From contig NZ_CANMPQ010000002.1 of assembly GCF_947499695.1 (NCBI RefSeq), positions 248,001 to 312,000 on the forward strand: DNA of 64,000 nt. The letters run 5' to 3'. The stretch's first letter is position 1; every line of letters starts with the position of its first letter. Positions 1 to 64,000 of this stretch are shown one piece after another. The position numbers and the translations under genes are program-made. Source of the stretch: an uncultured Allomuricauda sp. (GTDB lineage Bacteria; Bacteroidota; Bacteroidia; Flavobacteriales; Flavobacteriaceae). The notes below the pieces were generated by a model, which did no database searches, was not told the origin of the DNA, and was given only the letters and a program-made list of their open reading frames with translations.

Positions 1-834
1 CCAAATAATAGTTTGGAACTAGTTCTAAATGCTCAAATGAAAGCCTCCAAAAATGTAGCTCCAAAAAATGGTCAGTTTCCGCTTCTCGTTTGGAGCCTGC
101 GCTATGGAACTGTGGAATCCCAATTCCTGATTTCAGAATATTTGGCTAGTCAAGGTTATGTTGTGGCTTTTGTTGAAGACAATCCAAATTCCGAGTTTCC
201 TTGGCAATTACCTTCTGCTGAAGAAAAAGAATCGGTCCTAAACCAACAAATTGCCGATTTGAATCACGCTATAGCCCATTTGAAAAAGCAGCAGAACATA
301 GATAAGGACAGAATTGGAATTTTGTCCTGGAGTTATGCCGGAGAATCGGCAATTCTAACCCAAATGAGCAATTCCGATATAGATTTGGTTGTTGGATTGA
401 GTTCGATAGGGTTTTCATATGGAGTGTATTCAGGAGGCGAACTCCCAAATAAAATTGTAACAGACCAAATTCAGGTTCCATATCTAATTTTATCCGAAAA
501 AATTGGAACTAACGGAAAGGAAAGAACACCTCCGGACATTTTTGATGACATGAATTCTAATTCCCGCTTCGTCTCCTTTGAGGAACTCTCCCATGGAAAT
601 TTTAATGCTATGGAAGGGATGATCCCAGGAATTTTGAACACAAACAAAGTTCAAAGCTGGTCAAAAGGTGGGGAATTAGCCCAATTAGGGTACGAAACTA
701 TCTGTAAAACTACCCTCTCTTTCATTAATGCAGTCCTTCAATCTTCCAATTCAATTTCTTTTGATAACCAAATGAAAGAATTAAAAGAAATACTACCCCC
801 AACATTTATTTCAGTTTACCAGCCTAAAAACTAA
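1..834 (+). CDS. Alpha/beta hydrolase, 5' end outside window
   Basis: The frame is open from the first base, so the N-terminus, and any signal peptide, is missing. About 277 residues are visible. It looks like a dienelactone-hydrolase or PAF-acetylhydrolase-like alpha/beta hydrolase. A beta strand IGILSWSY leads into SWSYAGES, a variant of the usual GxSxG nucleophile elbow with Ser in place of the first Gly. Near residue 198 (counting from the TTG at 13) the motif SHGNF probably carries the catalytic His. The substrate cannot be told. The gene converges on the arylsulfotransferase-like gene, with 80 bp between and no clear terminator. The family call is fairly firm; the specific function is unknown. 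Confidence 0.75.
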   Translation, partial: PNNSLELVLNAQMKASKNVAPKNGQFPLLVWSLRYGTVESQFLISEYLASQGYVVAFVEDNPNSEFPWQLPSAEEKESVLNQQIADLNHAIAHLKKQQNIDKDRIGILSWSYAGESAILTQMSNSDIDLVVGLSSIGFSYGVYSGGELPNKIVTDQIQVPYLILSEKIGTNGKERTPPDIFDDMNSNSRFVSFEELSHGNFNAMEGMIPGILNTNKVQSWSKGGELAQLGYETICKTTLSFINAVLQSSNSISFDNQMKELKEILPPTFISVYQPKN

Positions 835-914
835 ATAGCGCTCTTATAGTTTTGGGTGGAGCAGTTTTTTTGTTGACTTTTTACGATTGAACAAATCCAT
901 TTTTCTAAATCTAT

Positions 915-2468
915 CTAAGGATACAACTCCATGCGCAAAACATTGTGGAAACTAATATTGAACACACTGTTAGGAGGGTTTATTGTAGCTTCAAAAATCA
1001 CTGATTTGGTATCATAATCTACCTCAATAACTTTGCCCGCAGCAACACCTTGGCCTACGGAAGCCCCAGGGGTAAATAATATTGAATTGTTGTCCGTCAC
1101 ATAGCTAACTTTTGATACAATTCTGGAATAGGTCTCCTCTCCTCTCTCTTTTCCATATGACCAAACTTGTTTAATGGTCTTGTTAACCGAATCGATTTCA
1201 TACTCAACTGCACGACTATAAGGCCCAAAATTGGTATAATTCCTGTTGTCTCCATTATCAAAGACCATTAAGTTTCCATTGGGTAAAAGAATGGGTGAAT
1301 GTTGATACCATGGCCATTCAAAATCAGGATGGTTGCTATTTCCCACCAATACATCCATATCGGTGATTTCCAAATCCCCTGAGTCTAGAGGTGTCAACAG
1401 AAATTGATTTAAATCCAAACCATTGCCTGCAGTTCCCCAAGCTTCATGCGGAGCCAAAATATAGCTCAATTCGTTTTGTTCGTTGAGCTTAACAATCCCT
1501 TGCGTTCTCCCAGAAACGATAATTTCATTGTCTTGTTGGCTATATTCAATAGCATTCGCATGAAACCAATCAACATCTAAATTGGCCAAATCAGTCGGCC
1601 ATGCGCGACGGGCATTGTCCAACGGAATATTTAAATCCCATGTGGTAACAATCTGACCGGTGTTACGATCTATCTCAATAATTACATCCTCAACGGTAGA
1701 TTTAGAGACATCACTAACAGTCACTAAAAAATTCCCGTTCGGTTTTTCAATGACGTGATGATGAAAGTCGTTCCCCATTAAGCTCCAGGAATTGATAATA
1801 TTTCCCATTATATCAATTTCATAAAGACTAGTTGTGGAAGCATCACCAAACAGTAGGTTGCCATTTTGTAAACGTGTCATTCCATTATCATAGAATAAAT
1901 TTGAAAGCTGGGGATGGTTTGAAAAATCCAAATACCATCTAATATCACCATACTGATCGAACATGAAAGGCCTTTGAGGTCTAAAATTTTCACTGAACCC
2001 AAAGTAATTCACAAAATTAAAAACAGGTGCTGAAGCATTTGAAGGCACATCAATCGAAATTTGGGGCATATCAGCAATAAGTTGCCCGGTTTGAACTGAC
2101 AATGTCTGTGTTTCAATCGTATTTCCGGAGGTATCAGAAAGCTTAATCTCCACTTCATTCAAATGATCAGCATATAACCCCAGAACTTCCAGTTCAAAGT
2201 CAGTCCCAGTGGTATTGAACTTTTTAGTCACTGAAGAAGCAGTGCCATTTTGCCCAAGAACCGTAAGTTGTACCATCACCTCTTCATTAGTTTTCAAATC
2301 CAATAAAGCTGTCAATGGTGCTGCTCCAGATGGATTAAGCCTAATTTCCACTTCTTCGATGACATCAGAGTCAATAGGCGGGGGATTCTCCGGGCCGGTA
2401 TCATCGTTTGAACAGCCGTAAAAAATCAAGGTAAAATAGACAATCTGAAATAGGGTCTTTGCTTTCAT
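915..2468 (-). CDS. Arylsulfotransferase (ASST) family lipoprotein
   Basis: 517 residues. The N-terminus MKAKTLFQIVY leads to a lipobox ending FYGC (Cys19), so it should be a lipoprotein. After an immunoglobulin-like N-terminal part (about 40-140) comes a beta-propeller resembling aryl-sulfate sulfotransferases (Pfam Arylsulfotrans). It has repeated His-containing blades: GNDFHHHVIEKPNGNFLV, DWFHANAIEYS and HSPILLPNGNLMVFDNGDNR. Family members move sulfate between phenolic compounds through a histidine intermediate. Many Bacteroidota homologues are of unproven activity, so the donor and acceptor are unknown. Its start is divergent from crtY, 93 bp away, and a -7-like TAATTTG lies about 20 nt upstream. 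It has no obvious functional link to its neighbours. Confidence 0.8.
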   Translation of the reverse strand: MKAKTLFQIVYFTLIFYGCSNDDTGPENPPPIDSDVIEEVEIRLNPSGAAPLTALLDLKTNEEVMVQLTVLGQNGTASSVTKKFNTTGTDFELEVLGLYADHLNEVEIKLSDTSGNTIETQTLSVQTGQLIADMPQISIDVPSNASAPVFNFVNYFGFSENFRPQRPFMFDQYGDIRWYLDFSNHPQLSNLFYDNGMTRLQNGNLLFGDASTTSLYEIDIMGNIINSWSLMGNDFHHHVIEKPNGNFLVTVSDVSKSTVEDVIIEIDRNTGQIVTTWDLNIPLDNARRAWPTDLANLDVDWFHANAIEYSQQDNEIIVSGRTQGIVKLNEQNELSYILAPHEAWGTAGNGLDLNQFLLTPLDSGDLEITDMDVLVGNSNHPDFEWPWYQHSPILLPNGNLMVFDNGDNRNYTNFGPYSRAVEYEIDSVNKTIKQVWSYGKERGEETYSRIVSKVSYVTDNNSILFTPGASVGQGVAAGKVIEVDYDTKSVIFEATINPPNSVFNISFHNVLRMELYP

Positions 2469-2541
2469 AACAATTGATATATGCGTTTCAAATTAGTGAT
2501 TTTTTCATTCTTCCAATAGCACGTATTCTCTGTTCGCTCGC

Positions 2542-2549
2542 TTAATTTG
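2542..2549 (+). promoter_or_regulatory. Probable -7 element of crtY
   Basis: TTAATTTG differs from the Bacteroidota consensus TAnnTTTG at one position and ends 12 nt before the crtY ATG. It would place the transcript start just upstream of the ATG. No convincing -33 TTG is seen at the right spacing. Confidence 0.4.
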
Positions 2550-2561
2550 TATTTTTGGATA

Positions 2562-3704
2562 ATGTCGAACTTTGACTACATCATCATTGGAGCCGGAGCT
2601 GCGGGTTTGTTACTAGCCGATACACTTACTCAGGATGAATTCTTTTCCACAAGCTCTATATTGATAATCGACAGGGACGATAAAACTTCCAATGACCGCA
2701 CCTGGTGCTTCTGGGAAAAAAGCGATGGGAAATTTGACCATTTACTTCATAAAAGTTGGCAAGACATTTTCTTCGCCACAGAGCAAATTGAACGCTCTGA
2801 TTCAATAGCCCCTTATCAATACAAAATGTTGAAGGGTATCGATTTTTACAACCACTATTTGGATAGAATCAAAAAACACCCCAATGTAACATGGATTAAA
2901 GACAGGGTGATTTTGATAGAAGAAAGTGAACATAAAGTATTGGTAACATCTCAAAATGGTTTTTTTACCTCAACCAAGGTTTTCAATAGTTGGATGAATC
3001 ATCAAAATGTGACATCCCAAAAAAAATATCCGTTAATCCAACAGCACTTTGTGGGCTGGTTCGTAAAAACGGAAAAGCCAATTTTCAATTCGAACGAGGC
3101 GACCTTTATGGATTTTTCCATTCCTCAAAAAGGTAATACGCGTTTTATGTATGTACTTCCTTTTTCAGAAACGGAAGCGCTATTGGAGTATACGCTGTTT
3201 TCTGAAAACACCTTGGACAAATCAGAATATGAAGCCGGTATTCGTGAGTATATAGAGCAGCGCTTAGGAAATACTCCTTTTAAAATTATAGCTGTGGAGC
3301 AAGGTAACATCCCCATGACCTGTTATGGATTTCATGAACATAATTCCGACTCACTGCTCAATATTGGTATTGCAGGTGGATGGGCCAAACCAAGTACTGG
3401 TTTTACCTTTTATAATACGCATAGAAAAGTTGCGCAACTCGTTCAACACTTAAAAAAGAATCAACCATTATCACGATTCCATAAAAGGAATAAATTCTGG
3501 TATTACGATTTACTACTATTGGACATTCTCTATCGTGAAAACCATTTGGGGAGCTCCATATTTGGAGCCATGTTTCAAAAAAGAAAGCCTCAACTGATAT
3601 TGAAGTTCTTGGATGAGGAGACTTCTTTATGGGAAGATTTGCAGATAATCAGCGCTTGCCCAAAGTTGCCTTTTCTTAAAGCGCTTTGGAAACGTATTTT
3701 CTAA
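2562..3704 (+). CDS. crtY: Lycopene beta-cyclase
   Basis: 380 residues. An N-terminal dinucleotide-binding motif DYIIIGAGAAGLLLAD (GxGxxG at residues 10-15) is followed by the NDRTWCFWE block typical of CrtY/CrtL cyclases. A second flavin or substrate region reads GIAGGWAKPSTGFTF. The enzyme closes the ends of lycopene into beta-ionone rings, giving beta-carotene, the precursor of zeaxanthin in flavobacteria. I chose the ATG at 2562. An in-frame TTG at 2547 lies inside the -7-like sequence TTAATTTG (2542-2549) and so is unlikely to be translated. The 3' end overlaps the convergent polyprenyl synthetase gene by 4 bp. No other crt genes lie in the window. Confidence 0.93.
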   Translation: MSNFDYIIIGAGAAGLLLADTLTQDEFFSTSSILIIDRDDKTSNDRTWCFWEKSDGKFDHLLHKSWQDIFFATEQIERSDSIAPYQYKMLKGIDFYNHYLDRIKKHPNVTWIKDRVILIEESEHKVLVTSQNGFFTSTKVFNSWMNHQNVTSQKKYPLIQQHFVGWFVKTEKPIFNSNEATFMDFSIPQKGNTRFMYVLPFSETEALLEYTLFSENTLDKSEYEAGIREYIEQRLGNTPFKIIAVEQGNIPMTCYGFHEHNSDSLLNIGIAGGWAKPSTGFTFYNTHRKVAQLVQHLKKNQPLSRFHKRNKFWYYDLLLLDILYRENHLGSSIFGAMFQKRKPQLILKFLDEETSLWEDLQIISACPKLPFLKALWKRIF

Positions 3705-4684
3705 ACTGTTCGCTGCATCAGATTTTGTCCAAACTCTTTTAAAATCAGTTTGTTTTCTTCAGGCAGATTAATCTTGGACAATGCGGCAAAAGCCCTTTGG
3801 GTATAAGTATTAATTTCATCTTTGGTCACTTCTACTGCTCCGCTATCTAAGAAAATTGATTTTACAGTCTCTACTTTTGTTTCAGAATTCTCAGGTTTTA
3901 TTGTGTACAGGTGAAGAAGACTCTCCTTTTGGTTTAGTTTTGCGAATTCCAAGGATTTTAGATACAAAAAAGTTTTTTTGTTTTCCATAATATCGCCGCC
4001 AACCTGTTTTCCGAAAGTTTCTGGATCGCCAAAGGCATCCAAATAGTCATCTTGCAATTGAAAGGCTATACCAAGGTTTCTTCCGAATTCATAAATCCAA
4101 TCTGCATTCTCTTCAGAGGTTTCCGATATAACAGCTCCCATTTTCATGGCTGTCGCTACCAAGACCGCGGTCTTATATTCAATCATTTTTAAATACTCTG
4201 GAATGGTGACATCGTCCCTGGTCTCGAAATCCACATCATACTGCTGCCCCTCGCATACTTCAATAGCGGTTTTGCTAAAAAGAGTGGTTAGTATTTTAAA
4301 CATATCCGATGGATAACTCTCCAAATATTGATAGGAATTGATCAACATGGCATCCCCAGATAAAATACCTGTATTTATATCCCATTTTTCGTGAACAGTG
4401 GTTTTTCCCCTTCGCAATGGCGCATCATCCATAATATCGTCATGAACCAATGAAAAATTATGGAATACCTCAATGGCCAAAGCGGCATCCAAAGCTTTGG
4501 AAATATTTCCGCCGAACAAGTCCGTAGTCATTAATGTGAGTACCGGACGTAGACGCTTCCCTCCCAAACTCAAAATATAACTTATGGGTTCATAAAGATT
4601 TTTAGGTTCTTTGAGAGCAGTCTTTTCTTCTAGATATGAGACGAACGTGCTGCGATACTGTTCAATGGCATTTGAATTGGTCAT
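3701..4684 (-). CDS. Polyprenyl synthetase (FPP/GGPP synthase family)
   Basis: 327 residues, the usual length for a trans-isoprenyl diphosphate synthase. The first aspartate-rich motif is DDIMDD (82-87), followed by PLRRGK. The second is DDYLD (212-216). GGKRLRP at 41-47 is the IPP-binding region. Phe77 sits five residues before the first Asp, a position that limits chain length, so a C15 or C20 product is likely rather than a long quinone side chain. This is inference. With crtY next door and dxs 14 kb away, a role as supplier of GGPP for carotenoids is reasonable. A perfect -7 element ends only 4 nt before the ATG. Confidence 0.9.
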   Translation of the reverse strand: MTNSNAIEQYRSTFVSYLEEKTALKEPKNLYEPISYILSLGGKRLRPVLTLMTTDLFGGNISKALDAALAIEVFHNFSLVHDDIMDDAPLRRGKTTVHEKWDINTGILSGDAMLINSYQYLESYPSDMFKILTTLFSKTAIEVCEGQQYDVDFETRDDVTIPEYLKMIEYKTAVLVATAMKMGAVISETSEENADWIYEFGRNLGIAFQLQDDYLDAFGDPETFGKQVGGDIMENKKTFLYLKSLEFAKLNQKESLLHLYTIKPENSETKVETVKSIFLDSGAVEVTKDEINTYTQRAFAALSKINLPEENKLILKEFGQNLMQRTV

Positions 4685-4688
4685 ATGT

Positions 4689-4696
4689 CAAAAATA
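4689..4696 (-). promoter_or_regulatory. -7 element immediately before the polyprenyl synthetase ATG
   Basis: On the minus strand TATTTTTG matches TAnnTTTG exactly. Only four bases (ACAT) separate it from the ATG at 4684. Transcription normally starts a few bases after this element, so the mRNA should have almost no leader. Confidence 0.6.
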
Positions 4697-4809
4697 AGGT
4701 CAATAAATGAAAAAACGAGCCAATACCAATTAGAGTTTACCATTTGAATTTCTTAATGTAAAAAGACAAATTCAGCAAGATTCGGAAAAAAATTGTTCAA
4801 AAAACGCAA

Positions 4810-4817
4810 TAGATTTG
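4810..4817 (+). promoter_or_regulatory. -7 element overlapping the apparent TTG start of the ECF sigma gene
   Basis: TAGATTTG is an exact TAnnTTTG match. Its last three bases are the TTG that opens the longest sigma-factor frame. If the element is used, the first start inside the transcript is the in-frame GTG at 4866. Confidence 0.5.
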
Positions 4818-5405
4818 AAAACCTTCGTCTTTATTAGTGAAGACGGCAAACAGTCTATTAGAACGGTGACCAACAAAGAGAACTATAATAATCTTTCGAC
4901 TTTTTTCAACGATGAGTATCATTCGCTGAAGATGTATGTGCAATCTAAAGTCGATGATTCAACCGAGCGTGATGCTGAAGATATTGTTCAGGATGTAGCG
5001 TTGCGGATATTCTCCAGATCGGAAGATTTGTCGCCCATTACCAATATTGCCGGTTTTGTTTATAACTCGATTAGGAACAAAATCATTGATGTCCTGAGAA
5101 CAAAAAAGGAAAGTGTTCACGAAAGCGAGGATATCGATACCAAATGGGCGGAGTTTGCCGAGCTTTTTTATGGGAATGCCGATAATTCGTATCCCGAAGA
5201 CTTGATGCACGCTTTGAAAAAAGCCATTCAATCGTTGAAACCATCATATCAGGATATTATAATCGCTGTCGATTTTGAGGGTTACTCATATCGCGAAATC
5301 TCAGCTCAAACAGGCATTTCCCAAGGAACTTTAATGTCAAGAAGACATAGGGCATTGTCCCTTTTATCAAATAATTTAGAAATCGAAAAAATTAAAATGA
5401 ATTAA
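4815..5405 (+). CDS. ECF-type RNA polymerase sigma factor
   Basis: Up to 196 residues. Region 2 runs from about 33 to 100, with DAEDIVQDVALRIF and the core-binding and -10 recognition stretch FVYNSIRNKIIDVLR. Region 4 is at the C-terminus: ALKKAIQSLKPSYQDII, then the helix-turn-helix YREISAQTGISQGTLMSRRH. There is no ATG before region 2. Start candidates are TTG 4815 (within a -7 element) and GTG 4866, which would give 179 residues. A small two-helix membrane protein follows 11 bp later and may be its anti-sigma or sensor partner, an inference from position only. It belongs to a Bacteroidota ECF group that directs stress or surface functions. Confidence 0.88.
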   Translation: MKTFVFISEDGKQSIRTVTNKENYNNLSTFFNDEYHSLKMYVQSKVDDSTERDAEDIVQDVALRIFSRSEDLSPITNIAGFVYNSIRNKIIDVLRTKKESVHESEDIDTKWAEFAELFYGNADNSYPEDLMHALKKAIQSLKPSYQDIIIAVDFEGYSYREISAQTGISQGTLMSRRHRALSLLSNNLEIEKIKMN

Positions 5406-5416
5406 AATTAAGAGAT

Positions 5417-5842
5417 ATGGAACCAAGTGATATATACTATGAAAGAAAAGTAGAAAAATATGTGACCAAGGGGTTTAAAATATTCTTTATGGCCATCATC
5501 TTTATAGGCCTGGTATTCCTTGCCGGGTATGTATTGATGCACCTTTGGAACTGGTTAATGCCGGACCTTTTCGGCCTTACCACAATAGGATATTGGCAAG
5601 CCCTGGGGTTAATGTTATTGGCCAAGTTTATTTTTGGCTTTGGCAATCATTCCTCCAAGGGCAGCGGTAGCAAGAGGAACAAAAAGCACAGAAAATGGGA
5701 CCGTTTTTGTGACCCAAAAAACGGCGATTCAGATTGGCGTTATTATGACCAATATTGGAAGGAAGAGGGCAAAGCAGCCTTTAATGCTTATATCGAACGT
5801 ATCAGAAATGAAAAAAACAATGGCTCCACAGAAGAAAACTAG
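5417..5842 (+). CDS. Small two-helix membrane protein linked to the ECF sigma gene
   Basis: 141 residues. Two hydrophobic helices lie at about 21-43 (IFFMAIIFIGLVFLAGYVL) and 59-77 (YWQALGLMLLAKFIFGF), joined by the loop HLWNWLMPDLFGLTT. The C-terminal tail of about 60 residues is charged and rich in Trp, Tyr and Lys, and is presumably cytoplasmic. I recognise no named domain with certainty. Similar short membrane proteins with a WNWLMP-type loop often follow ECF sigma genes in flavobacteria. Its place 11 bp after the sigma gene suggests one transcript and a possible anti-sigma or sensing role. It has no zinc-finger ASD motif. Confidence 0.7.
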   Translation: MEPSDIYYERKVEKYVTKGFKIFFMAIIFIGLVFLAGYVLMHLWNWLMPDLFGLTTIGYWQALGLMLLAKFIFGFGNHSSKGSGSKRNKKHRKWDRFCDPKNGDSDWRYYDQYWKEEGKAAFNAYIERIRNEKNNGSTEEN

Positions 5843-5999
5843 TGTCTTACAACGAATCGAAAACTACGGGCGGAGAGCTTTTTTCTGGAATTCAAAACCA
5901 AAAACAACAATTCAGTCCAATTCTAACACTACAGTTCGTCAATAAAGTATTGATTCGTAGGTGAAAACAAAAAATTAATCTCTCGTTAAAAAAATGTGA

Positions 6000-6039
6000 A
6001 ACTTTGGAAACTTTTTTTGTTTTTAAAGTTTCCAAAGTT
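6000..6039. promoter_or_regulatory. Perfect inverted repeat upstream of tetR, probable operator
   Basis: Arms AACTTTGGAAACTTT (6000-6014) and AAAGTTTCCAAAGTT (6025-6039) are exact reverse complements, separated by 10 T-rich bases. The repeat ends 16 nt before the chosen tetR ATG. A -7-like AAACTTTG (5999-6006) lies within the left arm. This is the expected position for an operator by which the TetR protein represses its own efflux operon. A hairpin with another role is possible, but there is no gene stop immediately upstream that would need a terminator. Confidence 0.7.
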
Positions 6040-6055
6040 ATTTTTGCTGCCCATT

Positions 6056-6661
6056 ATGAGAGAGAAGATTTTACATAAGGCGACAGAAATGTTTTTGAAT
6101 CTTGGATTTAAGAGCGTGACGATGGACGATTTGGCCAATGAAATGGGGATTTCAAAAAAAACGATTTACTCCCATTATGAAAACAAGACCATGTTGGTTG
6201 AAGAAAGTACCATGGCCCTGTTTTGGTTCATATCAAATGGTATAGATGAAATTGTCGCCTTACAGAAAAACCCAATTGAGGAACTCTACGAGATTAAGAA
6301 GTTTGTGATGCTTCACTTAAAAAATGAGAAATCCTCACCACAATATCAGTTGCAAAAGTACTATCCCAAAGTTCATGAATCCTTAAAGAGCAAACAATTC
6401 GATGTAATGCAAGATTGCATTATTGAAAATGTTAGAAGGGGAATGGAAATGAAGATATACCGCGACAATCTGAACGTAGACTTTGTGTCACGTATCTATT
6501 TTTCTGGAGTTACCAGCATTAAGGATAACAGTCTTTTTCCCATGCAGATTTTCTCTATGCCCGAGTTAATGGATTACTATTTGGAATATCATCTTAGGGG
6601 AATTGTAACACCCGAAGGAAGAAAAATATTAAACTCAATCATCAATTCAAACCAAGAATAA
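6056..6661 (+). CDS. TetR/AcrR family transcriptional regulator
   Basis: 201 residues from the ATG at 6056. The longer GTG frame from 5996 would translate the operator palindrome, so I reject it. The N-terminal DNA-binding domain is typical: ILHKATEMFLNLGFKSVTMD, then DLANEMGISKKTIYSHYENK (about 22-41). The helical C-terminal ligand and dimer domain is not informative about the inducer. The stop is directly followed by the tolC ATG, so it is the first gene of a tetR-tolC-hlyD-RND operon that it almost certainly represses. The inducer would be a substrate of the pump or membrane stress (inferred). Confidence 0.92.
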   Translation: MREKILHKATEMFLNLGFKSVTMDDLANEMGISKKTIYSHYENKTMLVEESTMALFWFISNGIDEIVALQKNPIEELYEIKKFVMLHLKNEKSSPQYQLQKYYPKVHESLKSKQFDVMQDCIIENVRRGMEMKIYRDNLNVDFVSRIYFSGVTSIKDNSLFPMQIFSMPELMDYYLEYHLRGIVTPEGRKILNSIINSNQE

Positions 6662-7993
6662 ATGCGAACAACCTTAATCAGTTTATTAGTACTAATGTCA
6701 TGGTTCTCATATGCTCAAGACAGCACCAACAGCTATAGTCTTGATGAAGCCATCATATATGCATTGGAACACAACTACAGTGCGATCAATGCCAATAGAG
6801 ATATTGTGGATGCCCAAAAACAAAAATGGGAAACCATTGCCACGGGACTTCCTCAAATTTCTGGAGCAATCAATTATCAAAATCAGTTAAAGCAGCCTGT
6901 ATCGCAAATTCCTGCCGAGTTTTTTGGCGGTGAGCCAGGCACTTTTCAAGAAGTGGTTTTTGGTCAAGCCCAGTCTGCAACGGCGACAGCAACCTTAGAA
7001 CAGCAAATTTTTGACGGTTCTTATATTGTCGGTGTTCAAGCGACCAAGGCCTTCTTAAGTTTTAGTCAAAACAACAAGGAAAAAACCGAGTTGGATGTCA
7101 GAAAAGCTGTAGCTGAGGCCTATGGCAACGTCCTGCTGGCCCAGGAAAGTGTTTTGATTGCAGAAAACAATAAAGTTACACTCGAAAAGAACCTCTACGA
7201 GACCAAGCGAATCTATGAAAATGGTCTTGGTGATGAAGAAAGTGTTGACCAATTACAGATCACCTTATCATCAATAGAGAATCAACTGAAAAATGCCAAG
7301 CGTTTGGAAAAGATTACGCTCCAGATGTTGAATCTGACCATGGGCCTTCCCATCGAAGCTCCAACAGTTTTAACCGAAAACCTTGATGACCTCACCCAAA
7401 AACAAATCGACTTCGGTCTTTTGGATTCCGAATTCAAAATGGAGAATAACGTGGATTATAAACTAGCCCTTAACTTAAATGAGCAGCGCTATTTTGAACA
7501 TAAGCTTGCCAAAAGTCGAGCACTACCCACTTTAAACGCTTTTGTGAACTACGGAGGAAACTCCTTTAGCGATAGTTTTAATTTTTTAAGCAGTGGTCAG
7601 CAATGGTTTGGATCCTCAGTTTTAGGATTTAACCTCAATGTTCCTATTTTCAGTTCTTTAGGAAGAAGTGCAAGTACACAACGGGCTAAGATAGCGTTGG
7701 AAAAAGCCAAAACTCAATTAACGGAGGCTGAAGAACAAATACGCCTTCAATTGGAAAGTGCTAAAAGTGATTATATACTTTCTATAGAAGAATATGGCAC
7801 TTCCAAGGAAAACCTCAGATTGGCCGAACGTATAGAGAACAAAAATCAAATCAAATATTCTGAAGGTTTGGCAACAAGTTTTGAACTTAGACAAGCACAG
7901 ACACAGCTGTACTCAACTCAACAAGAATATTTACAATCCATGGTCGATGTAATCAACCGCAAGACCAATTTGGAAACCATACTAAATCAATAA
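6662..7993 (+). CDS. TolC family outer-membrane efflux protein
   Basis: 443 residues with a signal peptide (MRTTLISLLVLMSWFSYAQ). Two long coiled-coil helical hairpins are separated by beta segments, as in TolC/OEP proteins. Internal repeats are YALEHNYSAINANRDIVDAQ near the start and LALNLNEQRYFEHKLAKSRA in the second half. It forms the trimeric outer-membrane channel of a tripartite pump whose other two parts follow directly. The start abuts the tetR stop, indicating translational coupling. The end is 23 bp before the adaptor gene. Confidence 0.93.
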   Translation: MRTTLISLLVLMSWFSYAQDSTNSYSLDEAIIYALEHNYSAINANRDIVDAQKQKWETIATGLPQISGAINYQNQLKQPVSQIPAEFFGGEPGTFQEVVFGQAQSATATATLEQQIFDGSYIVGVQATKAFLSFSQNNKEKTELDVRKAVAEAYGNVLLAQESVLIAENNKVTLEKNLYETKRIYENGLGDEESVDQLQITLSSIENQLKNAKRLEKITLQMLNLTMGLPIEAPTVLTENLDDLTQKQIDFGLLDSEFKMENNVDYKLALNLNEQRYFEHKLAKSRALPTLNAFVNYGGNSFSDSFNFLSSGQQWFGSSVLGFNLNVPIFSSLGRSASTQRAKIALEKAKTQLTEAEEQIRLQLESAKSDYILSIEEYGTSKENLRLAERIENKNQIKYSEGLATSFELRQAQTQLYSTQQEYLQSMVDVINRKTNLETILNQ

Positions 7994-8016
7994 TCAAAAA
8001 AGAAAACCATATCATC

Positions 8017-9192
8017 ATGAAAAGAATCATATATATAGTACTTACGACAGTAGTTTTATCCTCTTGTGGAGGAGGAAACAATGGATCTGTGGAAGGTGTT
8101 ATTGCTGGAAACGATTTGGAGGCCATCCGTGCAAAACGAACGGAAATTTCTGAACAACAAAAGGCTTTGGAAAAAAACCTTCATATGTTGGATTCTGCAA
8201 TCACCTCGTTGGATGACAATGCCAAATTACCTTTGGTGACAACCATAGAGGCAAAGGCCCAAAAATTTAATCACTACCTAGAACTTCAGGGAGACGTGAT
8301 GACAAAACAAAATGTACTGGTTTACCCAGAAATGGGAGGGACTCTTTACCGTGTTTATGTCAAAGAAGGTCAAAAAGTTGCAAAAGGACAAGTATTGGCT
8401 TCCATAGATGATGGAGGGTTGTCCAGCCAATTGGCACAACTAAAAACACAGTCAGAGTTGGCAAAGACCACTTTTGAGCGTCAAAAAAGACTTTGGGAAC
8501 AAAATATTGGTTCTGAAATTCAATACCTACAGGCCAAAACAACTTACGAAGCTCAGGAAAGTGCTGTAAAGCAAATGCAAAGTCAAGTGGCCAAATCTAC
8601 CATAAGAGCTCCTTTTTCCGGAATTATTGATGATGTGATCAAGGATCAAGGAACGGTGGTTAGCCCAGGTCCTGGTTCTGAAGTTTTCCGAATAGTAAAC
8701 CTTACCAATATGTATATAGAAGTTGAGGTTCCGGAAAGTCATTTACCAAATGTGACCCCTGGGAAAAACGTTCAGGTATATTTCCCTGTTCTTGGAGATA
8801 GCGTAACCACAAAGGTTAGGCAAACCGGTAATTTCATCAACCCTAGCAATCGTTCTTTTACTGTGGAGATTCCGGTTCCTAGCGAAAATGGAAGGATAAA
8901 ACCAAACCTTACCGCCAAGGTAATGATCAATGATTATACAAGTGACAACGCTATCCTAATTCCTCAAAGTATTGTTTCTGAAAATGCGGAAGGAGAGCAG
9001 TATGTGTATTTGGTAGATGCCGATTCCACAGCTTCCAATACCATAGCAAAAAAGGTAATTATCACAACTGGAAAAACACAAGGCGACTTTGTGGAAGTAT
9101 TATCCGGTATCAATAGCGGAGATGGTATAATTGACGAAGGAGCACGAAGCGTCAAGGAAGGACAACAAGTAAGAATAAAGAACGGAGAATAG
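8017..9192 (+). CDS. RND efflux periplasmic adaptor (HlyD/AcrA family) lipoprotein
   Basis: 391 residues. MKRIIYIVLTTVVLSSC ends in a lipobox (LSSC, Cys17), so the protein is anchored by lipid. A short coiled coil (about 35-70) precedes the barrel-sandwich or lipoyl half-motif YVKEGQKVAKGQVLASIDD. Next come the alpha hairpin, the second lipoyl half STIRAPFSGIIDDV, a beta-barrel and the membrane-proximal domain. It links the inner-membrane RND pump to the TolC channel. It is the third gene of the operon, 19 bp before the pump gene. Confidence 0.93.
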   Translation: MKRIIYIVLTTVVLSSCGGGNNGSVEGVIAGNDLEAIRAKRTEISEQQKALEKNLHMLDSAITSLDDNAKLPLVTTIEAKAQKFNHYLELQGDVMTKQNVLVYPEMGGTLYRVYVKEGQKVAKGQVLASIDDGGLSSQLAQLKTQSELAKTTFERQKRLWEQNIGSEIQYLQAKTTYEAQESAVKQMQSQVAKSTIRAPFSGIIDDVIKDQGTVVSPGPGSEVFRIVNLTNMYIEVEVPESHLPNVTPGKNVQVYFPVLGDSVTTKVRQTGNFINPSNRSFTVEIPVPSENGRIKPNLTAKVMINDYTSDNAILIPQSIVSENAEGEQYVYLVDADSTASNTIAKKVIITTGKTQGDFVEVLSGINSGDGIIDEGARSVKEGQQVRIKNGE

Positions 9193-9211
9193 ACCAAAGA
9201 CATAAATTATT

Positions 9212-12200
9212 ATGAGCAAGCAAAAGAAGAAAGTCGACAAAGAATTTGGGCTGTCCTCGTGGGCTATTGACAACAAAACAACCATGTATGTTTTGATCGC
9301 CGTGATACTTTTTCTAGGGGCATCCGCATACTTTAGCATGCCCAGGGAAAATTTCCCCGAGATTAAGGAAACAAAAATCTATATCAGCTCACTTTATCCA
9401 GGAAATACAGCCGAGGATATTGAAAAACTGATAACAGACCCTCTTGAAGATGAACTAAAAACGGTAAGTAACGTTGTTGAAATCACCTCAACCTCCCAGG
9501 AAGATTATTCAATGATCATTGTGGAGTTTGATGAGAATATTTCCGTTGAGGCCGCCAAACAAAAAGTAAAAGATGAGGTAGACTCACAAACTGCAGGTGA
9601 AGATTGGCCCACATTCAACAACGCAAAGGTTGAACCCAATGTTTTTGACCTGAGTATGTCCGAAGAAATTCCAATTTTAAACATCAATATTTCTGGAGAT
9701 TATCCTGTGGATAAACTGAAAGAGTACGGTGAATACTTGGAAGATGAGATAGAAAGCTTGCAAGAAATAAAGCAGGTAGACATCCGTGGTGCTCAGGAGA
9801 AAGAGGTCGAGGTTGCCGTTGATATTTACAAAATGATGGCCGCCCAGGTAAGCTTCAATGATATAATTACCGCTATTGGTAACGAGAACATGACCACTTC
9901 TGCTGGTAACTTGATCACTAGTGGACAACGAAGGACTATTAGAATTGTAGGGGAAATTGATAAGCCAGAGGACCTGGACAACTTTGTAGTGAAATCAGAA
10001 AATGACGACCCTGTCTATCTAAAAGATATTGCCGAGGTTTCCTTTGAAGAAGAGGACAAGACCACCTACGCGCGTGAGTTCGGACATCCTGTTGTGATGC
10101 TGGACGTTAAGAAACGTGCCGGTAAAAACATGGTTGCTGCCGCAGAGCAGATTCAGGATATCGTGGAAGATGCCATTGAGAATGTATTTCCTCAAGATTT
10201 AACAGTGACCATAGCCAATGACCAGTCTTCCAAAACCATTGGTCAAGTAGATGATTTGGTAAACAACATCATCTTTGGAATCATCTTGGTGGTTACCGTT
10301 CTGATGTTCTTCCTTGGATTCAAGAACGCCCTTTTCGTTGGGTTTGCAATCCCAATGTCCATGTTTATGTCGCTAATGATTCTGAGCACTTTGGGCTATA
10401 CCATGAACACCATGATTCTATTTGGGTTGATTATGGGATTGGGGATGCTTGTAGACAATGGTATTGTGGTGGTAGAAAATGTGTATCGTCTCATAGAGCA
10501 AGAAGGTATGTCACGGGTAGAGGCTGCCAAAAAAGGAATTGGTGAAATTGCCTTCCCAATTATTATCTCAACCTTGACCACTGTAGCGGCTTTTGTGCCA
10601 CTAGGTCTATGGCCAGGGGTCATGGGGCAGTTTATGATCTATTTCCCCGTGACTTTGTCCGTTGTTTTGGGGTCCTCCTTATTTGTAGCCATCTTCTTTA
10701 ACTCGGTTTTGGTATCAAGGTATATGACCACGGACGACAAAAAAATGCCTTTAAAGAATATTATCCAAATAACTTCTATTGTAGCGGGTGTTGGGCTTTT
10801 GATTCTTCTGTTTGGAGGTAGTTATAGGGCGTTGGGTACGCTTATGTTATTTACGGCAATTATGCTTTGGGTATACCGTCTTTTCTTAAGAGGTTGGGCC
10901 AATGGTTTTCAGAACAAAGTCTTGCCGAGATGGGAAAAGTTCTATGAGAGAATGCTTCGAAAAGCATTGGCAGGTAGAAAGCCCATTTTTATAGCTGTTG
11001 GAACCTTCGTGTTGTTGTTCTTGGCCTTTATAGGCTTTGGAGCTTCCGTGGGAAGTCAACGTACTAAGGTGGAGTTCTTCCCCGACAATACGCCTAACCA
11101 AATCATCGTCTACATTGAATATCCTGAGGGTACCGATATAAAAAAGACCGATCAGATTACCAAGGACATTGAAAGTCGGGTTTATGATATTATCAATGAA
11201 GATGCATACCTGCACGGCGACTACAACTTTTTGACTGAAAGCGCTGTATCGCAAGTAGGTGAAGGAGCCGGTAATCCTCAAACTGATGGGGGTTCAGCGG
11301 CGGAAATGCCCCATCGTGGAAAGATTACCGCTACCATGCGGGAATATAAATTCCGTGAAGGTTCAGATAGTAACGATTTGCTCAAGAAGGTTCAAGAAGC
11401 ATTGAAAGATGTTTATCCAGGTGTCGCTATTTCTGTTGAAAAGGATGCTGTAGGTCCTCCGGCCGGATATCCTATCAATATTGAATTGGAAGGAAATGAT
11501 TACTCTGAATTGATTGCTACTGCAGAAAAAATGCGGAATTACATCAACGGAAAGAATATTCCTGGAATTGATGAACTCAAAATAGATGTAAATAAATCCA
11601 AACCTTCAATGCTTGTGGAGGTTGACCGAAAAAAGGCAGGTGAGTTAGGTGTATCCACAGGTCAAGTGGGACAACAACTTAGAAATTCCATTTTCGGGGC
11701 AAAAGCGGGTATTTATAAAGAAGATGGTGAGGATTATGACATCTACGTTCGGTTTAATGAAGAGAATAGATATAACACCAGCGCGATCTTTAATCAAAAG
11801 ATTACCTTCAAGGACCAGAATTCAGGACAAACAAAAGAAGTTCCAATTTCTGCCGTGGCTAACCAGGTGAACACCTCTGGGTTTAGTGCCATCAAGCATA
11901 AAGAAACTCAACGAGTGGTAACGGTTTATTCTGCTTTGGCACCAGGCTTTACAGATGCGGGCGCCATTGTTAGCAAGGTCCAAGCCGAAATGGAAAGTTT
12001 CACTGATCTTCCAGCGGGCATAAAAATCGACTATACAGGACAAATTGAAGAACAAAACAAACAGATGGCCTTCCTAATGGGAGCATTTTTTACCGGCCTT
12101 GGTTTGATTTTCTTCATCTTGATTTTCCAGTTTAACTCCATATCAAAACCTGGAATTATTATGCTTGCCATTTTCTTGAGTTTGATTGGAGTGTTCGGAG

Positions 12201-12721
12201 GAATAGTGGCAACTGGAAGTGCTTTCGTAATTATGATGACCATGATGGGAATCATTTCATTGGCCGGGATTGTGGTGAACAATGGAGTGGTGTTGTTGGA
12301 TTATACTCAATTACTGATCGACAGAAAGAAAGTGGAACTGGAATTGGATGATGATCAATTGTTAGAATCCAAAGACTTTTTGGAGGCCGTGGTAAAAGGT
12401 GGTAAAGCAAGATTACGACCCGTATTGTTAACAGCGATTACTACAATCCTTGGTCTAATTCCTTTAGCCACAGGTTTTAATATCAACTTCTTTACCCTAT
12501 TTAGTGAGTTCAATCCAAACATTTACTTTGGAGGTGACAATGTTATATTTTGGGGTCCTTTAGCTTGGACGGTTATCTATGGATTATTTGTAGCTACCTT
12601 TTTAACGCTAATAGTCGTTCCTATCTTATTTAGTATTGTGTACCGAGTCAAAGTAAGGATTCGAAAAAACAGAAAAAGAAAAGAAGATGACAAAAAGGAA
12701 GTGCTTGATATAGCAGCATAA
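9212..12721 (+). CDS. RND efflux pump, AcrB-like permease
   Basis: 1169 residues, longer than the usual 1030-1050. The extra length comes from a hydrophobic segment between the two halves (about 505-560) and an Asn/Phe-rich insert near 1085. The protein has the two-fold RND layout: helix 1, a large periplasmic loop, helices 2-6, then the repeat. In helix 4 the proton-relay pair reads Asp415-Asn416 (LVDNGIVVVEN) where AcrB has Asp-Asp. Helix 10 has GIVVNNGVVLLDY (about 1019-1031) in place of AcrB's Lys-containing stretch. It probably exports hydrophobic toxic compounds driven by protons or sodium. The substrate is unknown. It is the last gene of the tetR operon and is followed by a strong terminator. 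Confidence 0.92.
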   Translation: MSKQKKKVDKEFGLSSWAIDNKTTMYVLIAVILFLGASAYFSMPRENFPEIKETKIYISSLYPGNTAEDIEKLITDPLEDELKTVSNVVEITSTSQEDYSMIIVEFDENISVEAAKQKVKDEVDSQTAGEDWPTFNNAKVEPNVFDLSMSEEIPILNINISGDYPVDKLKEYGEYLEDEIESLQEIKQVDIRGAQEKEVEVAVDIYKMMAAQVSFNDIITAIGNENMTTSAGNLITSGQRRTIRIVGEIDKPEDLDNFVVKSENDDPVYLKDIAEVSFEEEDKTTYAREFGHPVVMLDVKKRAGKNMVAAAEQIQDIVEDAIENVFPQDLTVTIANDQSSKTIGQVDDLVNNIIFGIILVVTVLMFFLGFKNALFVGFAIPMSMFMSLMILSTLGYTMNTMILFGLIMGLGMLVDNGIVVVENVYRLIEQEGMSRVEAAKKGIGEIAFPIIISTLTTVAAFVPLGLWPGVMGQFMIYFPVTLSVVLGSSLFVAIFFNSVLVSRYMTTDDKKMPLKNIIQITSIVAGVGLLILLFGGSYRALGTLMLFTAIMLWVYRLFLRGWANGFQNKVLPRWEKFYERMLRKALAGRKPIFIAVGTFVLLFLAFIGFGASVGSQRTKVEFFPDNTPNQIIVYIEYPEGTDIKKTDQITKDIESRVYDIINEDAYLHGDYNFLTESAVSQVGEGAGNPQTDGGSAAEMPHRGKITATMREYKFREGSDSNDLLKKVQEALKDVYPGVAISVEKDAVGPPAGYPINIELEGNDYSELIATAEKMRNYINGKNIPGIDELKIDVNKSKPSMLVEVDRKKAGELGVSTGQVGQQLRNSIFGAKAGIYKEDGEDYDIYVRFNEENRYNTSAIFNQKITFKDQNSGQTKEVPISAVANQVNTSGFSAIKHKETQRVVTVYSALAPGFTDAGAIVSKVQAEMESFTDLPAGIKIDYTGQIEEQNKQMAFLMGAFFTGLGLIFFILIFQFNSISKPGIIMLAIFLSLIGVFGGIVATGSAFVIMMTMMGIISLAGIVVNNGVVLLDYTQLLIDRKKVELELDDDQLLESKDFLEAVVKGGKARLRPVLLTAITTILGLIPLATGFNINFFTLFSEFNPNIYFGGDNVIFWGPLAWTVIYGLFVATFLTLIVVPILFSIVYRVKVRIRKNRKRKEDDKKEVLDIAA

Positions 12722-12740
12722 TTTTTTGAAATAATCAAAT

Positions 12741-12772
12741 AAAAAAGCCCCGACCAATGGTTGGGGCTTTTT
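12741..12772. terminator. Bidirectional intrinsic terminator
   Basis: Stem GCCCCGACC / GGTTGGGGC (12747-12767, one G-T pair, 3-base loop), with an A tract before and a T tract after. It lies between the converging RND and MORN-repeat genes and should serve both. Confidence 0.9.
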
Positions 12773-12790
12773 CATAAAACTTTTTCCAGT

Positions 12791-13141
12791 TTATAGATTT
12801 GTTGAAGCAATTTCTGATTGATTCCATTTTTTCACATCAACAATGCGATTGTCGGCATAATCAACTTCTTTCAATTGCTCACCTTCCCAAAAAAACCATT
12901 TACCAGACTTTACTCCGCTTATATATTTTCCGGAGGCAATTTTTTTACCGTCAGTATTATACATGAACCATTGTCCATGTAACTTACCCTCTAAGTAATG
13001 TCCCGTTTGGGCTATTTCGCCATTTTCATGAAAATATGTGGCTTTTACCATTTCACCAACTTTTTCCAATGTTGGCTCAGCTTTTTGGGCGTAAATGCAA
13101 ACCGAAAATAGCGCTGTCATTAAAAATATTACGTTCTTCAT
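12791..13141 (-). CDS. MORN-repeat (YwqK-like) secreted protein
   Basis: 116 residues with a signal peptide (MKNVIFLMTALFSVCIYAQ). Three to four MORN/YwqK-type repeats follow: YFHENGEIAQTGHYLEGKLH, WFMYNTDGKKIASGKYISG and WFFWEGEQLKEVDYADN. Database relatives are often labelled 'antitoxin YwqK', but no toxin gene is next to it and a periplasmic location makes that label doubtful. The exact role is unknown. Upstream on its own strand a -7-like TATCTTTA (13188-13181) lies 11 nt downstream of an array of four 11-bp repeats, so its expression may be controlled by an OmpR/PhoB-type regulator. Confidence 0.75.
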   Translation of the reverse strand: MKNVIFLMTALFSVCIYAQKAEPTLEKVGEMVKATYFHENGEIAQTGHYLEGKLHGQWFMYNTDGKKIASGKYISGVKSGKWFFWEGEQLKEVDYADNRIVDVKKWNQSEIASTNL

Positions 13142-13199
13142 ATGCTATGGGTTTTAATCTGTGGAATAATCCTAACGTTCTAAAGATAAAAATTATTTT

Positions 13200-13237
13200 A
13201 CATTAAAAACACATTTGCATAACATTAAGTTTACATT
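13200..13237. repeat. Four direct repeats of ACATT with exact 11-bp spacing
   Basis: ACATT begins at 13200, 13211, 13222 and 13233, giving one unit per helical turn. This is the geometry of PhoB/OmpR-family boxes. Read on the minus strand (AATGT units), the array ends 11 nt before the -7-like element of the MORN-repeat gene. The rest of the 13142-13475 gap holds the aspS promoter and a doubtful 43-codon frame (13274-13405). Confidence 0.65.
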
Positions 13238-13448
13238 TAAATCATAATCAACTGTTTGTCAGGTAATTATCCAATGTTAAGTTTTTTACTTAGGTATTTT
13301 TATCGGAAAATTTTAACTAAAAAACCAATTGGTGTGCTCCCAAAATCAATAATTAATATTGCATTACACTTGACTGAAAACAATTCTTTTGAAACAGAAC
13401 ATTGATCAGAAAATCGATATATCTAGCGATAAATATTGACATTCCCCT

Positions 13449-13456
13449 TAAATTTG
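13449..13456 (+). promoter_or_regulatory. -7 promoter element of aspS
   Basis: TAAATTTG is an exact TAnnTTTG match, ending 19 nt before the aspS ATG. Confidence 0.6.
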
Positions 13457-13475
13457 CGCCTTCAGAGCTAACATC

Positions 13476-15224
13476 ATGTACAGAAGCAATACTTGTGGTG
13501 CATTAAGGGCATCGGACACTAACTCAACCGTTACACTCAGTGGTTGGGTACATAAAATAAGAGACAAAGGATTTGTTGCTTGGGTAGACCTTCGAGATCG
13601 TTATGGTATTACCCAATTGGTCTTTGATCAAGATCGTACTTCATCAGAATTGTTGGAAAAAGCCAGGGAACTTGGAAGGGAAACAGTTATACAGGTTAAA
13701 GGTGAGGTTATTGAAAGAGCTTCAAAAAACCCCAATATACCCACTGGTGATATTGAGGTGCTTGTAACTGAATTGACAATTTTAAATGAATCCAAACTCC
13801 CCCCCTTTACTATTGAAGATGAAACTGACGGAGGAGAAGATATTAGAATGAAATATCGCTATCTGGATATCAGAAGAAACCCTGTACGAGAAAACCTGAT
13901 TTTTAGGCACAAAGTAACCATGGAAGTCCGAAAATATCTTTCCGAACAAGGTTTTATAGATGTTGAAACCCCCTATCTTATTAAATCCACTCCAGAAGGT
14001 GCGAGGGATTTTCTAGTTCCAAGTCGCATGAATGAAGGACAGTTTTATGCATTGCCACAATCGCCACAAACCTTCAAGCAATTGCTAATGGTAGGTGGAA
14101 TGGACAAGTATTTTCAGATTGTAAAATGTTTTAGGGATGAAGATCTTAGAGCGGATAGACAACCAGAATTCACACAAATAGATTGTGAAATGGCCTTCGT
14201 AGAACAGGAAGATATTTTGAATACTTTCGAAGGGTTGACTAAACACCTATTAAAAGAAATCAAAGGCGTTGAAGCAGCAGATTTTCTACGTATCACATAC
14301 GATGAGGCTATGAAACGCTATGGGAATGACAAACCTGATATTCGTTTCGAGATGGAATTTGGGGAATTGAATTCCGTTGCCCAACATAAAGATTTTAATG
14401 TCTTCAATTCGGCTGAGTTGGTCGTTGGAATTGCAGTTCCAGGAGGAGCTTCTTATACTCGCAAAGAAATTGACAAATTAATCGATTGGGTCAAACGTCC
14501 CCAAGTTGGGGCCAAAGGCATGGTCTATGTAAAATGCAACGAAGATGGTTCTTATAAATCTTCCGTCGATAAATTTTATGATCAGGAAGACTTGGCCAAA
14601 TGGGAGGAAGTGACGAATGCCAAACCTGGTGATTTAATTTGTGTGCTTTCGGGCAATACAAATGAAACAAGGGCGCAGTTAAGTGCACTTCGAATGGAAC
14701 TTGCTGAACGATTGGGGCTTAGAAAATCAGATGAATTTGCTCCATTATGGGTTGTTGATTTTCCATTGCTCGAATTGGACGAAGAAACAGGCAGTTATCA
14801 TGCCATGCACCACCCGTTTACGTCACCGAAACCAGGGCAGCTTGAATTATTGGATTCCAAACCAGGAGAAGTAAAAGCAAACGCCTATGATTTGGTGTTG
14901 AATGGAAATGAAATTGGCGGTGGTTCTATACGTATTCATGACAAGGAGGTACAAGCAACTATGTTCAAACATTTAGGATTTTCACAAGAAGAGGCCAAAG
15001 AACAGTTTGGGTTTTTAATGGATGCTTTTCAATACGGGGCGCCTCCGCATGGCGGCATTGCCTTTGGGTTGGATAGGCTTGTGTCCATTTTGGGTGGTCA
15101 AGAAACGATTAGAGATTTTATTGCATTCCCCAAAAATAATAGCGGAAGAGATGTGATGATTGATGCTCCAGCGTATATTGATGACGATCAATTAAAAGAA
15201 CTCCACTTAAGATTAGATCTTTAA
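13476..15224 (+). CDS. aspS: Aspartate--tRNA ligase
   Basis: 582 residues, the normal length of bacterial AspRS. An N-terminal OB-fold anticodon domain ([20 protein letters not shown]) is followed by the class II catalytic core. Motif 2 is [19 protein letters not shown] and motif 3 is [16 protein letters not shown]. The bacterial GAD insertion lies between them. It charges tRNA-Asp with aspartate. The full tRNA-Asp/Asn discriminating status is not decided here. It is transcribed alone, with a -7 element upstream and a terminator downstream. Confidence 0.98.
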
Positions 15225-15235
15225 GTCAAAGAAAG

Positions 15236-15258
15236 TCCCGCCATAGAGCGGGATTTTT
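15236..15258 (+). terminator. Intrinsic terminator of aspS
   Basis: Stem TCCCGC / GCGGGA with a 6-base loop followed by five T, starting 11 bp after the aspS stop. Confidence 0.8.
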
Positions 15259-15286
15259 AATACTTTTAGATATATCATCCGCTTAA

Positions 15287-17071
15287 ATGCCAAACAAAAA
15301 GAAAAGCTGGCTTACCCGTTTCTTGAAATGGCGATATAAAAATATCTCCAACAAAACCTTTGTCCACGTCATGAGTATAGTGGTGGGGTTTTTGGCCGGA
15401 TTGGTTTCTGTTACTCTAAAAAACGTTACTTATTTTATTCAATCTGCTTTAGAAAGCGGCATTGTAATTTCTCAAAACCAATTGTATTTTATTTTGCCCA
15501 TTGTAGGTTTGACACTTGTGTATTTGTACGTAAAATACGTGCACAAAAAACCGATTCAGCATGCCGTGTCCTCCATCATTTTTGCTTTGTCTAAAAAAGG
15601 AGGGCTCTTAAAAGTTAAAAACATCTACACTCCTTTAATTGCTGCTCCTCTAACCGTCGGCTTTGGGGGTTCGGTCGGATTGCTTGGGCCTGCTGTTAAA
15701 TCCGGATCAGCCTTGAGTTCAAATCTGAGTAGATTATTCCATATTGATGCAAAAACACGGTCACTTTTGGTGGCTTGCGCTTCAGCAGGGGCCATTTCCT
15801 CCATTTTTCAGTCACCCATTGCTGCCATAATTTTTGCAGTTGAGGTCTTTACTTTAGACCTTACCATGTTATCCATGCTACCGTTATTATTGGCTTCCAT
15901 ATCTGGTGTGCTTACCTCCTACTTTTTCTTGGGAAATGAGGTGTTATTCAGTTTTTCTTTATCCGAAGGATTTGAACTTAAAGACACACTCTTTTATGTT
16001 CTGCTTGGTGTGGGAACTGCCTTCGCTTCCATTTATTTTACCAAAATGTACTTTGGCATCCTGAATTTCTTTAAAAGATTCAAAAGTCCAAAATACAAGC
16101 TATTGGTTGGGGGTATTGCAATCGGGATTATGCTCTACGCCATTCCTCCATTATACGGAGAAGGGTTTGGTTTTATAAACAATCTTTTGAGCGGAGACCA
16201 TTTAGTTGCATTGGGCAAGACCCCATTTGATGCCTACGTTCATAATATTTGGGTAGTGATTGCGCTTCTGTTCGGAATCACCATTTTTAAGGCCATTGCT
16301 ATGACGGCAACTTTTGCTGCTGGTGGTGCTGGTGGAATTTTTATTCCTACTATGGTTATGGGTAGTGCCCTAGGCAATGTGGTGGCCAAAGTCATTAATA
16401 ACATTGGACTCGGATTTTCAGTTTCAGAAAGCAATTTTACACTAATTGGAATGGCAGGTTTGATTGCCGGTGTAATTCATGCTCCTTTGACTGCAATTTT
16501 CTTAATAGCAGAAATAACAGGGGGTTATCAACTTTTTGTTCCCTTGATGATAACAGCTTCCATCTCATTTTTAATTACCAAAAATGCTTTGGATTACACA
16601 ATCTATACCAAAGAGCTTGCTAAAATTGGTGCTGTTCTAACCCACAACAAAGACCTAATGGTCCTTGGCATGATGGAATTGGATGATGTTATTGAAACAA
16701 ACTTCAAACCCGTGCATCCTGAGATGTCATTGGGAGATATGTTGCACGAATCCGTTTCAAAATCCAAACGAAATATCTTTCCGGTACTTAATGAAGAAGA
16801 AAAATTGATTGGAATTATTGTTTTGGATGATATTAGAGAGTTTATGTTTGATCGTGGATTATATGAAACAACTCACGTAAAGAATTTGATGCATGCCCCA
16901 CCGGAACATATTTTTTATAATTCGGACAATATGAAAGCGGTGATGAAAAAATTCCAAGATAGCGGAGCTTGGAATCTACCTGTAATCAAGGATGGTAAAT
17001 ATGTTGGTTTTATATCAAAATCCAAACTGTTAACCGCCTATCGAAGAAAACTTATCAATTACACGCGATGA
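15287..17071 (+). CDS. ClC family chloride channel/transporter with C-terminal CBS pair
   Basis: 594 residues. The ClC membrane domain (about 20-430) has the anion-site motif GGSVGLLGPAVKSG (127-140) and the late motif GGAGGIFIPTMVMGSALG. Two CBS domains (about 450-590) likely bind a nucleotide. The gating glutamate of antiporters (E148 in E. coli) is Leu133 here. The internal proton glutamate (E203) is Val187, after Glu186. Both proton-path residues are therefore missing, which suggests passive or altered anion transport. The 3' end overlaps the next gene (ATGA), so the two are coupled. Confidence 0.9.
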   Translation: MPNKKKSWLTRFLKWRYKNISNKTFVHVMSIVVGFLAGLVSVTLKNVTYFIQSALESGIVISQNQLYFILPIVGLTLVYLYVKYVHKKPIQHAVSSIIFALSKKGGLLKVKNIYTPLIAAPLTVGFGGSVGLLGPAVKSGSALSSNLSRLFHIDAKTRSLLVACASAGAISSIFQSPIAAIIFAVEVFTLDLTMLSMLPLLLASISGVLTSYFFLGNEVLFSFSLSEGFELKDTLFYVLLGVGTAFASIYFTKMYFGILNFFKRFKSPKYKLLVGGIAIGIMLYAIPPLYGEGFGFINNLLSGDHLVALGKTPFDAYVHNIWVVIALLFGITIFKAIAMTATFAAGGAGGIFIPTMVMGSALGNVVAKVINNIGLGFSVSESNFTLIGMAGLIAGVIHAPLTAIFLIAEITGGYQLFVPLMITASISFLITKNALDYTIYTKELAKIGAVLTHNKDLMVLGMMELDDVIETNFKPVHPEMSLGDMLHESVSKSKRNIFPVLNEEEKLIGIIVLDDIREFMFDRGLYETTHVKNLMHAPPEHIFYNSDNMKAVMKKFQDSGAWNLPVIKDGKYVGFISKSKLLTAYRRKLINYTR

Positions 17072-17331
17072 AATTAAAGCTCAAATATATTGTCGTTCTT
17101 GCCTTATTTCTTTCAGTGGGTTCCATTCTTTATGGGTTCTCTATTAAAGAAGAAGAGACCTCAAAAGCGAATAAATTTATAGGAGCCGGCACGGCTGGTC
17201 TTTTTCTTGTGGTAATGCCTCTGTTTCTATTCAAAGAGAGGAAAGGAAAAAATATGAAAGACTATATGTTGACCAAGGAAAACATAGAAAAAATGCAGGC
17301 TAAGGACAGAAAAAGCTCTGATAATCAATGA
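17068..17331 (+). CDS. Small two-helix membrane protein coupled to the ClC gene
   Basis: 87 residues with a first helix at about 5-25 (YIVVLALFLSVGSILYGF) and a second at about 40-56 (GAGTAGLFLVVMPLFLF), then a basic and acidic tail of 30 residues. No known domain recognised. The ATG overlaps the ClC stop by 4 bp, so it is translationally coupled and may be an accessory subunit, or simply co-transcribed. Its tail (MKDYMLTKENIEKMQAKDRK) is predicted cytoplasmic. Confidence 0.75.
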   Translation: MKLKLKYIVVLALFLSVGSILYGFSIKEEETSKANKFIGAGTAGLFLVVMPLFLFKERKGKNMKDYMLTKENIEKMQAKDRKSSDNQ

Positions 17332-17411
17332 TTTTTCAAAGATTTCACCTACATTTTACTTTTTGTTTTTTTAAATAAACTATTTTAGTGTTTTAACAAT
17401 TATTTTTTTAA

Positions 17412-17603
17412 ATGACTGGAACAGTAAAATTTTTTAATGAATCTAAAGGTTATGGATTCATTACCAACGACGAAACAGGAAAAGACATTTTTGTTCATGT
17501 TACTGCATTGAACGGAGTGTCGTTGAACGAAGGCGACAAAGTAGAATACCAAGAAGAAGAAGGAAGAAAAGGAGTGGTTGCTGCACAAGTGCAGGTAATC
17601 TAA
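17412..17603 (+). CDS. Cold shock protein, CspA family
   Basis: 63 residues, a single cold-shock domain. RNP1 is KGYGFI (13-18) and RNP2 is DIFVHV (25-30), with the MTGTVKFFNESKGYGF start typical of the family. It binds single-stranded RNA and DNA and acts as an RNA chaperone. The ATG follows a very A/T-rich 80-bp leader (TTATTTTTTTAA just before it) with no Shine-Dalgarno. The gene is monocistronic with its own terminator. Whether it is cold-induced cannot be told from sequence. Confidence 0.96.
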   Translation: MTGTVKFFNESKGYGFITNDETGKDIFVHVTALNGVSLNEGDKVEYQEEEGRKGVVAAQVQVI

Positions 17604-17631
17604 CAACAATATTTTATTTTGATTTGTACAG

Positions 17632-17657
17632 TCCCGGCCTAGCAGTCGGGATTTTTT
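17632..17657 (+). terminator. Intrinsic terminator of the cold shock gene
   Basis: Stem TCCCGGC / GTCGGGA (one G-T pair) with a 6-base loop and a six-T tail, 28 bp after the stop. Confidence 0.8.
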
Positions 17658-17659
17658 GT

Positions 17660-18121
17660 TTAGTTCAAGTTCCTTCGCTGTATAAAGAATCTTTTTAGCA
17701 TTTCCGAAGCTTCATTTTCCAGAATGCCTCCAACAATTTCTGTTTTTGGGTGAATGTTTCCTCCCATTACGTTAAATCCCCGCTCCAAATCTGCTGCACC
17801 GTACACAATTTTGGAAACCTGGCTCCAATACAATGCGCCAGCACACATTTGACAGGGTTCCAACGTCACATATAATGTACAGCCGTGCAAGTATTTGCCT
17901 CCTAAAAAGTTAGAAGCAGCTGTAATAGCCTGCATTTCGGCATGTGCGGTAACATCGTTTAATCGTTCAGTTAAATTATGGGCCCTGCCTATAATTCTAT
18001 TGTTTACGGTCACAATTGCACCCACAGGCACCTCGCCATTTTCAAAAGCTATTTCCGCTTCTTGCAAGGCCTTCTTCATAAAATAAGTGTCATCGAACGG
18101 ATTTTCCACGAATTTTTCCAA
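17660..18121 (-). CDS. tadA: tRNA adenosine(34) deaminase
   Basis: 153 residues. The zinc-binding deaminase motifs are HAE (His60, catalytic Glu62) and PCQMCAGAL (Cys90, Cys93). The phrase GEVPVGAIVTVNNRIIGRAHN is typical of TadA, which converts A34 to inosine in tRNA-Arg. The start used here is a TTG at 18121; the first ATG in frame (Met15) would remove part of the first helix. The gene is divergent from dxs. A plain nucleoside deaminase (guanine deaminase-like) is the alternative, but the PCxxCAGAL form favours TadA. Confidence 0.9.
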   Translation of the reverse strand: MEKFVENPFDDTYFMKKALQEAEIAFENGEVPVGAIVTVNNRIIGRAHNLTERLNDVTAHAEMQAITAASNFLGGKYLHGCTLYVTLEPCQMCAGALYWSQVSKIVYGAADLERGFNVMGGNIHPKTEIVGGILENEASEMLKRFFIQRRNLN

Positions 18122-18172
18122 ATGAAAATTGAGATAGCTAATCTACACATAAAACATATTACCGATTATAGG

Positions 18173-18180
18173 TATTTTTG
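18173..18180 (+). promoter_or_regulatory. -7 promoter element of dxs
   Basis: TATTTTTG is an exact TAnnTTTG match. Its final TTG is the first in-frame start of the dxs frame, so the real start must be further downstream. Confidence 0.6.
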
Positions 18181-18192
18181 TTTTTTGAATTC

Positions 18193-19974
18193 TTGGAAAA
18201 ACTTTTGACACATATCAACTTCCCTGCGGATGTTAGAGAATTACAATTGGATAAGTTGCCTCAACTTGCCCAAGAGCTAAGGCGTTTTATAATTGACATT
18301 GTGTCGACCAAGGAAGGGCATCTCGGTGCCAGTCTTGGTGTAGTCGAACTTACCATCGCACTTCATTATGTTTTCAACACTCCTAATGACCAATTGATAT
18401 GGGATGTTGGCCATCAAGCTTATGGCCATAAAATATTGACCGGTCGTAAAGCTGTTTTTGACACCAATAGACAATCGGGCGGTATCAGCGGTTTTCCAAA
18501 ACGAAGTGAAAGTGAATACGATTCTTTTGGTACCGGACATAGCTCAACAGCCATCTCGGCGATTTTAGGAATGGCCATGGCATCCAAACTTTCCGGAGAT
18601 GATAGTAGGCAACATATCGCCGTGGTTGGTGATGCTTCTATTGCTAGCGGAATGGCTTTTGAGGGTTTGAATCATCTGGGGGTAACCGATGTCAATGCCC
18701 TCATCATTCTAAATGATAATGCTATAGGAATCGACCCAAGTGTCGGGGCACTCAAAAAGTATTTGACCAATGTAAAGACAGGTAAAGCAAAAGATGAAAA
18801 TATCTTCGAATGCCTTAATCTCGATTATTCCGGTCCAGTAGATGGTCATGATATTAAAAAATTGGTTGCGGAATTACAGCGCTTGAAAAAAGTTCAAGGG
18901 CCTAAATTGCTTCATATTATTACCACGAAGGGAAAAGGGCTTAAAAAAGCAGAAGAAAACCAAGTCGTATACCATGCTCCTGGCAAGTTTGACAAAATCA
19001 CGGGAGAGCAAGTCAAAAAAGCAGAAGAAAAACTTCCCCCTAAATACCAGGATGTTTTTGGGGAATCCATTGTTGAGCTGGCAAAGTTAAATGAGAAAAT
19101 TGTGGGCATAACTCCTGCTATGCCGACCGGAAGTTCCTTAAAACTTATGATGGACGAAATTCCGGACCGTGCTTTTGATGTTGGTATTGCCGAACAGCAT
19201 GCTGTGACACTTGCCGCTGGAATGGCCACTCAAGAGCTTATTCCTTTTTGTAATATTTACTCCACTTTTTTACAGCGTGCCTATGATCAGGTCATACATG
19301 ATGTCGCTCTTCAGAACCTTCCTGTAATTTTTTGTTTGGATAGAGCCGGACTTGTTGGTCAAGATGGCGCTACCCATCATGGTGTTTTCGATCTTGCTTA
19401 TTTAAGGTGCATTCCAAACCTGACCATTTTTGCTCCAATGAACGAAATGGAACTTCGAAACATTATGTATACCGCTCAATTAGCTACCAGCGGCCCAATT
19501 GCCATTAGGTACCCTAGAGGACGTGGAGTGAATCTAAATTGGAAAAATGATTTTCAAAAAATTGAAATAAGTACGGGTCGTTGTCTTAAAAAAGGTGCGG
19601 GAATTGCAATTTTATCGATTGGGCATTTAGGTAATATTGTGTCCAAAATTATTGAAGAAATCGAAGACTTTCATGCTATTGGTCATTATGATATGCGCTT
19701 TGTAAAGCCTCTGGATGAGAAACTACTGCATACCATCTTCAACAAATACGATCAAATTGCAACTCTGGAGGATGGTTGCGAAACTGGCGGATTTGGCTCC
19801 GCGATTCTAGAATTTGCCAACCATAATGGATACACTACCCCTGTTAAAATATTTGCGGTTCCTGATAAGTTTGTTGAACACGGAACAATTCAGGAAACCC
19901 ACGCCATGGCTGGTATAGATTTTGATGCAGTACGTTCTTATATAAAATCAACCTTAACCCAATGCGACCAATAG
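18193..19974 (+). CDS. dxs: 1-deoxy-D-xylulose-5-phosphate synthase
   Basis: 593 residues. The thiamine diphosphate domain has KEGHLGASLGVVELTIALHY and the GD...N signature VVGDASIASGMAFEG...LNDNAIGI. The pyrimidine domain has DVGIAEQHAVTLAAGMA (catalytic Glu). The transketolase C-terminal domain follows. It condenses pyruvate and glyceraldehyde 3-phosphate, the first step of the MEP isoprenoid pathway, feeding the polyprenyl synthetase and CrtY of this window. No ATG exists at the N-terminus. I prefer the TTG at 18193 (protein begins MEKLLTHINFPADV) because TTG 18178 is inside the -7 element. It overlaps the DUF3078 gene by 13 bp. Confidence 0.96.
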   Translation: MEKLLTHINFPADVRELQLDKLPQLAQELRRFIIDIVSTKEGHLGASLGVVELTIALHYVFNTPNDQLIWDVGHQAYGHKILTGRKAVFDTNRQSGGISGFPKRSESEYDSFGTGHSSTAISAILGMAMASKLSGDDSRQHIAVVGDASIASGMAFEGLNHLGVTDVNALIILNDNAIGIDPSVGALKKYLTNVKTGKAKDENIFECLNLDYSGPVDGHDIKKLVAELQRLKKVQGPKLLHIITTKGKGLKKAEENQVVYHAPGKFDKITGEQVKKAEEKLPPKYQDVFGESIVELAKLNEKIVGITPAMPTGSSLKLMMDEIPDRAFDVGIAEQHAVTLAAGMATQELIPFCNIYSTFLQRAYDQVIHDVALQNLPVIFCLDRAGLVGQDGATHHGVFDLAYLRCIPNLTIFAPMNEMELRNIMYTAQLATSGPIAIRYPRGRGVNLNWKNDFQKIEISTGRCLKKGAGIAILSIGHLGNIVSKIIEEIEDFHAIGHYDMRFVKPLDEKLLHTIFNKYDQIATLEDGCETGGFGSAILEFANHNGYTTPVKIFAVPDKFVEHGTIQETHAMAGIDFDAVRSYIKSTLTQCDQ

Positions 19975-21029
19975 TCTGCTTTTTCTTTTTTTTACTGTGT
20001 TTTGTATCCAGTTCAAGTGCACAGATAAACCTTTTAAGGGTTTTCGAACAAGATGCTGATACCACATCATCGGGATTTCAAGTTGTTCGAATCAAGGATG
20101 TAAAATTGAAATATGTTACCAGGGGTGCCAAGCTTACGGATCCAAGAACTGTGCTGAATCGGATAAAACCTCTAGCAAAAAAATATAGACGTTTTGTTCC
20201 TAAATCCTTTTGGACCAAAACCAACGAATTTGGACTAAACATTAACGAAGTTGCTTTTGTAAATTGGAATGCGGGGGGAGACAATTCGGTTTCCGCATTG
20301 GCCAGCATGAGTTTTAACCGAAACTATAAATTTCGCTACCTCAACTGGAAAAATGAACTTCGTCTACGCTACGGACTAAACGCACAAGAAGGAAGGCAAT
20401 TACGTAAAACTGATGACCAAATAAGGCTTGCATCTACCATTGGTTTTAGAAAAGACACCATAACCAATTGGTACTACTCCGTGAAGACCAGCTTTAATAC
20501 CCAGTTCTCTAACGGGTATAAATATCCAGACCGTGACACCCCTATTTCCCGTTTTATGGCCCCTGGTTATTTGTTTTTAGGTGTTGGGACATCCTATATT
20601 CCAGAAGGAAGGAAATTCAACTTATATATTTCTCCGGTTACCCAAAAGGCCACTTTTGTGCTGGATGAAGATTTATCCAATCAAGGGGTGTTTGGTGTAG
20701 ACCCAGGTGAACATTTATTTATGGAGATAGGGTTTTTGGTGACCAATTCTTGGGAGAAGGAGGTCCTTAAGAACGTCTTTATGAATCATCGAATAAGTTT
20801 ATATACCGATTATCTATTAAGTTTTGGAAACATAGATGTGGATTGGGAATTGAACTTTAACCTAAAGGTCAACAAATTCATCAATGCCAATATTGGAACC
20901 CATCTCATTTTTGATGACGACATTAAATTTGATGAGGTTACCGATGCGGATGGAACCGTAATAGACCCTGGGATTCCAAAAATACAATTTAAGCAACTGT
21001 TGGGTGTAGGGCTTAACTATGCATTCTAA
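19962..21029 (+). CDS. DUF3078 domain protein, putative outer-membrane beta-barrel
   Basis: 355 residues with a signal peptide (MRPIVCFFFFLLCFVSSSSA). The body alternates polar and aromatic residues as in a beta-barrel and ends with Phe (LLGVGLNYAF), typical of outer-membrane proteins. Regions such as FGLNINEVAFVNWNAGGDNS and RLRYGLNAQEGRQLRKTDD mark DUF3078. Function is unknown. The gene commonly follows dxs in flavobacteria. Here its start lies 13 bp inside dxs, so translation is coupled. Its stop overlaps dgt by 4 bp in convergent orientation. Confidence 0.88.
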   Translation: MRPIVCFFFFLLCFVSSSSAQINLLRVFEQDADTTSSGFQVVRIKDVKLKYVTRGAKLTDPRTVLNRIKPLAKKYRRFVPKSFWTKTNEFGLNINEVAFVNWNAGGDNSVSALASMSFNRNYKFRYLNWKNELRLRYGLNAQEGRQLRKTDDQIRLASTIGFRKDTITNWYYSVKTSFNTQFSNGYKYPDRDTPISRFMAPGYLFLGVGTSYIPEGRKFNLYISPVTQKATFVLDEDLSNQGVFGVDPGEHLFMEIGFLVTNSWEKEVLKNVFMNHRISLYTDYLLSFGNIDVDWELNFNLKVNKFINANIGTHLIFDDDIKFDEVTDADGTVIDPGIPKIQFKQLLGVGLNYAF

Positions 21030-22384
21030 AGTTGCTTCCCCATCAATTTGTTGTGAATATGAACCGCTGCACTATCGGATAAGCTAGCCACGAAGCAGCA
21101 GGTATTCAATAAAATTCTATAGATAGTACTCTCAGTATTTCGATAGTTTTCAGGAAGACTCTTCGCCAATAACCTATCATAATTGGTATCCGTTCCTTGC
21201 TTTATGTTCATCAACGCTGTAGTATAAAAATCTAGTATGTCTGAAATAATCTTATACCCAGCTAATTCCTTATCGACCACTTCCGTGGACAGGTATATTT
21301 TTTCAACACTCAATTTTATAATGTCATCAATTTGCGCTTGATATTTGCCCTTGTCCAGTAGGGATGCATCGAAGTTTCCTTTAAGAATATCCGATTCATT
21401 GGCAATAAAGACTTCCACCGCATCCGTGATAAGAGTATTTATGGCCAAAGCTCTTAAATAGCTCAAGCGATCACTCGAATTGGTCATGGCGCTGTACTTC
21501 TTTGTGTTGATATTATCTTTTACCAAATTAATTAGATATTCCAACGCGAATTCCTCGGGAATAAGTCCCAAATTGATGCCATCTTCAAAATCGATAATGG
21601 TATAGCAGATATCATCCGCGGCTTCAACCAAATAAGTTAGCGGGTGGCGGTAAAATCCAATCCCGGGGTTGTTTGGGTTTGTAGCAAGACCGAGTTCTTG
21701 AACCACATCCTTGAAAAACTCTATTTCTGATTGAAAAAAGCCAAATTTTTTATCTGCAATATGCTTGGTGGGCTTCTTAGGCAACGAAGCTTTGGGGTAT
21801 TTCATAAAAGCACCTAAAGTGGCATAACTTAAGCGAAGTCCGCCGGGAACTCCCTCCCGTGATTCGGTTAATAGTTTGAAGCCATTTGCGTTGCCTTCAA
21901 AATCTACTAAATCCTGAAATTCCAGATCGGATAGAAGAGCCTTATACTTTTTTCCATTCCCCTGTTCAAAATAATTTCCAATTGCCTTTTCTCCCGAATG
22001 GCCAAAAGGTGGATTGCCAATATCATGCGAAAGAGCCGCAGCAGCCACGATAGCTCCAAAATCATTGAACTCATATCCGTGAACTTCTTTTAAGTGCGGG
22101 TATTTGCCCAAAATTTGTTTCCCTGCAATTCTCCCAAGACTTCTGCCCACAACGGAAACCTCCAAACTATGTGTAAGGCGGGTATGCACAAAATCTTTAT
22201 TGGACCCCAAACTAATAGGCAATGGTATAACCTGAGTCTTATCTTGCAGACTTCTAAATGCGGCAGAAAAGATGATTCGATCATAATCTACTTCAAAACC
22301 CAACCGGGTTTCTTCTTGTTCTTTTCGTAGTCTTTTGTTGGTGTCGCCTAGGCGTTTTAATGATAAAAGGGCTTCCCAGTTCAT
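21026..22384 (-). CDS. dgt: Deoxyguanosinetriphosphate triphosphohydrolase (dGTPase)
   Basis: 452 residues of the HD-domain dGTPase family. The metal-binding residues are in THSLEVSVVGR (His72) and LSHDIGNPPFGHSGE (His120-Asp121, His129). FRSLQDKTQVIPL near the N-terminus is the substrate-binding signature. It splits dNTPs into deoxynucleoside and triphosphate, adjusting the dNTP pool and possibly defending against phage. The ATG at 22384 is divergent from the phosphate porin operon, with a 326-bp gap between them. Confidence 0.93.
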   Translation of the reverse strand: MNWEALLSLKRLGDTNKRLRKEQEETRLGFEVDYDRIIFSAAFRSLQDKTQVIPLPISLGSNKDFVHTRLTHSLEVSVVGRSLGRIAGKQILGKYPHLKEVHGYEFNDFGAIVAAAALSHDIGNPPFGHSGEKAIGNYFEQGNGKKYKALLSDLEFQDLVDFEGNANGFKLLTESREGVPGGLRLSYATLGAFMKYPKASLPKKPTKHIADKKFGFFQSEIEFFKDVVQELGLATNPNNPGIGFYRHPLTYLVEAADDICYTIIDFEDGINLGLIPEEFALEYLINLVKDNINTKKYSAMTNSSDRLSYLRALAINTLITDAVEVFIANESDILKGNFDASLLDKGKYQAQIDDIIKLSVEKIYLSTEVVDKELAGYKIISDILDFYTTALMNIKQGTDTNYDRLLAKSLPENYRNTESTIYRILLNTCCFVASLSDSAAVHIHNKLMGKQL

Positions 22385-22607
22385 GCAGGACTTAAATTAA
22401 ATTGCAATATACATTTTATGTTTACTATGTAGTTGTTATAACCTGTATCAGTGAGCAAATATCCATTAAATACCTCATGAAGTTTAAACATAAGTTAATC
22501 TTTAGATTACAATAAGTTGGTTTTTCTATTGGACTTTTGTTAAAGTCTTGAGACAACTTGATTTCATAATATATTAGTTTTTGTCAACTATTTTTTGAAG
22601 TCGAATT

Positions 22608-22635
22608 TATGGCCACCTTGGCCAGGGTGGCCATA
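22608..22635. promoter_or_regulatory. 28-bp GC-rich palindrome in the dgt/porin intergenic region
   Basis: Arms TATGGCCACC (22608-22617) and GGTGGCCATA (22626-22635) are perfect reverse complements. The 8-base centre TTGGCCAG is palindromic except for one pair. It stands out in a very A/T-rich gap. It lies 76 bp before the porin ATG and just before the 11-bp repeats. It could be an operator or a hairpin element; no T tail makes it a terminator. The remainder of the gap (22385-22607) shows nothing I can name. Confidence 0.5.
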
Positions 22636-22643
22636 TTAAAAAT

Positions 22644-22676
22644 AACATAAAGCAAACATTAACTTAACATTGATAT
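22644..22676 (+). promoter_or_regulatory. Three 11-bp direct repeats, PHO-box-like
   Basis: AACATA, AACATT and AACATT begin at 22644, 22655 and 22666, exactly 11 bp apart. They end a few bases before a weak -7-like TTTG (22683-22686) and 35 bp before the porin ATG. The 11-bp period and the replacement of the upstream promoter half match how PhoB-type activators bind. The genes controlled (a phosphate-type porin and a PiT transporter) fit phosphate control. That the binder is PhoB is inference. Confidence 0.6.
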
Positions 22677-22710
22677 TAGTTCTTTGCACCCGACAAAAAC
22701 TAATATTGAA

Positions 22711-23913
22711 ATGAATTTTAAATTACTGGCCGTCGGCCTTTTTGCACTTGTTTGTGTTTCTTCCCACGCTCAAAAAGTAGAAGCCCCTAAATTTGGTAAA
22801 GGACTCTTTAATATTGTCGGCAAAGACAGTACTTGGACCATGAAATTCGCAATGCGTATGCAACTATTGGGCATTGCAACCTGGGATGAGGGTGCAAATG
22901 ACGGATTTGCCAATCCTGAACAGAATTTTTTAGTGCGCAGAGCAAGGTTAAAATTTGATGGTTTTGCCTATTCTCCAAAACTCAAATATAAATTCGAACT
23001 TGGATTATCCAATCGTGATATTGGAGGAACAAGTGAATTCACAAACAATGCGCCACGATATATTCTCGATGCGGTGATCATGTGGAATTTTCATGAGAAT
23101 TTTGAATTATGGGTTGGGCAAACAAAACTTCCAGGTAATATTGAACGGGTAATTTCATCAGGAAATCTTCAACAAGTAGATCGTTCATTGTTGAACAGTA
23201 GGTTTAATATTGATCGGGATATGGGAATTCAGTTAAGACATCATTTTAACTTAACTGATAAGTTTTTGGTTCGCGAAAAACTGGCACTTTCACAAGGTGA
23301 AGGCAGAAATATTACTTCAGGCAACCTTGGAGGACATCAATATACAGCACGAATAGAATTGCTCCCATTTGGGAAATTCATAAGCAAAGGAGATTATAGT
23401 GGTGCCGACCTGAAGCGGGAGCAAACACCTAAATTATTGTTGGCAGCTACATATGATACAAATCAAAATGCCGTAAAAACAAGAAGCAACCTGGGTTCAT
23501 ACATGACAAATGATGTAGGTTTTTATGAGACCACTATCAACACAACCTTTGTGGATGCCATGTTTAAATATCAAGGTTTTTCACTTATGGGTGAATATGC
23601 GCACAGAGACGCCCACAATCCAATAGCATTAAATTCTGATGGGTCGCCAACAGGAGATGTTGTGCTTGTTGGAAATGCTTTAAATCTTCAGTCCGGTTAT
23701 CTTCTTAAAAATAATTGGGAAGTTTCGGGTCGATATACAGACGTTAATTTTGATGACATTACTGGAAGCAGTGATCGAGCTCAATACACTGTTGGCCTTT
23801 CAAAATATATTGTTGGGCACAAGTTAAAGGTGCAAACAGATTTTAGCTATCTTTCTTTCGATAGTGGCAGTGATGAATTGATGTACCGATTGCAGGTCGA
23901 TGTTCATTTTTAA
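22711..23913 (+). CDS. Phosphate-selective porin (OprO/OprP family)
   Basis: 400 residues from the ATG at 22711, which begins a clear signal peptide (MNFKLLAVGLFALVCVSSHA). The earlier TTG at 22684 is rejected. The body is a 16-strand-type barrel of the Porin_O_P family, with the early block FLVRRARLKFDGFAYSPKLK and a C-terminal Phe (LQVDVHF). It should admit phosphate or other anions across the outer membrane. The PiT phosphate transporter gene follows 75 bp later. The PHO-box-like repeats upstream support a phosphate-starvation role. Confidence 0.88.
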   Translation: MNFKLLAVGLFALVCVSSHAQKVEAPKFGKGLFNIVGKDSTWTMKFAMRMQLLGIATWDEGANDGFANPEQNFLVRRARLKFDGFAYSPKLKYKFELGLSNRDIGGTSEFTNNAPRYILDAVIMWNFHENFELWVGQTKLPGNIERVISSGNLQQVDRSLLNSRFNIDRDMGIQLRHHFNLTDKFLVREKLALSQGEGRNITSGNLGGHQYTARIELLPFGKFISKGDYSGADLKREQTPKLLLAATYDTNQNAVKTRSNLGSYMTNDVGFYETTINTTFVDAMFKYQGFSLMGEYAHRDAHNPIALNSDGSPTGDVVLVGNALNLQSGYLLKNNWEVSGRYTDVNFDDITGSSDRAQYTVGLSKYIVGHKLKVQTDFSYLSFDSGSDELMYRLQVDVHF

Positions 23914-23988
23914 GCAAAACATAACTTTTAAATAACATTGAAAATCAGCAAAGTATAGACATTTGACAATTATTTTTTAGATACAATT

Positions 23989-26292
23989 ATGGACAATATT
24001 TACTTATTAATGATCATCGCCCTTGCCGTTTTGGCCGTTGCCGATTTGGTAGTTGGGGTCAGTAACGATGCGGTTAATTTTTTGAATTCGGCAATCGGTT
24101 CAAAGGCCATTTCATTTAAAACCATAATGATTATTGCCAGTGCTGGTATAGCGTGTGGTGCCATATTCTCTAGCGGATTAATGGAGGTTGCACGTAAGGG
24201 TATTTTTAATCCTGGTGAGTTTTATTTTCAAGAAATCATGTTCATTTTCATGGCAGTCATGATTACGGACATATTGCTTCTTGATTTCTTTAACACTTTG
24301 GGTATGCCCACCTCAACTACCGTATCAATTGTATTTGAATTGTTAGGTGCCGCCGTTGCCATGTCACTTTTAAAAATTGGTGCAGCAAACGGAGATTTTT
24401 CCGATGTAGTGAATTATATAAACACTTCTAAGGCCATTCAGATTATTTCAGGAATCTTGTTGTCTGTTTTTGTTGCATTTACTATAGGCGCCATTGTACA
24501 GTGGATTTCCCGACTGCTATTGTCCTATAATTTTGAGAAAAAAGCAAAGTGGGTAGGCGCATTATTTGGTGGAGTTGCTTTGTCTTCCATGGTGTATTTC
24601 ATTCTAATGAAAGGGATAAAAGGAACACCTTTTGCTGGTGAGAGCTTTGCTATTCTTGGTGGAATGAAAATTAAAGATTTTCTGGAAGCCGAAGTTTTTT
24701 CAATAGTAATTGTAAACTTTATAGTTTGGTCCCTTCTATCCTACGTATTTATTCACGTTGCCAAAATCAATATCTATAAAGTAATTATCGGTGTTGGCAC
24801 CTTTGCCCTGGCGTTGGCCTTTGCAGGCAATGACTTGGTGAACTTTATTGGAGTGCCTATTGCAGCATGGCAGAGCTATGAAGCTTGGGTCGCTTCTGGC
24901 ATTCCAGCTGCGGAATTTAGCATGGAGGTACTGGCTAAAAAAGTGCCTACCCCCACAGTGCTGCTATTTGTTGCAGGAATTGTAATGGTGGCCACTTTAT
25001 GGCTTTCCAAAAAGGCAAGATATGTCGCTGATACCGAAATCAATCTTTCAAGAGAAGGGGAAGCTAAAGAAAGGTTTCAACCCAATTTTTTCTCAAGAGG
25101 CTTGGTACGGATGTCTTCTAATATTTCAAAATATTTCAACAGTTTGCTTCCAAAAGGTCTGAAAGCAGGCATGGACAAAAAGTTTGAAAAACCAGTAATT
25201 GCATTGTCTCAGGACAAAGTACACAAACTTCCTGCTTTTGATATGGTAAGGGCCGCAGTAAACCTAATGGTTGCGGGTATCCTTATTTCCATCGCGACTT
25301 CATATAAATTACCACTGTCTACTACTTATGTAACCTTTATGGTTGCCATGGGTACCTCTTTAGCAGATAGAGCTTGGGGTGCGGAAAGTGCCGTATATAG
25401 AGTTGCAGGTGTGCTTAATGTAATAGGTGGTTGGTTTGGTACTGCGATTATAGCCTTTATTTCAGCAGGTACAATTTTAACCCTTATCAACTTTGGACAA
25501 GGAGCTGCAATCGCGATTCTTTTATTTGCTGCCATTTTACTTTTAGTGCGTAATTACAGTGCTTATAACAAAAAAGCCAAGGAGCAAAAGGCCGAGGATA
25601 GTCTAAACAGGGCTGAAAGCAGTTCTGTTCAAGGGGTTATTGAAGAGAGCGCCAGTAACATTGCGAATGTTTTAAAGCGTACCAATAAAATCTATACCAA
25701 TTCCATAAATGGGTTGGCAAAGCAAGATTTGGAGCTTTTGAAAAAGAACAAGAAGCAAGGCACAAAACTATCTGACGAGATTGAAGATCTTCGAAACCAT
25801 CTATTCTTTTTCATCAAAAATCTTGATGAGGCCAATGTAGGTGCAAGTAATTTTTATATAAATACTTTGGCGCACTTAACTGATATTGCCCAGTCGTTGG
25901 AGTATATCGGCAAAGTGAGTCACAAACACGTGAACAACAATCACAAAAAATTAAAGTATAACCAAATCAAAGAAATCAAAGAGCTTGATTTGGAACTGGA
26001 AAAATTGTTTGCTAATACTCAGCAAATTTTCGAAAATAGGTCCTTTGAAGAAATAGGAAGTACTTTAGAGAAGAAGGAAGGTCTATTTCAATTGATGTCA
26101 GATAAAATTCAACGTCAAGTTGCTAGGACACGTACCGAAGAATCCAGCCCAAAGAATACTACCTTGTATTTCTCAATACTTACCGAGAGCAAGGATTTGG
26201 TAGAAGTTGTATTTGAGCTTTTGGAGCTATATTACGTTGAGCATGATAGTTCTATTGAACCTGCTAGGATTGAGCCAACCGAACCAGCTTAA
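23989..26292 (+). CDS. PiT family inorganic phosphate transporter fused to a PhoU-like domain
   Basis: 767 residues. The membrane part (about 1-530) has the two PiT repeats: LVVGVSNDAVNFLNSAIGS with GMPTSTTVS in the first, and FAGNDLVNFIGVPIAA with KLPLSTTYVTFMVAMGTSLA in the second. After about residue 540 comes a soluble, all-helical tail (NIANVLKRTNKIYTNSINGL onward) resembling PhoU/DUF47. PhoU-like proteins restrain phosphate uptake, so uptake and its brake are joined in one chain. It imports phosphate with H+ or Na+. The gene is co-transcribed with the porin and ends before a strong terminator. Confidence 0.92.
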   Translation: MDNIYLLMIIALAVLAVADLVVGVSNDAVNFLNSAIGSKAISFKTIMIIASAGIACGAIFSSGLMEVARKGIFNPGEFYFQEIMFIFMAVMITDILLLDFFNTLGMPTSTTVSIVFELLGAAVAMSLLKIGAANGDFSDVVNYINTSKAIQIISGILLSVFVAFTIGAIVQWISRLLLSYNFEKKAKWVGALFGGVALSSMVYFILMKGIKGTPFAGESFAILGGMKIKDFLEAEVFSIVIVNFIVWSLLSYVFIHVAKINIYKVIIGVGTFALALAFAGNDLVNFIGVPIAAWQSYEAWVASGIPAAEFSMEVLAKKVPTPTVLLFVAGIVMVATLWLSKKARYVADTEINLSREGEAKERFQPNFFSRGLVRMSSNISKYFNSLLPKGLKAGMDKKFEKPVIALSQDKVHKLPAFDMVRAAVNLMVAGILISIATSYKLPLSTTYVTFMVAMGTSLADRAWGAESAVYRVAGVLNVIGGWFGTAIIAFISAGTILTLINFGQGAAIAILLFAAILLLVRNYSAYNKKAKEQKAEDSLNRAESSSVQGVIEESASNIANVLKRTNKIYTNSINGLAKQDLELLKKNKKQGTKLSDEIEDLRNHLFFFIKNLDEANVGASNFYINTLAHLTDIAQSLEYIGKVSHKHVNNNHKKLKYNQIKEIKELDLELEKLFANTQQIFENRSFEEIGSTLEKKEGLFQLMSDKIQRQVARTRTEESSPKNTTLYFSILTESKDLVEVVFELLELYYVEHDSSIEPARIEPTEPA

Positions 26293-26312
26293 TTGAAGAT
26301 AGCCTAAACCCT

Positions 26313-26333
26313 ATTCCGAAAAATATTCGGAAT
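26313..26333. other. Hairpin ahead of the PiT terminator
   Basis: ATTCCGAA and TTCGGAAT form a perfect 8-bp stem with a 5-base loop, 20 bp after the PiT stop. It lacks a T tail. It may protect the 3' end or reduce read-through together with the terminator at 26343. Confidence 0.5.
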
Positions 26334-26342
26334 CAAAGAACA

Positions 26343-26385
26343 AAATTCCGGTTTCACACTCAAGGCTGAAACCGGAATTTTTATT
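26343..26385 (+). terminator. Strong intrinsic terminator of the porin-PiT operon
   Basis: A perfect 13-bp stem AAATTCCGGTTTC / GAAACCGGAATTT with a 12-base loop, followed by a T-rich run (TTATTTTT). Confidence 0.9.
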
Positions 26386-26401
26386 TTTATACTTTTACCG
26401 T

Positions 26402-27109
26402 ATGCGCTGGATATTTATTGTATTGGTATTAATTACCTATAACGCCCTAAAGGCTCAAACAATTACATCGACTGAATTATTGGACAAGGCTATTGCCTTT
26501 CACGACCCCAATGATCAATGGTCTCAATTGAACAACACCTTTAAGGTGTTGATGAAAACTCCAAAATCATCGGATAGATTAAGCATTATCGATATCAATA
26601 TTCCAAGAGAACAGTTCAAACTTCAAGTTGAAAAGGATAATAATTCGTATTCCTATTCCTTCAATAAACAAGATTGTATTACCCATTTGAATGGCTCAAC
26701 AGATATCACCGAAGAAGACCGAAATGAGTATCGGTTGACTTGCGAGCGGGGAACCGTAATGCGCAATTACTATACTTATCTTTATGGTCTTCCAATGAAA
26801 ATCAAAGACCCAGGCACCATACTTCACGAAAAAGTACTGACCAAAACCTTTAAAGGAAAAGATTATCTGGTTTTAAAGGTGAATTACGAAGAGGGAGTGG
26901 GCAAAGATGTTTGGTATTTCTATTTTGACCCCAACACCTATGCCATGGAAGTCTACCAGTTTTATCATGATGAAGCCAAAAATGATGGCGAATACATTCT
27001 GCTTGAAGGACTCGAAGAGATACAAGGAATCAAAATGCCTAAGACCCGAGCCTGGTATTACAACAAAGACAATAAATATTTAGGAACTGATATTCTCATT
27101 AAAAACTAA
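26402..27109 (+). CDS. DUF6503 family exported protein
   Basis: 235 residues with a signal peptide (MRWIFIVLVLITYNALKAQ). The mature part is mostly beta and contains LLDKAIAFHDPNDQWSQLNN, YLYGLPMKIKDPGTI and VNYEEGVGKDVWYFYFDPNT. These are features of the flavobacterial DUF6503 group, which recalls LolA-like lipid-binding folds. The function is unknown. The gene starts 17 bp after the terminator of the phosphate operon and lies just before the GH130 gene, probably in one transcript. Confidence 0.75.
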   Translation: MRWIFIVLVLITYNALKAQTITSTELLDKAIAFHDPNDQWSQLNNTFKVLMKTPKSSDRLSIIDINIPREQFKLQVEKDNNSYSYSFNKQDCITHLNGSTDITEEDRNEYRLTCERGTVMRNYYTYLYGLPMKIKDPGTILHEKVLTKTFKGKDYLVLKVNYEEGVGKDVWYFYFDPNTYAMEVYQFYHDEAKNDGEYILLEGLEEIQGIKMPKTRAWYYNKDNKYLGTDILIKN

Positions 27110-27131
27110 AGATTGGGTTCTGAAATATAGT

Positions 27132-28223
27132 GTGTTCATATTGATTGCGGTATTTCAGATTTCTTTCTGTTCTGCTCAGGAAATGGAAAAATCTTGGATG
27201 ATGGGCCCCTTCAAAAGAGCTACTGATACCAAACCCATTATTCAAAAAGATGTTAGCTCCTTCTTTACAGATCCCATTAAAAATGAAAATGTTTTCTGGG
27301 AATCCATGGCAACTTTTAATCCTGCGGCCATAGTTAAAGACAATATGATTCATGTGTTCTATCGAGCTGAGGAAAAGTTGGGGGAAAAGGAAATTGGAGG
27401 TCACACTTCAAGAATCGGATTGGCTGTTTCCAAAGATGGAATTTCTTACTCCAAAAAAAAGTTTCCTGTTTTTTATCCTAAAGTTGATGATCAAAAAAAG
27501 AATGAATGGCCCGGAGGAGTCGAAGACCCAAGACTTGTAGAAACTAAAGAAGGGCTTTACGTGCTTACCTACACACAATGGAACAGACAAGTACCCAGAT
27601 TAGCAGTTGCCACCTCAAATGATCTTGTACATTGGACAAAGCATGGTCCCGTTTTTAAGAATCACAAGGAAGGTAAATATCAAAATAAGGAAACAAAGTC
27701 CGGTGCTATTGTAACCCAACTTGATAATGGGAAACTGGTTGCCGCAAAAATCAATGGGAAATATTGGATGTATTATGGAGTGCCACACGTTTGGTTGGCC
27801 AGTTCTGAAAATCTAATAGATTGGACACCAATAGAGACCTATGAAGGTAGTCTTGCACCCGTTTTGAGCCCAAGGCCAGGTTATTTTGATTCTTGGTTAG
27901 TAGAGGCCGGACCACCTCCCGTTCTCACTGAAAATGGAATTGTGGTTTTGTACAATGCAGGAAACTCGCAAAATATTGGCGTAAAGGAATTAGGAAATAG
28001 GGTTTACACAGGAGGTCAAGCACTTTTTGATTCCAAAGAACCTTGGAAGCTACTGGACCGATGCAGTGCTCCATTCATTAAACCAGAGCTTCCTTTCGAA
28101 AAGTCAGGACAATATAAAGATGGCACAACCTTTCTAGAAGGGTTGGTACAATTTAACGGCATTTGGTATCTGTATTATGGAACTGCAGACAGTATGGTTG
28201 GGGTTGTGACCTCTAAAAAATAG
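27132..28223 (+). CDS. Glycoside hydrolase/phosphorylase family 130-like, exported
   Basis: 363 residues from a GTG at 27132. The five-bladed propeller of GH130 is seen in MATFNPAAIVKDNMIHVFYR, PGGVEDPRLVETKEGLYVLT, VVLYNAGNS and WYLYYGTADSMVG. GH130 members are beta-mannoside phosphorylases or hydrolases; a signal peptide (FILIAVFQISFCSAQ) argues for a periplasmic hydrolase here, because phosphorylases are normally cytoplasmic. The GTG start leaves no positive charge before the hydrophobic core. A CTG at 27120 would add MKYS and a Lys and may be the real start. The 3' end faces nadD with a 4-bp gap. Confidence 0.85.
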   Translation: MFILIAVFQISFCSAQEMEKSWMMGPFKRATDTKPIIQKDVSSFFTDPIKNENVFWESMATFNPAAIVKDNMIHVFYRAEEKLGEKEIGGHTSRIGLAVSKDGISYSKKKFPVFYPKVDDQKKNEWPGGVEDPRLVETKEGLYVLTYTQWNRQVPRLAVATSNDLVHWTKHGPVFKNHKEGKYQNKETKSGAIVTQLDNGKLVAAKINGKYWMYYGVPHVWLASSENLIDWTPIETYEGSLAPVLSPRPGYFDSWLVEAGPPPVLTENGIVVLYNAGNSQNIGVKELGNRVYTGGQALFDSKEPWKLLDRCSAPFIKPELPFEKSGQYKDGTTFLEGLVQFNGIWYLYYGTADSMVGVVTSKK

Positions 28224-28227
28224 TTTA

Positions 28228-28812
28228 CTATCTATAAAAATTCATCTCATCCATATACTTCCAAACCGCATCTGGAAGCAGAGGCCTGATGTTTTTACCT
28301 TCTTTATGTTTATTTCGAATAAAAGTGGATGAAATTTCCATAATTGGAGCGTCTACCCTGTGAATTTTAGGATGCTCTTGAAACTGATGTTCAATTTTTC
28401 CTTCTGAAATTCTTGGGTATACATGAATGGAATAGTTCTCCAAAATAGTCTCATAGTTTTTCCATTTATGGAAGCTCTTGAGATTGTCCTCTCCCATTAT
28501 CAAAGAAAATTGATGTACAGTACCATATTCCTCATCCAAATGCACTAAAGTGTTTATGGTATAATTTGGCTGCGGTAGAGTGAACTCAATTTTACTGGGC
28601 TTTAATTTTGGATAATCTTGCAATGCCTCATCCACCATCTGATATCTATGATGGTCATCCAATAAAGATTGTTTTGTTTTGAAAGGGCTTTGTGGAGTTA
28701 TTACAAACCATACTTGGTCAAGCCCTGAAAATTCAACGATATGATTGGCAATAGCCAAATGGCCAATATGGATAGGGTTAAACGTTCCAAAATACAGCCC
28801 TACGCGTTTCAT
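28228..28812 (-). CDS. nadD: Nicotinate-nucleotide adenylyltransferase
   Basis: 194 residues from the ATG at 28812 (MKRVGLYFGTFNPIHIGH), which overlaps the gmk stop as TAATG. The longer frame to 28836 would run into gmk. The nucleotidyltransferase motifs are GTFNPIHIGH (HxGH) and ISSTFIRN near the C-terminus. It makes deamido-NAD from nicotinate mononucleotide and ATP. It is the last gene of a yicC-gmk-nadD operon. Confidence 0.95.
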   Translation of the reverse strand: MKRVGLYFGTFNPIHIGHLAIANHIVEFSGLDQVWFVITPQSPFKTKQSLLDDHHRYQMVDEALQDYPKLKPSKIEFTLPQPNYTINTLVHLDEEYGTVHQFSLIMGEDNLKSFHKWKNYETILENYSIHVYPRISEGKIEHQFQEHPKIHRVDAPIMEISSTFIRNKHKEGKNIRPLLPDAVWKYMDEMNFYR

Positions 28813-29411
28813 TATTCCTCTTCTGAATTTGAACATGTTGCCCCCACAAAATCGGCTACCAATTGATGGGATTCTTGTAGGGCCACATCTAAATCGTAGT
28901 TTTTGATAATCTTATCAAATTGGGGTGCAGTAGCAAGCTCAACCGATGCTTTTGCCACCCTCATATTGATTTTGTCATCACTCTCTGTACTTCGCTTTTT
29001 TAGGCGAATTTTCAACTCATCAACACTTGGAGGTTTCACAAAAACTGCTAGGGTTTCCTCTGGAAATTTCTTTTTTATACGAAGACCTCCTACAACATCA
29101 ATATCAAAAATAACGTTCTTGCCTTCGGCCCATAATCGTTCTACTTCACTCTTCAAGGTTCCATAGAAGTTATCTCGATATACTTCTTCCCATTCCAAAA
29201 AATCTCCTTGTTTAATATGTTTTTTGAACTCGGGGATTGAGATAAAATAATAGTTTTTCCCCTCTTCTTCACTTCCCCGTTTAGGTCTTGAAGTTGCAGA
29301 AACAGAAAAGGCCAAATTCAATTCAGGTTGCTCTAGAAGATATTTTACAATGGTTGTTTTACCGCTTCCTGAAGGGGCTGAAAAGACTATGAGTTTTCCT
29401 CCTTTTCTCAT
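28812..29411 (-). CDS. gmk: Guanylate kinase
   Basis: 199 residues. The P-loop is APSGSGKTT near the N-terminus, followed by the GMP-binding block SVSATSRPKRGSEEEGKNYYF and EWEEVYRDNFYGTLKSEVE. It phosphorylates GMP to GDP. The gene start overlaps the yicC stop by 4 bp (ATGA) and its stop overlaps the nadD ATG by one base, so the three genes are translationally coupled. Confidence 0.97.
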   Translation of the reverse strand: MRKGGKLIVFSAPSGSGKTTIVKYLLEQPELNLAFSVSATSRPKRGSEEEGKNYYFISIPEFKKHIKQGDFLEWEEVYRDNFYGTLKSEVERLWAEGKNVIFDIDVVGGLRIKKKFPEETLAVFVKPPSVDELKIRLKKRSTESDDKINMRVAKASVELATAPQFDKIIKNYDLDVALQESHQLVADFVGATCSNSEEE

Positions 29412-30265
29412 AGTACATTGAGCATTTGTTCTTTGATTTTTTCCAATTCATCTTTCATTTGGACCACCAATTGCTGCATAGGTGCATAGTTGGCCTTAGA
29501 CCCAATGGTGTTTATTTCCCTACCTATTTCTTGAGCGATGAATCCGAGCTTTTTTCCATTGGAATCTTTTGATTCCAATGTGCTCTCAAAATAATCCAAA
29601 TGATTTGCTAAACGCACCTTTTCTTCAGTGATATCGTATTTTTCGAGATAGTAAATAAGCTCCTGTTCAAATCGGTTTTCATCCAATTCTACCTTTAAAT
29701 CGGCAACAGCCTTTTCAAGTCGCTCACGAACCGTATCCAGTCTCTCAGGGTCCATGTGTTTTACTTCTTCAAGCAAATTGTTAAGCTTACTGAGTCTACC
29801 AATAAAGTCTTTTTCCAAAACCTTGCCTTCTTCATTTCTGAATTTTGAGATTTCCGAAAGAGCCTCTTTCATAGCGGTCTTGATGGCTCCATATTCTGTT
29901 TCATCAATATCAGCCTTTTCCGTTTTCATGGTATCCGGCATGCGTAAAGCCAATTCAAGCAATTTCAAATCATCTCCAGATGTGATATTTGCAAGTTGTT
30001 GCATGTACTTTTTTACCACACCTTGATTAACCGCTGTAGTAGTTTCCTCACCGGTGATTTCAACATAAAGCCCAAAATCGACCTTTCCTCTAACCAAAAC
30101 GTCAGCAATCATTTTTCTTAGCTCCAATTCTTTCTCCCGATAGAATTGTGGAATTCTGGCATTGATATCCAGGTTCTTGCTGTTAAGTGATTTAAGTTCG
30201 ATGGTGATTTTTTTGGAGGGAAGCTGTACAACATGCTTCCCAAAACCGGTCATAGACTGAATCAT
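29408..30265 (-). CDS. yicC: YicC family endoribonuclease-like protein
   Basis: 285 residues. The N-terminal signature MIQSMTGFGK and the block IELKSLNSKNLDINARIP identify YicC. The C-terminal DUF1732 region ends with LGFIAQEIGREINTIGSKAN. E. coli YicC is reported to take part in RNA decay, so a ribonuclease role is likely. It is first in the yicC-gmk-nadD operon, with an exact -7 element 20 nt upstream. Confidence 0.94.
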   Translation of the reverse strand: MIQSMTGFGKHVVQLPSKKITIELKSLNSKNLDINARIPQFYREKELELRKMIADVLVRGKVDFGLYVEITGEETTTAVNQGVVKKYMQQLANITSGDDLKLLELALRMPDTMKTEKADIDETEYGAIKTAMKEALSEISKFRNEEGKVLEKDFIGRLSKLNNLLEEVKHMDPERLDTVRERLEKAVADLKVELDENRFEQELIYYLEKYDITEEKVRLANHLDYFESTLESKDSNGKKLGFIAQEIGREINTIGSKANYAPMQQLVVQMKDELEKIKEQMLNVL

Positions 30266-30285
30266 ATGGGATGATTAAATTTTGG

Positions 30286-30293
30286 CAAAGGTA
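30286..30293 (-). promoter_or_regulatory. -7 element of the yicC-gmk-nadD operon
   Basis: On the minus strand TACCTTTG matches TAnnTTTG exactly, 20 nt before the yicC ATG. Confidence 0.55.
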
Positions 30294-30351
30294 ACCAAAA
30301 ATGGGGTTTACCCAGGTTGTGCCACAAAGCAATGTCTGAGGATTGTAGTAT

Positions 30352-31104
30352 TTAATCCAACTCTCTTACCCAAATATTTCTGAAGCTCACCCTACTATTA
30401 TCATTGTGGTCTTGTAACATTAACGGAGCTTTTCCATGAGCCTGATATTTAGGCCAACCAATATATTCTATTGTGCCTTCAATTACGAAATGATCTTGAA
30501 TTAAAACACCGTTATGTAATAAAGTAACCGTGGCTGGTTTTACAATGTTTCCTCCTCTACTAAATTCTGGGGTGTGAAATATAATATCATATGTATTCCA
30601 TTCGCCAGTTGGAGATGAAGCCATGGCCAATGGCACACCTTGCTTGTATAAAGCTCCTACTTGCCCATTTACATAGGTGTCGTTATCATTATTGTCCAAT
30701 ACCTGTATTTCATACCGTTGTTGTATAAATACTCCACTATTAGCTCTGTTTTGTCCATCTCGAAGTACTTCTTTTGGTGACTTCCATTCTAGATGTAGCT
30801 GGATGCTCCCAAAATTTTGTTTGGTTTGGATGTTTCCAGTTCCATCGTTGACCGTAGTACTACCATCTTTATTCAAATGCCATTTTACGGCCGAGCTATC
30901 AGCGCTGCTTATCCAGTGGTCAAAATTTTTACCATCAAAAAGAACAATGGCGTCGCTCGGTGGAGATCCAAGTTGACCTGGAATCACACGAGGTGGTACG
31001 GGTTCATAAACTTCAGTGGCTTCTGGATTAGTTGGCTGTTTTTCTTGGCCCAATGCAACAACTGCAATAAAACCAAAAAAGAAAAGAAATAGATTTTTGG
31101 ACAT
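30352..31104 (-). CDS. DUF1080 (3-keto-disaccharide hydrolase-like) exported protein
   Basis: 250 residues with a signal peptide ending VVALGQ. The DUF1080 jelly-roll (about 50-250) contains VLFDGKNFDHW, NSGVFIQQRYEIQVLD, GALYKQGVPLAM, GEWNTYDIIFHTP and LMLQDHNDNSRVSFRNIWVR. Proteins of this family have been shown to split 3-keto glycosides, by hydrolysis or elimination next to the C3 keto group. It is the third gene of a minus-strand operon (TIM barrel, lipoprotein DUF1080, this gene) and would act in the periplasm on products of the GMC dehydrogenase. Enzyme type (lyase or hydrolase) is not decided by sequence. Confidence 0.85.
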   Translation of the reverse strand: MSKNLFLFFFGFIAVVALGQEKQPTNPEATEVYEPVPPRVIPGQLGSPPSDAIVLFDGKNFDHWISSADSSAVKWHLNKDGSTTVNDGTGNIQTKQNFGSIQLHLEWKSPKEVLRDGQNRANSGVFIQQRYEIQVLDNNDNDTYVNGQVGALYKQGVPLAMASSPTGEWNTYDIIFHTPEFSRGGNIVKPATVTLLHNGVLIQDHFVIEGTIEYIGWPKYQAHGKAPLMLQDHNDNSRVSFRNIWVRELD

Positions 31105-31854
31105 TTATAATTCTTTGATTTTAATATTTCGATAAGCCACAATATCGCTATGATCCTGTAAGCCGATTTTTCCTGTTTTGTAGGCTCCAAATCCTTCCCA
31201 ATCAGCAAACTTGGATTTGGATACCATGGTGTCCCATTCAGGTCCGTGAACCGGAAATTCAACAACTTTAATTCCATTCAATAGTACCTGGCCGTGGTTG
31301 GTTTCATGGTTTACAGTTAATTCAACGGTATTCCATTCGCCTGCCGGTTTAACTGCCTTTTCGGATGGAGCAATCATGTCATACAAGGCTCCTGCCTGAT
31401 GAGTAGTTCCGTTTTTAGCATCCGGATGTTCCTCGTCATCCAAAACCTGGATTTCAGGCCCGGTTAAATATGGTTGCCCATATTTTTCACCCTCATAAAC
31501 ACCCCAAAAAATTCCACTGTTCCCACCTTTCGAAATCTTCCATTCTAAAGACAAAACAAAGTTGGTGAACTCTTTATCGGTCACAATATTATAGCTTTCC
31601 CCTTCTTTCTTCTCTTTAGGTGGATAGAATACCATGGTACCATCTTCGAGTTTCCAAGGCTCATCAATTTCTCCTTCATTGTATAAATGCCACCCATTAA
31701 ATGAGGTTCCATCGAATAAGGTTACCCAACCTGATTCTTCACGTTCCGTTTGAGCTTCAGTTGCCTGTATGGTCTCTTCTTTTGCCTCTTCTTTTGGTTT
31801 GTCTTTACATGCAAAGGCAACCATTAAGGCCATAAATAAAGTCAGCTTTTTCAT
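31105..31854 (-). CDS. DUF1080 (3-keto-disaccharide hydrolase-like) lipoprotein
   Basis: 249 residues with a lipoprotein signal (MKKLTLFMALMVAFAC, Cys16) and an acidic linker. The DUF1080 fold has WVTLFDGTSFNGWHLY, NSGIFWGVYEG, GPEIQVLDDEEHPD, HQAGALYDMI, GEWNTVELTV and GKIGLQDHSDIVAYRNIKI. It is a divergent paralogue of the next gene in the operon; the pair may serve different linkages or consecutive steps. Its start overlaps the TIM-barrel stop by 4 bp and its stop abuts the next ATG, so the three genes are tightly coupled. Confidence 0.87.
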   Translation of the reverse strand: MKKLTLFMALMVAFACKDKPKEEAKEETIQATEAQTEREESGWVTLFDGTSFNGWHLYNEGEIDEPWKLEDGTMVFYPPKEKKEGESYNIVTDKEFTNFVLSLEWKISKGGNSGIFWGVYEGEKYGQPYLTGPEIQVLDDEEHPDAKNGTTHQAGALYDMIAPSEKAVKPAGEWNTVELTVNHETNHGQVLLNGIKVVEFPVHGPEWDTMVSKSKFADWEGFGAYKTGKIGLQDHSDIVAYRNIKIKEL

Positions 31855-32903
31855 AATCCCAATATTTTTTTAAGTTTTTCAGTATCTGTTTCTGCCCCCG
31901 CGAAATCATCAAAGGTTTTGGTGGTGGCTTCAATAATATGGTCTTGGATAAATTTGGCACCTTCCCTTGCTCCTTGTTCCGGACTTTTAATACAACACTC
32001 CCATTCCATAACTGCCCAAACATCACATCCATATTGTGTTAATTTTGAGAAAATCGTCTTGAAATCTATTTGTCCATCACCAAGAGAACGATAACGGCCT
32101 GCGCGATCTCCCCAATCGTTATAGCCTCCAAAAGCACCCTTTTTTCCAGTTGGATTGAATTCGGAATCTTTTACATGGAACGATTTTATAAATTCATGAT
32201 AGTGATCTATATATGCAATATAATCCAATTGTTGTAACACAAAATGGCTTGGGTCATATAATATATTCACTCTTTTGTGATTGCCAGTAGCTTCCAAAAA
32301 ACGCTCAAAGGTATCCCCATCATGCAAGTCTTCTCCAGGGTGAATTTCATAACAAACATCAACCCCTTCCTTATCAAAGTGGTTTAGAATGGGCATCCAT
32401 CTTTTGGCCAGTTCTTCAAATCCCATTTCTACCAATCCAGGTGGTCTTTGAGGCCAAGGGTGGGCAGTGTGCCAAAGTAATGATCCAGAAAATGTGGCAT
32501 GAGCTTTTATTCCCAATCTTCTGCTTGCCGTTGCGGCCTTTTTAACCGTTTCAATGGCCCACTCGGTTCTAGCTTTCGGATTATTCTTTACTGCATCTGG
32601 GGCAAAATTATCGAACATGATATCGTAAGCAGGATGTACTGCCACCAACTGCCCTTGCAAGTGTGTGGATAGTTCGGTGATTTCCAACCCATACGAATTG
32701 ATTTTTCCCTTTAATTCATCGCAATAATCCTGGCTTTCAGCTGCCTTGTCCAAATCTATTAGAAACGACTCCCAAGTTGGAATTTGGATTCCTTTGTACC
32801 CTAATCCAGATGCCCATTCGCACAGTCCATCCAAAGAATTGAAGGGAGGTTGGCCATCTACAAATTGAGCTAGAAATACTGCCGGTCCTTTAATTGTCTT
32901 CAT
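31851..32903 (-). CDS. Sugar phosphate isomerase/epimerase-like TIM barrel, cytoplasmic
   Basis: 350 residues with no signal peptide. The AP-endonuclease-2/xylose-isomerase-like barrel shows likely metal ligands in VCYEIHPGED (Glu), ILYDPSHF (Asp, His), IKSFHVKDSEF (His) and AVMEWEC (Glu). Relatives include IolE/IolI, hydroxypyruvate isomerase and ketose 3-epimerases. In this context, acting on a 3-keto sugar (epimerisation or isomerisation) is a reasonable guess. It is the first gene of a three-gene operon with two DUF1080 genes and is divergent from a GMC dehydrogenase. Confidence 0.88.
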   Translation of the reverse strand: MKTIKGPAVFLAQFVDGQPPFNSLDGLCEWASGLGYKGIQIPTWESFLIDLDKAAESQDYCDELKGKINSYGLEITELSTHLQGQLVAVHPAYDIMFDNFAPDAVKNNPKARTEWAIETVKKAATASRRLGIKAHATFSGSLLWHTAHPWPQRPPGLVEMGFEELAKRWMPILNHFDKEGVDVCYEIHPGEDLHDGDTFERFLEATGNHKRVNILYDPSHFVLQQLDYIAYIDHYHEFIKSFHVKDSEFNPTGKKGAFGGYNDWGDRAGRYRSLGDGQIDFKTIFSKLTQYGCDVWAVMEWECCIKSPEQGAREGAKFIQDHIIEATTKTFDDFAGAETDTEKLKKILGL

Positions 32904-32925
32904 TTAAATCAACTTTTTAGCTTGT

Positions 32926-32952
32926 ATAAATCCTTAAGGTTTTAGGATTTAT
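32926..32952. promoter_or_regulatory. Inverted repeat between TIM-barrel and GMC genes, possible operator
   Basis: ATAAATCCT (32926-32934) and AGGATTTAT (32944-32952) are perfect 9-bp arms 9 bp apart, in the 142-bp divergent gap. A second small repeat TTTCCT-CT-AGGAAA lies at 32988-33001. The right arm is part of TTAGGATTTA (32942-32951), which recurs at a matching place in the second module (40384-40393). Confidence 0.5.
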
Positions 32953-33045
32953 CACCTATATTTAAGAAAAATATTATGATGTTTTCAGTTTCCTCTAGGA
33001 AAGACATAAATATAGGGATTCGCCAACAATTAAAACAGCACAATA

Positions 33046-34749
33046 ATGAATGAAAATGTTGTTTATGATGCCATTGTAGTTGGAACGGGAATCACCGGGG
33101 GATGGGCAGCCAAGGAGCTTTGCGAAAATGGATTGAAAACATTGGTCTTGGAACGTGGCCCAATAGTAAAGCACGTTGAAGATTACAAAACCATGAACGA
33201 TGACACTTGGGACTATGCCTTTAAAGGTGAACTGTCTCGTTCGGAAAAGGAAAAATATCAGAAACAACTTCGTGTTGGTTGGGCCCCGCGTGAAGATGTC
33301 AAGCATTTTTTTGTGAATGATTTAGAGCATCCATACCAAGAAACCAAACGTTTTGATTGGATTCGCGGATATCAGGTAGGTGGTCGGTCCCTTACCTGGG
33401 GCAGGCAAAGTTATCGTTGGAGCGATATTGATTTTGAGGCTAACAAAAAGGAAGGCATTGCCATTGATTGGCCTGTCAGATATAAAGATATAGCTCCATG
33501 GTATGACAAAGTTGAGTCCTACATTGGGGTAAGTGGTGAAAAATTGGGATTGAAACAATTGCCTGATGGTCAATTCTTGCCTCCGATGGATTTGAACTGT
33601 GTGGAAAAAGATCTACAAAAATCTATGACCACTCATTTTGAGGATGGTCGCCTGTTGACGATCGGCAGAGCCGCACATATTACTAAAAATACTACTGATT
33701 TTACCGGGCGTGGCCCTTGTCAATATAGAAATAGATGCTGGAGAGGGTGTCCTTTTGGGGGTTATTTTAGCAGTAATTCTTCCACATTACCGGCAGCGGA
33801 ACGTACTGGAAATCTAACCCTTCGTCCAAACTCAGTTGTTTACGAAGTAGTCTATGATGATGTTCAAAAAAAGGCAACAGGAGTTAAAATCATTGATTCG
33901 GTAACCCATGAAAAGATTGAATTTAAATCCAAGGTAGTTTTCCTATGTGCTTCGGCAATGGCATCTGTAGGAATCTTATTGCAATCCAAATCAAAAACAT
34001 TTCCAAACGGTCTTGGCAACAATTATGATGAGGTGGGCCGCAATATTATGGACCACCACTATCAGCTAGGAGCATCTGCAAAAGTAGATGGGCATCTAGA
34101 TAAATATTACAAAGGCAGAAGACCTAATGGTTTTTACATCCCCCGTTTTGTAAATCTGAATGAAAAAACCAAACGAAAAAACTTTTTGCGAGGTTTTGGA
34201 TATCAAGGTGGAGCAGGAAGGTCAAATTGGTCAGAAACTGTTGCAGAAATGGGATATGGTGTTGCCCTTAAGGAAGCGGTGTTGAAACCGGGTGATTGGG
34301 AAATTGGAATGACAGGTTTTGGAGAAATGTTGCCTTATCACGACAATCGTGTTACCTTGAGTGCTGATAAGAAAGACCAATGGGGTCTTCCTCAATTGGA
34401 TTTTGATGTGGAATTCAAAGAAAATGAAATGAACATGCGCGAGGCCATCAAGGAAGAAGCTGTTGCCATATTAAAAGCAGCGGGTTATAGAGATGTGAAG
34501 GCCTACGATAGAGAAACCGGGCCAGGGTTGGGCATACATGAAATGGGAGGTGCCCGCATGGGACATGATTCCAAGACTTCTGTCTTAAACAAACATAATC
34601 AAGTGCATGGAGCACCCAACGTTTATGTGACTGATGGCGCTTTTATGACCTCCGCCAGCTGTGTTAACCCATCACTGACCTATATGGCTTTTACAGCAAG
34701 AGCTGCACAACACGCTGTTGAACAATTCAAACAACATAAATTTTCTTAA
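33046..34749 (+). CDS. GMC family FAD-dependent sugar dehydrogenase (copy 1)
   Basis: 567 residues. The FAD motif is YDAIVVGTGITGGWAAKELC with ERGPIVKH after it. A cysteine cluster CQYRNRCWRGCPFG (Cys-x5-Cys-x3-Cys) resembles the 3Fe-4S site of gluconate and glucose dehydrogenase large subunits. The C-terminus carries GIHEMGGARMG (catalytic His) and ASCVNPSLTYMAFTARAA (Asn). It probably oxidises a sugar or glycoside, perhaps at C3. It has no signal peptide and, unlike copy 2, no small-subunit gene beside it, so it may share that of 42212-42862. It is divergent from the TIM-barrel/DUF1080 operon and followed by an ASCH gene 9 bp later. Confidence 0.9.
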   Translation: MNENVVYDAIVVGTGITGGWAAKELCENGLKTLVLERGPIVKHVEDYKTMNDDTWDYAFKGELSRSEKEKYQKQLRVGWAPREDVKHFFVNDLEHPYQETKRFDWIRGYQVGGRSLTWGRQSYRWSDIDFEANKKEGIAIDWPVRYKDIAPWYDKVESYIGVSGEKLGLKQLPDGQFLPPMDLNCVEKDLQKSMTTHFEDGRLLTIGRAAHITKNTTDFTGRGPCQYRNRCWRGCPFGGYFSSNSSTLPAAERTGNLTLRPNSVVYEVVYDDVQKKATGVKIIDSVTHEKIEFKSKVVFLCASAMASVGILLQSKSKTFPNGLGNNYDEVGRNIMDHHYQLGASAKVDGHLDKYYKGRRPNGFYIPRFVNLNEKTKRKNFLRGFGYQGGAGRSNWSETVAEMGYGVALKEAVLKPGDWEIGMTGFGEMLPYHDNRVTLSADKKDQWGLPQLDFDVEFKENEMNMREAIKEEAVAILKAAGYRDVKAYDRETGPGLGIHEMGGARMGHDSKTSVLNKHNQVHGAPNVYVTDGAFMTSASCVNPSLTYMAFTARAAQHAVEQFKQHKFS

Positions 34750-34758
34750 ATACCTACT

Positions 34759-35223
34759 ATGGAAAACGCTTCTGCCCGCAATTTATGGGGCGATTTTTTG
34801 GACGCCCATCTAGAATTTGCTTCTGAAGATGCACCTAAAGTGATTCACTTTTGTGATAATCAAAAAGACGCAGACGATTGTGTCAATTTGGTGTGCAAAG
34901 ATGTAAAAAGAGCCACTTCGCATTCGCTTTTAGGAATGCAAAACCGCAATGAACCTATGCCCAAAATAGGAGATTTTGCTGTCGTGACTGATTGGTCTGG
35001 AAAAGCAAAGTGTGTTATACGGACTACATCGGTAAAACTGGTTCCTTATTTTGCCGTTAACTCTGATCATGCCAGAAAAGAGGGCGAAGGCGACAAAAGT
35101 TTAGAATACTGGAAAAAGACACATTGGGACTATTATACCCGAGAACTTTCTGAATTTAATCGTATCCCTAGGGAAAGTATGATTGTAGTTTTTGAAGAAT
35201 TCGAAAAGGTTTTTCAAAGATAA
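34759..35223 (+). CDS. ASCH domain protein
   Basis: 154 residues. The ASCH fold is indicated by VKRATSHSLLGMQNRNEPMP, KIGDFAVVTDWSGKAKCVIRTTSV and the EGEGDKSLEYWKKTHWDYY block seen in this family. ASCH proteins bind RNA or modified nucleosides; E. coli YqfB removes the acetyl group of N4-acetylcytidine. A link to sugar metabolism is not obvious. It lies 9 bp after GMC copy 1 and probably shares its transcript. The stop lies in a convergent hairpin region next to the Gfo/Idh gene. Confidence 0.8.
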   Translation: MENASARNLWGDFLDAHLEFASEDAPKVIHFCDNQKDADDCVNLVCKDVKRATSHSLLGMQNRNEPMPKIGDFAVVTDWSGKAKCVIRTTSVKLVPYFAVNSDHARKEGEGDKSLEYWKKTHWDYYTRELSEFNRIPRESMIVVFEEFEKVFQR

Positions 35224-35245
35224 TGGCCGCACGTAGGCGACCATT
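35222..35245. terminator. Imperfect hairpin between convergent ASCH and Gfo/Idh genes
   Basis: AATGGCCGC (35222-35230) and GCGACCATT (35237-35245) pair with one mismatch around a 6-base loop, overlapping the ASCH stop. The T content after it is modest, so this is a weak terminator call. Confidence 0.4.
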
Positions 35246-35267
35246 ATTCTCTATTTTAGAATATAGA

Positions 35268-36404
35268 TTAATCCAAATCAATCCAAACATTCCCTTGTTT
35301 GTGTGAAGCGACTGTACTTTCAATAAAGTTCATTCCCCTAACACCATCACGCATGGTTGGGAATTCCCCATCATTGTATTCTTCGCCGCGGATGGCTCTA
35401 GCAGCCCCTAAATAGATATTAGCCATCGAATCAAAAATGCCTTCGGGATGTCCAGCAGGTATTTTTGAAGCTTTTAGGGAAAGTTCAGAATTATAGGCAT
35501 GTCCTGGTTTATAAACTTGTAAGGGTTCCGTATCACTCATCTTATACAGAAAATTGGGTTTTTCCTGCTCCCATCTGAAAGCTCCTTTTTCTCCATAAAT
35601 GGCAATAGCCAGTCCATTTTCTTCCCCAGTAGCCACTTGGCTCGCTCTAACCACACCTTTCACATGTTTGTCCATACGAATCAAGACCGTACCATCCACA
35701 TCCATTTGATTATCATCGTAGAGGTAGTTAAAATCGCACAGAACGGATTTAATCTGTAATCCCGTGGTGTATTCAATTAAATTGGAGGCATGCACCCCAA
35801 TATCACCAATACATGAACTTATTCCAGCTTTTTTTGGATCTAATCGCCAAACCGTGGAACGCTTTTCTTTATCATGAATTACGGTATTGATCCAGCCTTG
35901 ATAATATCTCGCATCCACTTTATGGATTCTTCCCAAAGCACCTGCTTTAATCATTTCCCTCATTTGTCGTACCATAGGATAACCTGTATACGTATGGGTA
36001 AGTGCGAATACCTTTCCTGATTTTTGGTGTACCTCTTCCAATATTTTCGCCTCCTCATGGTTCATGGTCATCGGTTTTTCACAAATCACATGAAATCCAT
36101 TCTCCAACAATTTCTTGGCCATTGGAAAGTGCAAGAAATTAGGTGTAAGTACTGAACAAACCTGGATGCGTTGATCTTCCGGAAGCTTCATTTCCTCCGA
36201 TATCAAAGTGTCAAAATCTTTGTATATCCTATTTGTGGGCACATCGATTTCTTTGGCAAAACCCATGTTCTGTTCAAAGTCTGGATTAAATACCGCTCCG
36301 ACTATTTCATAATTGTCATTTATAAAAGAGGCCACTCTGTGCAGCACCCCAATAAGTGAATCTCCTCCACCTCCAATAATACCAAGTCTAATCTTTTTTG
36401 GCAT
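35268..36404 (-). CDS. Gfo/Idh/MocA family oxidoreductase, cytoplasmic
   Basis: 378 residues with no signal peptide. The N-terminal Rossmann fold LGIIGGGGDSLIG binds NAD(P), and VICEKPMTMN is the family EKP motif. SSCIGDIGVHASNL carries the catalytic Asp/His-type residues of the substrate domain. Relatives interconvert hydroxyl and keto groups on sugars, including 3-keto sugars, so reducing an imported 3-keto sugar fits here (inferred). It is the fifth and last gene of a minus-strand operon (TIM barrel, DinB, two MFS genes, this gene), 13 bp after the MFS gene. Confidence 0.9.
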   Translation of the reverse strand: MPKKIRLGIIGGGGDSLIGVLHRVASFINDNYEIVGAVFNPDFEQNMGFAKEIDVPTNRIYKDFDTLISEEMKLPEDQRIQVCSVLTPNFLHFPMAKKLLENGFHVICEKPMTMNHEEAKILEEVHQKSGKVFALTHTYTGYPMVRQMREMIKAGALGRIHKVDARYYQGWINTVIHDKEKRSTVWRLDPKKAGISSCIGDIGVHASNLIEYTTGLQIKSVLCDFNYLYDDNQMDVDGTVLIRMDKHVKGVVRASQVATGEENGLAIAIYGEKGAFRWEQEKPNFLYKMSDTEPLQVYKPGHAYNSELSLKASKIPAGHPEGIFDSMANIYLGAARAIRGEEYNDGEFPTMRDGVRGMNFIESTVASHKQGNVWIDLD

Positions 36405-36417
36405 GTGTTTTCTTTTT

Positions 36418-37593
36418 TTAAGTTGCTTCAGTATTTGATTTTCGTTTTTTCATATATAAGTACAATCCTAGGAACGCCGCAATTAATATTGCAGGCAGGA
36501 TTGACATCGTTCGCAGTGCTTCCATAGGACTGGCATCATCCATCAATTTTCCCATAAAAGGTAATACCACTGATACGGATAACATTCCAGCACCTCCCAT
36601 TATCGAAAGCCCGAGGGCTCCTGTTTGGGGTAAGTATTCCGCAACAAATCCAAGCATTGTCGGCCAGAAAAAGGTGACTCCCACCGCAAAGACAGCCGCT
36701 GCAGCAAATGTCATCGTCCCACTTGTTATAGTCAACAACCAAAGACCAATAAAGGTAAATATTGCAGAAAACAATAACATTCCTGACGGTTGAAGCTTAT
36801 GTATTACTTTACCAGCAAAGCCTCTACCTATAGCCATAATCCCATTGATAAACACCAAGACCAACAACGGAACAGTACCGGATTCTTTTAACAATGATTC
36901 GATTCGCTGTGTTGTTCCCAGTTCTGATGCCGCAGTCAGGAGCATACAAATCACCATAAAAATAAATAGTGGTTTACCCAGACTGGCAAACATTTTTTTA
37001 TTGCTAACTCCCAATTGAACACGTTCTGTAACCGGGAACTTTTGTCCAAAAAATAAGAATGCATATATCACCAGGGGAATAAATAATATTCCGACCATTA
37101 TTTGCCATCCCAAGCCCATGACATCCATAATCAGCCATCCTAGAACGCCTCCTATGGCTATGCCTCCAGGAAACCAAACATGAAAACGGTTGAGCATTTT
37201 TGTTTTATTCTCGCTATACATAGATGCGATCATAGGGTTGAGCGCGGCTTCTACCATTCCGTTTCCAATACCAACAAACAACGTAGCTAAAAACAATGAT
37301 GTTTGATCTTTGGCCAAAATTGTCCATGTAATACCAATAGCATGGGTAATAAATGCAATCCAAGTAATCTTTTTTATTCCAAGGGAATCAACCAATGGAC
37401 CTCCAATAATCATTGCTAAGGTAAAACCCCAAAATGCAGGTGTAAACGCCCATCCAATTTGCTCTAATGTCAATCCAACTCCTTCAGGACCAAAAACGGT
37501 CTCCAATCTTGCCCGTATCGCAAAGGTCATTGAAGTGACCAACAAAGCAACACAGGATGCTACAAACAATCGATTCTTGTTTACATTCTCCAT
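36418..37593 (-). CDS. MFS sugar transporter
   Basis: 391 residues with 12 predicted helices. It begins LFVASCVALLVTSMTFAIRA, and the conserved loop region GGPLVDSLGIKK stands at the place of the usual GxLaDrxGrk motif between helices 2 and 3. HVWFPGGIAIGGVLGWL is like the FucP/sugar-importing branch. The substrate is unknown. Co-transcription with a Gfo/Idh dehydrogenase and another MFS gene suggests import of a keto sugar or its reduced form. It lies 13 bp before the Gfo/Idh gene and 22 bp after the nucleoside-symporter-like gene. Confidence 0.85.
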   Translation of the reverse strand: MENVNKNRLFVASCVALLVTSMTFAIRARLETVFGPEGVGLTLEQIGWAFTPAFWGFTLAMIIGGPLVDSLGIKKITWIAFITHAIGITWTILAKDQTSLFLATLFVGIGNGMVEAALNPMIASMYSENKTKMLNRFHVWFPGGIAIGGVLGWLIMDVMGLGWQIMVGILFIPLVIYAFLFFGQKFPVTERVQLGVSNKKMFASLGKPLFIFMVICMLLTAASELGTTQRIESLLKESGTVPLLVLVFINGIMAIGRGFAGKVIHKLQPSGMLLFSAIFTFIGLWLLTITSGTMTFAAAAVFAVGVTFFWPTMLGFVAEYLPQTGALGLSIMGGAGMLSVSVVLPFMGKLMDDASPMEALRTMSILPAILIAAFLGLYLYMKKRKSNTEAT

Positions 37594-37615
37594 GTTATAT
37601 TATTTTGGTTGTTAT

Positions 37616-38872
37616 TTAGGATTTGTATTCTATTTTTTCGTTTTTGAAAAGGAGTGCAAAAAGAATGGCAACACCTAATGCAAAAATGGCTGGGAAACTC
37701 CAAATATTTTCCCATTCATGAATGTTTTCTGAAGTGAGATACGTATCGGTTATCTTACCTGCAATCCAAAAACCTATCAGCATACCCACACCGTAGGTGG
37801 CTAAGGTAATTAATCCTTGAGCAGCGCTTTTGTACTTGTCCCCCGCCTTGGTATCTGTATAAATTTGACCGGAAACAAAGAAAAAATCATAACATATGCC
37901 ATGAAGTGCGATACCTATAATCAGCATAAAGGCCAATTCTCCCTCATTTCCATATGCAAAAAGCAGGTACCTCACCAGCCAAGCAAACATGCCCACTAAA
38001 ATTGTCCTTTTAAATCCAAATTTCTTAAAGAAAAATGGCAGTAATAACATAAACATAACTTCAGAAATCTGACCTATCGTCATCATTCCTGCAGGGCCGA
38101 TTTCCGCACCGAAAACTCCAATTGAAGCTCCAATTTCACCCAAAAATTGTCCGGCGTGTTGGTAGTAAAATGCCAAAGGAATACATATCAGCACCGATGC
38201 TAAAAAGAAAACCAAAAAATTTCTGTCTTTCAATAGCTTTAAAGCATCTAGCCCTATAATATCCGAGAGAGATACTTTTTCTGCTTTACCAACCCTTGGT
38301 GGTGTTTTAGGCAATGTGAAACTGAACAGACCAAGCACAGCAGAAGCGATAGCGGTCATGACAAATGTATTTCTTAATGCACCATTTGCGATGTTCTCCG
38401 GGGAGTCCCATTTAAAAACGGTGCTTATAAAAATTAGTCCCGCTACAATCCAACCAATAGTCCCAAAAACCCTAACAAAGGCAAATTCTTTGGATGGGTC
38501 CTTCATTTGATTGAACGAAACTGAATTGACCAAGGCCAATGTAGGCATGTAAGCAATCATATATCCAAACACATACGGAACGAATACTGAAATATCGTCT
38601 GCATTGGCCATCTGGTACATTATAAATGCTCCGACCAGATGTAAAATTCCCAAAACCTTTTCAGCATTGAAATAGCGGTCTGCAATCAATCCGATTATAA
38701 AGGGTGCAATTATTGCACCCCAGGATTGACTTGAGTACGCCAGGGCAATATCTGCGCCCGATGCTCCTAAGGTGTTAGGCAAATAAATACCTAATGTCAC
38801 GAACCAACCTCCCCATATGAAGAACTCTAAAAACATCATAAACGACAGCTGGAACTTTACTTTTAAACTCAT
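37616..38872 (-). CDS. MFS transporter, nucleoside:H+ symporter (NupG)-like
   Basis: 418 residues with 12 helices. The N-terminus FQLSFMMFLEFFIWGGWFVT and GLIADRYFNAEKVLGILHL are typical of the Nuc_H_symport branch. In Bacteroidota, members of this branch sit in sugar clusters and probably carry sugars rather than nucleosides. This substrate view is inferred. A second MFS gene follows directly; the two may import different products of periplasmic glycoside oxidation. Confidence 0.87.
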   Translation of the reverse strand: MSLKVKFQLSFMMFLEFFIWGGWFVTLGIYLPNTLGASGADIALAYSSQSWGAIIAPFIIGLIADRYFNAEKVLGILHLVGAFIMYQMANADDISVFVPYVFGYMIAYMPTLALVNSVSFNQMKDPSKEFAFVRVFGTIGWIVAGLIFISTVFKWDSPENIANGALRNTFVMTAIASAVLGLFSFTLPKTPPRVGKAEKVSLSDIIGLDALKLLKDRNFLVFFLASVLICIPLAFYYQHAGQFLGEIGASIGVFGAEIGPAGMMTIGQISEVMFMLLLPFFFKKFGFKRTILVGMFAWLVRYLLFAYGNEGELAFMLIIGIALHGICYDFFFVSGQIYTDTKAGDKYKSAAQGLITLATYGVGMLIGFWIAGKITDTYLTSENIHEWENIWSFPAIFALGVAILFALLFKNEKIEYKS

Positions 38873-38881
38873 GAACGGGGG

Positions 38882-39325
38882 TTATCTTTTATAAAAAATG
38901 TAGTCCAAGGGTTCAGGTTCAATACCGTTAGATCTGTAATCCATAAGTATTTGGCCTCTGTGGTGCGTTGAATGGTTGATAATGTGAAAAAGTATATCCT
39001 TAAGCTCATTTGCAAACACTCTTCCCTCGCTGTTTTCGTAATCTATTCTTCGGCCGAAATCATCGGCATTTGTAATTAGCTCAAAAGTGGTCCGTTGGTT
39101 TTCATAATGAATATCTCCCCAACTTTCAACGGCATGCTCTTGCCAAACACCATATTCTGGGGGTTTTCCGGCGATACGATTGTTCCAAATATGATGGGCA
39201 TTCAATATATGACTAAAAAGCTTGATGCACTTTTCTGGAACTTTTTCCATAGTCGTGCATTGCTCAATAAGCTTCTTATTACAATAAAAATTGTAGTCAA
39301 ATAGTTGGTTAAACAATACCTTCAT
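38882..39325 (-). CDS. DinB family protein
   Basis: 147 residues forming a four-helix DinB/YfiT bundle. His residues are placed as in the metal site: LNAHHIWNNRI after helix 2 and IINHSTHHRGQILMDY in the last helix. Family members are thiol transferases or metal hydrolases, and many have no known activity. It lies 9 bp upstream of the NupG-like gene and 26 bp downstream of the TIM-barrel gene, inside the sugar operon. Its role there is unclear. Confidence 0.88.
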   Translation of the reverse strand: MKVLFNQLFDYNFYCNKKLIEQCTTMEKVPEKCIKLFSHILNAHHIWNNRIAGKPPEYGVWQEHAVESWGDIHYENQRTTFELITNADDFGRRIDYENSEGRVFANELKDILFHIINHSTHHRGQILMDYRSNGIEPEPLDYIFYKR

Positions 39326-39351
39326 ATATAATGAGCTTCAGCAATCGAACT

Positions 39352-40350
39352 TTAAACTTGTTTGCCTGCTTTAATCAATAAATCTCTTGTCGCAATGATA
39401 CCTTCTTCCTCGCTCAAAACACTTCCTTCATATTCAACACCAACAAATCCGGTATATCCTGCTTCTTTTACAATCTTCAACATCTTAACATAATCAATCT
39501 TGGTCTCGTTACCATCAGCATCAAAATCGTAGGACTTTGCGCTTACCGCTTTTGCGAATGGCATCAATTCCTCTACCCCTTTGTACTTGTCATATTCCTC
39601 TATGCATTTTGAAGCGTAATAAGACCCATCTTCTCTTTTAACACAGAAGTTTCCAAAATCTGGTAGTGTCCCGCAATTATCCATATTCACGCTCTTCATT
39701 ACCTCGGCCAACCAAGCTCCATTTGATGAAGGTCCCCCATGGTTCTCTACAATAATGTTTACATTTTTGTCCTTGGCATAGGTCGACAGCTGCGTTAATC
39801 CATCTGTTGAAGCTTCAATCCATTCATCCTGTTCCATACTTCCTTGAAGATTAACACGTATAGAATGACAGCCCATAGCGGCGGCGGCATCTACCCATTT
39901 AAAGTGGTTTTCTACCGCAGCTTTTCTTTCTGCCTCATCGGCTGCAGCTAGAGCCCCCTGTCCATCGATCATAAGCAATACGTTTTTCATACCATGCTTT
40001 TCAGCTTCTGCATTACTTTTATCTACGAAAGCTTTCATAGCTTCTGGCGAATAATTACCCTTCTCAAGTTCAGGATGGTATAATTGACTTACGTATTCAA
40101 GACCTGTAAAACCCCACGCTTTTGCTTTTTCCGCAAAAGTGTATGGATCAGTCCCTCCTTCACGAATCATTTTATTGATAGACCACTGCGCGAGCGATAG
40201 TTCAAAAAATGGGGAAGTCCTTTCTTCAGTCACAACAGCAACTTCTTCACTCTCCGGTTCTTTTTTGGTTTGCTTACAAGCATATCCACCCAAAGCAGTC
40301 AAGGCTAAGCCTGCTTTTGCAGAATTGACAACAAAATTTCTTCTTTTCAT
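39352..40350 (-). CDS. Exported sugar phosphate isomerase/epimerase-like TIM barrel
   Basis: 332 residues. The N-terminus MKRRNFVVNSAKAGLALTAL has a twin-arginine motif (RRNFV) and is followed by GGYACKQ, so it may be a Tat-exported lipoprotein. The barrel has KNVNIIVENHGG (Glu), CGTLPDFGNFC (Asp), AKSYDFD and FVGVEYEG (Glu) as likely metal ligands, like hydroxypyruvate isomerase or 3-epimerases. It is the periplasmic counterpart of the cytoplasmic barrel at 31851 and starts a five-gene operon. It is divergent from GMC copy 2 with a 143-bp gap. Confidence 0.85.
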   Translation of the reverse strand: MKRRNFVVNSAKAGLALTALGGYACKQTKKEPESEEVAVVTEERTSPFFELSLAQWSINKMIREGGTDPYTFAEKAKAWGFTGLEYVSQLYHPELEKGNYSPEAMKAFVDKSNAEAEKHGMKNVLLMIDGQGALAAADEAERKAAVENHFKWVDAAAAMGCHSIRVNLQGSMEQDEWIEASTDGLTQLSTYAKDKNVNIIVENHGGPSSNGAWLAEVMKSVNMDNCGTLPDFGNFCVKREDGSYYASKCIEEYDKYKGVEELMPFAKAVSAKSYDFDADGNETKIDYVKMLKIVKEAGYTGFVGVEYEGSVLSEEEGIIATRDLLIKAGKQV

Positions 40351-40383
40351 ACCTATTGGTTTGTGATACTGGCAATTAAAAGA

Positions 40384-40393
40384 TTAGGATTTA
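40384..40393. promoter_or_regulatory. TTAGGATTTA site shared with the other divergent module
   Basis: The same 10 bases occur at 32942-32951 in the matching gap of module 1, at nearly the same distance from the TIM-barrel start (34 versus 39 bp). Here the second arm of the inverted repeat is missing. It is a possible half-site of a shared regulator; chance is not excluded. Confidence 0.35.
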
Positions 40394-40463
40394 CTACAAC
40401 GTTATAGTGTTAATTTCCCAATAAACAGGGGGTTTAAATGTAGAAAATTAATTTAATATTTAA

Positions 40464-40471
40464 TACTTTTA
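40464..40471 (+). promoter_or_regulatory. -7-like element of the GMC copy 2 operon
   Basis: TACTTTTA (TAnnTTTG with the last base changed) lies 22 nt before the ATG. The same variant is seen before the ClC gene. Confidence 0.35.
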
Positions 40472-40493
40472 GAAAATAAACAATCAATAATAA

Positions 40494-42212
40494 ATGAGCA
40501 TATTCTATTACAATGAAGAGCAAGAATCCTATGATGCAATTGTTGTTGGGACAGGCATTAGTGGTGGATGGGCTGCAAAGGAACTTTGCGAAAATGGCTT
40601 AAAGACCTTGGTACTGGAGCGTGGACCAATGGTCAAGCACAGAGAAGACTATCCTACTGCCAATATGGATCCATGGGATTTTCCAAACAATGGACAACCT
40701 ACAACAGAAGACATTAAAAAACAGGAAAAGCAAAATCGCACAGGGTATACAACCAGGGCAGGTTCAAAGCATTGGTTCGTAAACGATTTGGAACATCCAT
40801 ATAATGAAACTAAACGTTTCGATTGGATGCGAGGATACCATGTTGGGGGTCGTTCCATCATGTGGGGTCGACATAGCTATCGCTGGAGCGATATCGATTT
40901 TGAAGCTAATAAGAAGGATGGCGTTGCGGTAGATTGGCCCGTTCGTTACAAGGATATTGCCCCATGGTATGATAAAGTGGAATCGTACATAGGCGTTGCT
41001 GGGGAAATGTTGGGCCTACCCCAACTACCTGATGGAAAATTTGAGCCTATGATGGAGCTCAATTGTGTGGAACAGCATGTACGCGAAAAGGTTTCGGAGC
41101 ATTTTGATGGCAGGGTAATAACTGCCGGTAGGGTTGCTCACATAAATAGTGATAAAAAGTTTGAAGGTGATGGAAGAGTACGTTGCCAATATAGAAACCG
41201 ATGTATTCGTGGGTGTCCTTTTGGAGCTTATTTTAGTAGTGTTTCTTCAACTTTGCCAGCTGCCGAGCGCACAGGAAACATGACGCTAAGACCAGATGCC
41301 ATTGTTCATGAGGTAATGTATGACCCTGATACCAAAAAAGCGACTGGTGTTAAAGTTATTGATCGCGTTACCAAGGAAGAACATGTATTCAAGGCAAAAG
41401 TGATTTTCCTATGTGCTTCAGCAATAGCTTCAACATCTATATTGATGCAATCAAAATCTGACCGTTTCCCAGATGGACTCGGCAATGATTCGGATCAATT
41501 AGGAAGAAATATCATGGACCACCACTTACGCGTGGGCGCTTCAGGAAAATTTGATGGTTTTGAAGATAAGTACTATAAAGGAAGAAAGCCCAACGGGATT
41601 TATGTCCCTAGGTTCAGAAACCTTGGCGGCAGCTCCAACACCGATAAGTTCTTAAGAGGATATGGCTATCAAGGAGGTGCCCAAAGAGGCAATTGGGAAG
41701 ATGTTATTGCAGAAGTTTCCCATGGAAAAGACCTTAAAGATGCCATTTTGAAGCCTGGAGGTTGGACTTTTGGAATGGGTGGATTTGGAGAAATTCTTCC
41801 CTATGAGGATAACCGTATGACCTTGGATTATGATAAGGTTGATCAATGGGGACTTCCAACGGTTACATTCGATGCGGAGCTCAAGGAAAATGAATTGAAA
41901 ATGCGTGAGGATATGAAAAATCAAGCAGTGGAAATGCTTGAAAAAGCAGGTTTGCGTGATGTAGAATCATTTGATGATCCTGGTGCAATAGGTTTAGGAA
42001 TCCATGAAATGGGTACTGCTCGAATGGGAAGAGACCCAAGAACATCTGTTCTTAATGAATATAACCAAGTACATGCCTGTAAAAATGTGTATGTTACCGA
42101 TGGTTCTTTTATGACTTCGGCCTCATGTGTCAACCCTTCGTTGACTTATATGGCTTTCACAGCACGGGCAGCCAATCATGCAGCCCAAGAACTTAAAAAA
42201 GGAAATATATAA
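40494..42212 (+). CDS. GMC family FAD-dependent sugar dehydrogenase (copy 2)
   Basis: 572 residues, closely similar to copy 1 along the whole length. The FAD motif is YDAIVVGTGISGGWAAKELC, the cysteine cluster is CQYRNRCIRGCPFGAYFS, and the C-terminal active site is GIHEMGTARMG with ASCVNPSLTYMAFTARAA. Its stop (TAA) shares a base with the ATG of a gluconate 2-dehydrogenase subunit 3-type gene. By analogy with that enzyme, the large subunit, which lacks a signal, would be carried through Tat by the small subunit. It probably oxidises sugars or glycosides in the periplasm. No cytochrome subunit gene is nearby. Confidence 0.92.
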   Translation: MSIFYYNEEQESYDAIVVGTGISGGWAAKELCENGLKTLVLERGPMVKHREDYPTANMDPWDFPNNGQPTTEDIKKQEKQNRTGYTTRAGSKHWFVNDLEHPYNETKRFDWMRGYHVGGRSIMWGRHSYRWSDIDFEANKKDGVAVDWPVRYKDIAPWYDKVESYIGVAGEMLGLPQLPDGKFEPMMELNCVEQHVREKVSEHFDGRVITAGRVAHINSDKKFEGDGRVRCQYRNRCIRGCPFGAYFSSVSSTLPAAERTGNMTLRPDAIVHEVMYDPDTKKATGVKVIDRVTKEEHVFKAKVIFLCASAIASTSILMQSKSDRFPDGLGNDSDQLGRNIMDHHLRVGASGKFDGFEDKYYKGRKPNGIYVPRFRNLGGSSNTDKFLRGYGYQGGAQRGNWEDVIAEVSHGKDLKDAILKPGGWTFGMGGFGEILPYEDNRMTLDYDKVDQWGLPTVTFDAELKENELKMREDMKNQAVEMLEKAGLRDVESFDDPGAIGLGIHEMGTARMGRDPRTSVLNEYNQVHACKNVYVTDGSFMTSASCVNPSLTYMAFTARAANHAAQELKKGNI

Positions 42213-42862
42213 TGGAAAGAAGAGCAGCATTAAAAAATATGGGAATGGTTTTCGGTTATGCCGCGGCCACTCCGGCATTATTGAGTATTGTTCAAAGCTG
42301 TCAAAGTAAAAAGGTGCTCGATTGGACTCCAACCTTTTTTAGTAAAGAGCAAGGGAATATCGTGCATTCATTAATTGACATTTTGTTACCAAAAACGGAT
42401 ACACCTTCAGCGTCTGAAGTAAATGTGCATTTGTTTATCGACCAATTTGCCAATGAAGTACTGCCAGAAGAACACCAAGGATTAATGAAGTTGACGATGG
42501 AATCGTTCACCAACAAGGTATTGGCCGGTTCTGGAAAAGAGAGCCTGGCAGACCTCGATGATGAAGATTTAGAACCTGTATTTGCTTCTTATTTGAAAAA
42601 AAGAACCCCAGAGCAGGAAGAGCAGCATGGTGAAATCATGGACGCTTATATTGAAGCCATGACAAATGGTGAAGCCGCTGAGCTAGACGAAGAGGTTGCC
42701 TGTTATACCTTTGCAGATAATCTTAGAAACACTACTATCTGGGCCTATAAAACTTCTGAATACGTTGGTGAAGAAGTCTTGGCTTATTTACCTATACCAG
42801 GTGAGTATATTGGTTGTGGTGATCTTAATGAGTTGACCCAAGGAAAAGCTTGGTCCTTATAG
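42212..42862 (+). CDS. Gluconate 2-dehydrogenase subunit 3 family protein (Tat signal)
   Basis: 216 residues. The N-terminus MERRAALKNMGMVFGYAAAT has a twin-arginine pattern and ends SIVQSCQS, which could be a lipobox (Cys31). The body matches the small subunit (gamma) family: FFSKEQGNIVHSLIDILLPK and TPSASEVNVHLFIDQFANEV. The subunit is needed for export and maturation of the FAD-containing large subunit. Its ATG overlaps the GMC stop, giving equal expression. It may also serve GMC copy 1. Confidence 0.9.
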   Translation: MERRAALKNMGMVFGYAAATPALLSIVQSCQSKKVLDWTPTFFSKEQGNIVHSLIDILLPKTDTPSASEVNVHLFIDQFANEVLPEEHQGLMKLTMESFTNKVLAGSGKESLADLDDEDLEPVFASYLKKRTPEQEEQHGEIMDAYIEAMTNGEAAELDEEVACYTFADNLRNTTIWAYKTSEYVGEEVLAYLPIPGEYIGCGDLNELTQGKAWSL

Positions 42863-42887
42863 GTTTTTCCTAAACTAAAACACACGA

Positions 42888-42918
42888 AAAAACCCTATTG
42901 CTAAGCAATAGGGTTTTT
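42888..42918 (+). terminator. Strong intrinsic terminator of the GMC copy 2 operon
   Basis: A perfect stem ACCCTATTGC / GCAATAGGGT (42892-42914, loop TAA), extended by A-T pairs and ending in five T. It lies 25 bp after the stop. Confidence 0.9.
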
Positions 42919-42971
42919 ATTTGGGGTAGATTTCCGTAGCTATTTATTGCAGGTCGTCCACTATTATTGTT

Positions 42972-43021
42972 AAAGAAAACACCTTGGTTCTGCCCAATGT
43001 GGGGTGAGCTTTCCCAAGGTG
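42972..43021 (-). terminator. Probable terminator of nrdA
   Basis: Read on the minus strand, CACCTTGG (43021-43014) and CCAAGGTG (42987-42980) form an 8-bp stem followed by TTTTCTTT. The 26-base loop is large for an intrinsic terminator. Confidence 0.5.
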
Positions 43022-43045
43022 CTTTATCAAATAAACACTATCACA

Positions 43046-45523
43046 TTATGATCCGCACATTAAGCAATCATCATCTGCTTGACCTTCTTTGGCCCGCGCG
43101 ATCATCTCTTTCATTTCTTCTGGGGTCATCGGCTGTATGTCCACATCTTGTTGCTCAACTGGTGTGGTTTCAACCTTAATTCCTTCTGCAGCTTTAGGAC
43201 TAGCGGCCAAAACCTCAGCCTCGGCTGCTACGCTTACTGGAACTTCTTTTTTCTTGGTATTGTCCAAGGTAAACTTAATGGCGTCAACAGCCGCTTTAGT
43301 TCTTAGATAATACATTCCCGTTTTAAGTCCGCTCTTCCATGCATAAAAATGCATTGAGGTCAACTTGGAATAATTTGCATTTTCCATGAACAAGTTTAAA
43401 GATTGGCTCTGATCAATGAAGTATCCTCTTTGTCTACTCATATCAATGATATCCTTCATACTCAACTCCCAAACCGTCTTGTAAAGTTCTCTAATGTCCT
43501 GTGGAATAGTTTCTATATGTTGAATAGATCCGTTGGCACGCATCAATTCTTGCTTCATGTTTTCGTTCCATAGTCCTAAAGCTACCAAGTCTTCCAATAG
43601 ATGCTTATTTACCACGATAAACTCTCCGGAAAGTACTCTTCGAGTATAAATATTGGAAGTATATGGCTCAAAACATTCATTATTACCAAGTATCTGAGAA
43701 GTAGATGCTGTTGGCATTGGTGCCACCAATAAAGAGTTACGAACCCCATTCTTCTTTACTTCTTTTCTCAATTTTGCCCAATCCCAGCGTCCTGAAAGCT
43801 CTTCATCTTTGATGCCCCAAAGATTGTGCTGGAACTCTCCTCCTTCAATTGGAGAGCCTTTATAAGAAGAGTATGGGCCATCTTCTTTTGCTTCTTCCAT
43901 TGAAGCCGTCACAGCAGCAAAATATAGCGTTTCAAATATCTCTTGGTTCAGCTTTTTGGCTTCATCACTTGTAAAAGGTAAGCGCAGCATGATAAATGCA
44001 TCAGCCAATCCTTGTACGCCAAGACCAATAGGTCTATGACGCATATTTGAATTTTCAGCTTCTTTGACCGGGTAGTAATTTCTATCGATAACCTTGTTCA
44101 GGTTCTTGGTAACTCTTTTTGTAACCTTGAACAATTCCTTGTGGTCAAACTCACCATTCTTAATGAACATTGGCAGTGCGATAGATGCTAAATTACATAC
44201 CGCAACCTCATCTGGAGAAGTATACTCCAAAATCTCCGTGCATAGATTAGATGAACGGATAGTTCCTAAATTCTTCTGGTTGCTCTTACGGTTGGCAGCA
44301 TCTTTATACAACATATAAGGCGTACCTGTTTCAATTTGAGATTCCAGTATTTTTTCCCAAAGTTCGCGTGCCCTTACCGTTTTACGACCTTTTCCTTCGG
44401 CTTCGTATTTTAAATATAGTTCTTCAAACTCTTCGCTGTGATGTGTAAAAAGTCCCGGGCACTCATTAGGACACATTAATGTCCACTCTTCATTTGCTTC
44501 TACTCTTTTCATGAAAAGATCGGAAATCCACATGGCATAGAATAAATCCCTAGCACGCATTTCTTCTTTACCATGATTCTTTTTCAAATCGAGAAACTCA
44601 TAGATATCTGCATGCCAAGGTTCCATGTAGATTGCGAAACTTCCTTTACGTTTTCCACCACCTTGATCCACATATCTCGCCGTATCATTAAATACTCGAA
44701 GCATTGGAACAATTCCGTTAGAAGTTCCATTGGTGCCTGCTATATAGGATCCCGTGGCTCTCACATTATGGATAGAAAGACCGATACCTCCTGCTGATTG
44801 CGATATTTTTGCTGTTTGCTTTAACGTATCATAAATTCCGTCAATACTGTCATCTTTCATTGCTAAAAGAAAGCAAGATGACATCTGTGGCTTAGGTGTG
44901 CCGGAATTAAACAAAGTAGGCGTTGCATGAGTGAAGTACTTTTTAGACATTAACTCATATGTCTCTATGGCAGCATCCAAATCGTTTAAATGAATACCAA
45001 TAGAAACACGCATCAACATATGCTGTGGACGCTCTGCTATATTTCCATTTAATTTTAATAGGTATGAACGTTCCAAAGTTTTAAAACCGAAATAATCGTA
45101 GCCAAAATCACGGTTATAAATAATGGTTGAATCTAATTTTTCCGAATTTTCAGAAATTACCTCATAAACCTCATCGGATAAAAGCGGTGCCTTTTTACCT
45201 GTTCTAGGGTTTTCATATTCATACAAATCCTTCATGGTTTCGGAGAAGGATTTTTTAGTGTTCTTATGTAGATTGGAAACCGAGATACGAGCTGCCAATT
45301 TCGCATAATCTGGATGCGTTGTGGTCATGGTAGCGGCAATCTCCGCAGCCAAATTATCCAATTCGGATGTGGTAACACCATCATAAAGTCCTTCTATTAC
45401 GCGCATGGCTACCTTTAATGGGTCTACCAGTCCGTTAAGACCATAACACAATTTTCTTACTCTGGCCGTGATCTTATCGAACATGATCAGCTCTTTTCTT
45501 CCGTCTCTTTTTACTACATACAT
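43046..45523 (-). CDS. nrdA: Ribonucleoside-diphosphate reductase, alpha subunit (class Ia)
   Basis: 825 residues. The N-terminal ATP-cone ([20 protein letters not shown]) gives allosteric activity control. The catalytic barrel has SSCFLLAM (active-site Cys), SNLCTEI and [20 protein letters not shown]. The C-terminal pair that takes electrons from thioredoxin is CLMCGS. A spacer of about 60 residues, rich in Ala, Glu and Val, precedes that tail. It makes deoxyribonucleotides with NrdB, encoded 138 bp upstream in the same direction. A hairpin lies between the two genes. Confidence 0.97.
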
Positions 45524-45620
45524 GTGGCTACTATTGTTTTTAAATGATACGTTTGTTGGTTATACCAGCATACATTTTCTCTGGCGATGGAAAATTCCAA
45601 CGCGCTTAGGTTAAGATCAC

Positions 45621-45645
45621 GAAAATACTAGGGGGTAGTATTTTC
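45621..45645. other. Hairpin between nrdB and nrdA
   Basis: GAAAATACTA (45621-45630) and TAGTATTTTC (45636-45645) form a perfect 10-bp stem with a five-G loop (five C on the transcript). No U tract follows on the minus strand. It may stop, stabilise or process the nrdB mRNA and so set the NrdB:NrdA ratio. Confidence 0.6.
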
Positions 45646-45661
45646 TTAAAGGTTGGTCAAT

Positions 45662-46648
45662 TTAAAAATCAGCGTCGAAACTGATTTTTTGTGCGTCTTC
45701 GTCTTTTTCTTTGTTCAGCACTCCCGCTTTTTGATATTCGGAAACACGCTTTTCAAAGAAATTGGTTTTACCCTGAAGTGAAATCATATCCATGAAATCA
45801 AATGGGTTGGTAGCATTGTACACTTTTTCACATTCTAACTCCACAAGCAACCTGTCAGTTACAAACTCCAGGTACTGAGTCATTAGTTTTGAGTTCATTC
45901 CAATAAGACTTGCCGGAAGTGACTCAGTAATAAATTCTCTTTCAATATCCAGAGCGTTGGTCAGAATTTGTGTTATTCGCTCTTTAGGCACTTTATTGAT
46001 CAAGTGTTTGTTATGTAAATGAACAGCATAATCACAGTGCATTCCTTCATCCCTAGAAATTAACTCGTTAGAAAATGTAAGGCCAGGCATTAGACCTCTT
46101 TTCTTAAGCCAGAATATGGAACAAAAAGCCCCTGAAAAGAAAATTCCTTCAACAGCGGCAAAAGCAATTAATCTTTCTGCAAAACTTGGAGAATCAATCC
46201 AGTTCAATGCCCAGTCAGCTTTCTTTTTGATTGCTGGAAAGTTTTCAATGGCCTTGAAAAGAATGTTTTTCTCTTTCTCATCCTTTACATAAGTGTCTAT
46301 TAATAAAGAATAGGTTTCTGAATGGATATTCTCCATCATTATTTGAAACCCATAGAAAAATTTGGCCTCAGGATACTGAACTTCACTTACAAAATTTTCC
46401 GCCAAATTCTCGTTTACTATGCCGTCAGATGCAGCAAAGAATGCAAGTATGTGTTTTATAAAATAACGTTCATCGTCATTCAGCTTGTTGTTCCAGTCTG
46501 TTAGGTCTTCATGAAGATCTATCTCTTCTGCTGTCCAAAAACAGGCCTCGCATTTTTTGTACCATTCCCAAAGATCATCATGCTTTATTGGAAAAATTAC
46601 AAATCTATCTTCATTTTCTTCTAATATGGGCTCAATGGCTGCTGACAT
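45662..46648 (-). CDS. nrdB: Ribonucleoside-diphosphate reductase, beta subunit (class Ia)
   Basis: 328 residues. The di-iron ligands and tyrosyl radical site are visible: [12 protein letters not shown] (Glu, His and the radical Tyr), [13 protein letters not shown] and [15 protein letters not shown] (Glu, His). It holds the radical used by NrdA for ribonucleotide reduction. It is the first gene of the nrdB-nrdA pair. A -7-like AATCTTTG (minus strand, 46714-46707) and two direct repeats lie upstream. Confidence 0.96.
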
Positions 46649-46731
46649 AATATCTAGTTACAAAATTTATAATTTGGAAAGGAAATTTCCTTACGAACAG
46701 GGCTAACAAAGATTCAAAAATGTAACCAGAT

Positions 46732-46767
46732 TGTAAAGTTTGTTTTACTAAAACGAGTGTAAAGTTT
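46732..46767 (-). repeat. Direct repeat upstream of nrdB
   Basis: TGTAAAGTTT occurs at 46732-46741 and 46758-46767, 26 bp apart, just upstream of the nrdB -7-like element. It may be a regulator site. It is not an NrdR box. From here to 47153 no gene is supported; a 10-bp palindrome CAACATGTTG lies at 46774-46783. Confidence 0.4.
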
Positions 46768-47153
46768 TTAACACAACATGTTGAAATCTAGGCTAGCAAC
46801 CCGTACAGCTTGGGCTGGTAAAATTTAAAGAGAATGAAAACTTTTTTGCGAAATAAGAAGGCAACAAAAAAGACCAAAGAGTATAAAAATTTATATTCCT
46901 TGGCCTTGATTTATTTATGGGAATTACACTAAAAGCTCTTCCGGTGTGCATTACCAAATAGTACGGCCTTTTTCCAAGTCTCACCGATGGAAATTTGTCA
47001 AGTTCTAGGTAGTTCCCCCGAAACCTAAAACCAAACTTCAAATCCTGGCTCAACCGGATATTTTATTTTGCAAGCAGTTTCTAAAACAAGAGGTTGGTTG
47101 CTTCGGCCGTACAATTTGTTGGTAATGTAAATGAACGTAGTGGGTTGAAACGT

Positions 47154-47273
47154 CTATGGTATGATGGCCATTTCGTTCCAGTCTGATTGCATCTCCAAAT
47201 CCTTATTCTCCAATACCGCGGCGCAAACCAGAGCAAATATCAAAATCATAAATAACACAACACATTTTCTCAT
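47154..47273 (-). CDS. Possible 39-residue exported peptide
   Basis: A short frame with ATG at 47273. It has a basic start (MRKCVVLFM), a hydrophobic core (ILIFALVCAAV) and an acidic or polar tail of 20 residues ending EMAIIP. This looks like a signal peptide followed by a very short mature part, or a single-helix membrane peptide. A -7-like sequence (TATACTTTG) lies about 40 nt upstream. It is the only coding candidate I find in the 917-bp gap 46649-47565. It points away from the LytTR regulator gene. It may be noncoding. Confidence 0.35.
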   Translation of the reverse strand: MRKCVVLFMILIFALVCAAVLENKDLEMQSDWNEMAIIP

Positions 47274-47537
47274 TGTATGTATGGTTTAGGTTGTCTTTTA
47301 TTTTGACAAGACCAAAGTATAAAACAAAATCAGCCCTTCAATTGAGGCATGTATGAATTGTGCTTTTTTGTGTGTAGATGGTTTAGGTTTTTTTCAATTT
47401 CGTCTCAAATAGAGGTAAAATAAGGGCTTTGCTTAGGAATTTATGTACAAACCTACCGTTCCAACTGGTTTTTTACCAGTTATACGTTTAAAATGTCCAT
47501 CAGCACATAATTTTAAATACCTTATATATATTAATCC

Positions 47538-47545
47538 TAAATTTG
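47538..47545 (+). promoter_or_regulatory. -7 element of the LytTR/histidine kinase operon
   Basis: TAAATTTG is an exact match, ending 20 nt before the ATG at 47566. It rules out the longer frame from 47443, whose first 40 codons would be upstream of or within the promoter. Confidence 0.6.
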
Positions 47546-47565
47546 AGTTTGATTTAAAACAGAGG

Positions 47566-48300
47566 ATGTTAGAAGCAGTTATCGTAGACGATGAAGTCAA
47601 AGCACTACAAAGTTTAAGTTGGGAGCTTACCAACCTGAGCGATGAAGTAGATATTGTTGCGTCTTTCACAGATGCCCATGAAGCCTTGGACTATCTTGAT
47701 CGCAATACCCCAGATTGTCTTTTTCTTGATATTGAAATGCCTGCAATGGACGGTTTTCAGTTTATCAAGAATCTTAAAAACAAGGATTTTCCGGTGGTAA
47801 TTACCACTGCATACAACCAGTATGCACTTCAAGCTCTTAAAAATGAAGCTATAGATTATCTTCTTAAGCCAATTGACACTGACGATCTTCAGGTAACCAT
47901 TGCCAAAATCAAAAAATTCAACACCAAAAATTTGACAGTTGAAAAATTGGAAAAAATATTGTTGAATTTTAATGCCGATTCCCATAGCAAAAAAATCACC
48001 ATCAACACAGACGGAAAGTTAGTGTTTTTGAACAGCGACGACATTCTTTATGCCGAATCTGATGGGAATTACAGCACAATTTATTTAAGTGATGGACAAA
48101 AAATTCTATTGACCAAGAAGTTGAAAGAGGTAAACACTCTTTTACCAGACAATAGTTTTTTCAGAATCCATAACTCATATATCATCAATCTCAATAAAAT
48201 AAAAGAATTTCTAAAAACGGATGGATACGTGGTTTTGGAATCCAATCATAAAATACCTGTTTCCCGTCAGAAGAAATCCGATTTTTTGGATATGTTGTAA
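47566..48300 (+). CDS. LytTR family response regulator
   Basis: 244 residues. The receiver domain has acidic residues VDDE (7-10), the phosphoacceptor in CLFLDIEMP (Asp55), then TTAYNQYAL and Lys in YLLKPI. The C-terminal LytTR DNA-binding domain has ILYAESDGNYSTIYLSDG and FFRIHNSYIINLNKIKEF. A Shine-Dalgarno-like AGAGG stands directly before the ATG. The cognate kinase gene follows 14 bp later, so this is a two-component system. Targets are unknown. Confidence 0.93.
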   Translation: MLEAVIVDDEVKALQSLSWELTNLSDEVDIVASFTDAHEALDYLDRNTPDCLFLDIEMPAMDGFQFIKNLKNKDFPVVITTAYNQYALQALKNEAIDYLLKPIDTDDLQVTIAKIKKFNTKNLTVEKLEKILLNFNADSHSKKITINTDGKLVFLNSDDILYAESDGNYSTIYLSDGQKILLTKKLKEVNTLLPDNSFFRIHNSYIINLNKIKEFLKTDGYVVLESNHKIPVSRQKKSDFLDML

Positions 48301-48314
48301 CTTTCTAGGATACT

Positions 48315-50282
48315 GTGTTCAAAATTAGATTGATAAAAAACATAAAACTTTCTCCTGTATCTCAGCTCTGTCTGGTTTTCTTCTGCTTTTTATTGTTTTC
48401 TGGATTTACCCATGCGCAAGAAATTCCTGATTCCTTTGTGCAAAAGACCAACCGGATTCTGAGAATGCAGCCCAAAACATATCTTGCTTTGGATACCGAG
48501 CTTAAGGACCAAAAAAGAGATACTGCCCTACTACGCTATTTTGCCAATCGATGTAAAGAAGAGAATTTTTTGGAAGGTGCCTCCTATTCACTGGATCAAA
48601 TTGGAGCGAGATACAGAAATCTATCCAAGTTTAAACAAGCGGCAGAACTGCATCAAGAAGCTTTAGATTATGCTGAAAAGTCTAATAATATTGGTCTCAG
48701 GGTGCGGGCCTTAAATATGCTTGGGGTAGTATATCGAAGAACCGATGCCATTAAAACAGCTTTGGATTATAACCAAAAAGCTCTTGAACTTGCTGAACAA
48801 GTAGAAAACCCATCGACCCATATAAAACGCAGCATTAACGTATCGTTAAACTGCATTGGAAATCTCTATCAAGCTCTTGAGCAGTACGATCTTGCCATTA
48901 TTCAATTTAAGAGAACCCTTAAACTTGAAGAAGAACTGGGCAACAAACTTGGTCTTGCCATAAACTACCAGAATATAGGCGATTGTTTGGAGTACAAGGG
49001 TGATTTGGAAGGAGCTTTGGAGAACTTTCGTAAATCTCTGGCCTACAATGAGGACATCAATTCCAATTACGGAAGAATCATCTGCAAAAATAGTTTGGCC
49101 CGGATTTATCTAAAGCAAAACATGCCCTATGCAGCCCTAGTCTTGCTGGAGCCATTGCACGAACAAGCAATGGACATCGGGGATTTTTATATTACTCCCT
49201 TGGTATATATCAATACAGGTTGGGCACATACCGAATTGGGCAATTATGACAAAGCTCACAAGCTTATCATGGACGGATTGGAAATGTCCCAAACCCATAA
49301 TATCCCAAGCAATATTTTATATGCTTACCAAAAACTTTCCGATTTTGAACAAGCCCGCGGTAACTATAAGGCTGCATACCAGTACTACAAAAAAGCCGAT
49401 GAATACGATGAGGAGATCTCGAGCTCTACGAATTTTAGGTATATGAACGATGTTATTGTTCGGTATGAAGCAGATAAGAAGAACAATCAGATTTCTGTAC
49501 TGGCCAAGGAAAACGAAATTGTTCGGTTAAGGCTTCGAAAAAATCAAACCACGCTGCTGGTCAGCGCTCTTATTGTAGGGTTAATATCTTCCATTTTATA
49601 CATTCTATATCGCCAGTATCAGAGTAAAAATGAGAAAAGAGTTCTCACTTTGGAGCAAAACATGCTTCGCAGTCAGATGAATCCGCATTTTTTATTCAAT
49701 TCCCTTAATTCTATCAAGCTCTACATCATCAATAATGAGCAAAAAAATGCAGTGCATTACCTTAACAAGTTTTCAAAACTGGTTCGTAAAATATTGGAAG
49801 CTTCTACTTTAAAGGAGATTTCTCTTGCTGAAGAATTGGAAACGGTAGAGCTTTATATGAACATTGAGAATATTCGTTTTTCCAATGAAATAGACTTTAA
49901 GATAGTTGTGGACGATAATATCAATGTAGACAACATAAAAGTACCCTCTTTAGCCCTACAACCTTTCCTTGAAAACTCCTTATGGCATGGGCTTTCTCCA
50001 AAAGATGGACAAAAAATGATTCATCTTCTCGTAAAAAAGAAGAACGAAAGTCATGTGTCCATTGAAGTTGTAGATAACGGGGTCGGCAGGGACGCCGCCC
50101 AGGCCAATAAGGCCAACAGAGTCTTGAAAAGAAAGTCAGTAGGTATTCGAATTACAAAGGAACGTTTGGCCAATTTTTCAAAAGACTATCAAAACAACTT
50201 TGATGTTGATATCGTGGATTTATTTGACGAACATGGTTCTCCTAGGGGTACTAAAGTGATTCTGGACATTCCAATTATTTAG
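48315..50282 (+). CDS. TPR-containing sensor histidine kinase (LytS/YehU type)
   Basis: 655 residues from a GTG start with a signal peptide (LCLVFFCFLLFSGFTHAQ). About six TPR units (about 90-400) are periplasmic. A helix at about 415-435 (LLVSALIVGLISSILYILY) leads to a cytoplasmic coiled coil, and the His_kinase domain has MNPHFLFNSLNSIKLYI with His458. The ATPase domain has LALQPFLENSLWHGL and VVDNGVGRD. It phosphorylates the LytTR regulator encoded just upstream. TPR repeats outside the membrane suggest sensing of a protein or peptide. The end overlaps the DUF3109 gene by 8 bp in convergent orientation. Confidence 0.93.
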   Translation: MFKIRLIKNIKLSPVSQLCLVFFCFLLFSGFTHAQEIPDSFVQKTNRILRMQPKTYLALDTELKDQKRDTALLRYFANRCKEENFLEGASYSLDQIGARYRNLSKFKQAAELHQEALDYAEKSNNIGLRVRALNMLGVVYRRTDAIKTALDYNQKALELAEQVENPSTHIKRSINVSLNCIGNLYQALEQYDLAIIQFKRTLKLEEELGNKLGLAINYQNIGDCLEYKGDLEGALENFRKSLAYNEDINSNYGRIICKNSLARIYLKQNMPYAALVLLEPLHEQAMDIGDFYITPLVYINTGWAHTELGNYDKAHKLIMDGLEMSQTHNIPSNILYAYQKLSDFEQARGNYKAAYQYYKKADEYDEEISSSTNFRYMNDVIVRYEADKKNNQISVLAKENEIVRLRLRKNQTTLLVSALIVGLISSILYILYRQYQSKNEKRVLTLEQNMLRSQMNPHFLFNSLNSIKLYIINNEQKNAVHYLNKFSKLVRKILEASTLKEISLAEELETVELYMNIENIRFSNEIDFKIVVDDNINVDNIKVPSLALQPFLENSLWHGLSPKDGQKMIHLLVKKKNESHVSIEVVDNGVGRDAAQANKANRVLKRKSVGIRITKERLANFSKDYQNNFDVDIVDLFDEHGSPRGTKVILDIPII

Positions 50283-50844
50283 CATTTTCCTGGGCCACAT
50301 CTTCAAGCTCTGCATACCAAGATGCTCCAAATTTTCGTATCAATGCTTCCTTCACAAACTTGTAAATTGGAACCTTAAGTTCCTTGCCTAAGCCACAGGC
50401 CGGGTCACATATTTCCCATCTATGGTAATTAACAGCTGTAAATTCAGAATATTCACGTGTTCTTACGGGATACATATGGCATGAAATGGGTTTTTTCCAA
50501 TTTGTGGCTCCATCATTATAAGCTTCTTCCAGCCCGCACTTGGCAATTCCTTCTGCTGAAAAAACCACGTAGGCACACTCGCTTTGGTTAACCAATGGTG
50601 TCTCCCATTCACCGTCTTCCCCTTTTACAAATGCCCCTTGCTCCTCAATAGCTGCTATTCCCTCAGGTCTAAGATATGGCTTGACATCCTTAAAAATATC
50701 GACCAATATCTCTGTTTCGGAACTCTCCAATGGTGCTCCATATTCACCATCTACGCAACACGCTCCTTTACATGCATTTAGGTTGCATACGAAATCATTT
50801 TCTAAAATCTCTTCGGACACTATGGTTTTTCCAATCTGGAACAT
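50275..50844 (-). CDS. DUF3109 family cysteine-rich protein
   Basis: 189 residues from the ATG at 50844 (MFQIGKTIVSEEILENDF). The longer frame adds 25 unlikely residues. The cysteine pattern CNLNACKGACCVDGEYGAPL recalls the YkgJ metal-cluster proteins; further Cys lie in NQSECAYVVF, AKCGLEE, ISCHMYPVR and ICDPACGLG. It probably binds zinc or an iron-sulfur cluster. The function is unknown. It stands alone between the converging kinase gene and the divergent marC. Confidence 0.88.
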   Translation of the reverse strand: MFQIGKTIVSEEILENDFVCNLNACKGACCVDGEYGAPLESSETEILVDIFKDVKPYLRPEGIAAIEEQGAFVKGEDGEWETPLVNQSECAYVVFSAEGIAKCGLEEAYNDGATNWKKPISCHMYPVRTREYSEFTAVNYHRWEICDPACGLGKELKVPIYKFVKEALIRKFGASWYAELEDVAQENAK

Positions 50845-50935
50845 TGCAATCGTTAATTTTAGACAAAAGTAATCCAAAACCAAAAAATTGTGTTTTCTAT
50901 ACCTGTTTATGAAATCCAAACAGGCATTTTACACG

Positions 50936-50943
50936 TAAATTTG
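50936..50943 (+). promoter_or_regulatory. -7 element of marC
   Basis: TAAATTTG is an exact match, 18 nt before the ATG at 50962, which supports that start over the frame opening at 50890. Confidence 0.6.
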
Positions 50944-50961
50944 CCGACAAAATATACGCTG

Positions 50962-51540
50962 ATGAATTTAAGTTTTAAAGAAATCGTTACGGCCAGTATG
51001 GTGCTTTTTGCAGTTATCGATATTTTAGGAAGTATTCCCATCATAATTTCCTTGCGCACTAAGGTAGGTCACATTCAATCGGGAAAAGCCTCGATAGTGG
51101 CCGCTTCTATCATGACAGCTTTTCTGTTCGTTGGTGAAAGTATCCTTGGGTTAATAGGTATCGACGTAAATTCATTCGCCGTCGCAGGTGCTTTTGTGAT
51201 ATTTTTTCTGGCCCTGGAAATGGTACTTGGTGTTACCCTATTTAAACATGACGAGCCCGAAAGTGCTTCGGTTGTTCCTATCGCATTTCCGATAATTGCC
51301 GGGGCTGGTACTTTGACCTCTATTTTGGCTTTACGGGCTGAATATCATGTCGAGAACATCATCATCGCCATTATTGTAAATATTATCTTTGTATATCTTG
51401 TCCTGAAGTCAAGTGCCAGAATAGAGCGTTTGATGGGCAAGAACGGCCTTAACGTTATACGAAAGGTTTTTGGAGTTATTTTGTTGGCCATAGCAGTAAA
51501 ATTATTTGCCACCAACGTTAATCAAATGTTTGGGCACTAA
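50962..51540 (+). CDS. MarC family integral membrane protein
   Basis: 192 residues with six predicted helices. ASMVLFAVIDILGSIPIIIS is the typical first helix with the DILGSIP motif, and VVPIAFPIIAGAGTLTSILA is the repeat in the second half. MarC proteins are of unknown function and were wrongly linked to multiple antibiotic resistance. A small two-helix protein gene follows 12 bp later. Confidence 0.9.
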   Translation: MNLSFKEIVTASMVLFAVIDILGSIPIIISLRTKVGHIQSGKASIVAASIMTAFLFVGESILGLIGIDVNSFAVAGAFVIFFLALEMVLGVTLFKHDEPESASVVPIAFPIIAGAGTLTSILALRAEYHVENIIIAIIVNIIFVYLVLKSSARIERLMGKNGLNVIRKVFGVILLAIAVKLFATNVNQMFGH

Positions 51541-51552
51541 ATTTCAATCATC

Positions 51553-51756
51553 ATGAATAAAACGCTTATCATAATTCTTATATTTCTTGCTTTGGGACTA
51601 ATAGCATATAATGTCACCCTTGTGGATTTTGAAGCGCCCTTTCAAGGTGACAGCACGGTAGCACTTATTGGAATTGTGGCTTCATTGTGCGCAATTGCTT
51701 TGCTGTTGATATTTATGACTTCTAAGAAAATCGATAAGAAAATCAAAGACAACTAG
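51553..51756 (+). CDS. Small two-helix membrane protein
   Basis: 67 residues. Helix 1 is LIIILIFLALGLIAYNVTLV and helix 2 is TVALIGIVASLCAIALLLIF, followed by a lysine-rich tail (SKKIDKKIKDN). No domain recognised. It follows marC closely and is likely co-transcribed. Its last 4 bp overlap the end of the convergent peptidase gene. Confidence 0.75.
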   Translation: MNKTLIIILIFLALGLIAYNVTLVDFEAPFQGDSTVALIGIVASLCAIALLLIFMTSKKIDKKIKDN

Positions 51757-53384
51757 TCTTCCGGTTTGAATGCTACTTCCTTGGATTTATCGAAGGTTGC
51801 TGCCTCATCCAGGTCTTTAACTTTTTTCAACATTGAATCATGTTTTCCCTTTATTTGCGCAGAAAGATTTGGTGAGAACAATTGCTCGGCAATGTTTGCC
51901 TTTATAAAGTCTTTTATTTTATCCTCAAAGGCATAAAAATCCAATTGAATTTTACGATTCAGCACGAATTGAATAAACTCATCAAAAAGAATGTCATCTA
52001 CCCGATATTCATCTAAAAATTTATTTTTGGTATAGTCCATATACCGGGTTCGATCCTTCTCCAAGTGTTCAAAAACAAAACGAGAGAAGAATTCGTAGGT
52101 ATCATCCATACTCTCTATCGCTTCCTCTTCATTGGTGCCAATTGGGACAAAAACATCAGGAATGATTCCACCGCCACCATAAACAACCTTGCCTTTTGGC
52201 GTGCGGAATTTGAGAGAGTCAGCAACTTTTATGCTATCCACTGAAATCAATTCTCCGCTGCTATAGCGTTCAATAAATTTTTGATAGTAGTCGCGATGCC
52301 CTTTTTCGTACGAGCGCTGAATTGAACGCCCCGTAGGTGTATAATATCGTGAAACGGTAAGCCTCACGGCTGAACCATCTCCTAAATCCATTTCTCTCTG
52401 AACCAACCCTTTACCAAAGGAGCGTCGGCCTACAATTGTGCCAATATCATTGTCCTGTAAAGCTCCGGCTATAATCTCGCTTGCCGATGCGGATCGTTCA
52501 TTTATCAATACATAAACAGGCTTGTCTTCAAACTCTCCTTTACTAGTTGCAAAGGCCTTTTTTATCCTTCCCTTTTTATTTTTGGTGTATAGAATAAGTT
52601 TATCGTCTTCCAAAAATTCATCGGCCAATTTTTCTGCAATTCCCAAATAACCTCCCGGGTTATCCCTTAAATCAAGAACCAATTTTTTCGCACCCCTTAT
52701 TTTTAATTTTCTAATTGCATCTTTAAATTCGTTGTAGGTCGACTCCGCAAATCGATTGATTTTTATATACCCCATGTCACTGCTGAGCATATAATAGGCA
52801 TCTACACTCTTTATTGGAATGCGGTCACGTCTTACTGTGATATCCATCATCCTATTCTCAGCTTTGCGGAATACCTTTAAATCTACCTTCGTGCCAGTTT
52901 TTCCTTTTAATTTGGATACAATTTCATTGTTAGGAATCCTTCTTCCGTAAAGTGTATCCATGTCGGCAATCAAAATCCTGTCTCCAGGTTTGATTCCACT
53001 TATCTGACTTGGGCCATTCTTTATGGTTCGTATTACCGTAATGGTATCCCTATACATATAAAAACTCACCCCGATACCCACAAAGTCACCTTTCATGTTT
53101 TCTGAGACTTCATCCATTTCACTCTTGGGTATGTAAACAGAGTGCGGATCCAGTTTTCCCAAAATATTGTTCACCGTAACATCAACAATGCTATCGGTGT
53201 CAATGTCATCCACATACTCATAGTCTATATAATCTATTAGCCTATTGAGTTTGTCCTTTTTGGAATTGGTGGAAAATAACTTCTCTGGGGTATCGTCAAA
53301 ATGGAGTTTGCCTCCAATAAAAATTCCGATTGCCACGGCCAAAGCAAGTAAGGTGGGCAGTATATATTGATATTTCTTTTTCAT
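51753..53384 (-). CDS. S41 family C-terminal processing peptidase
   Basis: 543 residues. An N-terminal membrane anchor or signal (ILPTLLALAVAIGIFIGG) is followed by a PDZ domain (about 90-165, GIGVSFYMYRDTITVIRTI). The S41 protease domain has the catalytic Ser in NERSASASEIIAGALQDN and the Lys in GRRSFGKGLVQREM. A C-terminal helical extension of about 130 residues is typical of flavobacterial members. It trims C-termini of periplasmic proteins. It follows comEB by 15 bp in one operon. Confidence 0.93.
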   Translation of the reverse strand: MKKKYQYILPTLLALAVAIGIFIGGKLHFDDTPEKLFSTNSKKDKLNRLIDYIDYEYVDDIDTDSIVDVTVNNILGKLDPHSVYIPKSEMDEVSENMKGDFVGIGVSFYMYRDTITVIRTIKNGPSQISGIKPGDRILIADMDTLYGRRIPNNEIVSKLKGKTGTKVDLKVFRKAENRMMDITVRRDRIPIKSVDAYYMLSSDMGYIKINRFAESTYNEFKDAIRKLKIRGAKKLVLDLRDNPGGYLGIAEKLADEFLEDDKLILYTKNKKGRIKKAFATSKGEFEDKPVYVLINERSASASEIIAGALQDNDIGTIVGRRSFGKGLVQREMDLGDGSAVRLTVSRYYTPTGRSIQRSYEKGHRDYYQKFIERYSSGELISVDSIKVADSLKFRTPKGKVVYGGGGIIPDVFVPIGTNEEEAIESMDDTYEFFSRFVFEHLEKDRTRYMDYTKNKFLDEYRVDDILFDEFIQFVLNRKIQLDFYAFEDKIKDFIKANIAEQLFSPNLSAQIKGKHDSMLKKVKDLDEAATFDKSKEVAFKPED

Positions 53385-53399
53385 AGCTTAATGGTGAGG

Positions 53400-53837
53400 T
53401 TATACCATTTCTTCCAGTATAGGAAGGTGGTGGGTAATCACTCCGGCACGCTCCAAGAATTTTAATCCCGAATCATCTTTGTAAGCCTTTTGATATACCA
53501 CACGTTTTATTCCTGATTGATGGATTAGTTTGCTGCATTCCCTGCAGGGGGATAATGTAATATACAAGGTTGCTCCTTCACAAGATTGGGTAGATGAGGC
53601 CACTTTTAATATGGCATTTGCTTCGGCATGAAGCACATACCACTTGGTATATCCTTCTTCATCTTCACAAATATTTTCGAAGCCAGTAGGCGTACCGTTA
53701 TAGCCGTCGGATATAATCATCCGGTCTTTTACGATAATGGCTCCAACTTGTTTTCGATGGCAATAGGACAGTTTTCCCCATTCTTTTGCCATGCGAAGAT
53801 AGGCCTTGTCATACTTCTCTTGTTTGCGCTCCTTCAT
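53400..53837 (-). CDS. comEB: Deoxycytidylate (dCMP) deaminase
   Basis: 145 residues. The zinc site is HAEANAI (His and catalytic Glu) with PCRECSKLI (two Cys). The N-terminal KLSYCHRKQVGAIIVKDRMI and SDGYNGTPTGFEN are dCMP deaminase signatures. It forms dUMP for thymidylate synthesis. It is the first gene of a pair with the S41 peptidase, an arrangement common in Bacteroidota. Confidence 0.93.
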   Translation of the reverse strand: MKERKQEKYDKAYLRMAKEWGKLSYCHRKQVGAIIVKDRMIISDGYNGTPTGFENICEDEEGYTKWYVLHAEANAILKVASSTQSCEGATLYITLSPCRECSKLIHQSGIKRVVYQKAYKDDSGLKFLERAGVITHHLPILEEMV

Positions 53838-53924
53838 ACATCAAAAAAAATAAGCCGATAATGAATAAATATACCTGCTTTGCAAGACCCCTACAACCTT
53901 ATTCGGCTAATTTTAACAAAGGCC

Positions 53925-54509
53925 CTATTGTGGAAACGTGGCAATAAGCAACGGTATTGTAAAACAGATGACCAAAATCGATGCAAGTACAATAAAAATC
54001 GTTCTTTTGATTTTAAACACATCCTGAACCAAAAATGCCAGAGCCAAAATCACAAGGATAATGGCAACTTGTGAAAACTCAATCCCAGTAGCAAAGCCTA
54101 GTAAGGGGACAACTTTGTTCTCCTCCTCGGCCATCATCAAGTTAAAGTAGTTCGAAAAACCAAATCCGTGAATAAGGCCAAAAAACGTGGTAGCCACAAT
54201 ATGAAGCGTCATTCCGGTACTTCGGATTTCATTTTTTACATAAATAAAATTGAAAAAAGCTGTTAATAGTATCGTTACTGGTATTAGAAATTCGATTAAG
54301 CCCACATCCACGGTCAGCACTCCAAATGCCGAAAGCCCCAAAGAGGTACAATGTGCAACCGTGAAAATAGTCGCCAAAACCACCACTCTTTTCCAATTCA
54401 CAAAAGTAAACGGAATTGCCAAAGCGGATAAAAACAATATATGGTCATACGCCCCAAAATCTAACACATGATCCAATCCCAATTTGATGTAAAACCAAAA
54501 TTCTTGCAT
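53925..54509 (-). CDS. HupE/UreJ family membrane protein
   Basis: 194 residues with about six helices. GLDHVLDFGAYDHILFLSAL is the family His/Asp motif, followed by FTVAHCTSLGLSAFGVL and FGLIHGFGFSNYF. HupE/UreJ proteins are linked to nickel uptake, but no nickel enzyme gene is near and the branch found in Bacteroidota has no tested substrate. It lies 11 bp after the TerB/DnaJ gene in one operon. Confidence 0.87.
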   Translation of the reverse strand: MQEFWFYIKLGLDHVLDFGAYDHILFLSALAIPFTFVNWKRVVVLATIFTVAHCTSLGLSAFGVLTVDVGLIEFLIPVTILLTAFFNFIYVKNEIRSTGMTLHIVATTFFGLIHGFGFSNYFNLMMAEEENKVVPLLGFATGIEFSQVAIILVILALAFLVQDVFKIKRTIFIVLASILVICFTIPLLIATFPQ

Positions 54510-54520
54510 AAGTTGATCTA

Positions 54521-55258
54521 TTATGAAATTCCTCGTTCTTTTTGAATGGTCTCGTACGCTTTTTGTACTTCCTTAAATTTTTCCTCTGCCCCTTTCTTAA
54601 TGGCCTCATTTTCCGTTACTACTCGATCCGGATGATATTTTTTGGCCATGGTTCTATATGCTTTTTTCACTTCTTCATCTGAAACCGTCTTTTCTATTTC
54701 CAGAATCTTGTATGCATTGTCAGCGGATTTGATGAACATCGCCATAATGCTTTCAAAATCGTGCCTGCCGACCCTGAAATACCCTGCTATTTCCCTTAAC
54801 TTATCTATTTCCGCCTTGCTTACTTGACCATCGGCCTGAGCAATTCCAAATAAAAAGTGAAGAAGTTGTAATCGCACTTCATAACGAGTGCGCTGCTCCA
54901 AATAGGAACAGATTCGTTGCGCCGAAACTTCTCTTTTTTTGATAACATCATTAAAGGTTCTAAAAATGGCATTTGCTTTTTCCTTCCCATAAGTGCTTAA
55001 AAAGTATTGCCTTACATAATCCAACTCACGTTGATTTACCTGTCCATCTGCTTTAATGATAATTGAACAGAGCGACAACAAGTTCAATTCAAAATCAGCT
55101 GGGGAAACCGTCTGTCTTGTAAAATCTTGAAAGACTGTTCTTCCCCCTCTTTTTGCACCACCCATGTTTTCAAAAAGGCTCCCAAGAAGAAACCCAAGAA
55201 TCGCTCCTGGAAAACGAAATATAAAATAGCCTAAAAAAGCGGCTACCCACTTGATCAT
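54521..55258 (-). CDS. TerB-DnaJ (DjlA-like) membrane protein
   Basis: 245 residues. An N-terminal glycine-rich membrane segment (WVAAFLGYFIFRFPGAILGF) is followed by a TerB-like helical domain (about 55-175, with CSIIIKADGQVNQRELDYVR). The C-terminal J domain (about 180-243) contains MAKKYHPDRV, the HPD tripeptide that stimulates Hsp70 ATPase. It likely recruits DnaK to the membrane. An exact -7 element on the minus strand (TATATTTG, 55286-55279) sits between AGTCC and GGACT, a small inverted repeat. Confidence 0.92.
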   Translation of the reverse strand: MIKWVAAFLGYFIFRFPGAILGFLLGSLFENMGGAKRGGRTVFQDFTRQTVSPADFELNLLSLCSIIIKADGQVNQRELDYVRQYFLSTYGKEKANAIFRTFNDVIKKREVSAQRICSYLEQRTRYEVRLQLLHFLFGIAQADGQVSKAEIDKLREIAGYFRVGRHDFESIMAMFIKSADNAYKILEIEKTVSDEEVKKAYRTMAKKYHPDRVVTENEAIKKGAEEKFKEVQKAYETIQKERGIS

Positions 55259-55274
55259 TCCTTAAAATATTTAG

Positions 55275-55291
55275 AGTCCAAATATAGGACT
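55275..55291 (-). promoter_or_regulatory. -7 element within a short inverted repeat (TerB-DnaJ gene)
   Basis: TATATTTG (55286-55279 on the minus strand) lies across the gap of AGTCC-n7-GGACT. The start codon is 20 nt downstream. The repeat may be an operator, though 5-bp arms are short. Confidence 0.45.
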
Positions 55292-55352
55292 TTGACTAAC
55301 AATTAAGAGTTTATAAGGTGTTAAGGCTGAGGAAAAAATTCGACAAAAACCG

Positions 55353-55360
55353 TATCTTTG
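55353..55360 (+). promoter_or_regulatory. -7 element of the bacilliredoxin gene
   Basis: TATCTTTG is an exact TAnnTTTG match, 23 nt before the ATG. Confidence 0.55.
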
Positions 55361-55383
55361 AAAGTTGAATAAAAAATAAGACT

Positions 55384-55794
55384 ATGTATCCTGAAGAATT
55401 GGTTAAACCTATGAGAGCAGACCTAGCATCTGCCGGGTTTGAAGAACTATATACAAGTGAAGCGGTTGAAAATGCACTAAAGCAAGAAGGCACCACGTTG
55501 GTTGTGGTTAACTCGGTTTGCGGGTGTGCCGCAGCAAATGCCAGACCTGCAGCAAAATTAAGCCTGCAGAACAGCAAAAAACCAGATCATTTAGCAACGG
55601 TTTTTGCTGGAGTTGATACGGAAGCAGTAGACACAGCTAGAAACCGTATGATCCCTTTCCCTCCTTCTTCGCCAAGTATGGCCCTGTTCAAGGATGGTGA
55701 GCTGGTACACATGATCGAAAGACATCACATCGAGGGGAGACCGGCTGAAATTATTGCCGAAAACCTTATGGAAGCTTACAATGAGTTTTGTTAA
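55384..55794 (+). CDS. BrxA/BrxB family bacilliredoxin
   Basis: 136 residues, a thioredoxin-like fold of the YphP/YqiW family. The active-site motif is CGC in VVNSVCGCAAANARPA. MYPEELVKPMRADLASAGFE is the characteristic N-terminus. In Firmicutes these proteins remove bacillithiol from protein thiols. In Bacteroidota, members of the same family occur and a bacillithiol-like role is plausible. It is a single gene with its own promoter and terminator. Confidence 0.93.
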   Translation: MYPEELVKPMRADLASAGFEELYTSEAVENALKQEGTTLVVVNSVCGCAAANARPAAKLSLQNSKKPDHLATVFAGVDTEAVDTARNRMIPFPPSSPSMALFKDGELVHMIERHHIEGRPAEIIAENLMEAYNEFC

Positions 55795-55814
55795 ACTTCC
55801 GTTGTAATTAAAAT

Positions 55815-55847
55815 AAAAAACCACCCTTAAGGGTGGTTTTTTATTTT
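55815..55847 (+). terminator. Intrinsic terminator of the bacilliredoxin gene
   Basis: Stem CCACCC / GGGTGG (55821-55836, loop TTAA), flanked by A and T tracts. Its T tract runs into the -7 element of the next gene. Confidence 0.85.
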
Positions 55848-55849
55848 TG
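55842..55849 (+). promoter_or_regulatory. -7 element of the SDR-plsC-HD operon, next to the ATG
   Basis: TATTTTTG matches exactly and ends 6 nt before the ATG at 55856. It overlaps the T tail of the preceding terminator. The mRNA should be nearly leaderless. Confidence 0.6.
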
Positions 55850-55855
55850 CAGCCT

Positions 55856-56572
55856 ATGGGACAAAAGGCTATTGTGGTTGGGGCAACTTCTGGAATTGGA
55901 AAAGAACTTGCGCTCATCTTATCTCAAAATGGATATCAAGTCGGTATTACAGGAAGAAGAGAGGAACTCCTCAATCAACTGGAAAAGGAATATCCCGATA
56001 CTTTTGTTCCCAACGCTTTTGATTGCACCTCCGAAAATGCGCTGGAAAATTTGCAAGATCTAGTTGCAAAGCTTGGCGGACTTGATTTGTTGATATTCTC
56101 ATCTGGCACAGGAGATTTAAACGAAGCGTTAGATGACAATATTGAACAAATGACCAACGCTTTAAATGTGATTGCTTTCTCTAAGATTATAGGATGGGCA
56201 TTTCGGCTTTTTCAAAAACAAGGTTATGGCCACCTTGTTGCCATTAGCTCTATTGGTGGGCTTCGAGGAAGTGGTATAGCCCCTTCTTATAATGCTACAA
56301 AGTCCTATCAAATGAATTATTTGGAAGGACTTCGTCAAAAAGCCGTTAAATCCAAACAACAAATCACAATAACCGACATCCGCCCTGGATTTGTGGATAC
56401 CGCCATGGCTAAAGGTGATGGGAAATTCTGGGTGGCACCTCCGAAAAAAGCAGCTAAACAAATCTATTATGCAATTCAAAAGAAAAGAGACATCGCTTAC
56501 ATCACAAAAAGATGGCGAATTATTGCTGTAATTCTAAAGATTTTGCCAACTTGGGTCTATAAAAGAATGTAG
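55856..56572 (+). CDS. Short-chain dehydrogenase/reductase (SDR)
   Basis: 238 residues from the ATG at 55856. The nucleotide-binding motif is GATSGIGKELAL near residue 10, DLLIFSSGTGD stands for the NAG region, and the catalytic set is Ser in VAISSIGG with YNATK (Tyr and Lys). The substrate is unknown. It is first in a run with plsC and an HD-domain gene, with gaps of 1 and 3 bp, which hints at lipid metabolism. Confidence 0.92.
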   Translation: MGQKAIVVGATSGIGKELALILSQNGYQVGITGRREELLNQLEKEYPDTFVPNAFDCTSENALENLQDLVAKLGGLDLLIFSSGTGDLNEALDDNIEQMTNALNVIAFSKIIGWAFRLFQKQGYGHLVAISSIGGLRGSGIAPSYNATKSYQMNYLEGLRQKAVKSKQQITITDIRPGFVDTAMAKGDGKFWVAPPKKAAKQIYYAIQKKRDIAYITKRWRIIAVILKILPTWVYKRM

Positions 56573-56573
56573 C

Positions 56574-57302
56574 ATGTTCAAGTTACTTTCATATCCATTG
56601 ACACTTGTCTTCTTTATTTGTTTTGCAATTACCTTAGTGGTTTTTCATCCTATTCAATGGCTATGTTTAAATGCTTTTGGTTATAATGCGCATAAACGAA
56701 GCGTAAGTTTTTTGAATTGGTTTATCATGAGGTGCACCAACGTACTTGGGGTTCGCTATCAATTTGAAAACCAACATAATATTCCTTCGGACAGGCCTCT
56801 GATTATTGTTACCAACCATCAGAGCATGTATGATATTCCACCCATTATTTGGTATATGCGGAAGCACCATCCAAAATTTGTCAGTAAAAAAGAGTTGGGT
56901 AAAGGCATTCCCAGTGTCTCATTTAACCTAAGACATGGAGGATCAGCATTGATCAATCGTAAAGACCCAGCTCAAGCATTGACAGAAATCAGGAAATTGG
57001 GAGATTATATTGAAAAACATAATCGAAGTGCGGTCATCTTTCCTGAAGGAACCCGCAGTCGCGATGGTAGACCCAAACCCTTTAAACCTTCAGGTTTGAA
57101 ATCGCTTATGAAACAATCACCTTCAGCATTAATTGTCCCCATTACTATTAACAATTCTTGGAAAATGATTCGCTATGGCAAGTTTCCCATGGGTCTTGGT
57201 GCCTATATCAAATTTAAAGTTCATCCACCGATAGATAACGAAGGAAATTCTGATGAACTTATCAAACTTGTGGAACAGCGAATAACCAAGGATATTTTAT
57301 AA
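56574..57302 (+). CDS. plsC: 1-acyl-sn-glycerol-3-phosphate acyltransferase
   Basis: 242 residues. An N-terminal membrane segment (LTLVFFICFAITLVVFH) precedes the acyltransferase motif I NHQSMYD and motif III FPEGTRSRDG. Motif II-like GGSALINRK and the late VPITINNSW also fit. It adds the second acyl chain to make phosphatidic acid. It starts 1 bp after the SDR stop and is translationally coupled. Confidence 0.92.
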   Translation: MFKLLSYPLTLVFFICFAITLVVFHPIQWLCLNAFGYNAHKRSVSFLNWFIMRCTNVLGVRYQFENQHNIPSDRPLIIVTNHQSMYDIPPIIWYMRKHHPKFVSKKELGKGIPSVSFNLRHGGSALINRKDPAQALTEIRKLGDYIEKHNRSAVIFPEGTRSRDGRPKPFKPSGLKSLMKQSPSALIVPITINNSWKMIRYGKFPMGLGAYIKFKVHPPIDNEGNSDELIKLVEQRITKDIL

Positions 57303-57305
57303 CAT

Positions 57306-57956
57306 ATGACTGAGAAACATTTGGTGACAGAGACCATAAATTTTGTGAAAGAAACGTTGAAAGGAGCAGAAGGCGGTCATGATTGGTTTCACATCCAAAG
57401 AGTATTCAATAATGCAAGACAGATAGCACAAAATGAGGAAGTAAACATTTTAGTTGTCGAACTGGCAGCGCTATTGCATGACATTGCAGACCCTAAATTT
57501 CACAATGGAGATGAGTCGTTGGGCCCTCAGACTGCTAAAAAATTTCTCCTAGAACAAAATGTTGCTTCGGATATAACAGAGCATATCGTCAACATCATCA
57601 AATACATGTCGTTTAAAAACAGTTTGGAAAAAGGTGAGAAATTCGTCTCCAAGGAACTCCATGTTGTTCAGGATGCAGACCGATTGGATGCTATTGGTGC
57701 GATTGGAATCGCAAGGACTTTCAATTATGGCGGATACAAAAACAGGGAATTATACAACCCTGAAGTACCGCCAAATCTAAACATGTCCAAAGAGGAATAT
57801 AAAAATTCGAATGCCCCCACCATTAACCATTTTTACGAAAAACTACTCTTACTCAAAGATAAAATGAACACTCAGACAGGTAGGGATCTCGCGGAGGAGC
57901 GACACCAGTTTATGTTAGATTACCTGAAACAATTTTATAAAGAGTGGAATGCGTAA
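57306..57956 (+). CDS. HD domain phosphohydrolase
   Basis: 216 residues. The metal-binding HD site is GGHDWFHIQRVFNNA (first His), LLHDIADPKF (His-Asp) and VVQDADRLDAIGAIGIART (Asp). It resembles the YedJ/YpgQ group of HD nucleotide phosphohydrolases. The natural substrate is unknown; several homologues split dNTPs or pyrophosphate compounds. It follows plsC by 3 bp. Promoter sequences for the next gene begin directly after it. Confidence 0.9.
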   Translation: MTEKHLVTETINFVKETLKGAEGGHDWFHIQRVFNNARQIAQNEEVNILVVELAALLHDIADPKFHNGDESLGPQTAKKFLLEQNVASDITEHIVNIIKYMSFKNSLEKGEKFVSKELHVVQDADRLDAIGAIGIARTFNYGGYKNRELYNPEVPPNLNMSKEEYKNSNAPTINHFYEKLLLLKDKMNTQTGRDLAEERHQFMLDYLKQFYKEWNA

Positions 57957-58017
57957 CAACGCCCCTTGACTATTGTTGTTTTTTGTATCTTCAATCCCAT
58001 CAAAAAAATCAAACCAA

Positions 58018-59442
58018 ATGCAAAGAAGAAAGTTCTTAAAAAACGCAGCAGCTACTTCAGCTGCTTTTTCCATTGTCCCCAGTTTTGTTCTTGGAAAAAA
58101 CCATGTTCCTCCTAGTGACACCCTCTATATGGCTGCATTTGGTGTTGGTGGTCGTGGTAATGGGGTTATCCAAGGTCTTGCGGCAACAGGAAAAGTAAAG
58201 TTCGTTGCTTTTTGTGATGTTGATGACCGCAGGGCTCAGCAAACTTATGAGGCATTTCCTGATGCGAAGCGATACAAAGACTTTCGCAAAGTTTATCAGA
58301 AGCATTTAAAAGATATTGATGCTGTTGCAGTAGCGACGCCAGACCATACTCATGCTTCAATAGCGCTACCATTTATGCGCGAGAAGAAGCATGCATATGT
58401 TGAAAAGCCATTGACCCACAATATTCATGAAGCTCGATTAATGACCAAAGTAGCGGCCGAAAATGGCATTGTTACTCAAATGGGCAACCAAGGTGCATCA
58501 AGCGATGATAGTCGCATTGCACGTGAGTGGGTAGAATCTGGGGTTATTGGAAATGTGCATACCATTGAATGCTGGACTAATAGACCTGTCTGGCCACAAG
58601 GCGTTCCGCTTCCTACCGAAAAGCAACAAGTTCCAAAAGGATTGGATTGGGATTTATGGTTGGGACCTGCTGCGATGCGTAATTATAACGACGCCTATTT
58701 ACCGTTCAAATGGAGAGGTTGGTGGGATTTTGGTACTGGTGCCCTGGGCGATATGGGTTGTCATATTATGGAAACTCCATTCAGTGTTTTAGATTTAGGA
58801 TATCCGACCGAAGCAGAAGCTAGTTGTACAACAGTTTGGGTAGGTGATTTTGTCGAGGCGGATTATAGCCCTTCATGCCCTCCCTCTTCAAAAATACATT
58901 TGAAATTTGAACACCCAACCCATGGAGACATCCAATTAAATTGGTATGACGGAGGTATCAAGCCTGACCTTCCAGACGAGTTGAAAGATGACGAAATGGT
59001 CGGCGACGGAAGTGGCGGAACCATTATGTATGGAGATAAAGGCATTTTGGTCTGTGATACGTACTCAAGAAATGCGCGTTTGCTCCCATCAGATATGATG
59101 AATCTTTATAAATCTCCCGAACCCAAATACGCCAGAGTTCCTGGAAGCATGGGTGGACATATTGCAAACTTTGTGGATGGCTGTCTTACAGGAGCTGAAA
59201 CCTCCTCTAATTTTGCAAAAGCTGGTCCTCTTACCGAAACGGTACTGATGGGTAACCTTGCCGTAAAAGCTTATCAATATAAGGTGTTGAAGGAAGGTAA
59301 AAAAGTAGGCGATTGGGATCCTTACGAATACCCGGGAAGACGCAAATTGCTTTGGGATGGTGAAAACATGAAAATCACAAACTACGACAAAGCCAATGAA
59401 TGGGTAAGTCGTGAGTATCGAAAGGGTTGGGAGTTGGTATAA
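58018..59442 (+). CDS. Tat-exported Gfo/Idh/MocA family oxidoreductase
   Basis: 474 residues from the ATG at 58018. The twin-arginine signal is MQRRKFLKNAAATSAAFSI. The Rossmann motif is AAFGVGGRGNGVIQG, the family motif AYVEKPLTH, and the catalytic region has GTGALGDMGCHIMETPF. Exported proteins of this type carry tightly bound NAD and include GH109 glycosidases and 3-keto sugar enzymes. It could join the oxidative glycoside pathway of 30-43 kb, but it stands alone 15 kb away. Exact activity unknown. An earlier TTG frame start at 57973 is rejected since it would bury the Tat signal. Confidence 0.9.
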   Translation: MQRRKFLKNAAATSAAFSIVPSFVLGKNHVPPSDTLYMAAFGVGGRGNGVIQGLAATGKVKFVAFCDVDDRRAQQTYEAFPDAKRYKDFRKVYQKHLKDIDAVAVATPDHTHASIALPFMREKKHAYVEKPLTHNIHEARLMTKVAAENGIVTQMGNQGASSDDSRIAREWVESGVIGNVHTIECWTNRPVWPQGVPLPTEKQQVPKGLDWDLWLGPAAMRNYNDAYLPFKWRGWWDFGTGALGDMGCHIMETPFSVLDLGYPTEAEASCTTVWVGDFVEADYSPSCPPSSKIHLKFEHPTHGDIQLNWYDGGIKPDLPDELKDDEMVGDGSGGTIMYGDKGILVCDTYSRNARLLPSDMMNLYKSPEPKYARVPGSMGGHIANFVDGCLTGAETSSNFAKAGPLTETVLMGNLAVKAYQYKVLKEGKKVGDWDPYEYPGRRKLLWDGENMKITNYDKANEWVSREYRKGWELV

Positions 59443-59490
59443 CCAATTTAATAATTTTCTTTTCTAAATAAATAGTGCTGTTTTTAGTCA

Positions 59491-60465
59491 TCAGTCCTCA
59501 GCGAATAATGAAGGATTTGTCACGCTAATGCCATCCGGGTTTTCAAGAAAATAATCTGCCATAGCCTTATACAATTGCAGATGTTCTTCAACACCGTTCC
59601 AGTTCCAATCATCAGTTACTTCATCTTCTGGGCTGTGAATTTCCCCGAATGCAATCGGTGTGGCTATCTTTCCACCTTTTAATCTATCTCCAACCCAAAG
59701 GGTGATAGCGGGGATACCCTTTGAAAGAAATGATGCTGTGTCAAAACTCTTATTTAACCCATCTACCCAATCTGGACTATTATAATACCATCCTATTGGT
59801 TTCAGGATAGATTCGATTTTTGAGATAAAATCTATGCCCAGTCTTGGTAAAAGGAAATAGTCTTCCCGGATTCCGGAAACATTGAATCCATCAATGTTAA
59901 GGCAAATAATGATTTCATCACTTGGAAACAGGGAATTCTCAACATAAAATTTGCTCCCCTTAAGTCCGAATTCCTCAGCCGCCGCAGCGACAAATACAAC
60001 ATTGTGTTTCGGAGCTCTTCCATTACTAAATATTCTTGCCAACTCGATAAGAGCAGCAACCCCAACCGCATTATCCCTTGCTCCATTATAGATTACATCT
60101 TTGTGGCCTGAATCTTCCCTTATCCCATAAGCATCATAATGTGCCATAAATACAATGGATTTATTGCTAGGTTCATCCGCTTCAACATAACCTATAACAT
60201 TGGATTCATATTCAATTTGTCCAGGAACAGTAAACTTTTGAAAATAGGATTGGCTTGTATAGGATTTAAGGTTGTTCATTTTAAACTGATTTGCGATATA
60301 TGCAGCGGCATGTTTGATTCCTTTGCTACCCTGACCACGACCCTCCATCATATCAGAAGAAAGGAATATTGTGTGCGATTTAATTTTTTCCTGTACCTGT
60401 CCATTAATGGAAAAAGTCATCAAAATAAATATGAGTATCTGTAATTGAATTGAATTATGTATCAT
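59491..60465 (-). CDS. M28 family zinc peptidase, exported
   Basis: 324 residues with a signal peptide (IQLQILIFILMTFSINGQ). The two-zinc site of M28 is seen in FMAHYDAYG (His), NGARDNAVGVAAL (Asp), AAAAEEFGLKGS (Glu-Glu), NIDGFNVSG (Asp) and FGEIHSPEDE (His). It is an aminopeptidase-like enzyme in the periplasm. There is no protease-associated domain. It stands alone between the Gfo/Idh gene and a divergent hypothetical gene. Confidence 0.92.
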   Translation of the reverse strand: MIHNSIQLQILIFILMTFSINGQVQEKIKSHTIFLSSDMMEGRGQGSKGIKHAAAYIANQFKMNNLKSYTSQSYFQKFTVPGQIEYESNVIGYVEADEPSNKSIVFMAHYDAYGIREDSGHKDVIYNGARDNAVGVAALIELARIFSNGRAPKHNVVFVAAAAEEFGLKGSKFYVENSLFPSDEIIICLNIDGFNVSGIREDYFLLPRLGIDFISKIESILKPIGWYYNSPDWVDGLNKSFDTASFLSKGIPAITLWVGDRLKGGKIATPIAFGEIHSPEDEVTDDWNWNGVEEHLQLYKAMADYFLENPDGISVTNPSLFAED

Positions 60466-60537
60466 TATTTATTAATCATATGTTTTAATTGAAGAGTCAA
60501 AAATTATACATTCGTTACATCTGAAATCGATTTTATC

Positions 60538-60879
60538 ATGGAACACATCAGTTTGAACAACATACGAATGAATGTGGTTCAAACCTCAGCAAACGGAGTT
60601 GTTAACGAACAAACCATTTTCAATTTTAGCCAAATAGAAAATGTAGTTCAAGCTAACTACTCTGGAGGAAGAATCACCAAAGGGTTTCTTGTGGGCAAAA
60701 TCCACGGAACTATTTTAGAATTTAGTTATTGTCAGTTGCAAACGGACGGTCAATTGGACTATGGTTTTTCCACATCTGAATTGAGTTTAAATGCCAATGG
60801 TAAGATTAGGTTGGTAGAAAATTTTGAATGGAAATCCAGAGATGGCCAATCTGGAGTAAATATTTTTCAGGAGTTATAG
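60538..60879 (+). CDS. Small beta-rich protein, uncharacterised
   Basis: 113 residues with no signal peptide. The sequence is beta-rich: TIFNFSQIENVVQANYSGGR, then GFLVGKIHGTILEFSYCQL, FSTSELSLNANGKIRLVENF and EWKSRDGQSGVNIFQEL. Similar proteins in flavobacteria are often wrongly labelled N-acetylglutamate synthase. I know of no tested function. It faces the sigma factor gene at its 3' end with a 10-bp gap. Confidence 0.75.
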   Translation: MEHISLNNIRMNVVQTSANGVVNEQTIFNFSQIENVVQANYSGGRITKGFLVGKIHGTILEFSYCQLQTDGQLDYGFSTSELSLNANGKIRLVENFEWKSRDGQSGVNIFQEL

Positions 60880-60889
60880 TTTTAAAGGG

Positions 60890-62140
60890 CTAAAGGTTTT
60901 TCCTAAACTTTTTCTTCAAATGCCTTTTAACCAGCTCATTTTCGCTCAAATCAATTGCTCTTTGTAATATGGAATGGTATTCTTCACTTCCTATCTCCAA
61001 TAGCAGTTCAGCTTTTATAGCATAAAACAATCCTGTTTTACTGAAGTCTGTTTTGTTTTCCAGATCATTTAACTCGGAAAGTGCTTTTTCCGCTCCATGA
61101 ATCTTTGCATAAGGCACTATCTTGTTTAAAGCAAGCATTGAAGAATACTGCTGTTTTAATTGCAGGTCATATAGGTAAAGAATACTGTTCCAATCGGTCT
61201 GCTGAAATGTTTCTGCTACACAGTGGTAATAGGATCTTGCCGCCTCTAAATGGTAGCTTGATGGCAACTTGTCCTCAGTTCCTGCCTGCTCTAAATGCCG
61301 GGTCCCTATCTGGAAAAGCTCGAGGTTATATTTTGACCGGTCTTGATGCTCTAAAGTCACCAACTCATCTTGGTCATCCAATCGGGCATCAAAACGAGAA
61401 GCATGAAAACACATTAAGGCAATCAATGCATCGAGGTTCGGATGTTTACAATATTGGTTGTCTCTAAGCAATAAAGCCAAACGTAATGCTTCATAACAAA
61501 TATCTTTTTTAAGCACGTTTGAACCCGTTGTTGCAGCATATCCTTCGGTAAACAACAAATAGATAACTTGCAACACACGGAACAACCGGGATTGCAATCC
61601 CATTTGGACAGGAATTTGTAAAAACTGGACTTCTTCCCTAAACTTTTTTTTAGCCCGTGTAAAGGATTTGGCAACTGTTTCTTCCTTCTTTAAAAGTGCT
61701 TCGGCCAATTCCTTGTTACTAAAACCTCCTATAAGTTTTAGACTAAGTATTAACTGATGTTCCTCGGTCAAGGAAGGATGGCAACAAGCAAATATCATCT
61801 TAAGTTGACTATCAGATATCGTATCATCTAAAGAAATATCCTTTTCTGAGGAAGCTCCCTCGTTATTGAGGTGGTTTTCTCCAAGAAAGTCCATCTTTTT
61901 GCCTCGCCTAAGCACATCAATAAGTGCGTTGTTGGCAACCCGATACAACCAAGCCGTTGGATTATCCGGTATCGATTTAAAGGCCCAAACCTGCATAGCC
62001 TTTAAAAAAGTGTCTTGTGTCACATCTTCGATTTGCTCCAGATGAGAAATCCCATATTTGCTGGTCAAGACTGCAACTACTTTACCATATTCGTTCCGAA
62101 ACAGGTGTTCAATTGTACTTGCAAGATTATTTCGGGTCAT
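60890..62140 (-). CDS. ECF42-type sigma factor with long C-terminal extension
   Basis: 416 residues from the ATG at 62140 (a TTG at 62146 is also in frame). Region 2 has LEQIEDVTQDTFLKAMQVW and AWLYRVANNALIDVLRR. Region 4 has LSLKLIGGFSNKELAEALLK. The remaining 240 residues are a TPR-like helical extension (LFRVLQVIYLLFTEGYAAT, ARSYYHCVAE). Together with the YCII/DGPF gene just upstream this defines the ECF42 group, which lacks an anti-sigma factor. A terminator-like hairpin ends about 10 nt before the ATG. Confidence 0.93.
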   Translation of the reverse strand: MTRNNLASTIEHLFRNEYGKVVAVLTSKYGISHLEQIEDVTQDTFLKAMQVWAFKSIPDNPTAWLYRVANNALIDVLRRGKKMDFLGENHLNNEGASSEKDISLDDTISDSQLKMIFACCHPSLTEEHQLILSLKLIGGFSNKELAEALLKKEETVAKSFTRAKKKFREEVQFLQIPVQMGLQSRLFRVLQVIYLLFTEGYAATTGSNVLKKDICYEALRLALLLRDNQYCKHPNLDALIALMCFHASRFDARLDDQDELVTLEHQDRSKYNLELFQIGTRHLEQAGTEDKLPSSYHLEAARSYYHCVAETFQQTDWNSILYLYDLQLKQQYSSMLALNKIVPYAKIHGAEKALSELNDLENKTDFSKTGLFYAIKAELLLEIGSEEYHSILQRAIDLSENELVKRHLKKKFRKNL

Positions 62141-62150
62141 GGGCAAAACT

Positions 62151-62174
62151 AAAAAAGCCTGATATAAATCAGGC
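62151..62174 (-). terminator. Terminator-like hairpin between the YCII gene and the ECF42 sigma gene
   Basis: On the minus strand GCCTGAT and ATCAGGC (62174-62157, loop of 4) are followed by six T (62156-62151). It lies between the stop of the YCII gene (62197) and the sigma ATG (62140), so it should limit read-through into sigma or fold in its leader. Confidence 0.75.
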
Positions 62175-62196
62175 CTTTGATTTTTGTTTTAAATTA

Positions 62197-62550
62197 TTAA
62201 TGTGTGTCCATAGACATTATTTCGCGCACCTCAACATTACTTCCCTCATAGTCAAAAATGGGACATCCTTTAGAAATCTCCACTGCTTCCGCCATGTCTT
62301 TTGCAGAAACAATAAGATAACCTCCTACCACCTCAGCTCCTTCAGCAAAAGGTCCGTTGGTAACTACTTCTCCCCTATTATGTACTACTTTTCCATCCGC
62401 GCCCAACGGGAGTCCATCCAATAGTTGGCCTTTTTCTTTTAGACCACCCATCCATTGACCCCAAACCTGCATATGCGCCTGTTTCTCTTCTTGTGATAAT
62501 TGGTTGAAGTTTTCGTCCCCTCCACGGAATAAATACAAAAAATTGCTCAT
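62197..62550 (-). CDS. YCII-related (DGPF) domain protein
   Basis: 117 residues from the ATG at 62550 (MSNFLYLFRGGDENF). The YCII/DGPF fold shows MQVWGQWMGGLKEKGQLLDG, VVTNGPFAEGAEVVGGYLIV and GSNVEVREIMSMD. Proteins of this kind are the constant partners of ECF42 sigma factors and are typical members of the sigma's own regulon. Their molecular role is unknown. It is upstream of, and in the same direction as, the sigma gene. Confidence 0.92.
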   Translation of the reverse strand: MSNFLYLFRGGDENFNQLSQEEKQAHMQVWGQWMGGLKEKGQLLDGLPLGADGKVVHNRGEVVTNGPFAEGAEVVGGYLIVSAKDMAEAVEISKGCPIFDYEGSNVEVREIMSMDTH

Positions 62551-62652
62551 TGGTTTTAGTTTTATGTTCGTCCATGACAAACTGATTTACATTTTGTTTA
62601 CGCCTTTATGACGAAAATCAAAGTATGTATTGGACAACTTCTATAAATTTAT

Positions 62653-63726
62653 TCAAAATAATTTCATTTGCCCATCTTTATAGGGCTCGTGCAATTCCTT
62701 GTTGAGTTTGGGAAAACTTTTTCCCTTAAAATAACGAAGTCGCGCAAGATGTGCCATATCATGTATTTGTGTGGCTATTTTTCCTTCACCTTTATTTCTG
62801 AGTCCAAATCGGCTATCATTGATAGAGCCGCCATGACAATCTTGAATCAAATGCAGCACTTTTTCTGCTCGGTCGGGCATCGCTTTTTTGATCCAGTCCG
62901 AAAAAATTTGACCTATTGCTCCGTTAAGCCTTACCACCGTTATGGCAAACGACAGAGCTCCGTTATCCGAGACCGCTTTAGCCAGTTTTAAGAGTTCGTG
63001 AGTATTGATTCCTGGAATCATCGGAGCCAACATGGCGTTAACGGGAATATTGTTTTCTGACAACACCTGAATGGTCTTCAATCTCTTTTGAATCGAAGCA
63101 GTCCTCGGCTCTAACTTTCGTCTTGTTTTTTCTGAAAGTGAGGTAACCGATATGTTCACTCCTATCAATTGATAGGAATTAAGTTCTTTTAAAATGTCAA
63201 GGTCACGAAGGATCAGTGCATTCTTGGTGATTATTCCTACTGGATGTCTGTATTTTAAAAATACTTCCAAGCACTTACGGGTAATTTCAAACTTTTTTTC
63301 CGCCGGTTGATAGCAATCGGTATTGCCGGACATGACAATAGTTTGAGCCTTCCAATTTTTGTGCTTGATTTTGGTTTCCAGCAGCTCAGGAGCAGACTTT
63401 TTAACCAATATTTTACGCTCAAAATCCAAACCAGCGCTATATCCCCAATATTCATGGGCGTTTCGGGCATAACAATAAATACACCCATGTTCGCAGCCTT
63501 GATAAGGATTCATTGAAAACATCATTCCAACATCAGGGCTGTCCACCTTGTTTACAATGGTCTTTGGGAAAATGGGAATGTATTCTGTTTTATTCTTTTC
63601 AGCCTCTTCTCCCTCTAATCTGCAAAATTCCAAAAAATCCTCTCGCATTTCATAGACATGTTGTAAGAATTTGTTGGGGGTATTCTTCTGAGCTCCACGG
63701 CCCTTGAGTAGGTTTTCTGATTTCAT
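62653..63726 (-). CDS. PA0069 family radical SAM protein
   Basis: 357 residues. The 4Fe-4S and SAM cluster motif is GCEHGCIYCYARNAHEYWG (Cys-x3-Cys-x2-Cys), as in spore-photoproduct-lyase-like SplB relatives. MSGNTDCYQPAEKKFEITR and PGINTHELLKLAKAVSDNG are family blocks. A basic C-terminal part ends EPYKDGQMKLF. The substrate is unknown; a DNA or nucleotide repair role has been suggested from SplB similarity only. Tandem repeats lie over its promoter. Confidence 0.9.
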   Translation of the reverse strand: MKSENLLKGRGAQKNTPNKFLQHVYEMREDFLEFCRLEGEEAEKNKTEYIPIFPKTIVNKVDSPDVGMMFSMNPYQGCEHGCIYCYARNAHEYWGYSAGLDFERKILVKKSAPELLETKIKHKNWKAQTIVMSGNTDCYQPAEKKFEITRKCLEVFLKYRHPVGIITKNALILRDLDILKELNSYQLIGVNISVTSLSEKTRRKLEPRTASIQKRLKTIQVLSENNIPVNAMLAPMIPGINTHELLKLAKAVSDNGALSFAITVVRLNGAIGQIFSDWIKKAMPDRAEKVLHLIQDCHGGSINDSRFGLRNKGEGKIATQIHDMAHLARLRYFKGKSFPKLNKELHEPYKDGQMKLF

Positions 63727-63729
63727 ATA

Positions 63730-63763
63730 TTGGATTTATTCCAAAATTATGGATTTATTCCAA
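63730..63763 (-). promoter_or_regulatory. Tandem operator-like repeats over the -7 element of the radical SAM gene
   Basis: TGGATTTATTCCAA occurs at 63731-63744 and 63750-63763, 19 bp apart. The unit itself is a dyad (TTGGA-n5-TCCAA in the first copy). The minus-strand -7 element TAATTTTG (63749-63742) lies between and across the copies. The ATG is at 63726. Repressor binding here would block transcription. Confidence 0.6.
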
Positions 63764-63806
63764 TATAAGAGATACTGTTGAAAACTTATATTCATATAAA
63801 AACGCA

Positions 63807-63828
63807 AAGCCGAGCGAAAGCTCGGCTT
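63807..63828 (-). terminator. Terminator of the gene at the right edge
   Basis: A perfect 9-bp stem AAGCCGAGC / GCTCGGCTT with a GAAA loop (on the plus strand). On the minus strand a T-rich tail (TTTGCGTTTTTAT) follows. It lies 55 bp after the stop of the partial minus-strand gene. Confidence 0.75.
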
Positions 63829-63882
63829 CACAATATTTGGGGTCAAGTATGCTAACTCATTGAGCCAAAAAAATTGTTGAAA

Positions 63883-64000
63883 TTACAGTCCGTAATATGT
63901 TGCAACCGCATCATAATCATTGGCATCTACACCCGCTGCTTTTAAGGCTTCCTCGATTCCCTCTGAGCTCCCTTTTACGGTTTGCCCTCCTCCATTGTTA
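63883..64000 (-). CDS. C-terminal end of a gene running off the window
   Basis: About 39 C-terminal residues, ending DAVATYYGL and stop. The visible part is Gly-rich (NNGGGQTVKG), followed by SSEGIEEALKAAGVDANDYD, an amphipathic helix. The codon pattern and the terminator after it support a real gene. The family cannot be named from this fragment. Confidence 0.6.
   Translation of the reverse strand, partial: NNGGGQTVKGSSEGIEEALKAAGVDANDYDAVATYYGL

Follow-up and report, generated by a model that had tools for sequence, protein, structure and literature searches.

Within the window, by which we mean the whole 64-kb stretch of DNA that was analysed, ORF calls and Pfam give 12 non-overlapping genes in the interval 30352-42862. 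An earlier sequence-only reading of this DNA had counted fourteen, a number that we revise, and had left unnamed the pair of genes encoding the ASCH and DinB proteins. A GH130-family gene (27132-28223) lies about 2 kb beyond the interval. The genes, and one pair of sequence boxes, are as follows:

30352-31104, minus strand: DUF1080 protein a (3keto-disac_hyd; PF06439, E 7e-37), secreted, with a Sec-type leader read from the sequence; putative 3-keto-glycoside lyase or hydrolase
31105-31854, minus strand: DUF1080 protein b (PF06439, E 1e-50), putative lipoprotein; putative 3-keto-glycoside lyase or hydrolase
31851-32903, minus strand: HYD, homologue of 2-hydroxy-3-keto-glucal hydratase (8ro4 match), a cytoplasmic AP_endonuc_2 TIM barrel with no leader
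32955-33016: outward-facing pair of TAAATATAGG boxes (32955-32964, minus; 33007-33016, plus) in the divergent gap between HYD and GMC1; candidate promoter or operator elements
33046-34749, plus strand: GMC1, FAD/Fe-S dehydrogenase large subunit (PF05199/PF00732; fructose dehydrogenase 7w2j, E 5e-40), by the tree a lineage-specific paralogue
34759-35223, plus strand: ASCH-domain protein (PF04266, E 7e-21), by synteny inserted between HYD and GFO
35268-36404, minus strand: GFO, Gfo/Idh/MocA oxidoreductase (PF22725/PF01408; 3v5n, E 6e-87), putative 3-keto-hexose reductase
36418-37593, minus strand: MFS1, MFS carrier (PF07690), a variable member
37616-38872, minus strand: NHS, Nuc_H_symport/LacY-like MFS carrier (PF03825, E 9e-115)
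38882-39325, minus strand: DinB-family protein (PF05163, E 5e-13), a lineage-specific member
39352-40350, minus strand: TIM2, exported DgpC-like TIM-barrel lipoprotein (AP_endonuc_2 with a leader)
40494-42212, plus strand: GMC2, FAD/Fe-S dehydrogenase large subunit (PF05199/PF00732; 7w2j, E 2e-40), by tree and synteny the copy common to single-GMC relatives
42212-42862, plus strand: SUB3, gluconate 2-dehydrogenase subunit 3 family (PF13618, E 8e-23) with a Tat-type leader, the sole small subunit here

Most of the family assignments in the first reading held up. Pfam confirms the Gfo/Idh/MocA reductase, the two MFS carriers and both GMC dehydrogenases, each of which has the Fe-S-like Cys cluster as C-x5-C-x3-C; the Tat small subunit is a Gluconate_2-dh3 protein with an RR leader; the two exported DUF1080 proteins match PF06439, their leaders having been read by eye; and the 12 genes' Pfam results include neither SusC/SusD nor a glycosidase, as had been said. 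The two DUF1080 proteins are 27% identical. The single PDB match of protein a (4qhz, E 3e-69) is an uncharacterised protein, while the top match of protein b is 4jqt (E 1e-43), with 8rr2 and 8tda at E 4e-38. HYD aligns with the solved 2-hydroxy-3-keto-glucal hydratase 8RO4 over residues 1-350, its full length (E 1.2e-161), and no second copy was found in the genome. The PDB match of GFO, 3v5n, carries the name "oxidoreductase" alone.

The two TIM barrels described earlier are both AP_endonuc_2 proteins, one of them leaderless. Tat export of the other, TIM2, fits its own sequence; however, an early RR pair occurs in 33 of 72 orthologues (start codons uncurated) but Cys25 is kept in all 43 aligned rows, so the conserved trait is that of an exported lipoprotein. 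In sequence and fold TIM2 is akin to eliminases of the DgpC/CGD type, and its closest named PDB sequence relatives are the DgpB/C and CGD C-glycoside deglycosidases (7bvr, 7exz, 9m3b, 8qvc), which, unlike TIM2, are not exported lipoproteins. It retains their E-x-H, Asp, Lys and Glu positions (E202, H204, D231, E308), whereas the metal-ligand His position is, in the sequence alignment, a serine (Ser270, invariant in 43/43 rows); by this alignment TIM2 does not have the complete set of metal site and catalytic His. None of the 12 genes' Pfam results suggests a DgpC/CGD-type beta subunit.

The PDB matches of GMC1 and GMC2 are the large subunits of fructose and FAD-glucose dehydrogenases. Compared with those complexes (7w2j, 6a2u), the large-subunit family is the same and the Cys triplet is aligned, the cysteines of GMC1 with those of fructose dehydrogenase, whereas the small subunit here is PF13618 and the cluster has no cytochrome gene. 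The two GMC proteins share 66.5% identity and are separated by 14 fixed alignment columns, and the Cys triplet, H-x-MG and NP[ST]LT are present in every sequence retained, window included (82/82 for GMC1, 63/63 for GMC2). The cluster has one small subunit for two intact, diverged enzymes; RR is present in 60 of 62 SUB3 orthologues. LacB of the LacABC system is a cytochrome, and compared with Caulobacter LacABC the present cluster has a second GMC gene and lacks a cytochrome gene. By eye, CxxCH was not seen in the 12 translations. None of the 80 relatives' loci yielded a small cytochrome c gene, which 15 of the 18 GMC-bearing HYD loci of other genomes in the phylum do have. The best convincing match to one such cytochrome in this genome is a domain within a 1116-aa protein, and the genome encodes a ThuA-GSDH-PKD-cytochrome c-CBM6 protein.

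The 80 relatives' loci were gathered by similarity to GMC1, and many are cut or missing members. The genes that are present retain the same order and orientation throughout, which argues that the cluster is not a chance assembly. The gene set might have been scattered in related genomes, a possibility that the first reading had named as counting against it; instead, all genes except MFS1 are recovered together as ORFs in 44 of the 80 loci, gene order is maintained in Flagellimonas, Zobellia, Arenibacter and Maribacter, and the cluster keeps its position beside yicC, often with nrdA. MFS1 was seen in 25 of the 80 loci; across all 80, 69 ORFs match NHS. In the synteny comparison of relatives, DinB was not found in the 12 loci that lack ASCH. 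More widely, 57 of the 296 genomes sampled from the phylum carry HYD, and similar annotated gene sets lie on plasmids of Pseudoalteromonas, Xanthomonas and Hymenobacter (a Croceicoccus plasmid has a similar set with no annotated DUF1080 gene), so this kind of cluster is not rare. A phylum search returned 40 HYD loci in 38 genomes, 30 with a neighbouring GFO; among the 18 that bear a GMC gene, GFO is a neighbour in all and DUF1080 is present in 17.

The first reading had described a two-module locus, and one could suppose two separate modules acting on different substrates, the HYD side with GMC1 and the TIM2/GFO side with GMC2. There are two divergent gaps, each carrying its own conserved sequence elements: at the HYD/GMC1 gap the exact TAAATATAGG box pair is unique in the genome, and of 78 such gaps 73 show both 8-base cores in order and 36 show the pair as the longer 10-base pattern. 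The 14 fixed columns between GMC1 and GMC2 point the same way, as does Pricia antarctica, whose locus keeps the left half through GFO and in which TIM2, GMC2 and SUB3 were not found. Yet single-GMC relatives hold HYD, GFO, MFS, TIM2, GMC and SUB3 as one divergent unit, in which GFO adjoins HYD; GMC1 comes out of the tree as a paralogue limited to a single flavobacterial lineage (group support 100/100); three loci that are missing GMC1 still keep HYD, ASCH, GFO, TIM2, GMC2 and SUB3; and the window has a single HYD, GFO and SUB3 to its two GMC genes. We therefore set the two-module description aside and regard independent modules as very improbable.

The reading that we favour, at a probability of roughly 0.77, is that the locus encodes a non-hydrolytic pathway for small glycosides (oxidise, beta-eliminate, import, hydrate, reduce), built on one ancestral unit with insertions of GMC1, ASCH and DinB. 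That ancestor would have been a single divergent unit, DUF1080(s)-HYD-GFO-MFS-TIM2 facing GMC2-SUB3, into which GMC1 and ASCH would have entered between HYD and GFO, and DinB (variably MFS1) in the right-hand run. From family and context, GMC1 and GMC2, exported with the Tat small subunit, would oxidise the glycoside at C3; the exported DUF1080 proteins, perhaps with TIM2, would cleave it by beta-elimination, releasing 2-hydroxy-3-keto-glucal and an aglycone or second sugar; an MFS carrier would take up the product; HYD, by strong homology, would hydrate it to 3-keto-hexose; and GFO would reduce this to hexose. An oxidative route through 3-keto-glycosides, in which the oxidising and cleaving steps take place outside the cell and the reduction within it, had already been proposed, and families and context continue to suggest it; the order then given lacked the hydration step and is amended.

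Such a pathway is likely, judged from sequence, of the type known from Agrobacterium and related to LacABC-DUF1080 clusters. In the available text of PMC10628242, an Agrobacterium operon with a GMC enzyme, a Gfo oxidoreductase and two "sugar isomerases" acts by C3 oxidation and then elimination, and its authors term the evidence for hydration and reduction to glucose preliminary. With this A. tumefaciens GlycDH-AtOGE-AtHYD-Gfo operon (PMC10628242) the locus shares a GMC enzyme with a Tat-type partner (at the level of family), a hydratase homologue (8ro4) and a Gfo/Idh protein and, putatively, the oxidise/eliminate/hydrate/reduce scheme. Where that operon has AtOGE, this cluster has its two DUF1080 proteins along with the DgpC-like TIM2 as candidate eliminases; AtOGE (8BVK) was not among the PDB matches returned in sequence searches. 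Here there are also two GMC genes and additional ASCH, DinB and MFS genes. The Caulobacter LacABC system with DUF1080 (CCNA_01705) is alike in its GMC-type dehydrogenase, two sugar epimerases, reductase and transporter, and by family DUF1080 lies near a GMC large subunit in both; the available text of PMC9007349 gives no hydratase role for it, and reports clusters like it from Indibacter, Algoriphagus and Halomonas, as well as a LacA-like gene from Pedobacter. The Bacteroides thetaiotaomicron system resembles this one in having a DUF1080 enzyme (BT2157, PMC9007349) and in its 3-keto chemistry, which acts on disaccharides; its oxidising enzyme, the periplasmic glycoside 3-dehydrogenase BT2158 (PMC11300592), is of the Gfo/Idh type, whereas GMC proteins would carry out this step here. 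Another part of the window (57973-59442) holds a BT2158-like gene.

Price et al. propose that DUF1080 members are hydrolases (PMC9007349), and the Pfam name of the family is 3-keto-disaccharide hydrolase. DUF1080 proteins might accordingly hydrolyse the substrate outside the cell to sugar and 3-keto-sugar, leaving HYD to another task such as 3-keto-sugar epimerisation. We consider this route unlikely: a hydratase would be superfluous after hydrolysis, yet 17 of the 18 GMC-bearing HYD loci, and most synteny-compared loci, have a homologue close to DUF1080, and HYD matches 8RO4 at full length (E 1e-161). Since the 31851-32903 TIM barrel is a hydratase homologue, we take beta-elimination to be a likelier mode of cleavage than hydrolysis; support for elimination by DUF1080 comes mainly from this linked hydratase.

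Several observations count against the pathway we favour. With DUF1080 outside and HYD in the cytoplasm, the enone would have to be carried across the membrane, a putative function for these MFS carriers; 22 of the 40 HYD loci have no GMC gene nearby, so HYD serves other settings too; and the 12-gene cluster does not encode an electron acceptor. GMC1 probably lets the pathway act on more substrates, and it may use the single SUB3 together with GMC2, although it could be specialised for a different alcohol, and tandem GMC genes each with their own SUB3 in two relatives (L170, L175) speak against easy sharing. A speculative extension, which we rate as improbable, is a branched periplasmic system in this flavobacterial lineage: the two diverged GMC enzymes would compete for one SUB3, electrons would pass to a shared or fused acceptor (the ThuA-GSDH-PKD-cytochrome c-CBM6 protein, for example) in place of the small cytochrome, TIM2, with its Ser at a metal-ligand position, would be an exported eliminase or epimerase of a new class for linkages or sugar epimers beyond the DUF1080 lyases, and DinB would guard the cell against the reactive enone. 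DinB belongs to the bacillithiol-transferase superfamily, and the genome encodes BshC, a bacillithiol synthesis enzyme.

The substrate could also be an endogenous glycoside that is salvaged or remodelled, or the locus could have a cell-wall or compatible-solute role, instead of catabolising food glycosides. HYD is conserved at a housekeeping level (median identity 92% over 77 orthologues, against 85% for gmk (68), 76% for yicC (71) and 90% for nrdA (33)), and the cluster's steady place by yicC and often nrdA, with neither a regulator nor SusCD among the 12 genes, would suit such a role; but exported enzymes and MFS carriers suit uptake, and relatives elsewhere adjoin SusC/SusD, TonB receptors or glycosidases, so we hold an endogenous role to be improbable.

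We conclude that the gene set represents a known pathway in a lineage-specific form, its substrates and activities putative. What is unusual is the absence of a small cytochrome c gene, a single small subunit for two diverged GMC enzymes, and an exported DgpC-like TIM2 with an invariant Ser. Marine Flavobacteriaceae have an important part in breaking down algal material, and their use of glycosides is commonly read off glycosidases and SusCD systems. That Flagellimonas, Zobellia, Arenibacter and Maribacter keep the same gene order, and that HYD is conserved at a housekeeping level, is suggestive of a substantial route that is independent of glycosidases and easily missed in annotation. This variant lends itself to asking whether two GMC enzymes share one SUB3, which electron acceptor serves where there is no small cytochrome, and what role the exported TIM2 has.

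The cluster at 30352-42862 of the window holds 12 genes by ORF calls and Pfam, two fewer than the fourteen counted in the sequence-only reading, which had also left two of the members, ASCH and DinB, unnamed. Its left-hand neighbors are yicC-gmk-nadD, its right-hand ones nrdA-nrdB, and its genes are arranged in four runs:

Leftward run, - strand: DUFa and DUFb (exported DUF1080 proteins), HYD (cytoplasmic TIM-barrel hydratase homologue)
Rightward run, + strand: GMC1 (FAD/Fe-S dehydrogenase large subunit), ASCH
Second leftward run, - strand: GFO (Gfo/Idh/MocA protein), MFS1 and NHS (MFS carriers), DinB, TIM2 (exported TIM-barrel lipoprotein)
Second rightward run, + strand: GMC2 (FAD/Fe-S dehydrogenase large subunit), SUB3 (small subunit)
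32955-33016, HYD/GMC1 gap: outward-facing pair of TAAATATAGG boxes

Within a run, the gene coordinates leave 0-26 bases between neighbors or make them overlap slightly, so the 12 genes are likely read as four transcripts that originate in two divergent gaps. None of the 12 proteins scores above an NCBIfam cut-off, and DUFa, DUFb, SUB3, ASCH and DinB have no listed match at all; the functional assignments for the whole cluster rest on homology and synteny. The closest named relatives found are Flagellimonas strains, with GMC1 identities of 92 and 91%, which places the window in a member of the Flavobacteriaceae belonging to that group. About 2 kb to the left of the cluster, a gene of the GH130 family (27132-28223, + strand, mannooligosaccharide phosphorylase-like) adjoins a DUF6503 gene.

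One paper (PMC10628242) describes a pathway in Agrobacterium in which a GMC flavoenzyme, accompanied by a TAT protein, oxidizes a glucoside at C3, AtOGE takes off the aglycone by beta-elimination, AtHYD hydrates 2-hydroxy-3-keto-glucal, and a Gfo oxidoreductase converts 3-keto-glucose to glucose, the authors calling their evidence for each of the last two steps "preliminary". PMC12101588 credits hydration and reduction to Kastner et al. 2024. A dehydrogenase, a hydratase homologue and a Gfo/Idh protein are common to that pathway and the window, and HYD matches 8RO4, deposited as a 2-hydroxy-3-keto-glucal hydratase, over residues 1 to 350 (E 1.2e-161). The likely cleaving enzymes in the window would be the DUF1080 proteins; DUFb matches 8RR2 and 8TDA at E 4e-38, its best match being the uncharacterized 4JQT. 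For Caulobacter, PMC9007349 reports LacABC together with a DUF1080 protein, two epimerases, a reductase and a transporter, with related clusters in other bacteria, and there Price et al. propose hydrolysis; the linked glucal hydratase speaks, indirectly, for elimination over hydrolysis. The resulting enone, we assume, would cross the membrane through NHS or MFS1. Two genomes each have a pair of HYD genes (L117, L137, L138 and L139), and the stretches fetched around these gave no match to GMC, DUF1080 or GFO, so HYD works in other settings too.

The two dehydrogenases share 66.5% identity, and both match the large subunits of fructose dehydrogenase and FAD-glucose dehydrogenase. All three cysteines of the C-x5-C-x3-C motif of GMC1 align with cysteines of fructose dehydrogenase, and the same motif occurs in GMC2. 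Among the 80 relatives fetched by GMC1 similarity (L007-L086), sequences of 550-620 residues with at least 70% identity were retained and the others dropped; in this filtered set, window included, the cysteine triplet, H-x-MG and NP[ST]LT are kept in 82 of 82 GMC1 and 63 of 63 GMC2 proteins. Without the filter, all three motifs are found in 83/86 rows labelled GMC1 and 78/86 labelled GMC2, the remaining rows, which include partial ORFs or distant relatives, being without one or more. The filtered groups differ at 14 columns that are fixed in each (two of these are gaps in one group) and, with the motifs retained, both enzymes look functional and diverged. The genome's third GMC protein (L001:6380-8814, C5), which is 31% identical to each of the two, has its own subunit-3 gene.

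For its two GMC proteins the cluster encodes one small subunit, SUB3 (PF13618), whose orthologues have an RR leader in 60 of 62 cases. SUB3 has no sequence match in the PDB, and its model (pLDDT 79.5) gave no usable PDB fold match, a result that excludes nothing. Elsewhere, tandem GMC genes each have their own SUB3 (L170, L175), or two GMC genes go with a single one (L135), and from these arrangements it is possible that one SUB3 is shared by the two enzymes.

The cluster had been proposed as a two-module locus, a form that we reject on the synteny of relatives with a single GMC gene and on a GMC tree. A GMC match at E <= 1e-100 was present in 141 of the 249 Flavobacteriaceae genomes searched, and 15 loci were hand-picked from these (L163-L177). 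In ten of the 15 (L165, L166, L168-L173, L175, L177), HYD, the adjoining GFO, an MFS gene and TIM2 follow one another in one direction, with GMC and SUB3 in the opposite one; a DUF1080 gene lies beside HYD in nine of the ten, tandem GMC-SUB3 pairs occur in two, and one additional gene separates TIM2 from GMC in L168 and L175. Three further loci, L164 (of the window's own genus), L174 and L176, carry ASCH between HYD and GFO without GMC1, and each of these genomes contains a single GMC match. L163 has TIM2-GMC-SUB3 without HYD, and L167 is without both HYD and TIM2. The tree was built from 70 rows, representing 21 of the 80 relatives, picked by hand, and distant loci. Its 24 GMC1 rows form one group (support 100/100), which joins the flavobacterial GMC2 rows at 97/100, the GMC2 rows' own group being weaker (94/92); four rows from distant genomes, called GMC1 by best BLAST hit, are placed elsewhere. 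The simplest history, other orders of events being possible, starts from an ancestral single unit: the ancestor of the lineage gained a GMC duplicate between HYD and GFO, ASCH and DinB joined the cluster, and GMC1 was later lost in some members. ASCH and DinB travel with this lineage's cluster. Among the matches listed, GMC1-level identity (at least 73%) was seen in 21 of the 249 genomes, counting that of the window; for 19 of them the rows listed include a second GMC on the same contig, at a distance of 5.6-11.8 kb.

Across the 80 relatives, whose selection by GMC1 similarity makes them no measure of how common the form is, the genes that could be found are ordered and oriented alike. The 11 genes other than MFS1, which is present in 25/80, were all recovered as ORFs in 44; the other 36 miss one to eight genes, in several cases because the contig or locus ends or because the ORF caller lost a gene that tblastn detects. 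No NHS gene was found in L057, L059, L070 or L082 and no DUFa gene in the Zobellia loci, and the locus of Pricia antarctica (L066) ends after GFO despite sufficient length. One relative (L033) has an additional DUF1080 gene, two (L040, L048) have two GMC1 genes each, and three (L047, L051, L055) are without the yicC-gmk-nadD flank and carry GMC1 without ASCH or DinB. HYD is strikingly constant, with a median identity of 92% (77 orthologues), next to 85% for gmk (68), 76% for yicC (71) and 90% for nrdA (33).

In the phylum at large, HYD occurs in 57 of 296 genomes (E <= 1e-100). By annotation, similar gene sets lie on plasmids of Pseudoalteromonas donghaensis, Xanthomonas sacchari and Hymenobacter volaticus, and on a Croceicoccus marinus plasmid without an annotated DUF1080 gene; in a direct comparison the Pseudoalteromonas HYD and GFO are 70% and 42% identical to those of the window. 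Catenovulum has a partial version of the set.

The phylum yielded 40 HYD loci (38 genomes). A GMC gene is close by in 18, of which 15 also encode a small protein bearing a c-type haem motif, next to HYD in 14; such a protein occurs in 4 of the 22 loci without GMC. CxxCH was found on no ORF of fewer than 250 residues in any of the 80 relatives or in L119, and on no ORF in any of the 15 further flavobacterial loci. Tying the absence to GMC1 does not hold up, as 12 of those 15 loci carry no inserted genes; the absence is therefore a trait of the whole TIM2-bearing flavobacterial form, older than or independent of GMC1. Loci that possess the cytochrome are found within the same family, Flavobacteriaceae (L126, L127, L129). 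A search of the window's genome for a dedicated cytochrome elsewhere, made with one query sequence that a diverged cytochrome could escape, gave one convincing match only, a domain of a larger protein:

L162:5705-9055 (C1 of the same genome): ThuA-GSDH-PKD-cytochrome c-CBM6 protein, 1116 aa, match to the cytochrome query

This protein is a candidate, as yet unproven, for the electron acceptor, and from its domains it may possibly combine an oxidative sugar enzyme and an electron carrier in one chain.

The model of TIM2 (pLDDT 89.2) is nearest to the uncharacterized 4OVX (52-56% identity), and its list of structural Z scores does not discriminate among TIM barrels, so a sequence profile was used instead. 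In that profile, C-glycoside deglycosidases (DgpC, CGD, DfgA, CarB-C; E 6e-13 to 1e-5) make up most of the next-ranking matches; the isomerase Art22 (5e-6) ranks within this range, and tagatose epimerases and IolI come lower. Such deglycosidases eliminate aglycones from 3-keto-glucosides, according to PMC10628242. TIM2 keeps their E202-x-H204, D231, K272 and E308, whereas an invariant Ser270 replaces their His, which, following the description of AtOGE/CGE in that same paper and our reading of the alignment, would be a metal ligand. TIM2 is thus kin to the eliminases, and it could act as a lyase, an epimerase or a hydratase outside the membrane. Tat export, suggested earlier for TIM2, is not a conserved feature, with RR in 33 of 72 orthologues. 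Orthology to the exported TIM barrels of other Bacteroidota clusters lacks support, one (L126_296) being 22% identical over 267 columns and three others aligning over short stretches only, and a Catenovulum TIM barrel near a GMC gene also proved on comparison not to be a TIM2 orthologue.

DinB-family proteins include the bacillithiol transferases, and BshC is encoded in the window's genome; since the enone is electrophilic, it is conceivable that DinB protects against this intermediate.

The TAAATATAGG pair in the HYD/GMC1 gap is the genome's only such exact pair at 30-60 bases. Its 10-base form is present in 36 of 78 HYD/GMC1 gaps, window included, and its 8-base cores stand in the same order in 73 of the 78, 39-44 bases apart in 63 of these and 34 apart in nine; in 200 single-base shuffles both cores appeared in at most 3/78. 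This demonstrates conservation, not function, since the sequences are related. Single boxes with one mismatch are at about chance level in the window (6 against 6.6 expected). L174 and L176, in which ASCH takes the divergent position, keep the core pair, which was not found in L164, L047, L051 and L055. On a plain reading each divergent transcript would have one box, as promoter or operator. The TIM2/GMC2 gap (40351-40493) has a conserved AT-rich stretch; the pattern TAAATGTA-N21-TAC[AT]TTTA within it occurs in 31 of 66 such gaps, the window's right arm being one base short of a perfect inverted repeat.

Other candidate genes for 3-keto chemistry occur in the genome. A Gfo/Idh protein with an RR leader (57973-59442, + strand) resembles NCBIfam BT_2158_fam (glycoside 3-dehydrogenase; E 5e-144), its 480.5 bits falling short of the curated cut-off of 750. 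It shares 49% identity with an exported Gfo/Idh protein within a Flavobacteriaceae 3-keto cluster (L126) and, lying 15 kb away from the cluster described here, may provide a second route of oxidation. Seven PF06439/DUF1080 matches lie outside the cluster (L002-L006, on C1 and C2), making nine genome-wide, and some of them adjoin genes whose starts, read by eye, look like Gfo/Idh proteins with a Tat leader.

Our literature search found no paper on this flavobacterial cluster, though one may exist. We judge the cluster to be a lineage-specific variant of a known pathway, of interest mainly for how well flavobacteria conserve it, for its lack of the small cytochrome, for its second GMC gene and for TIM2.
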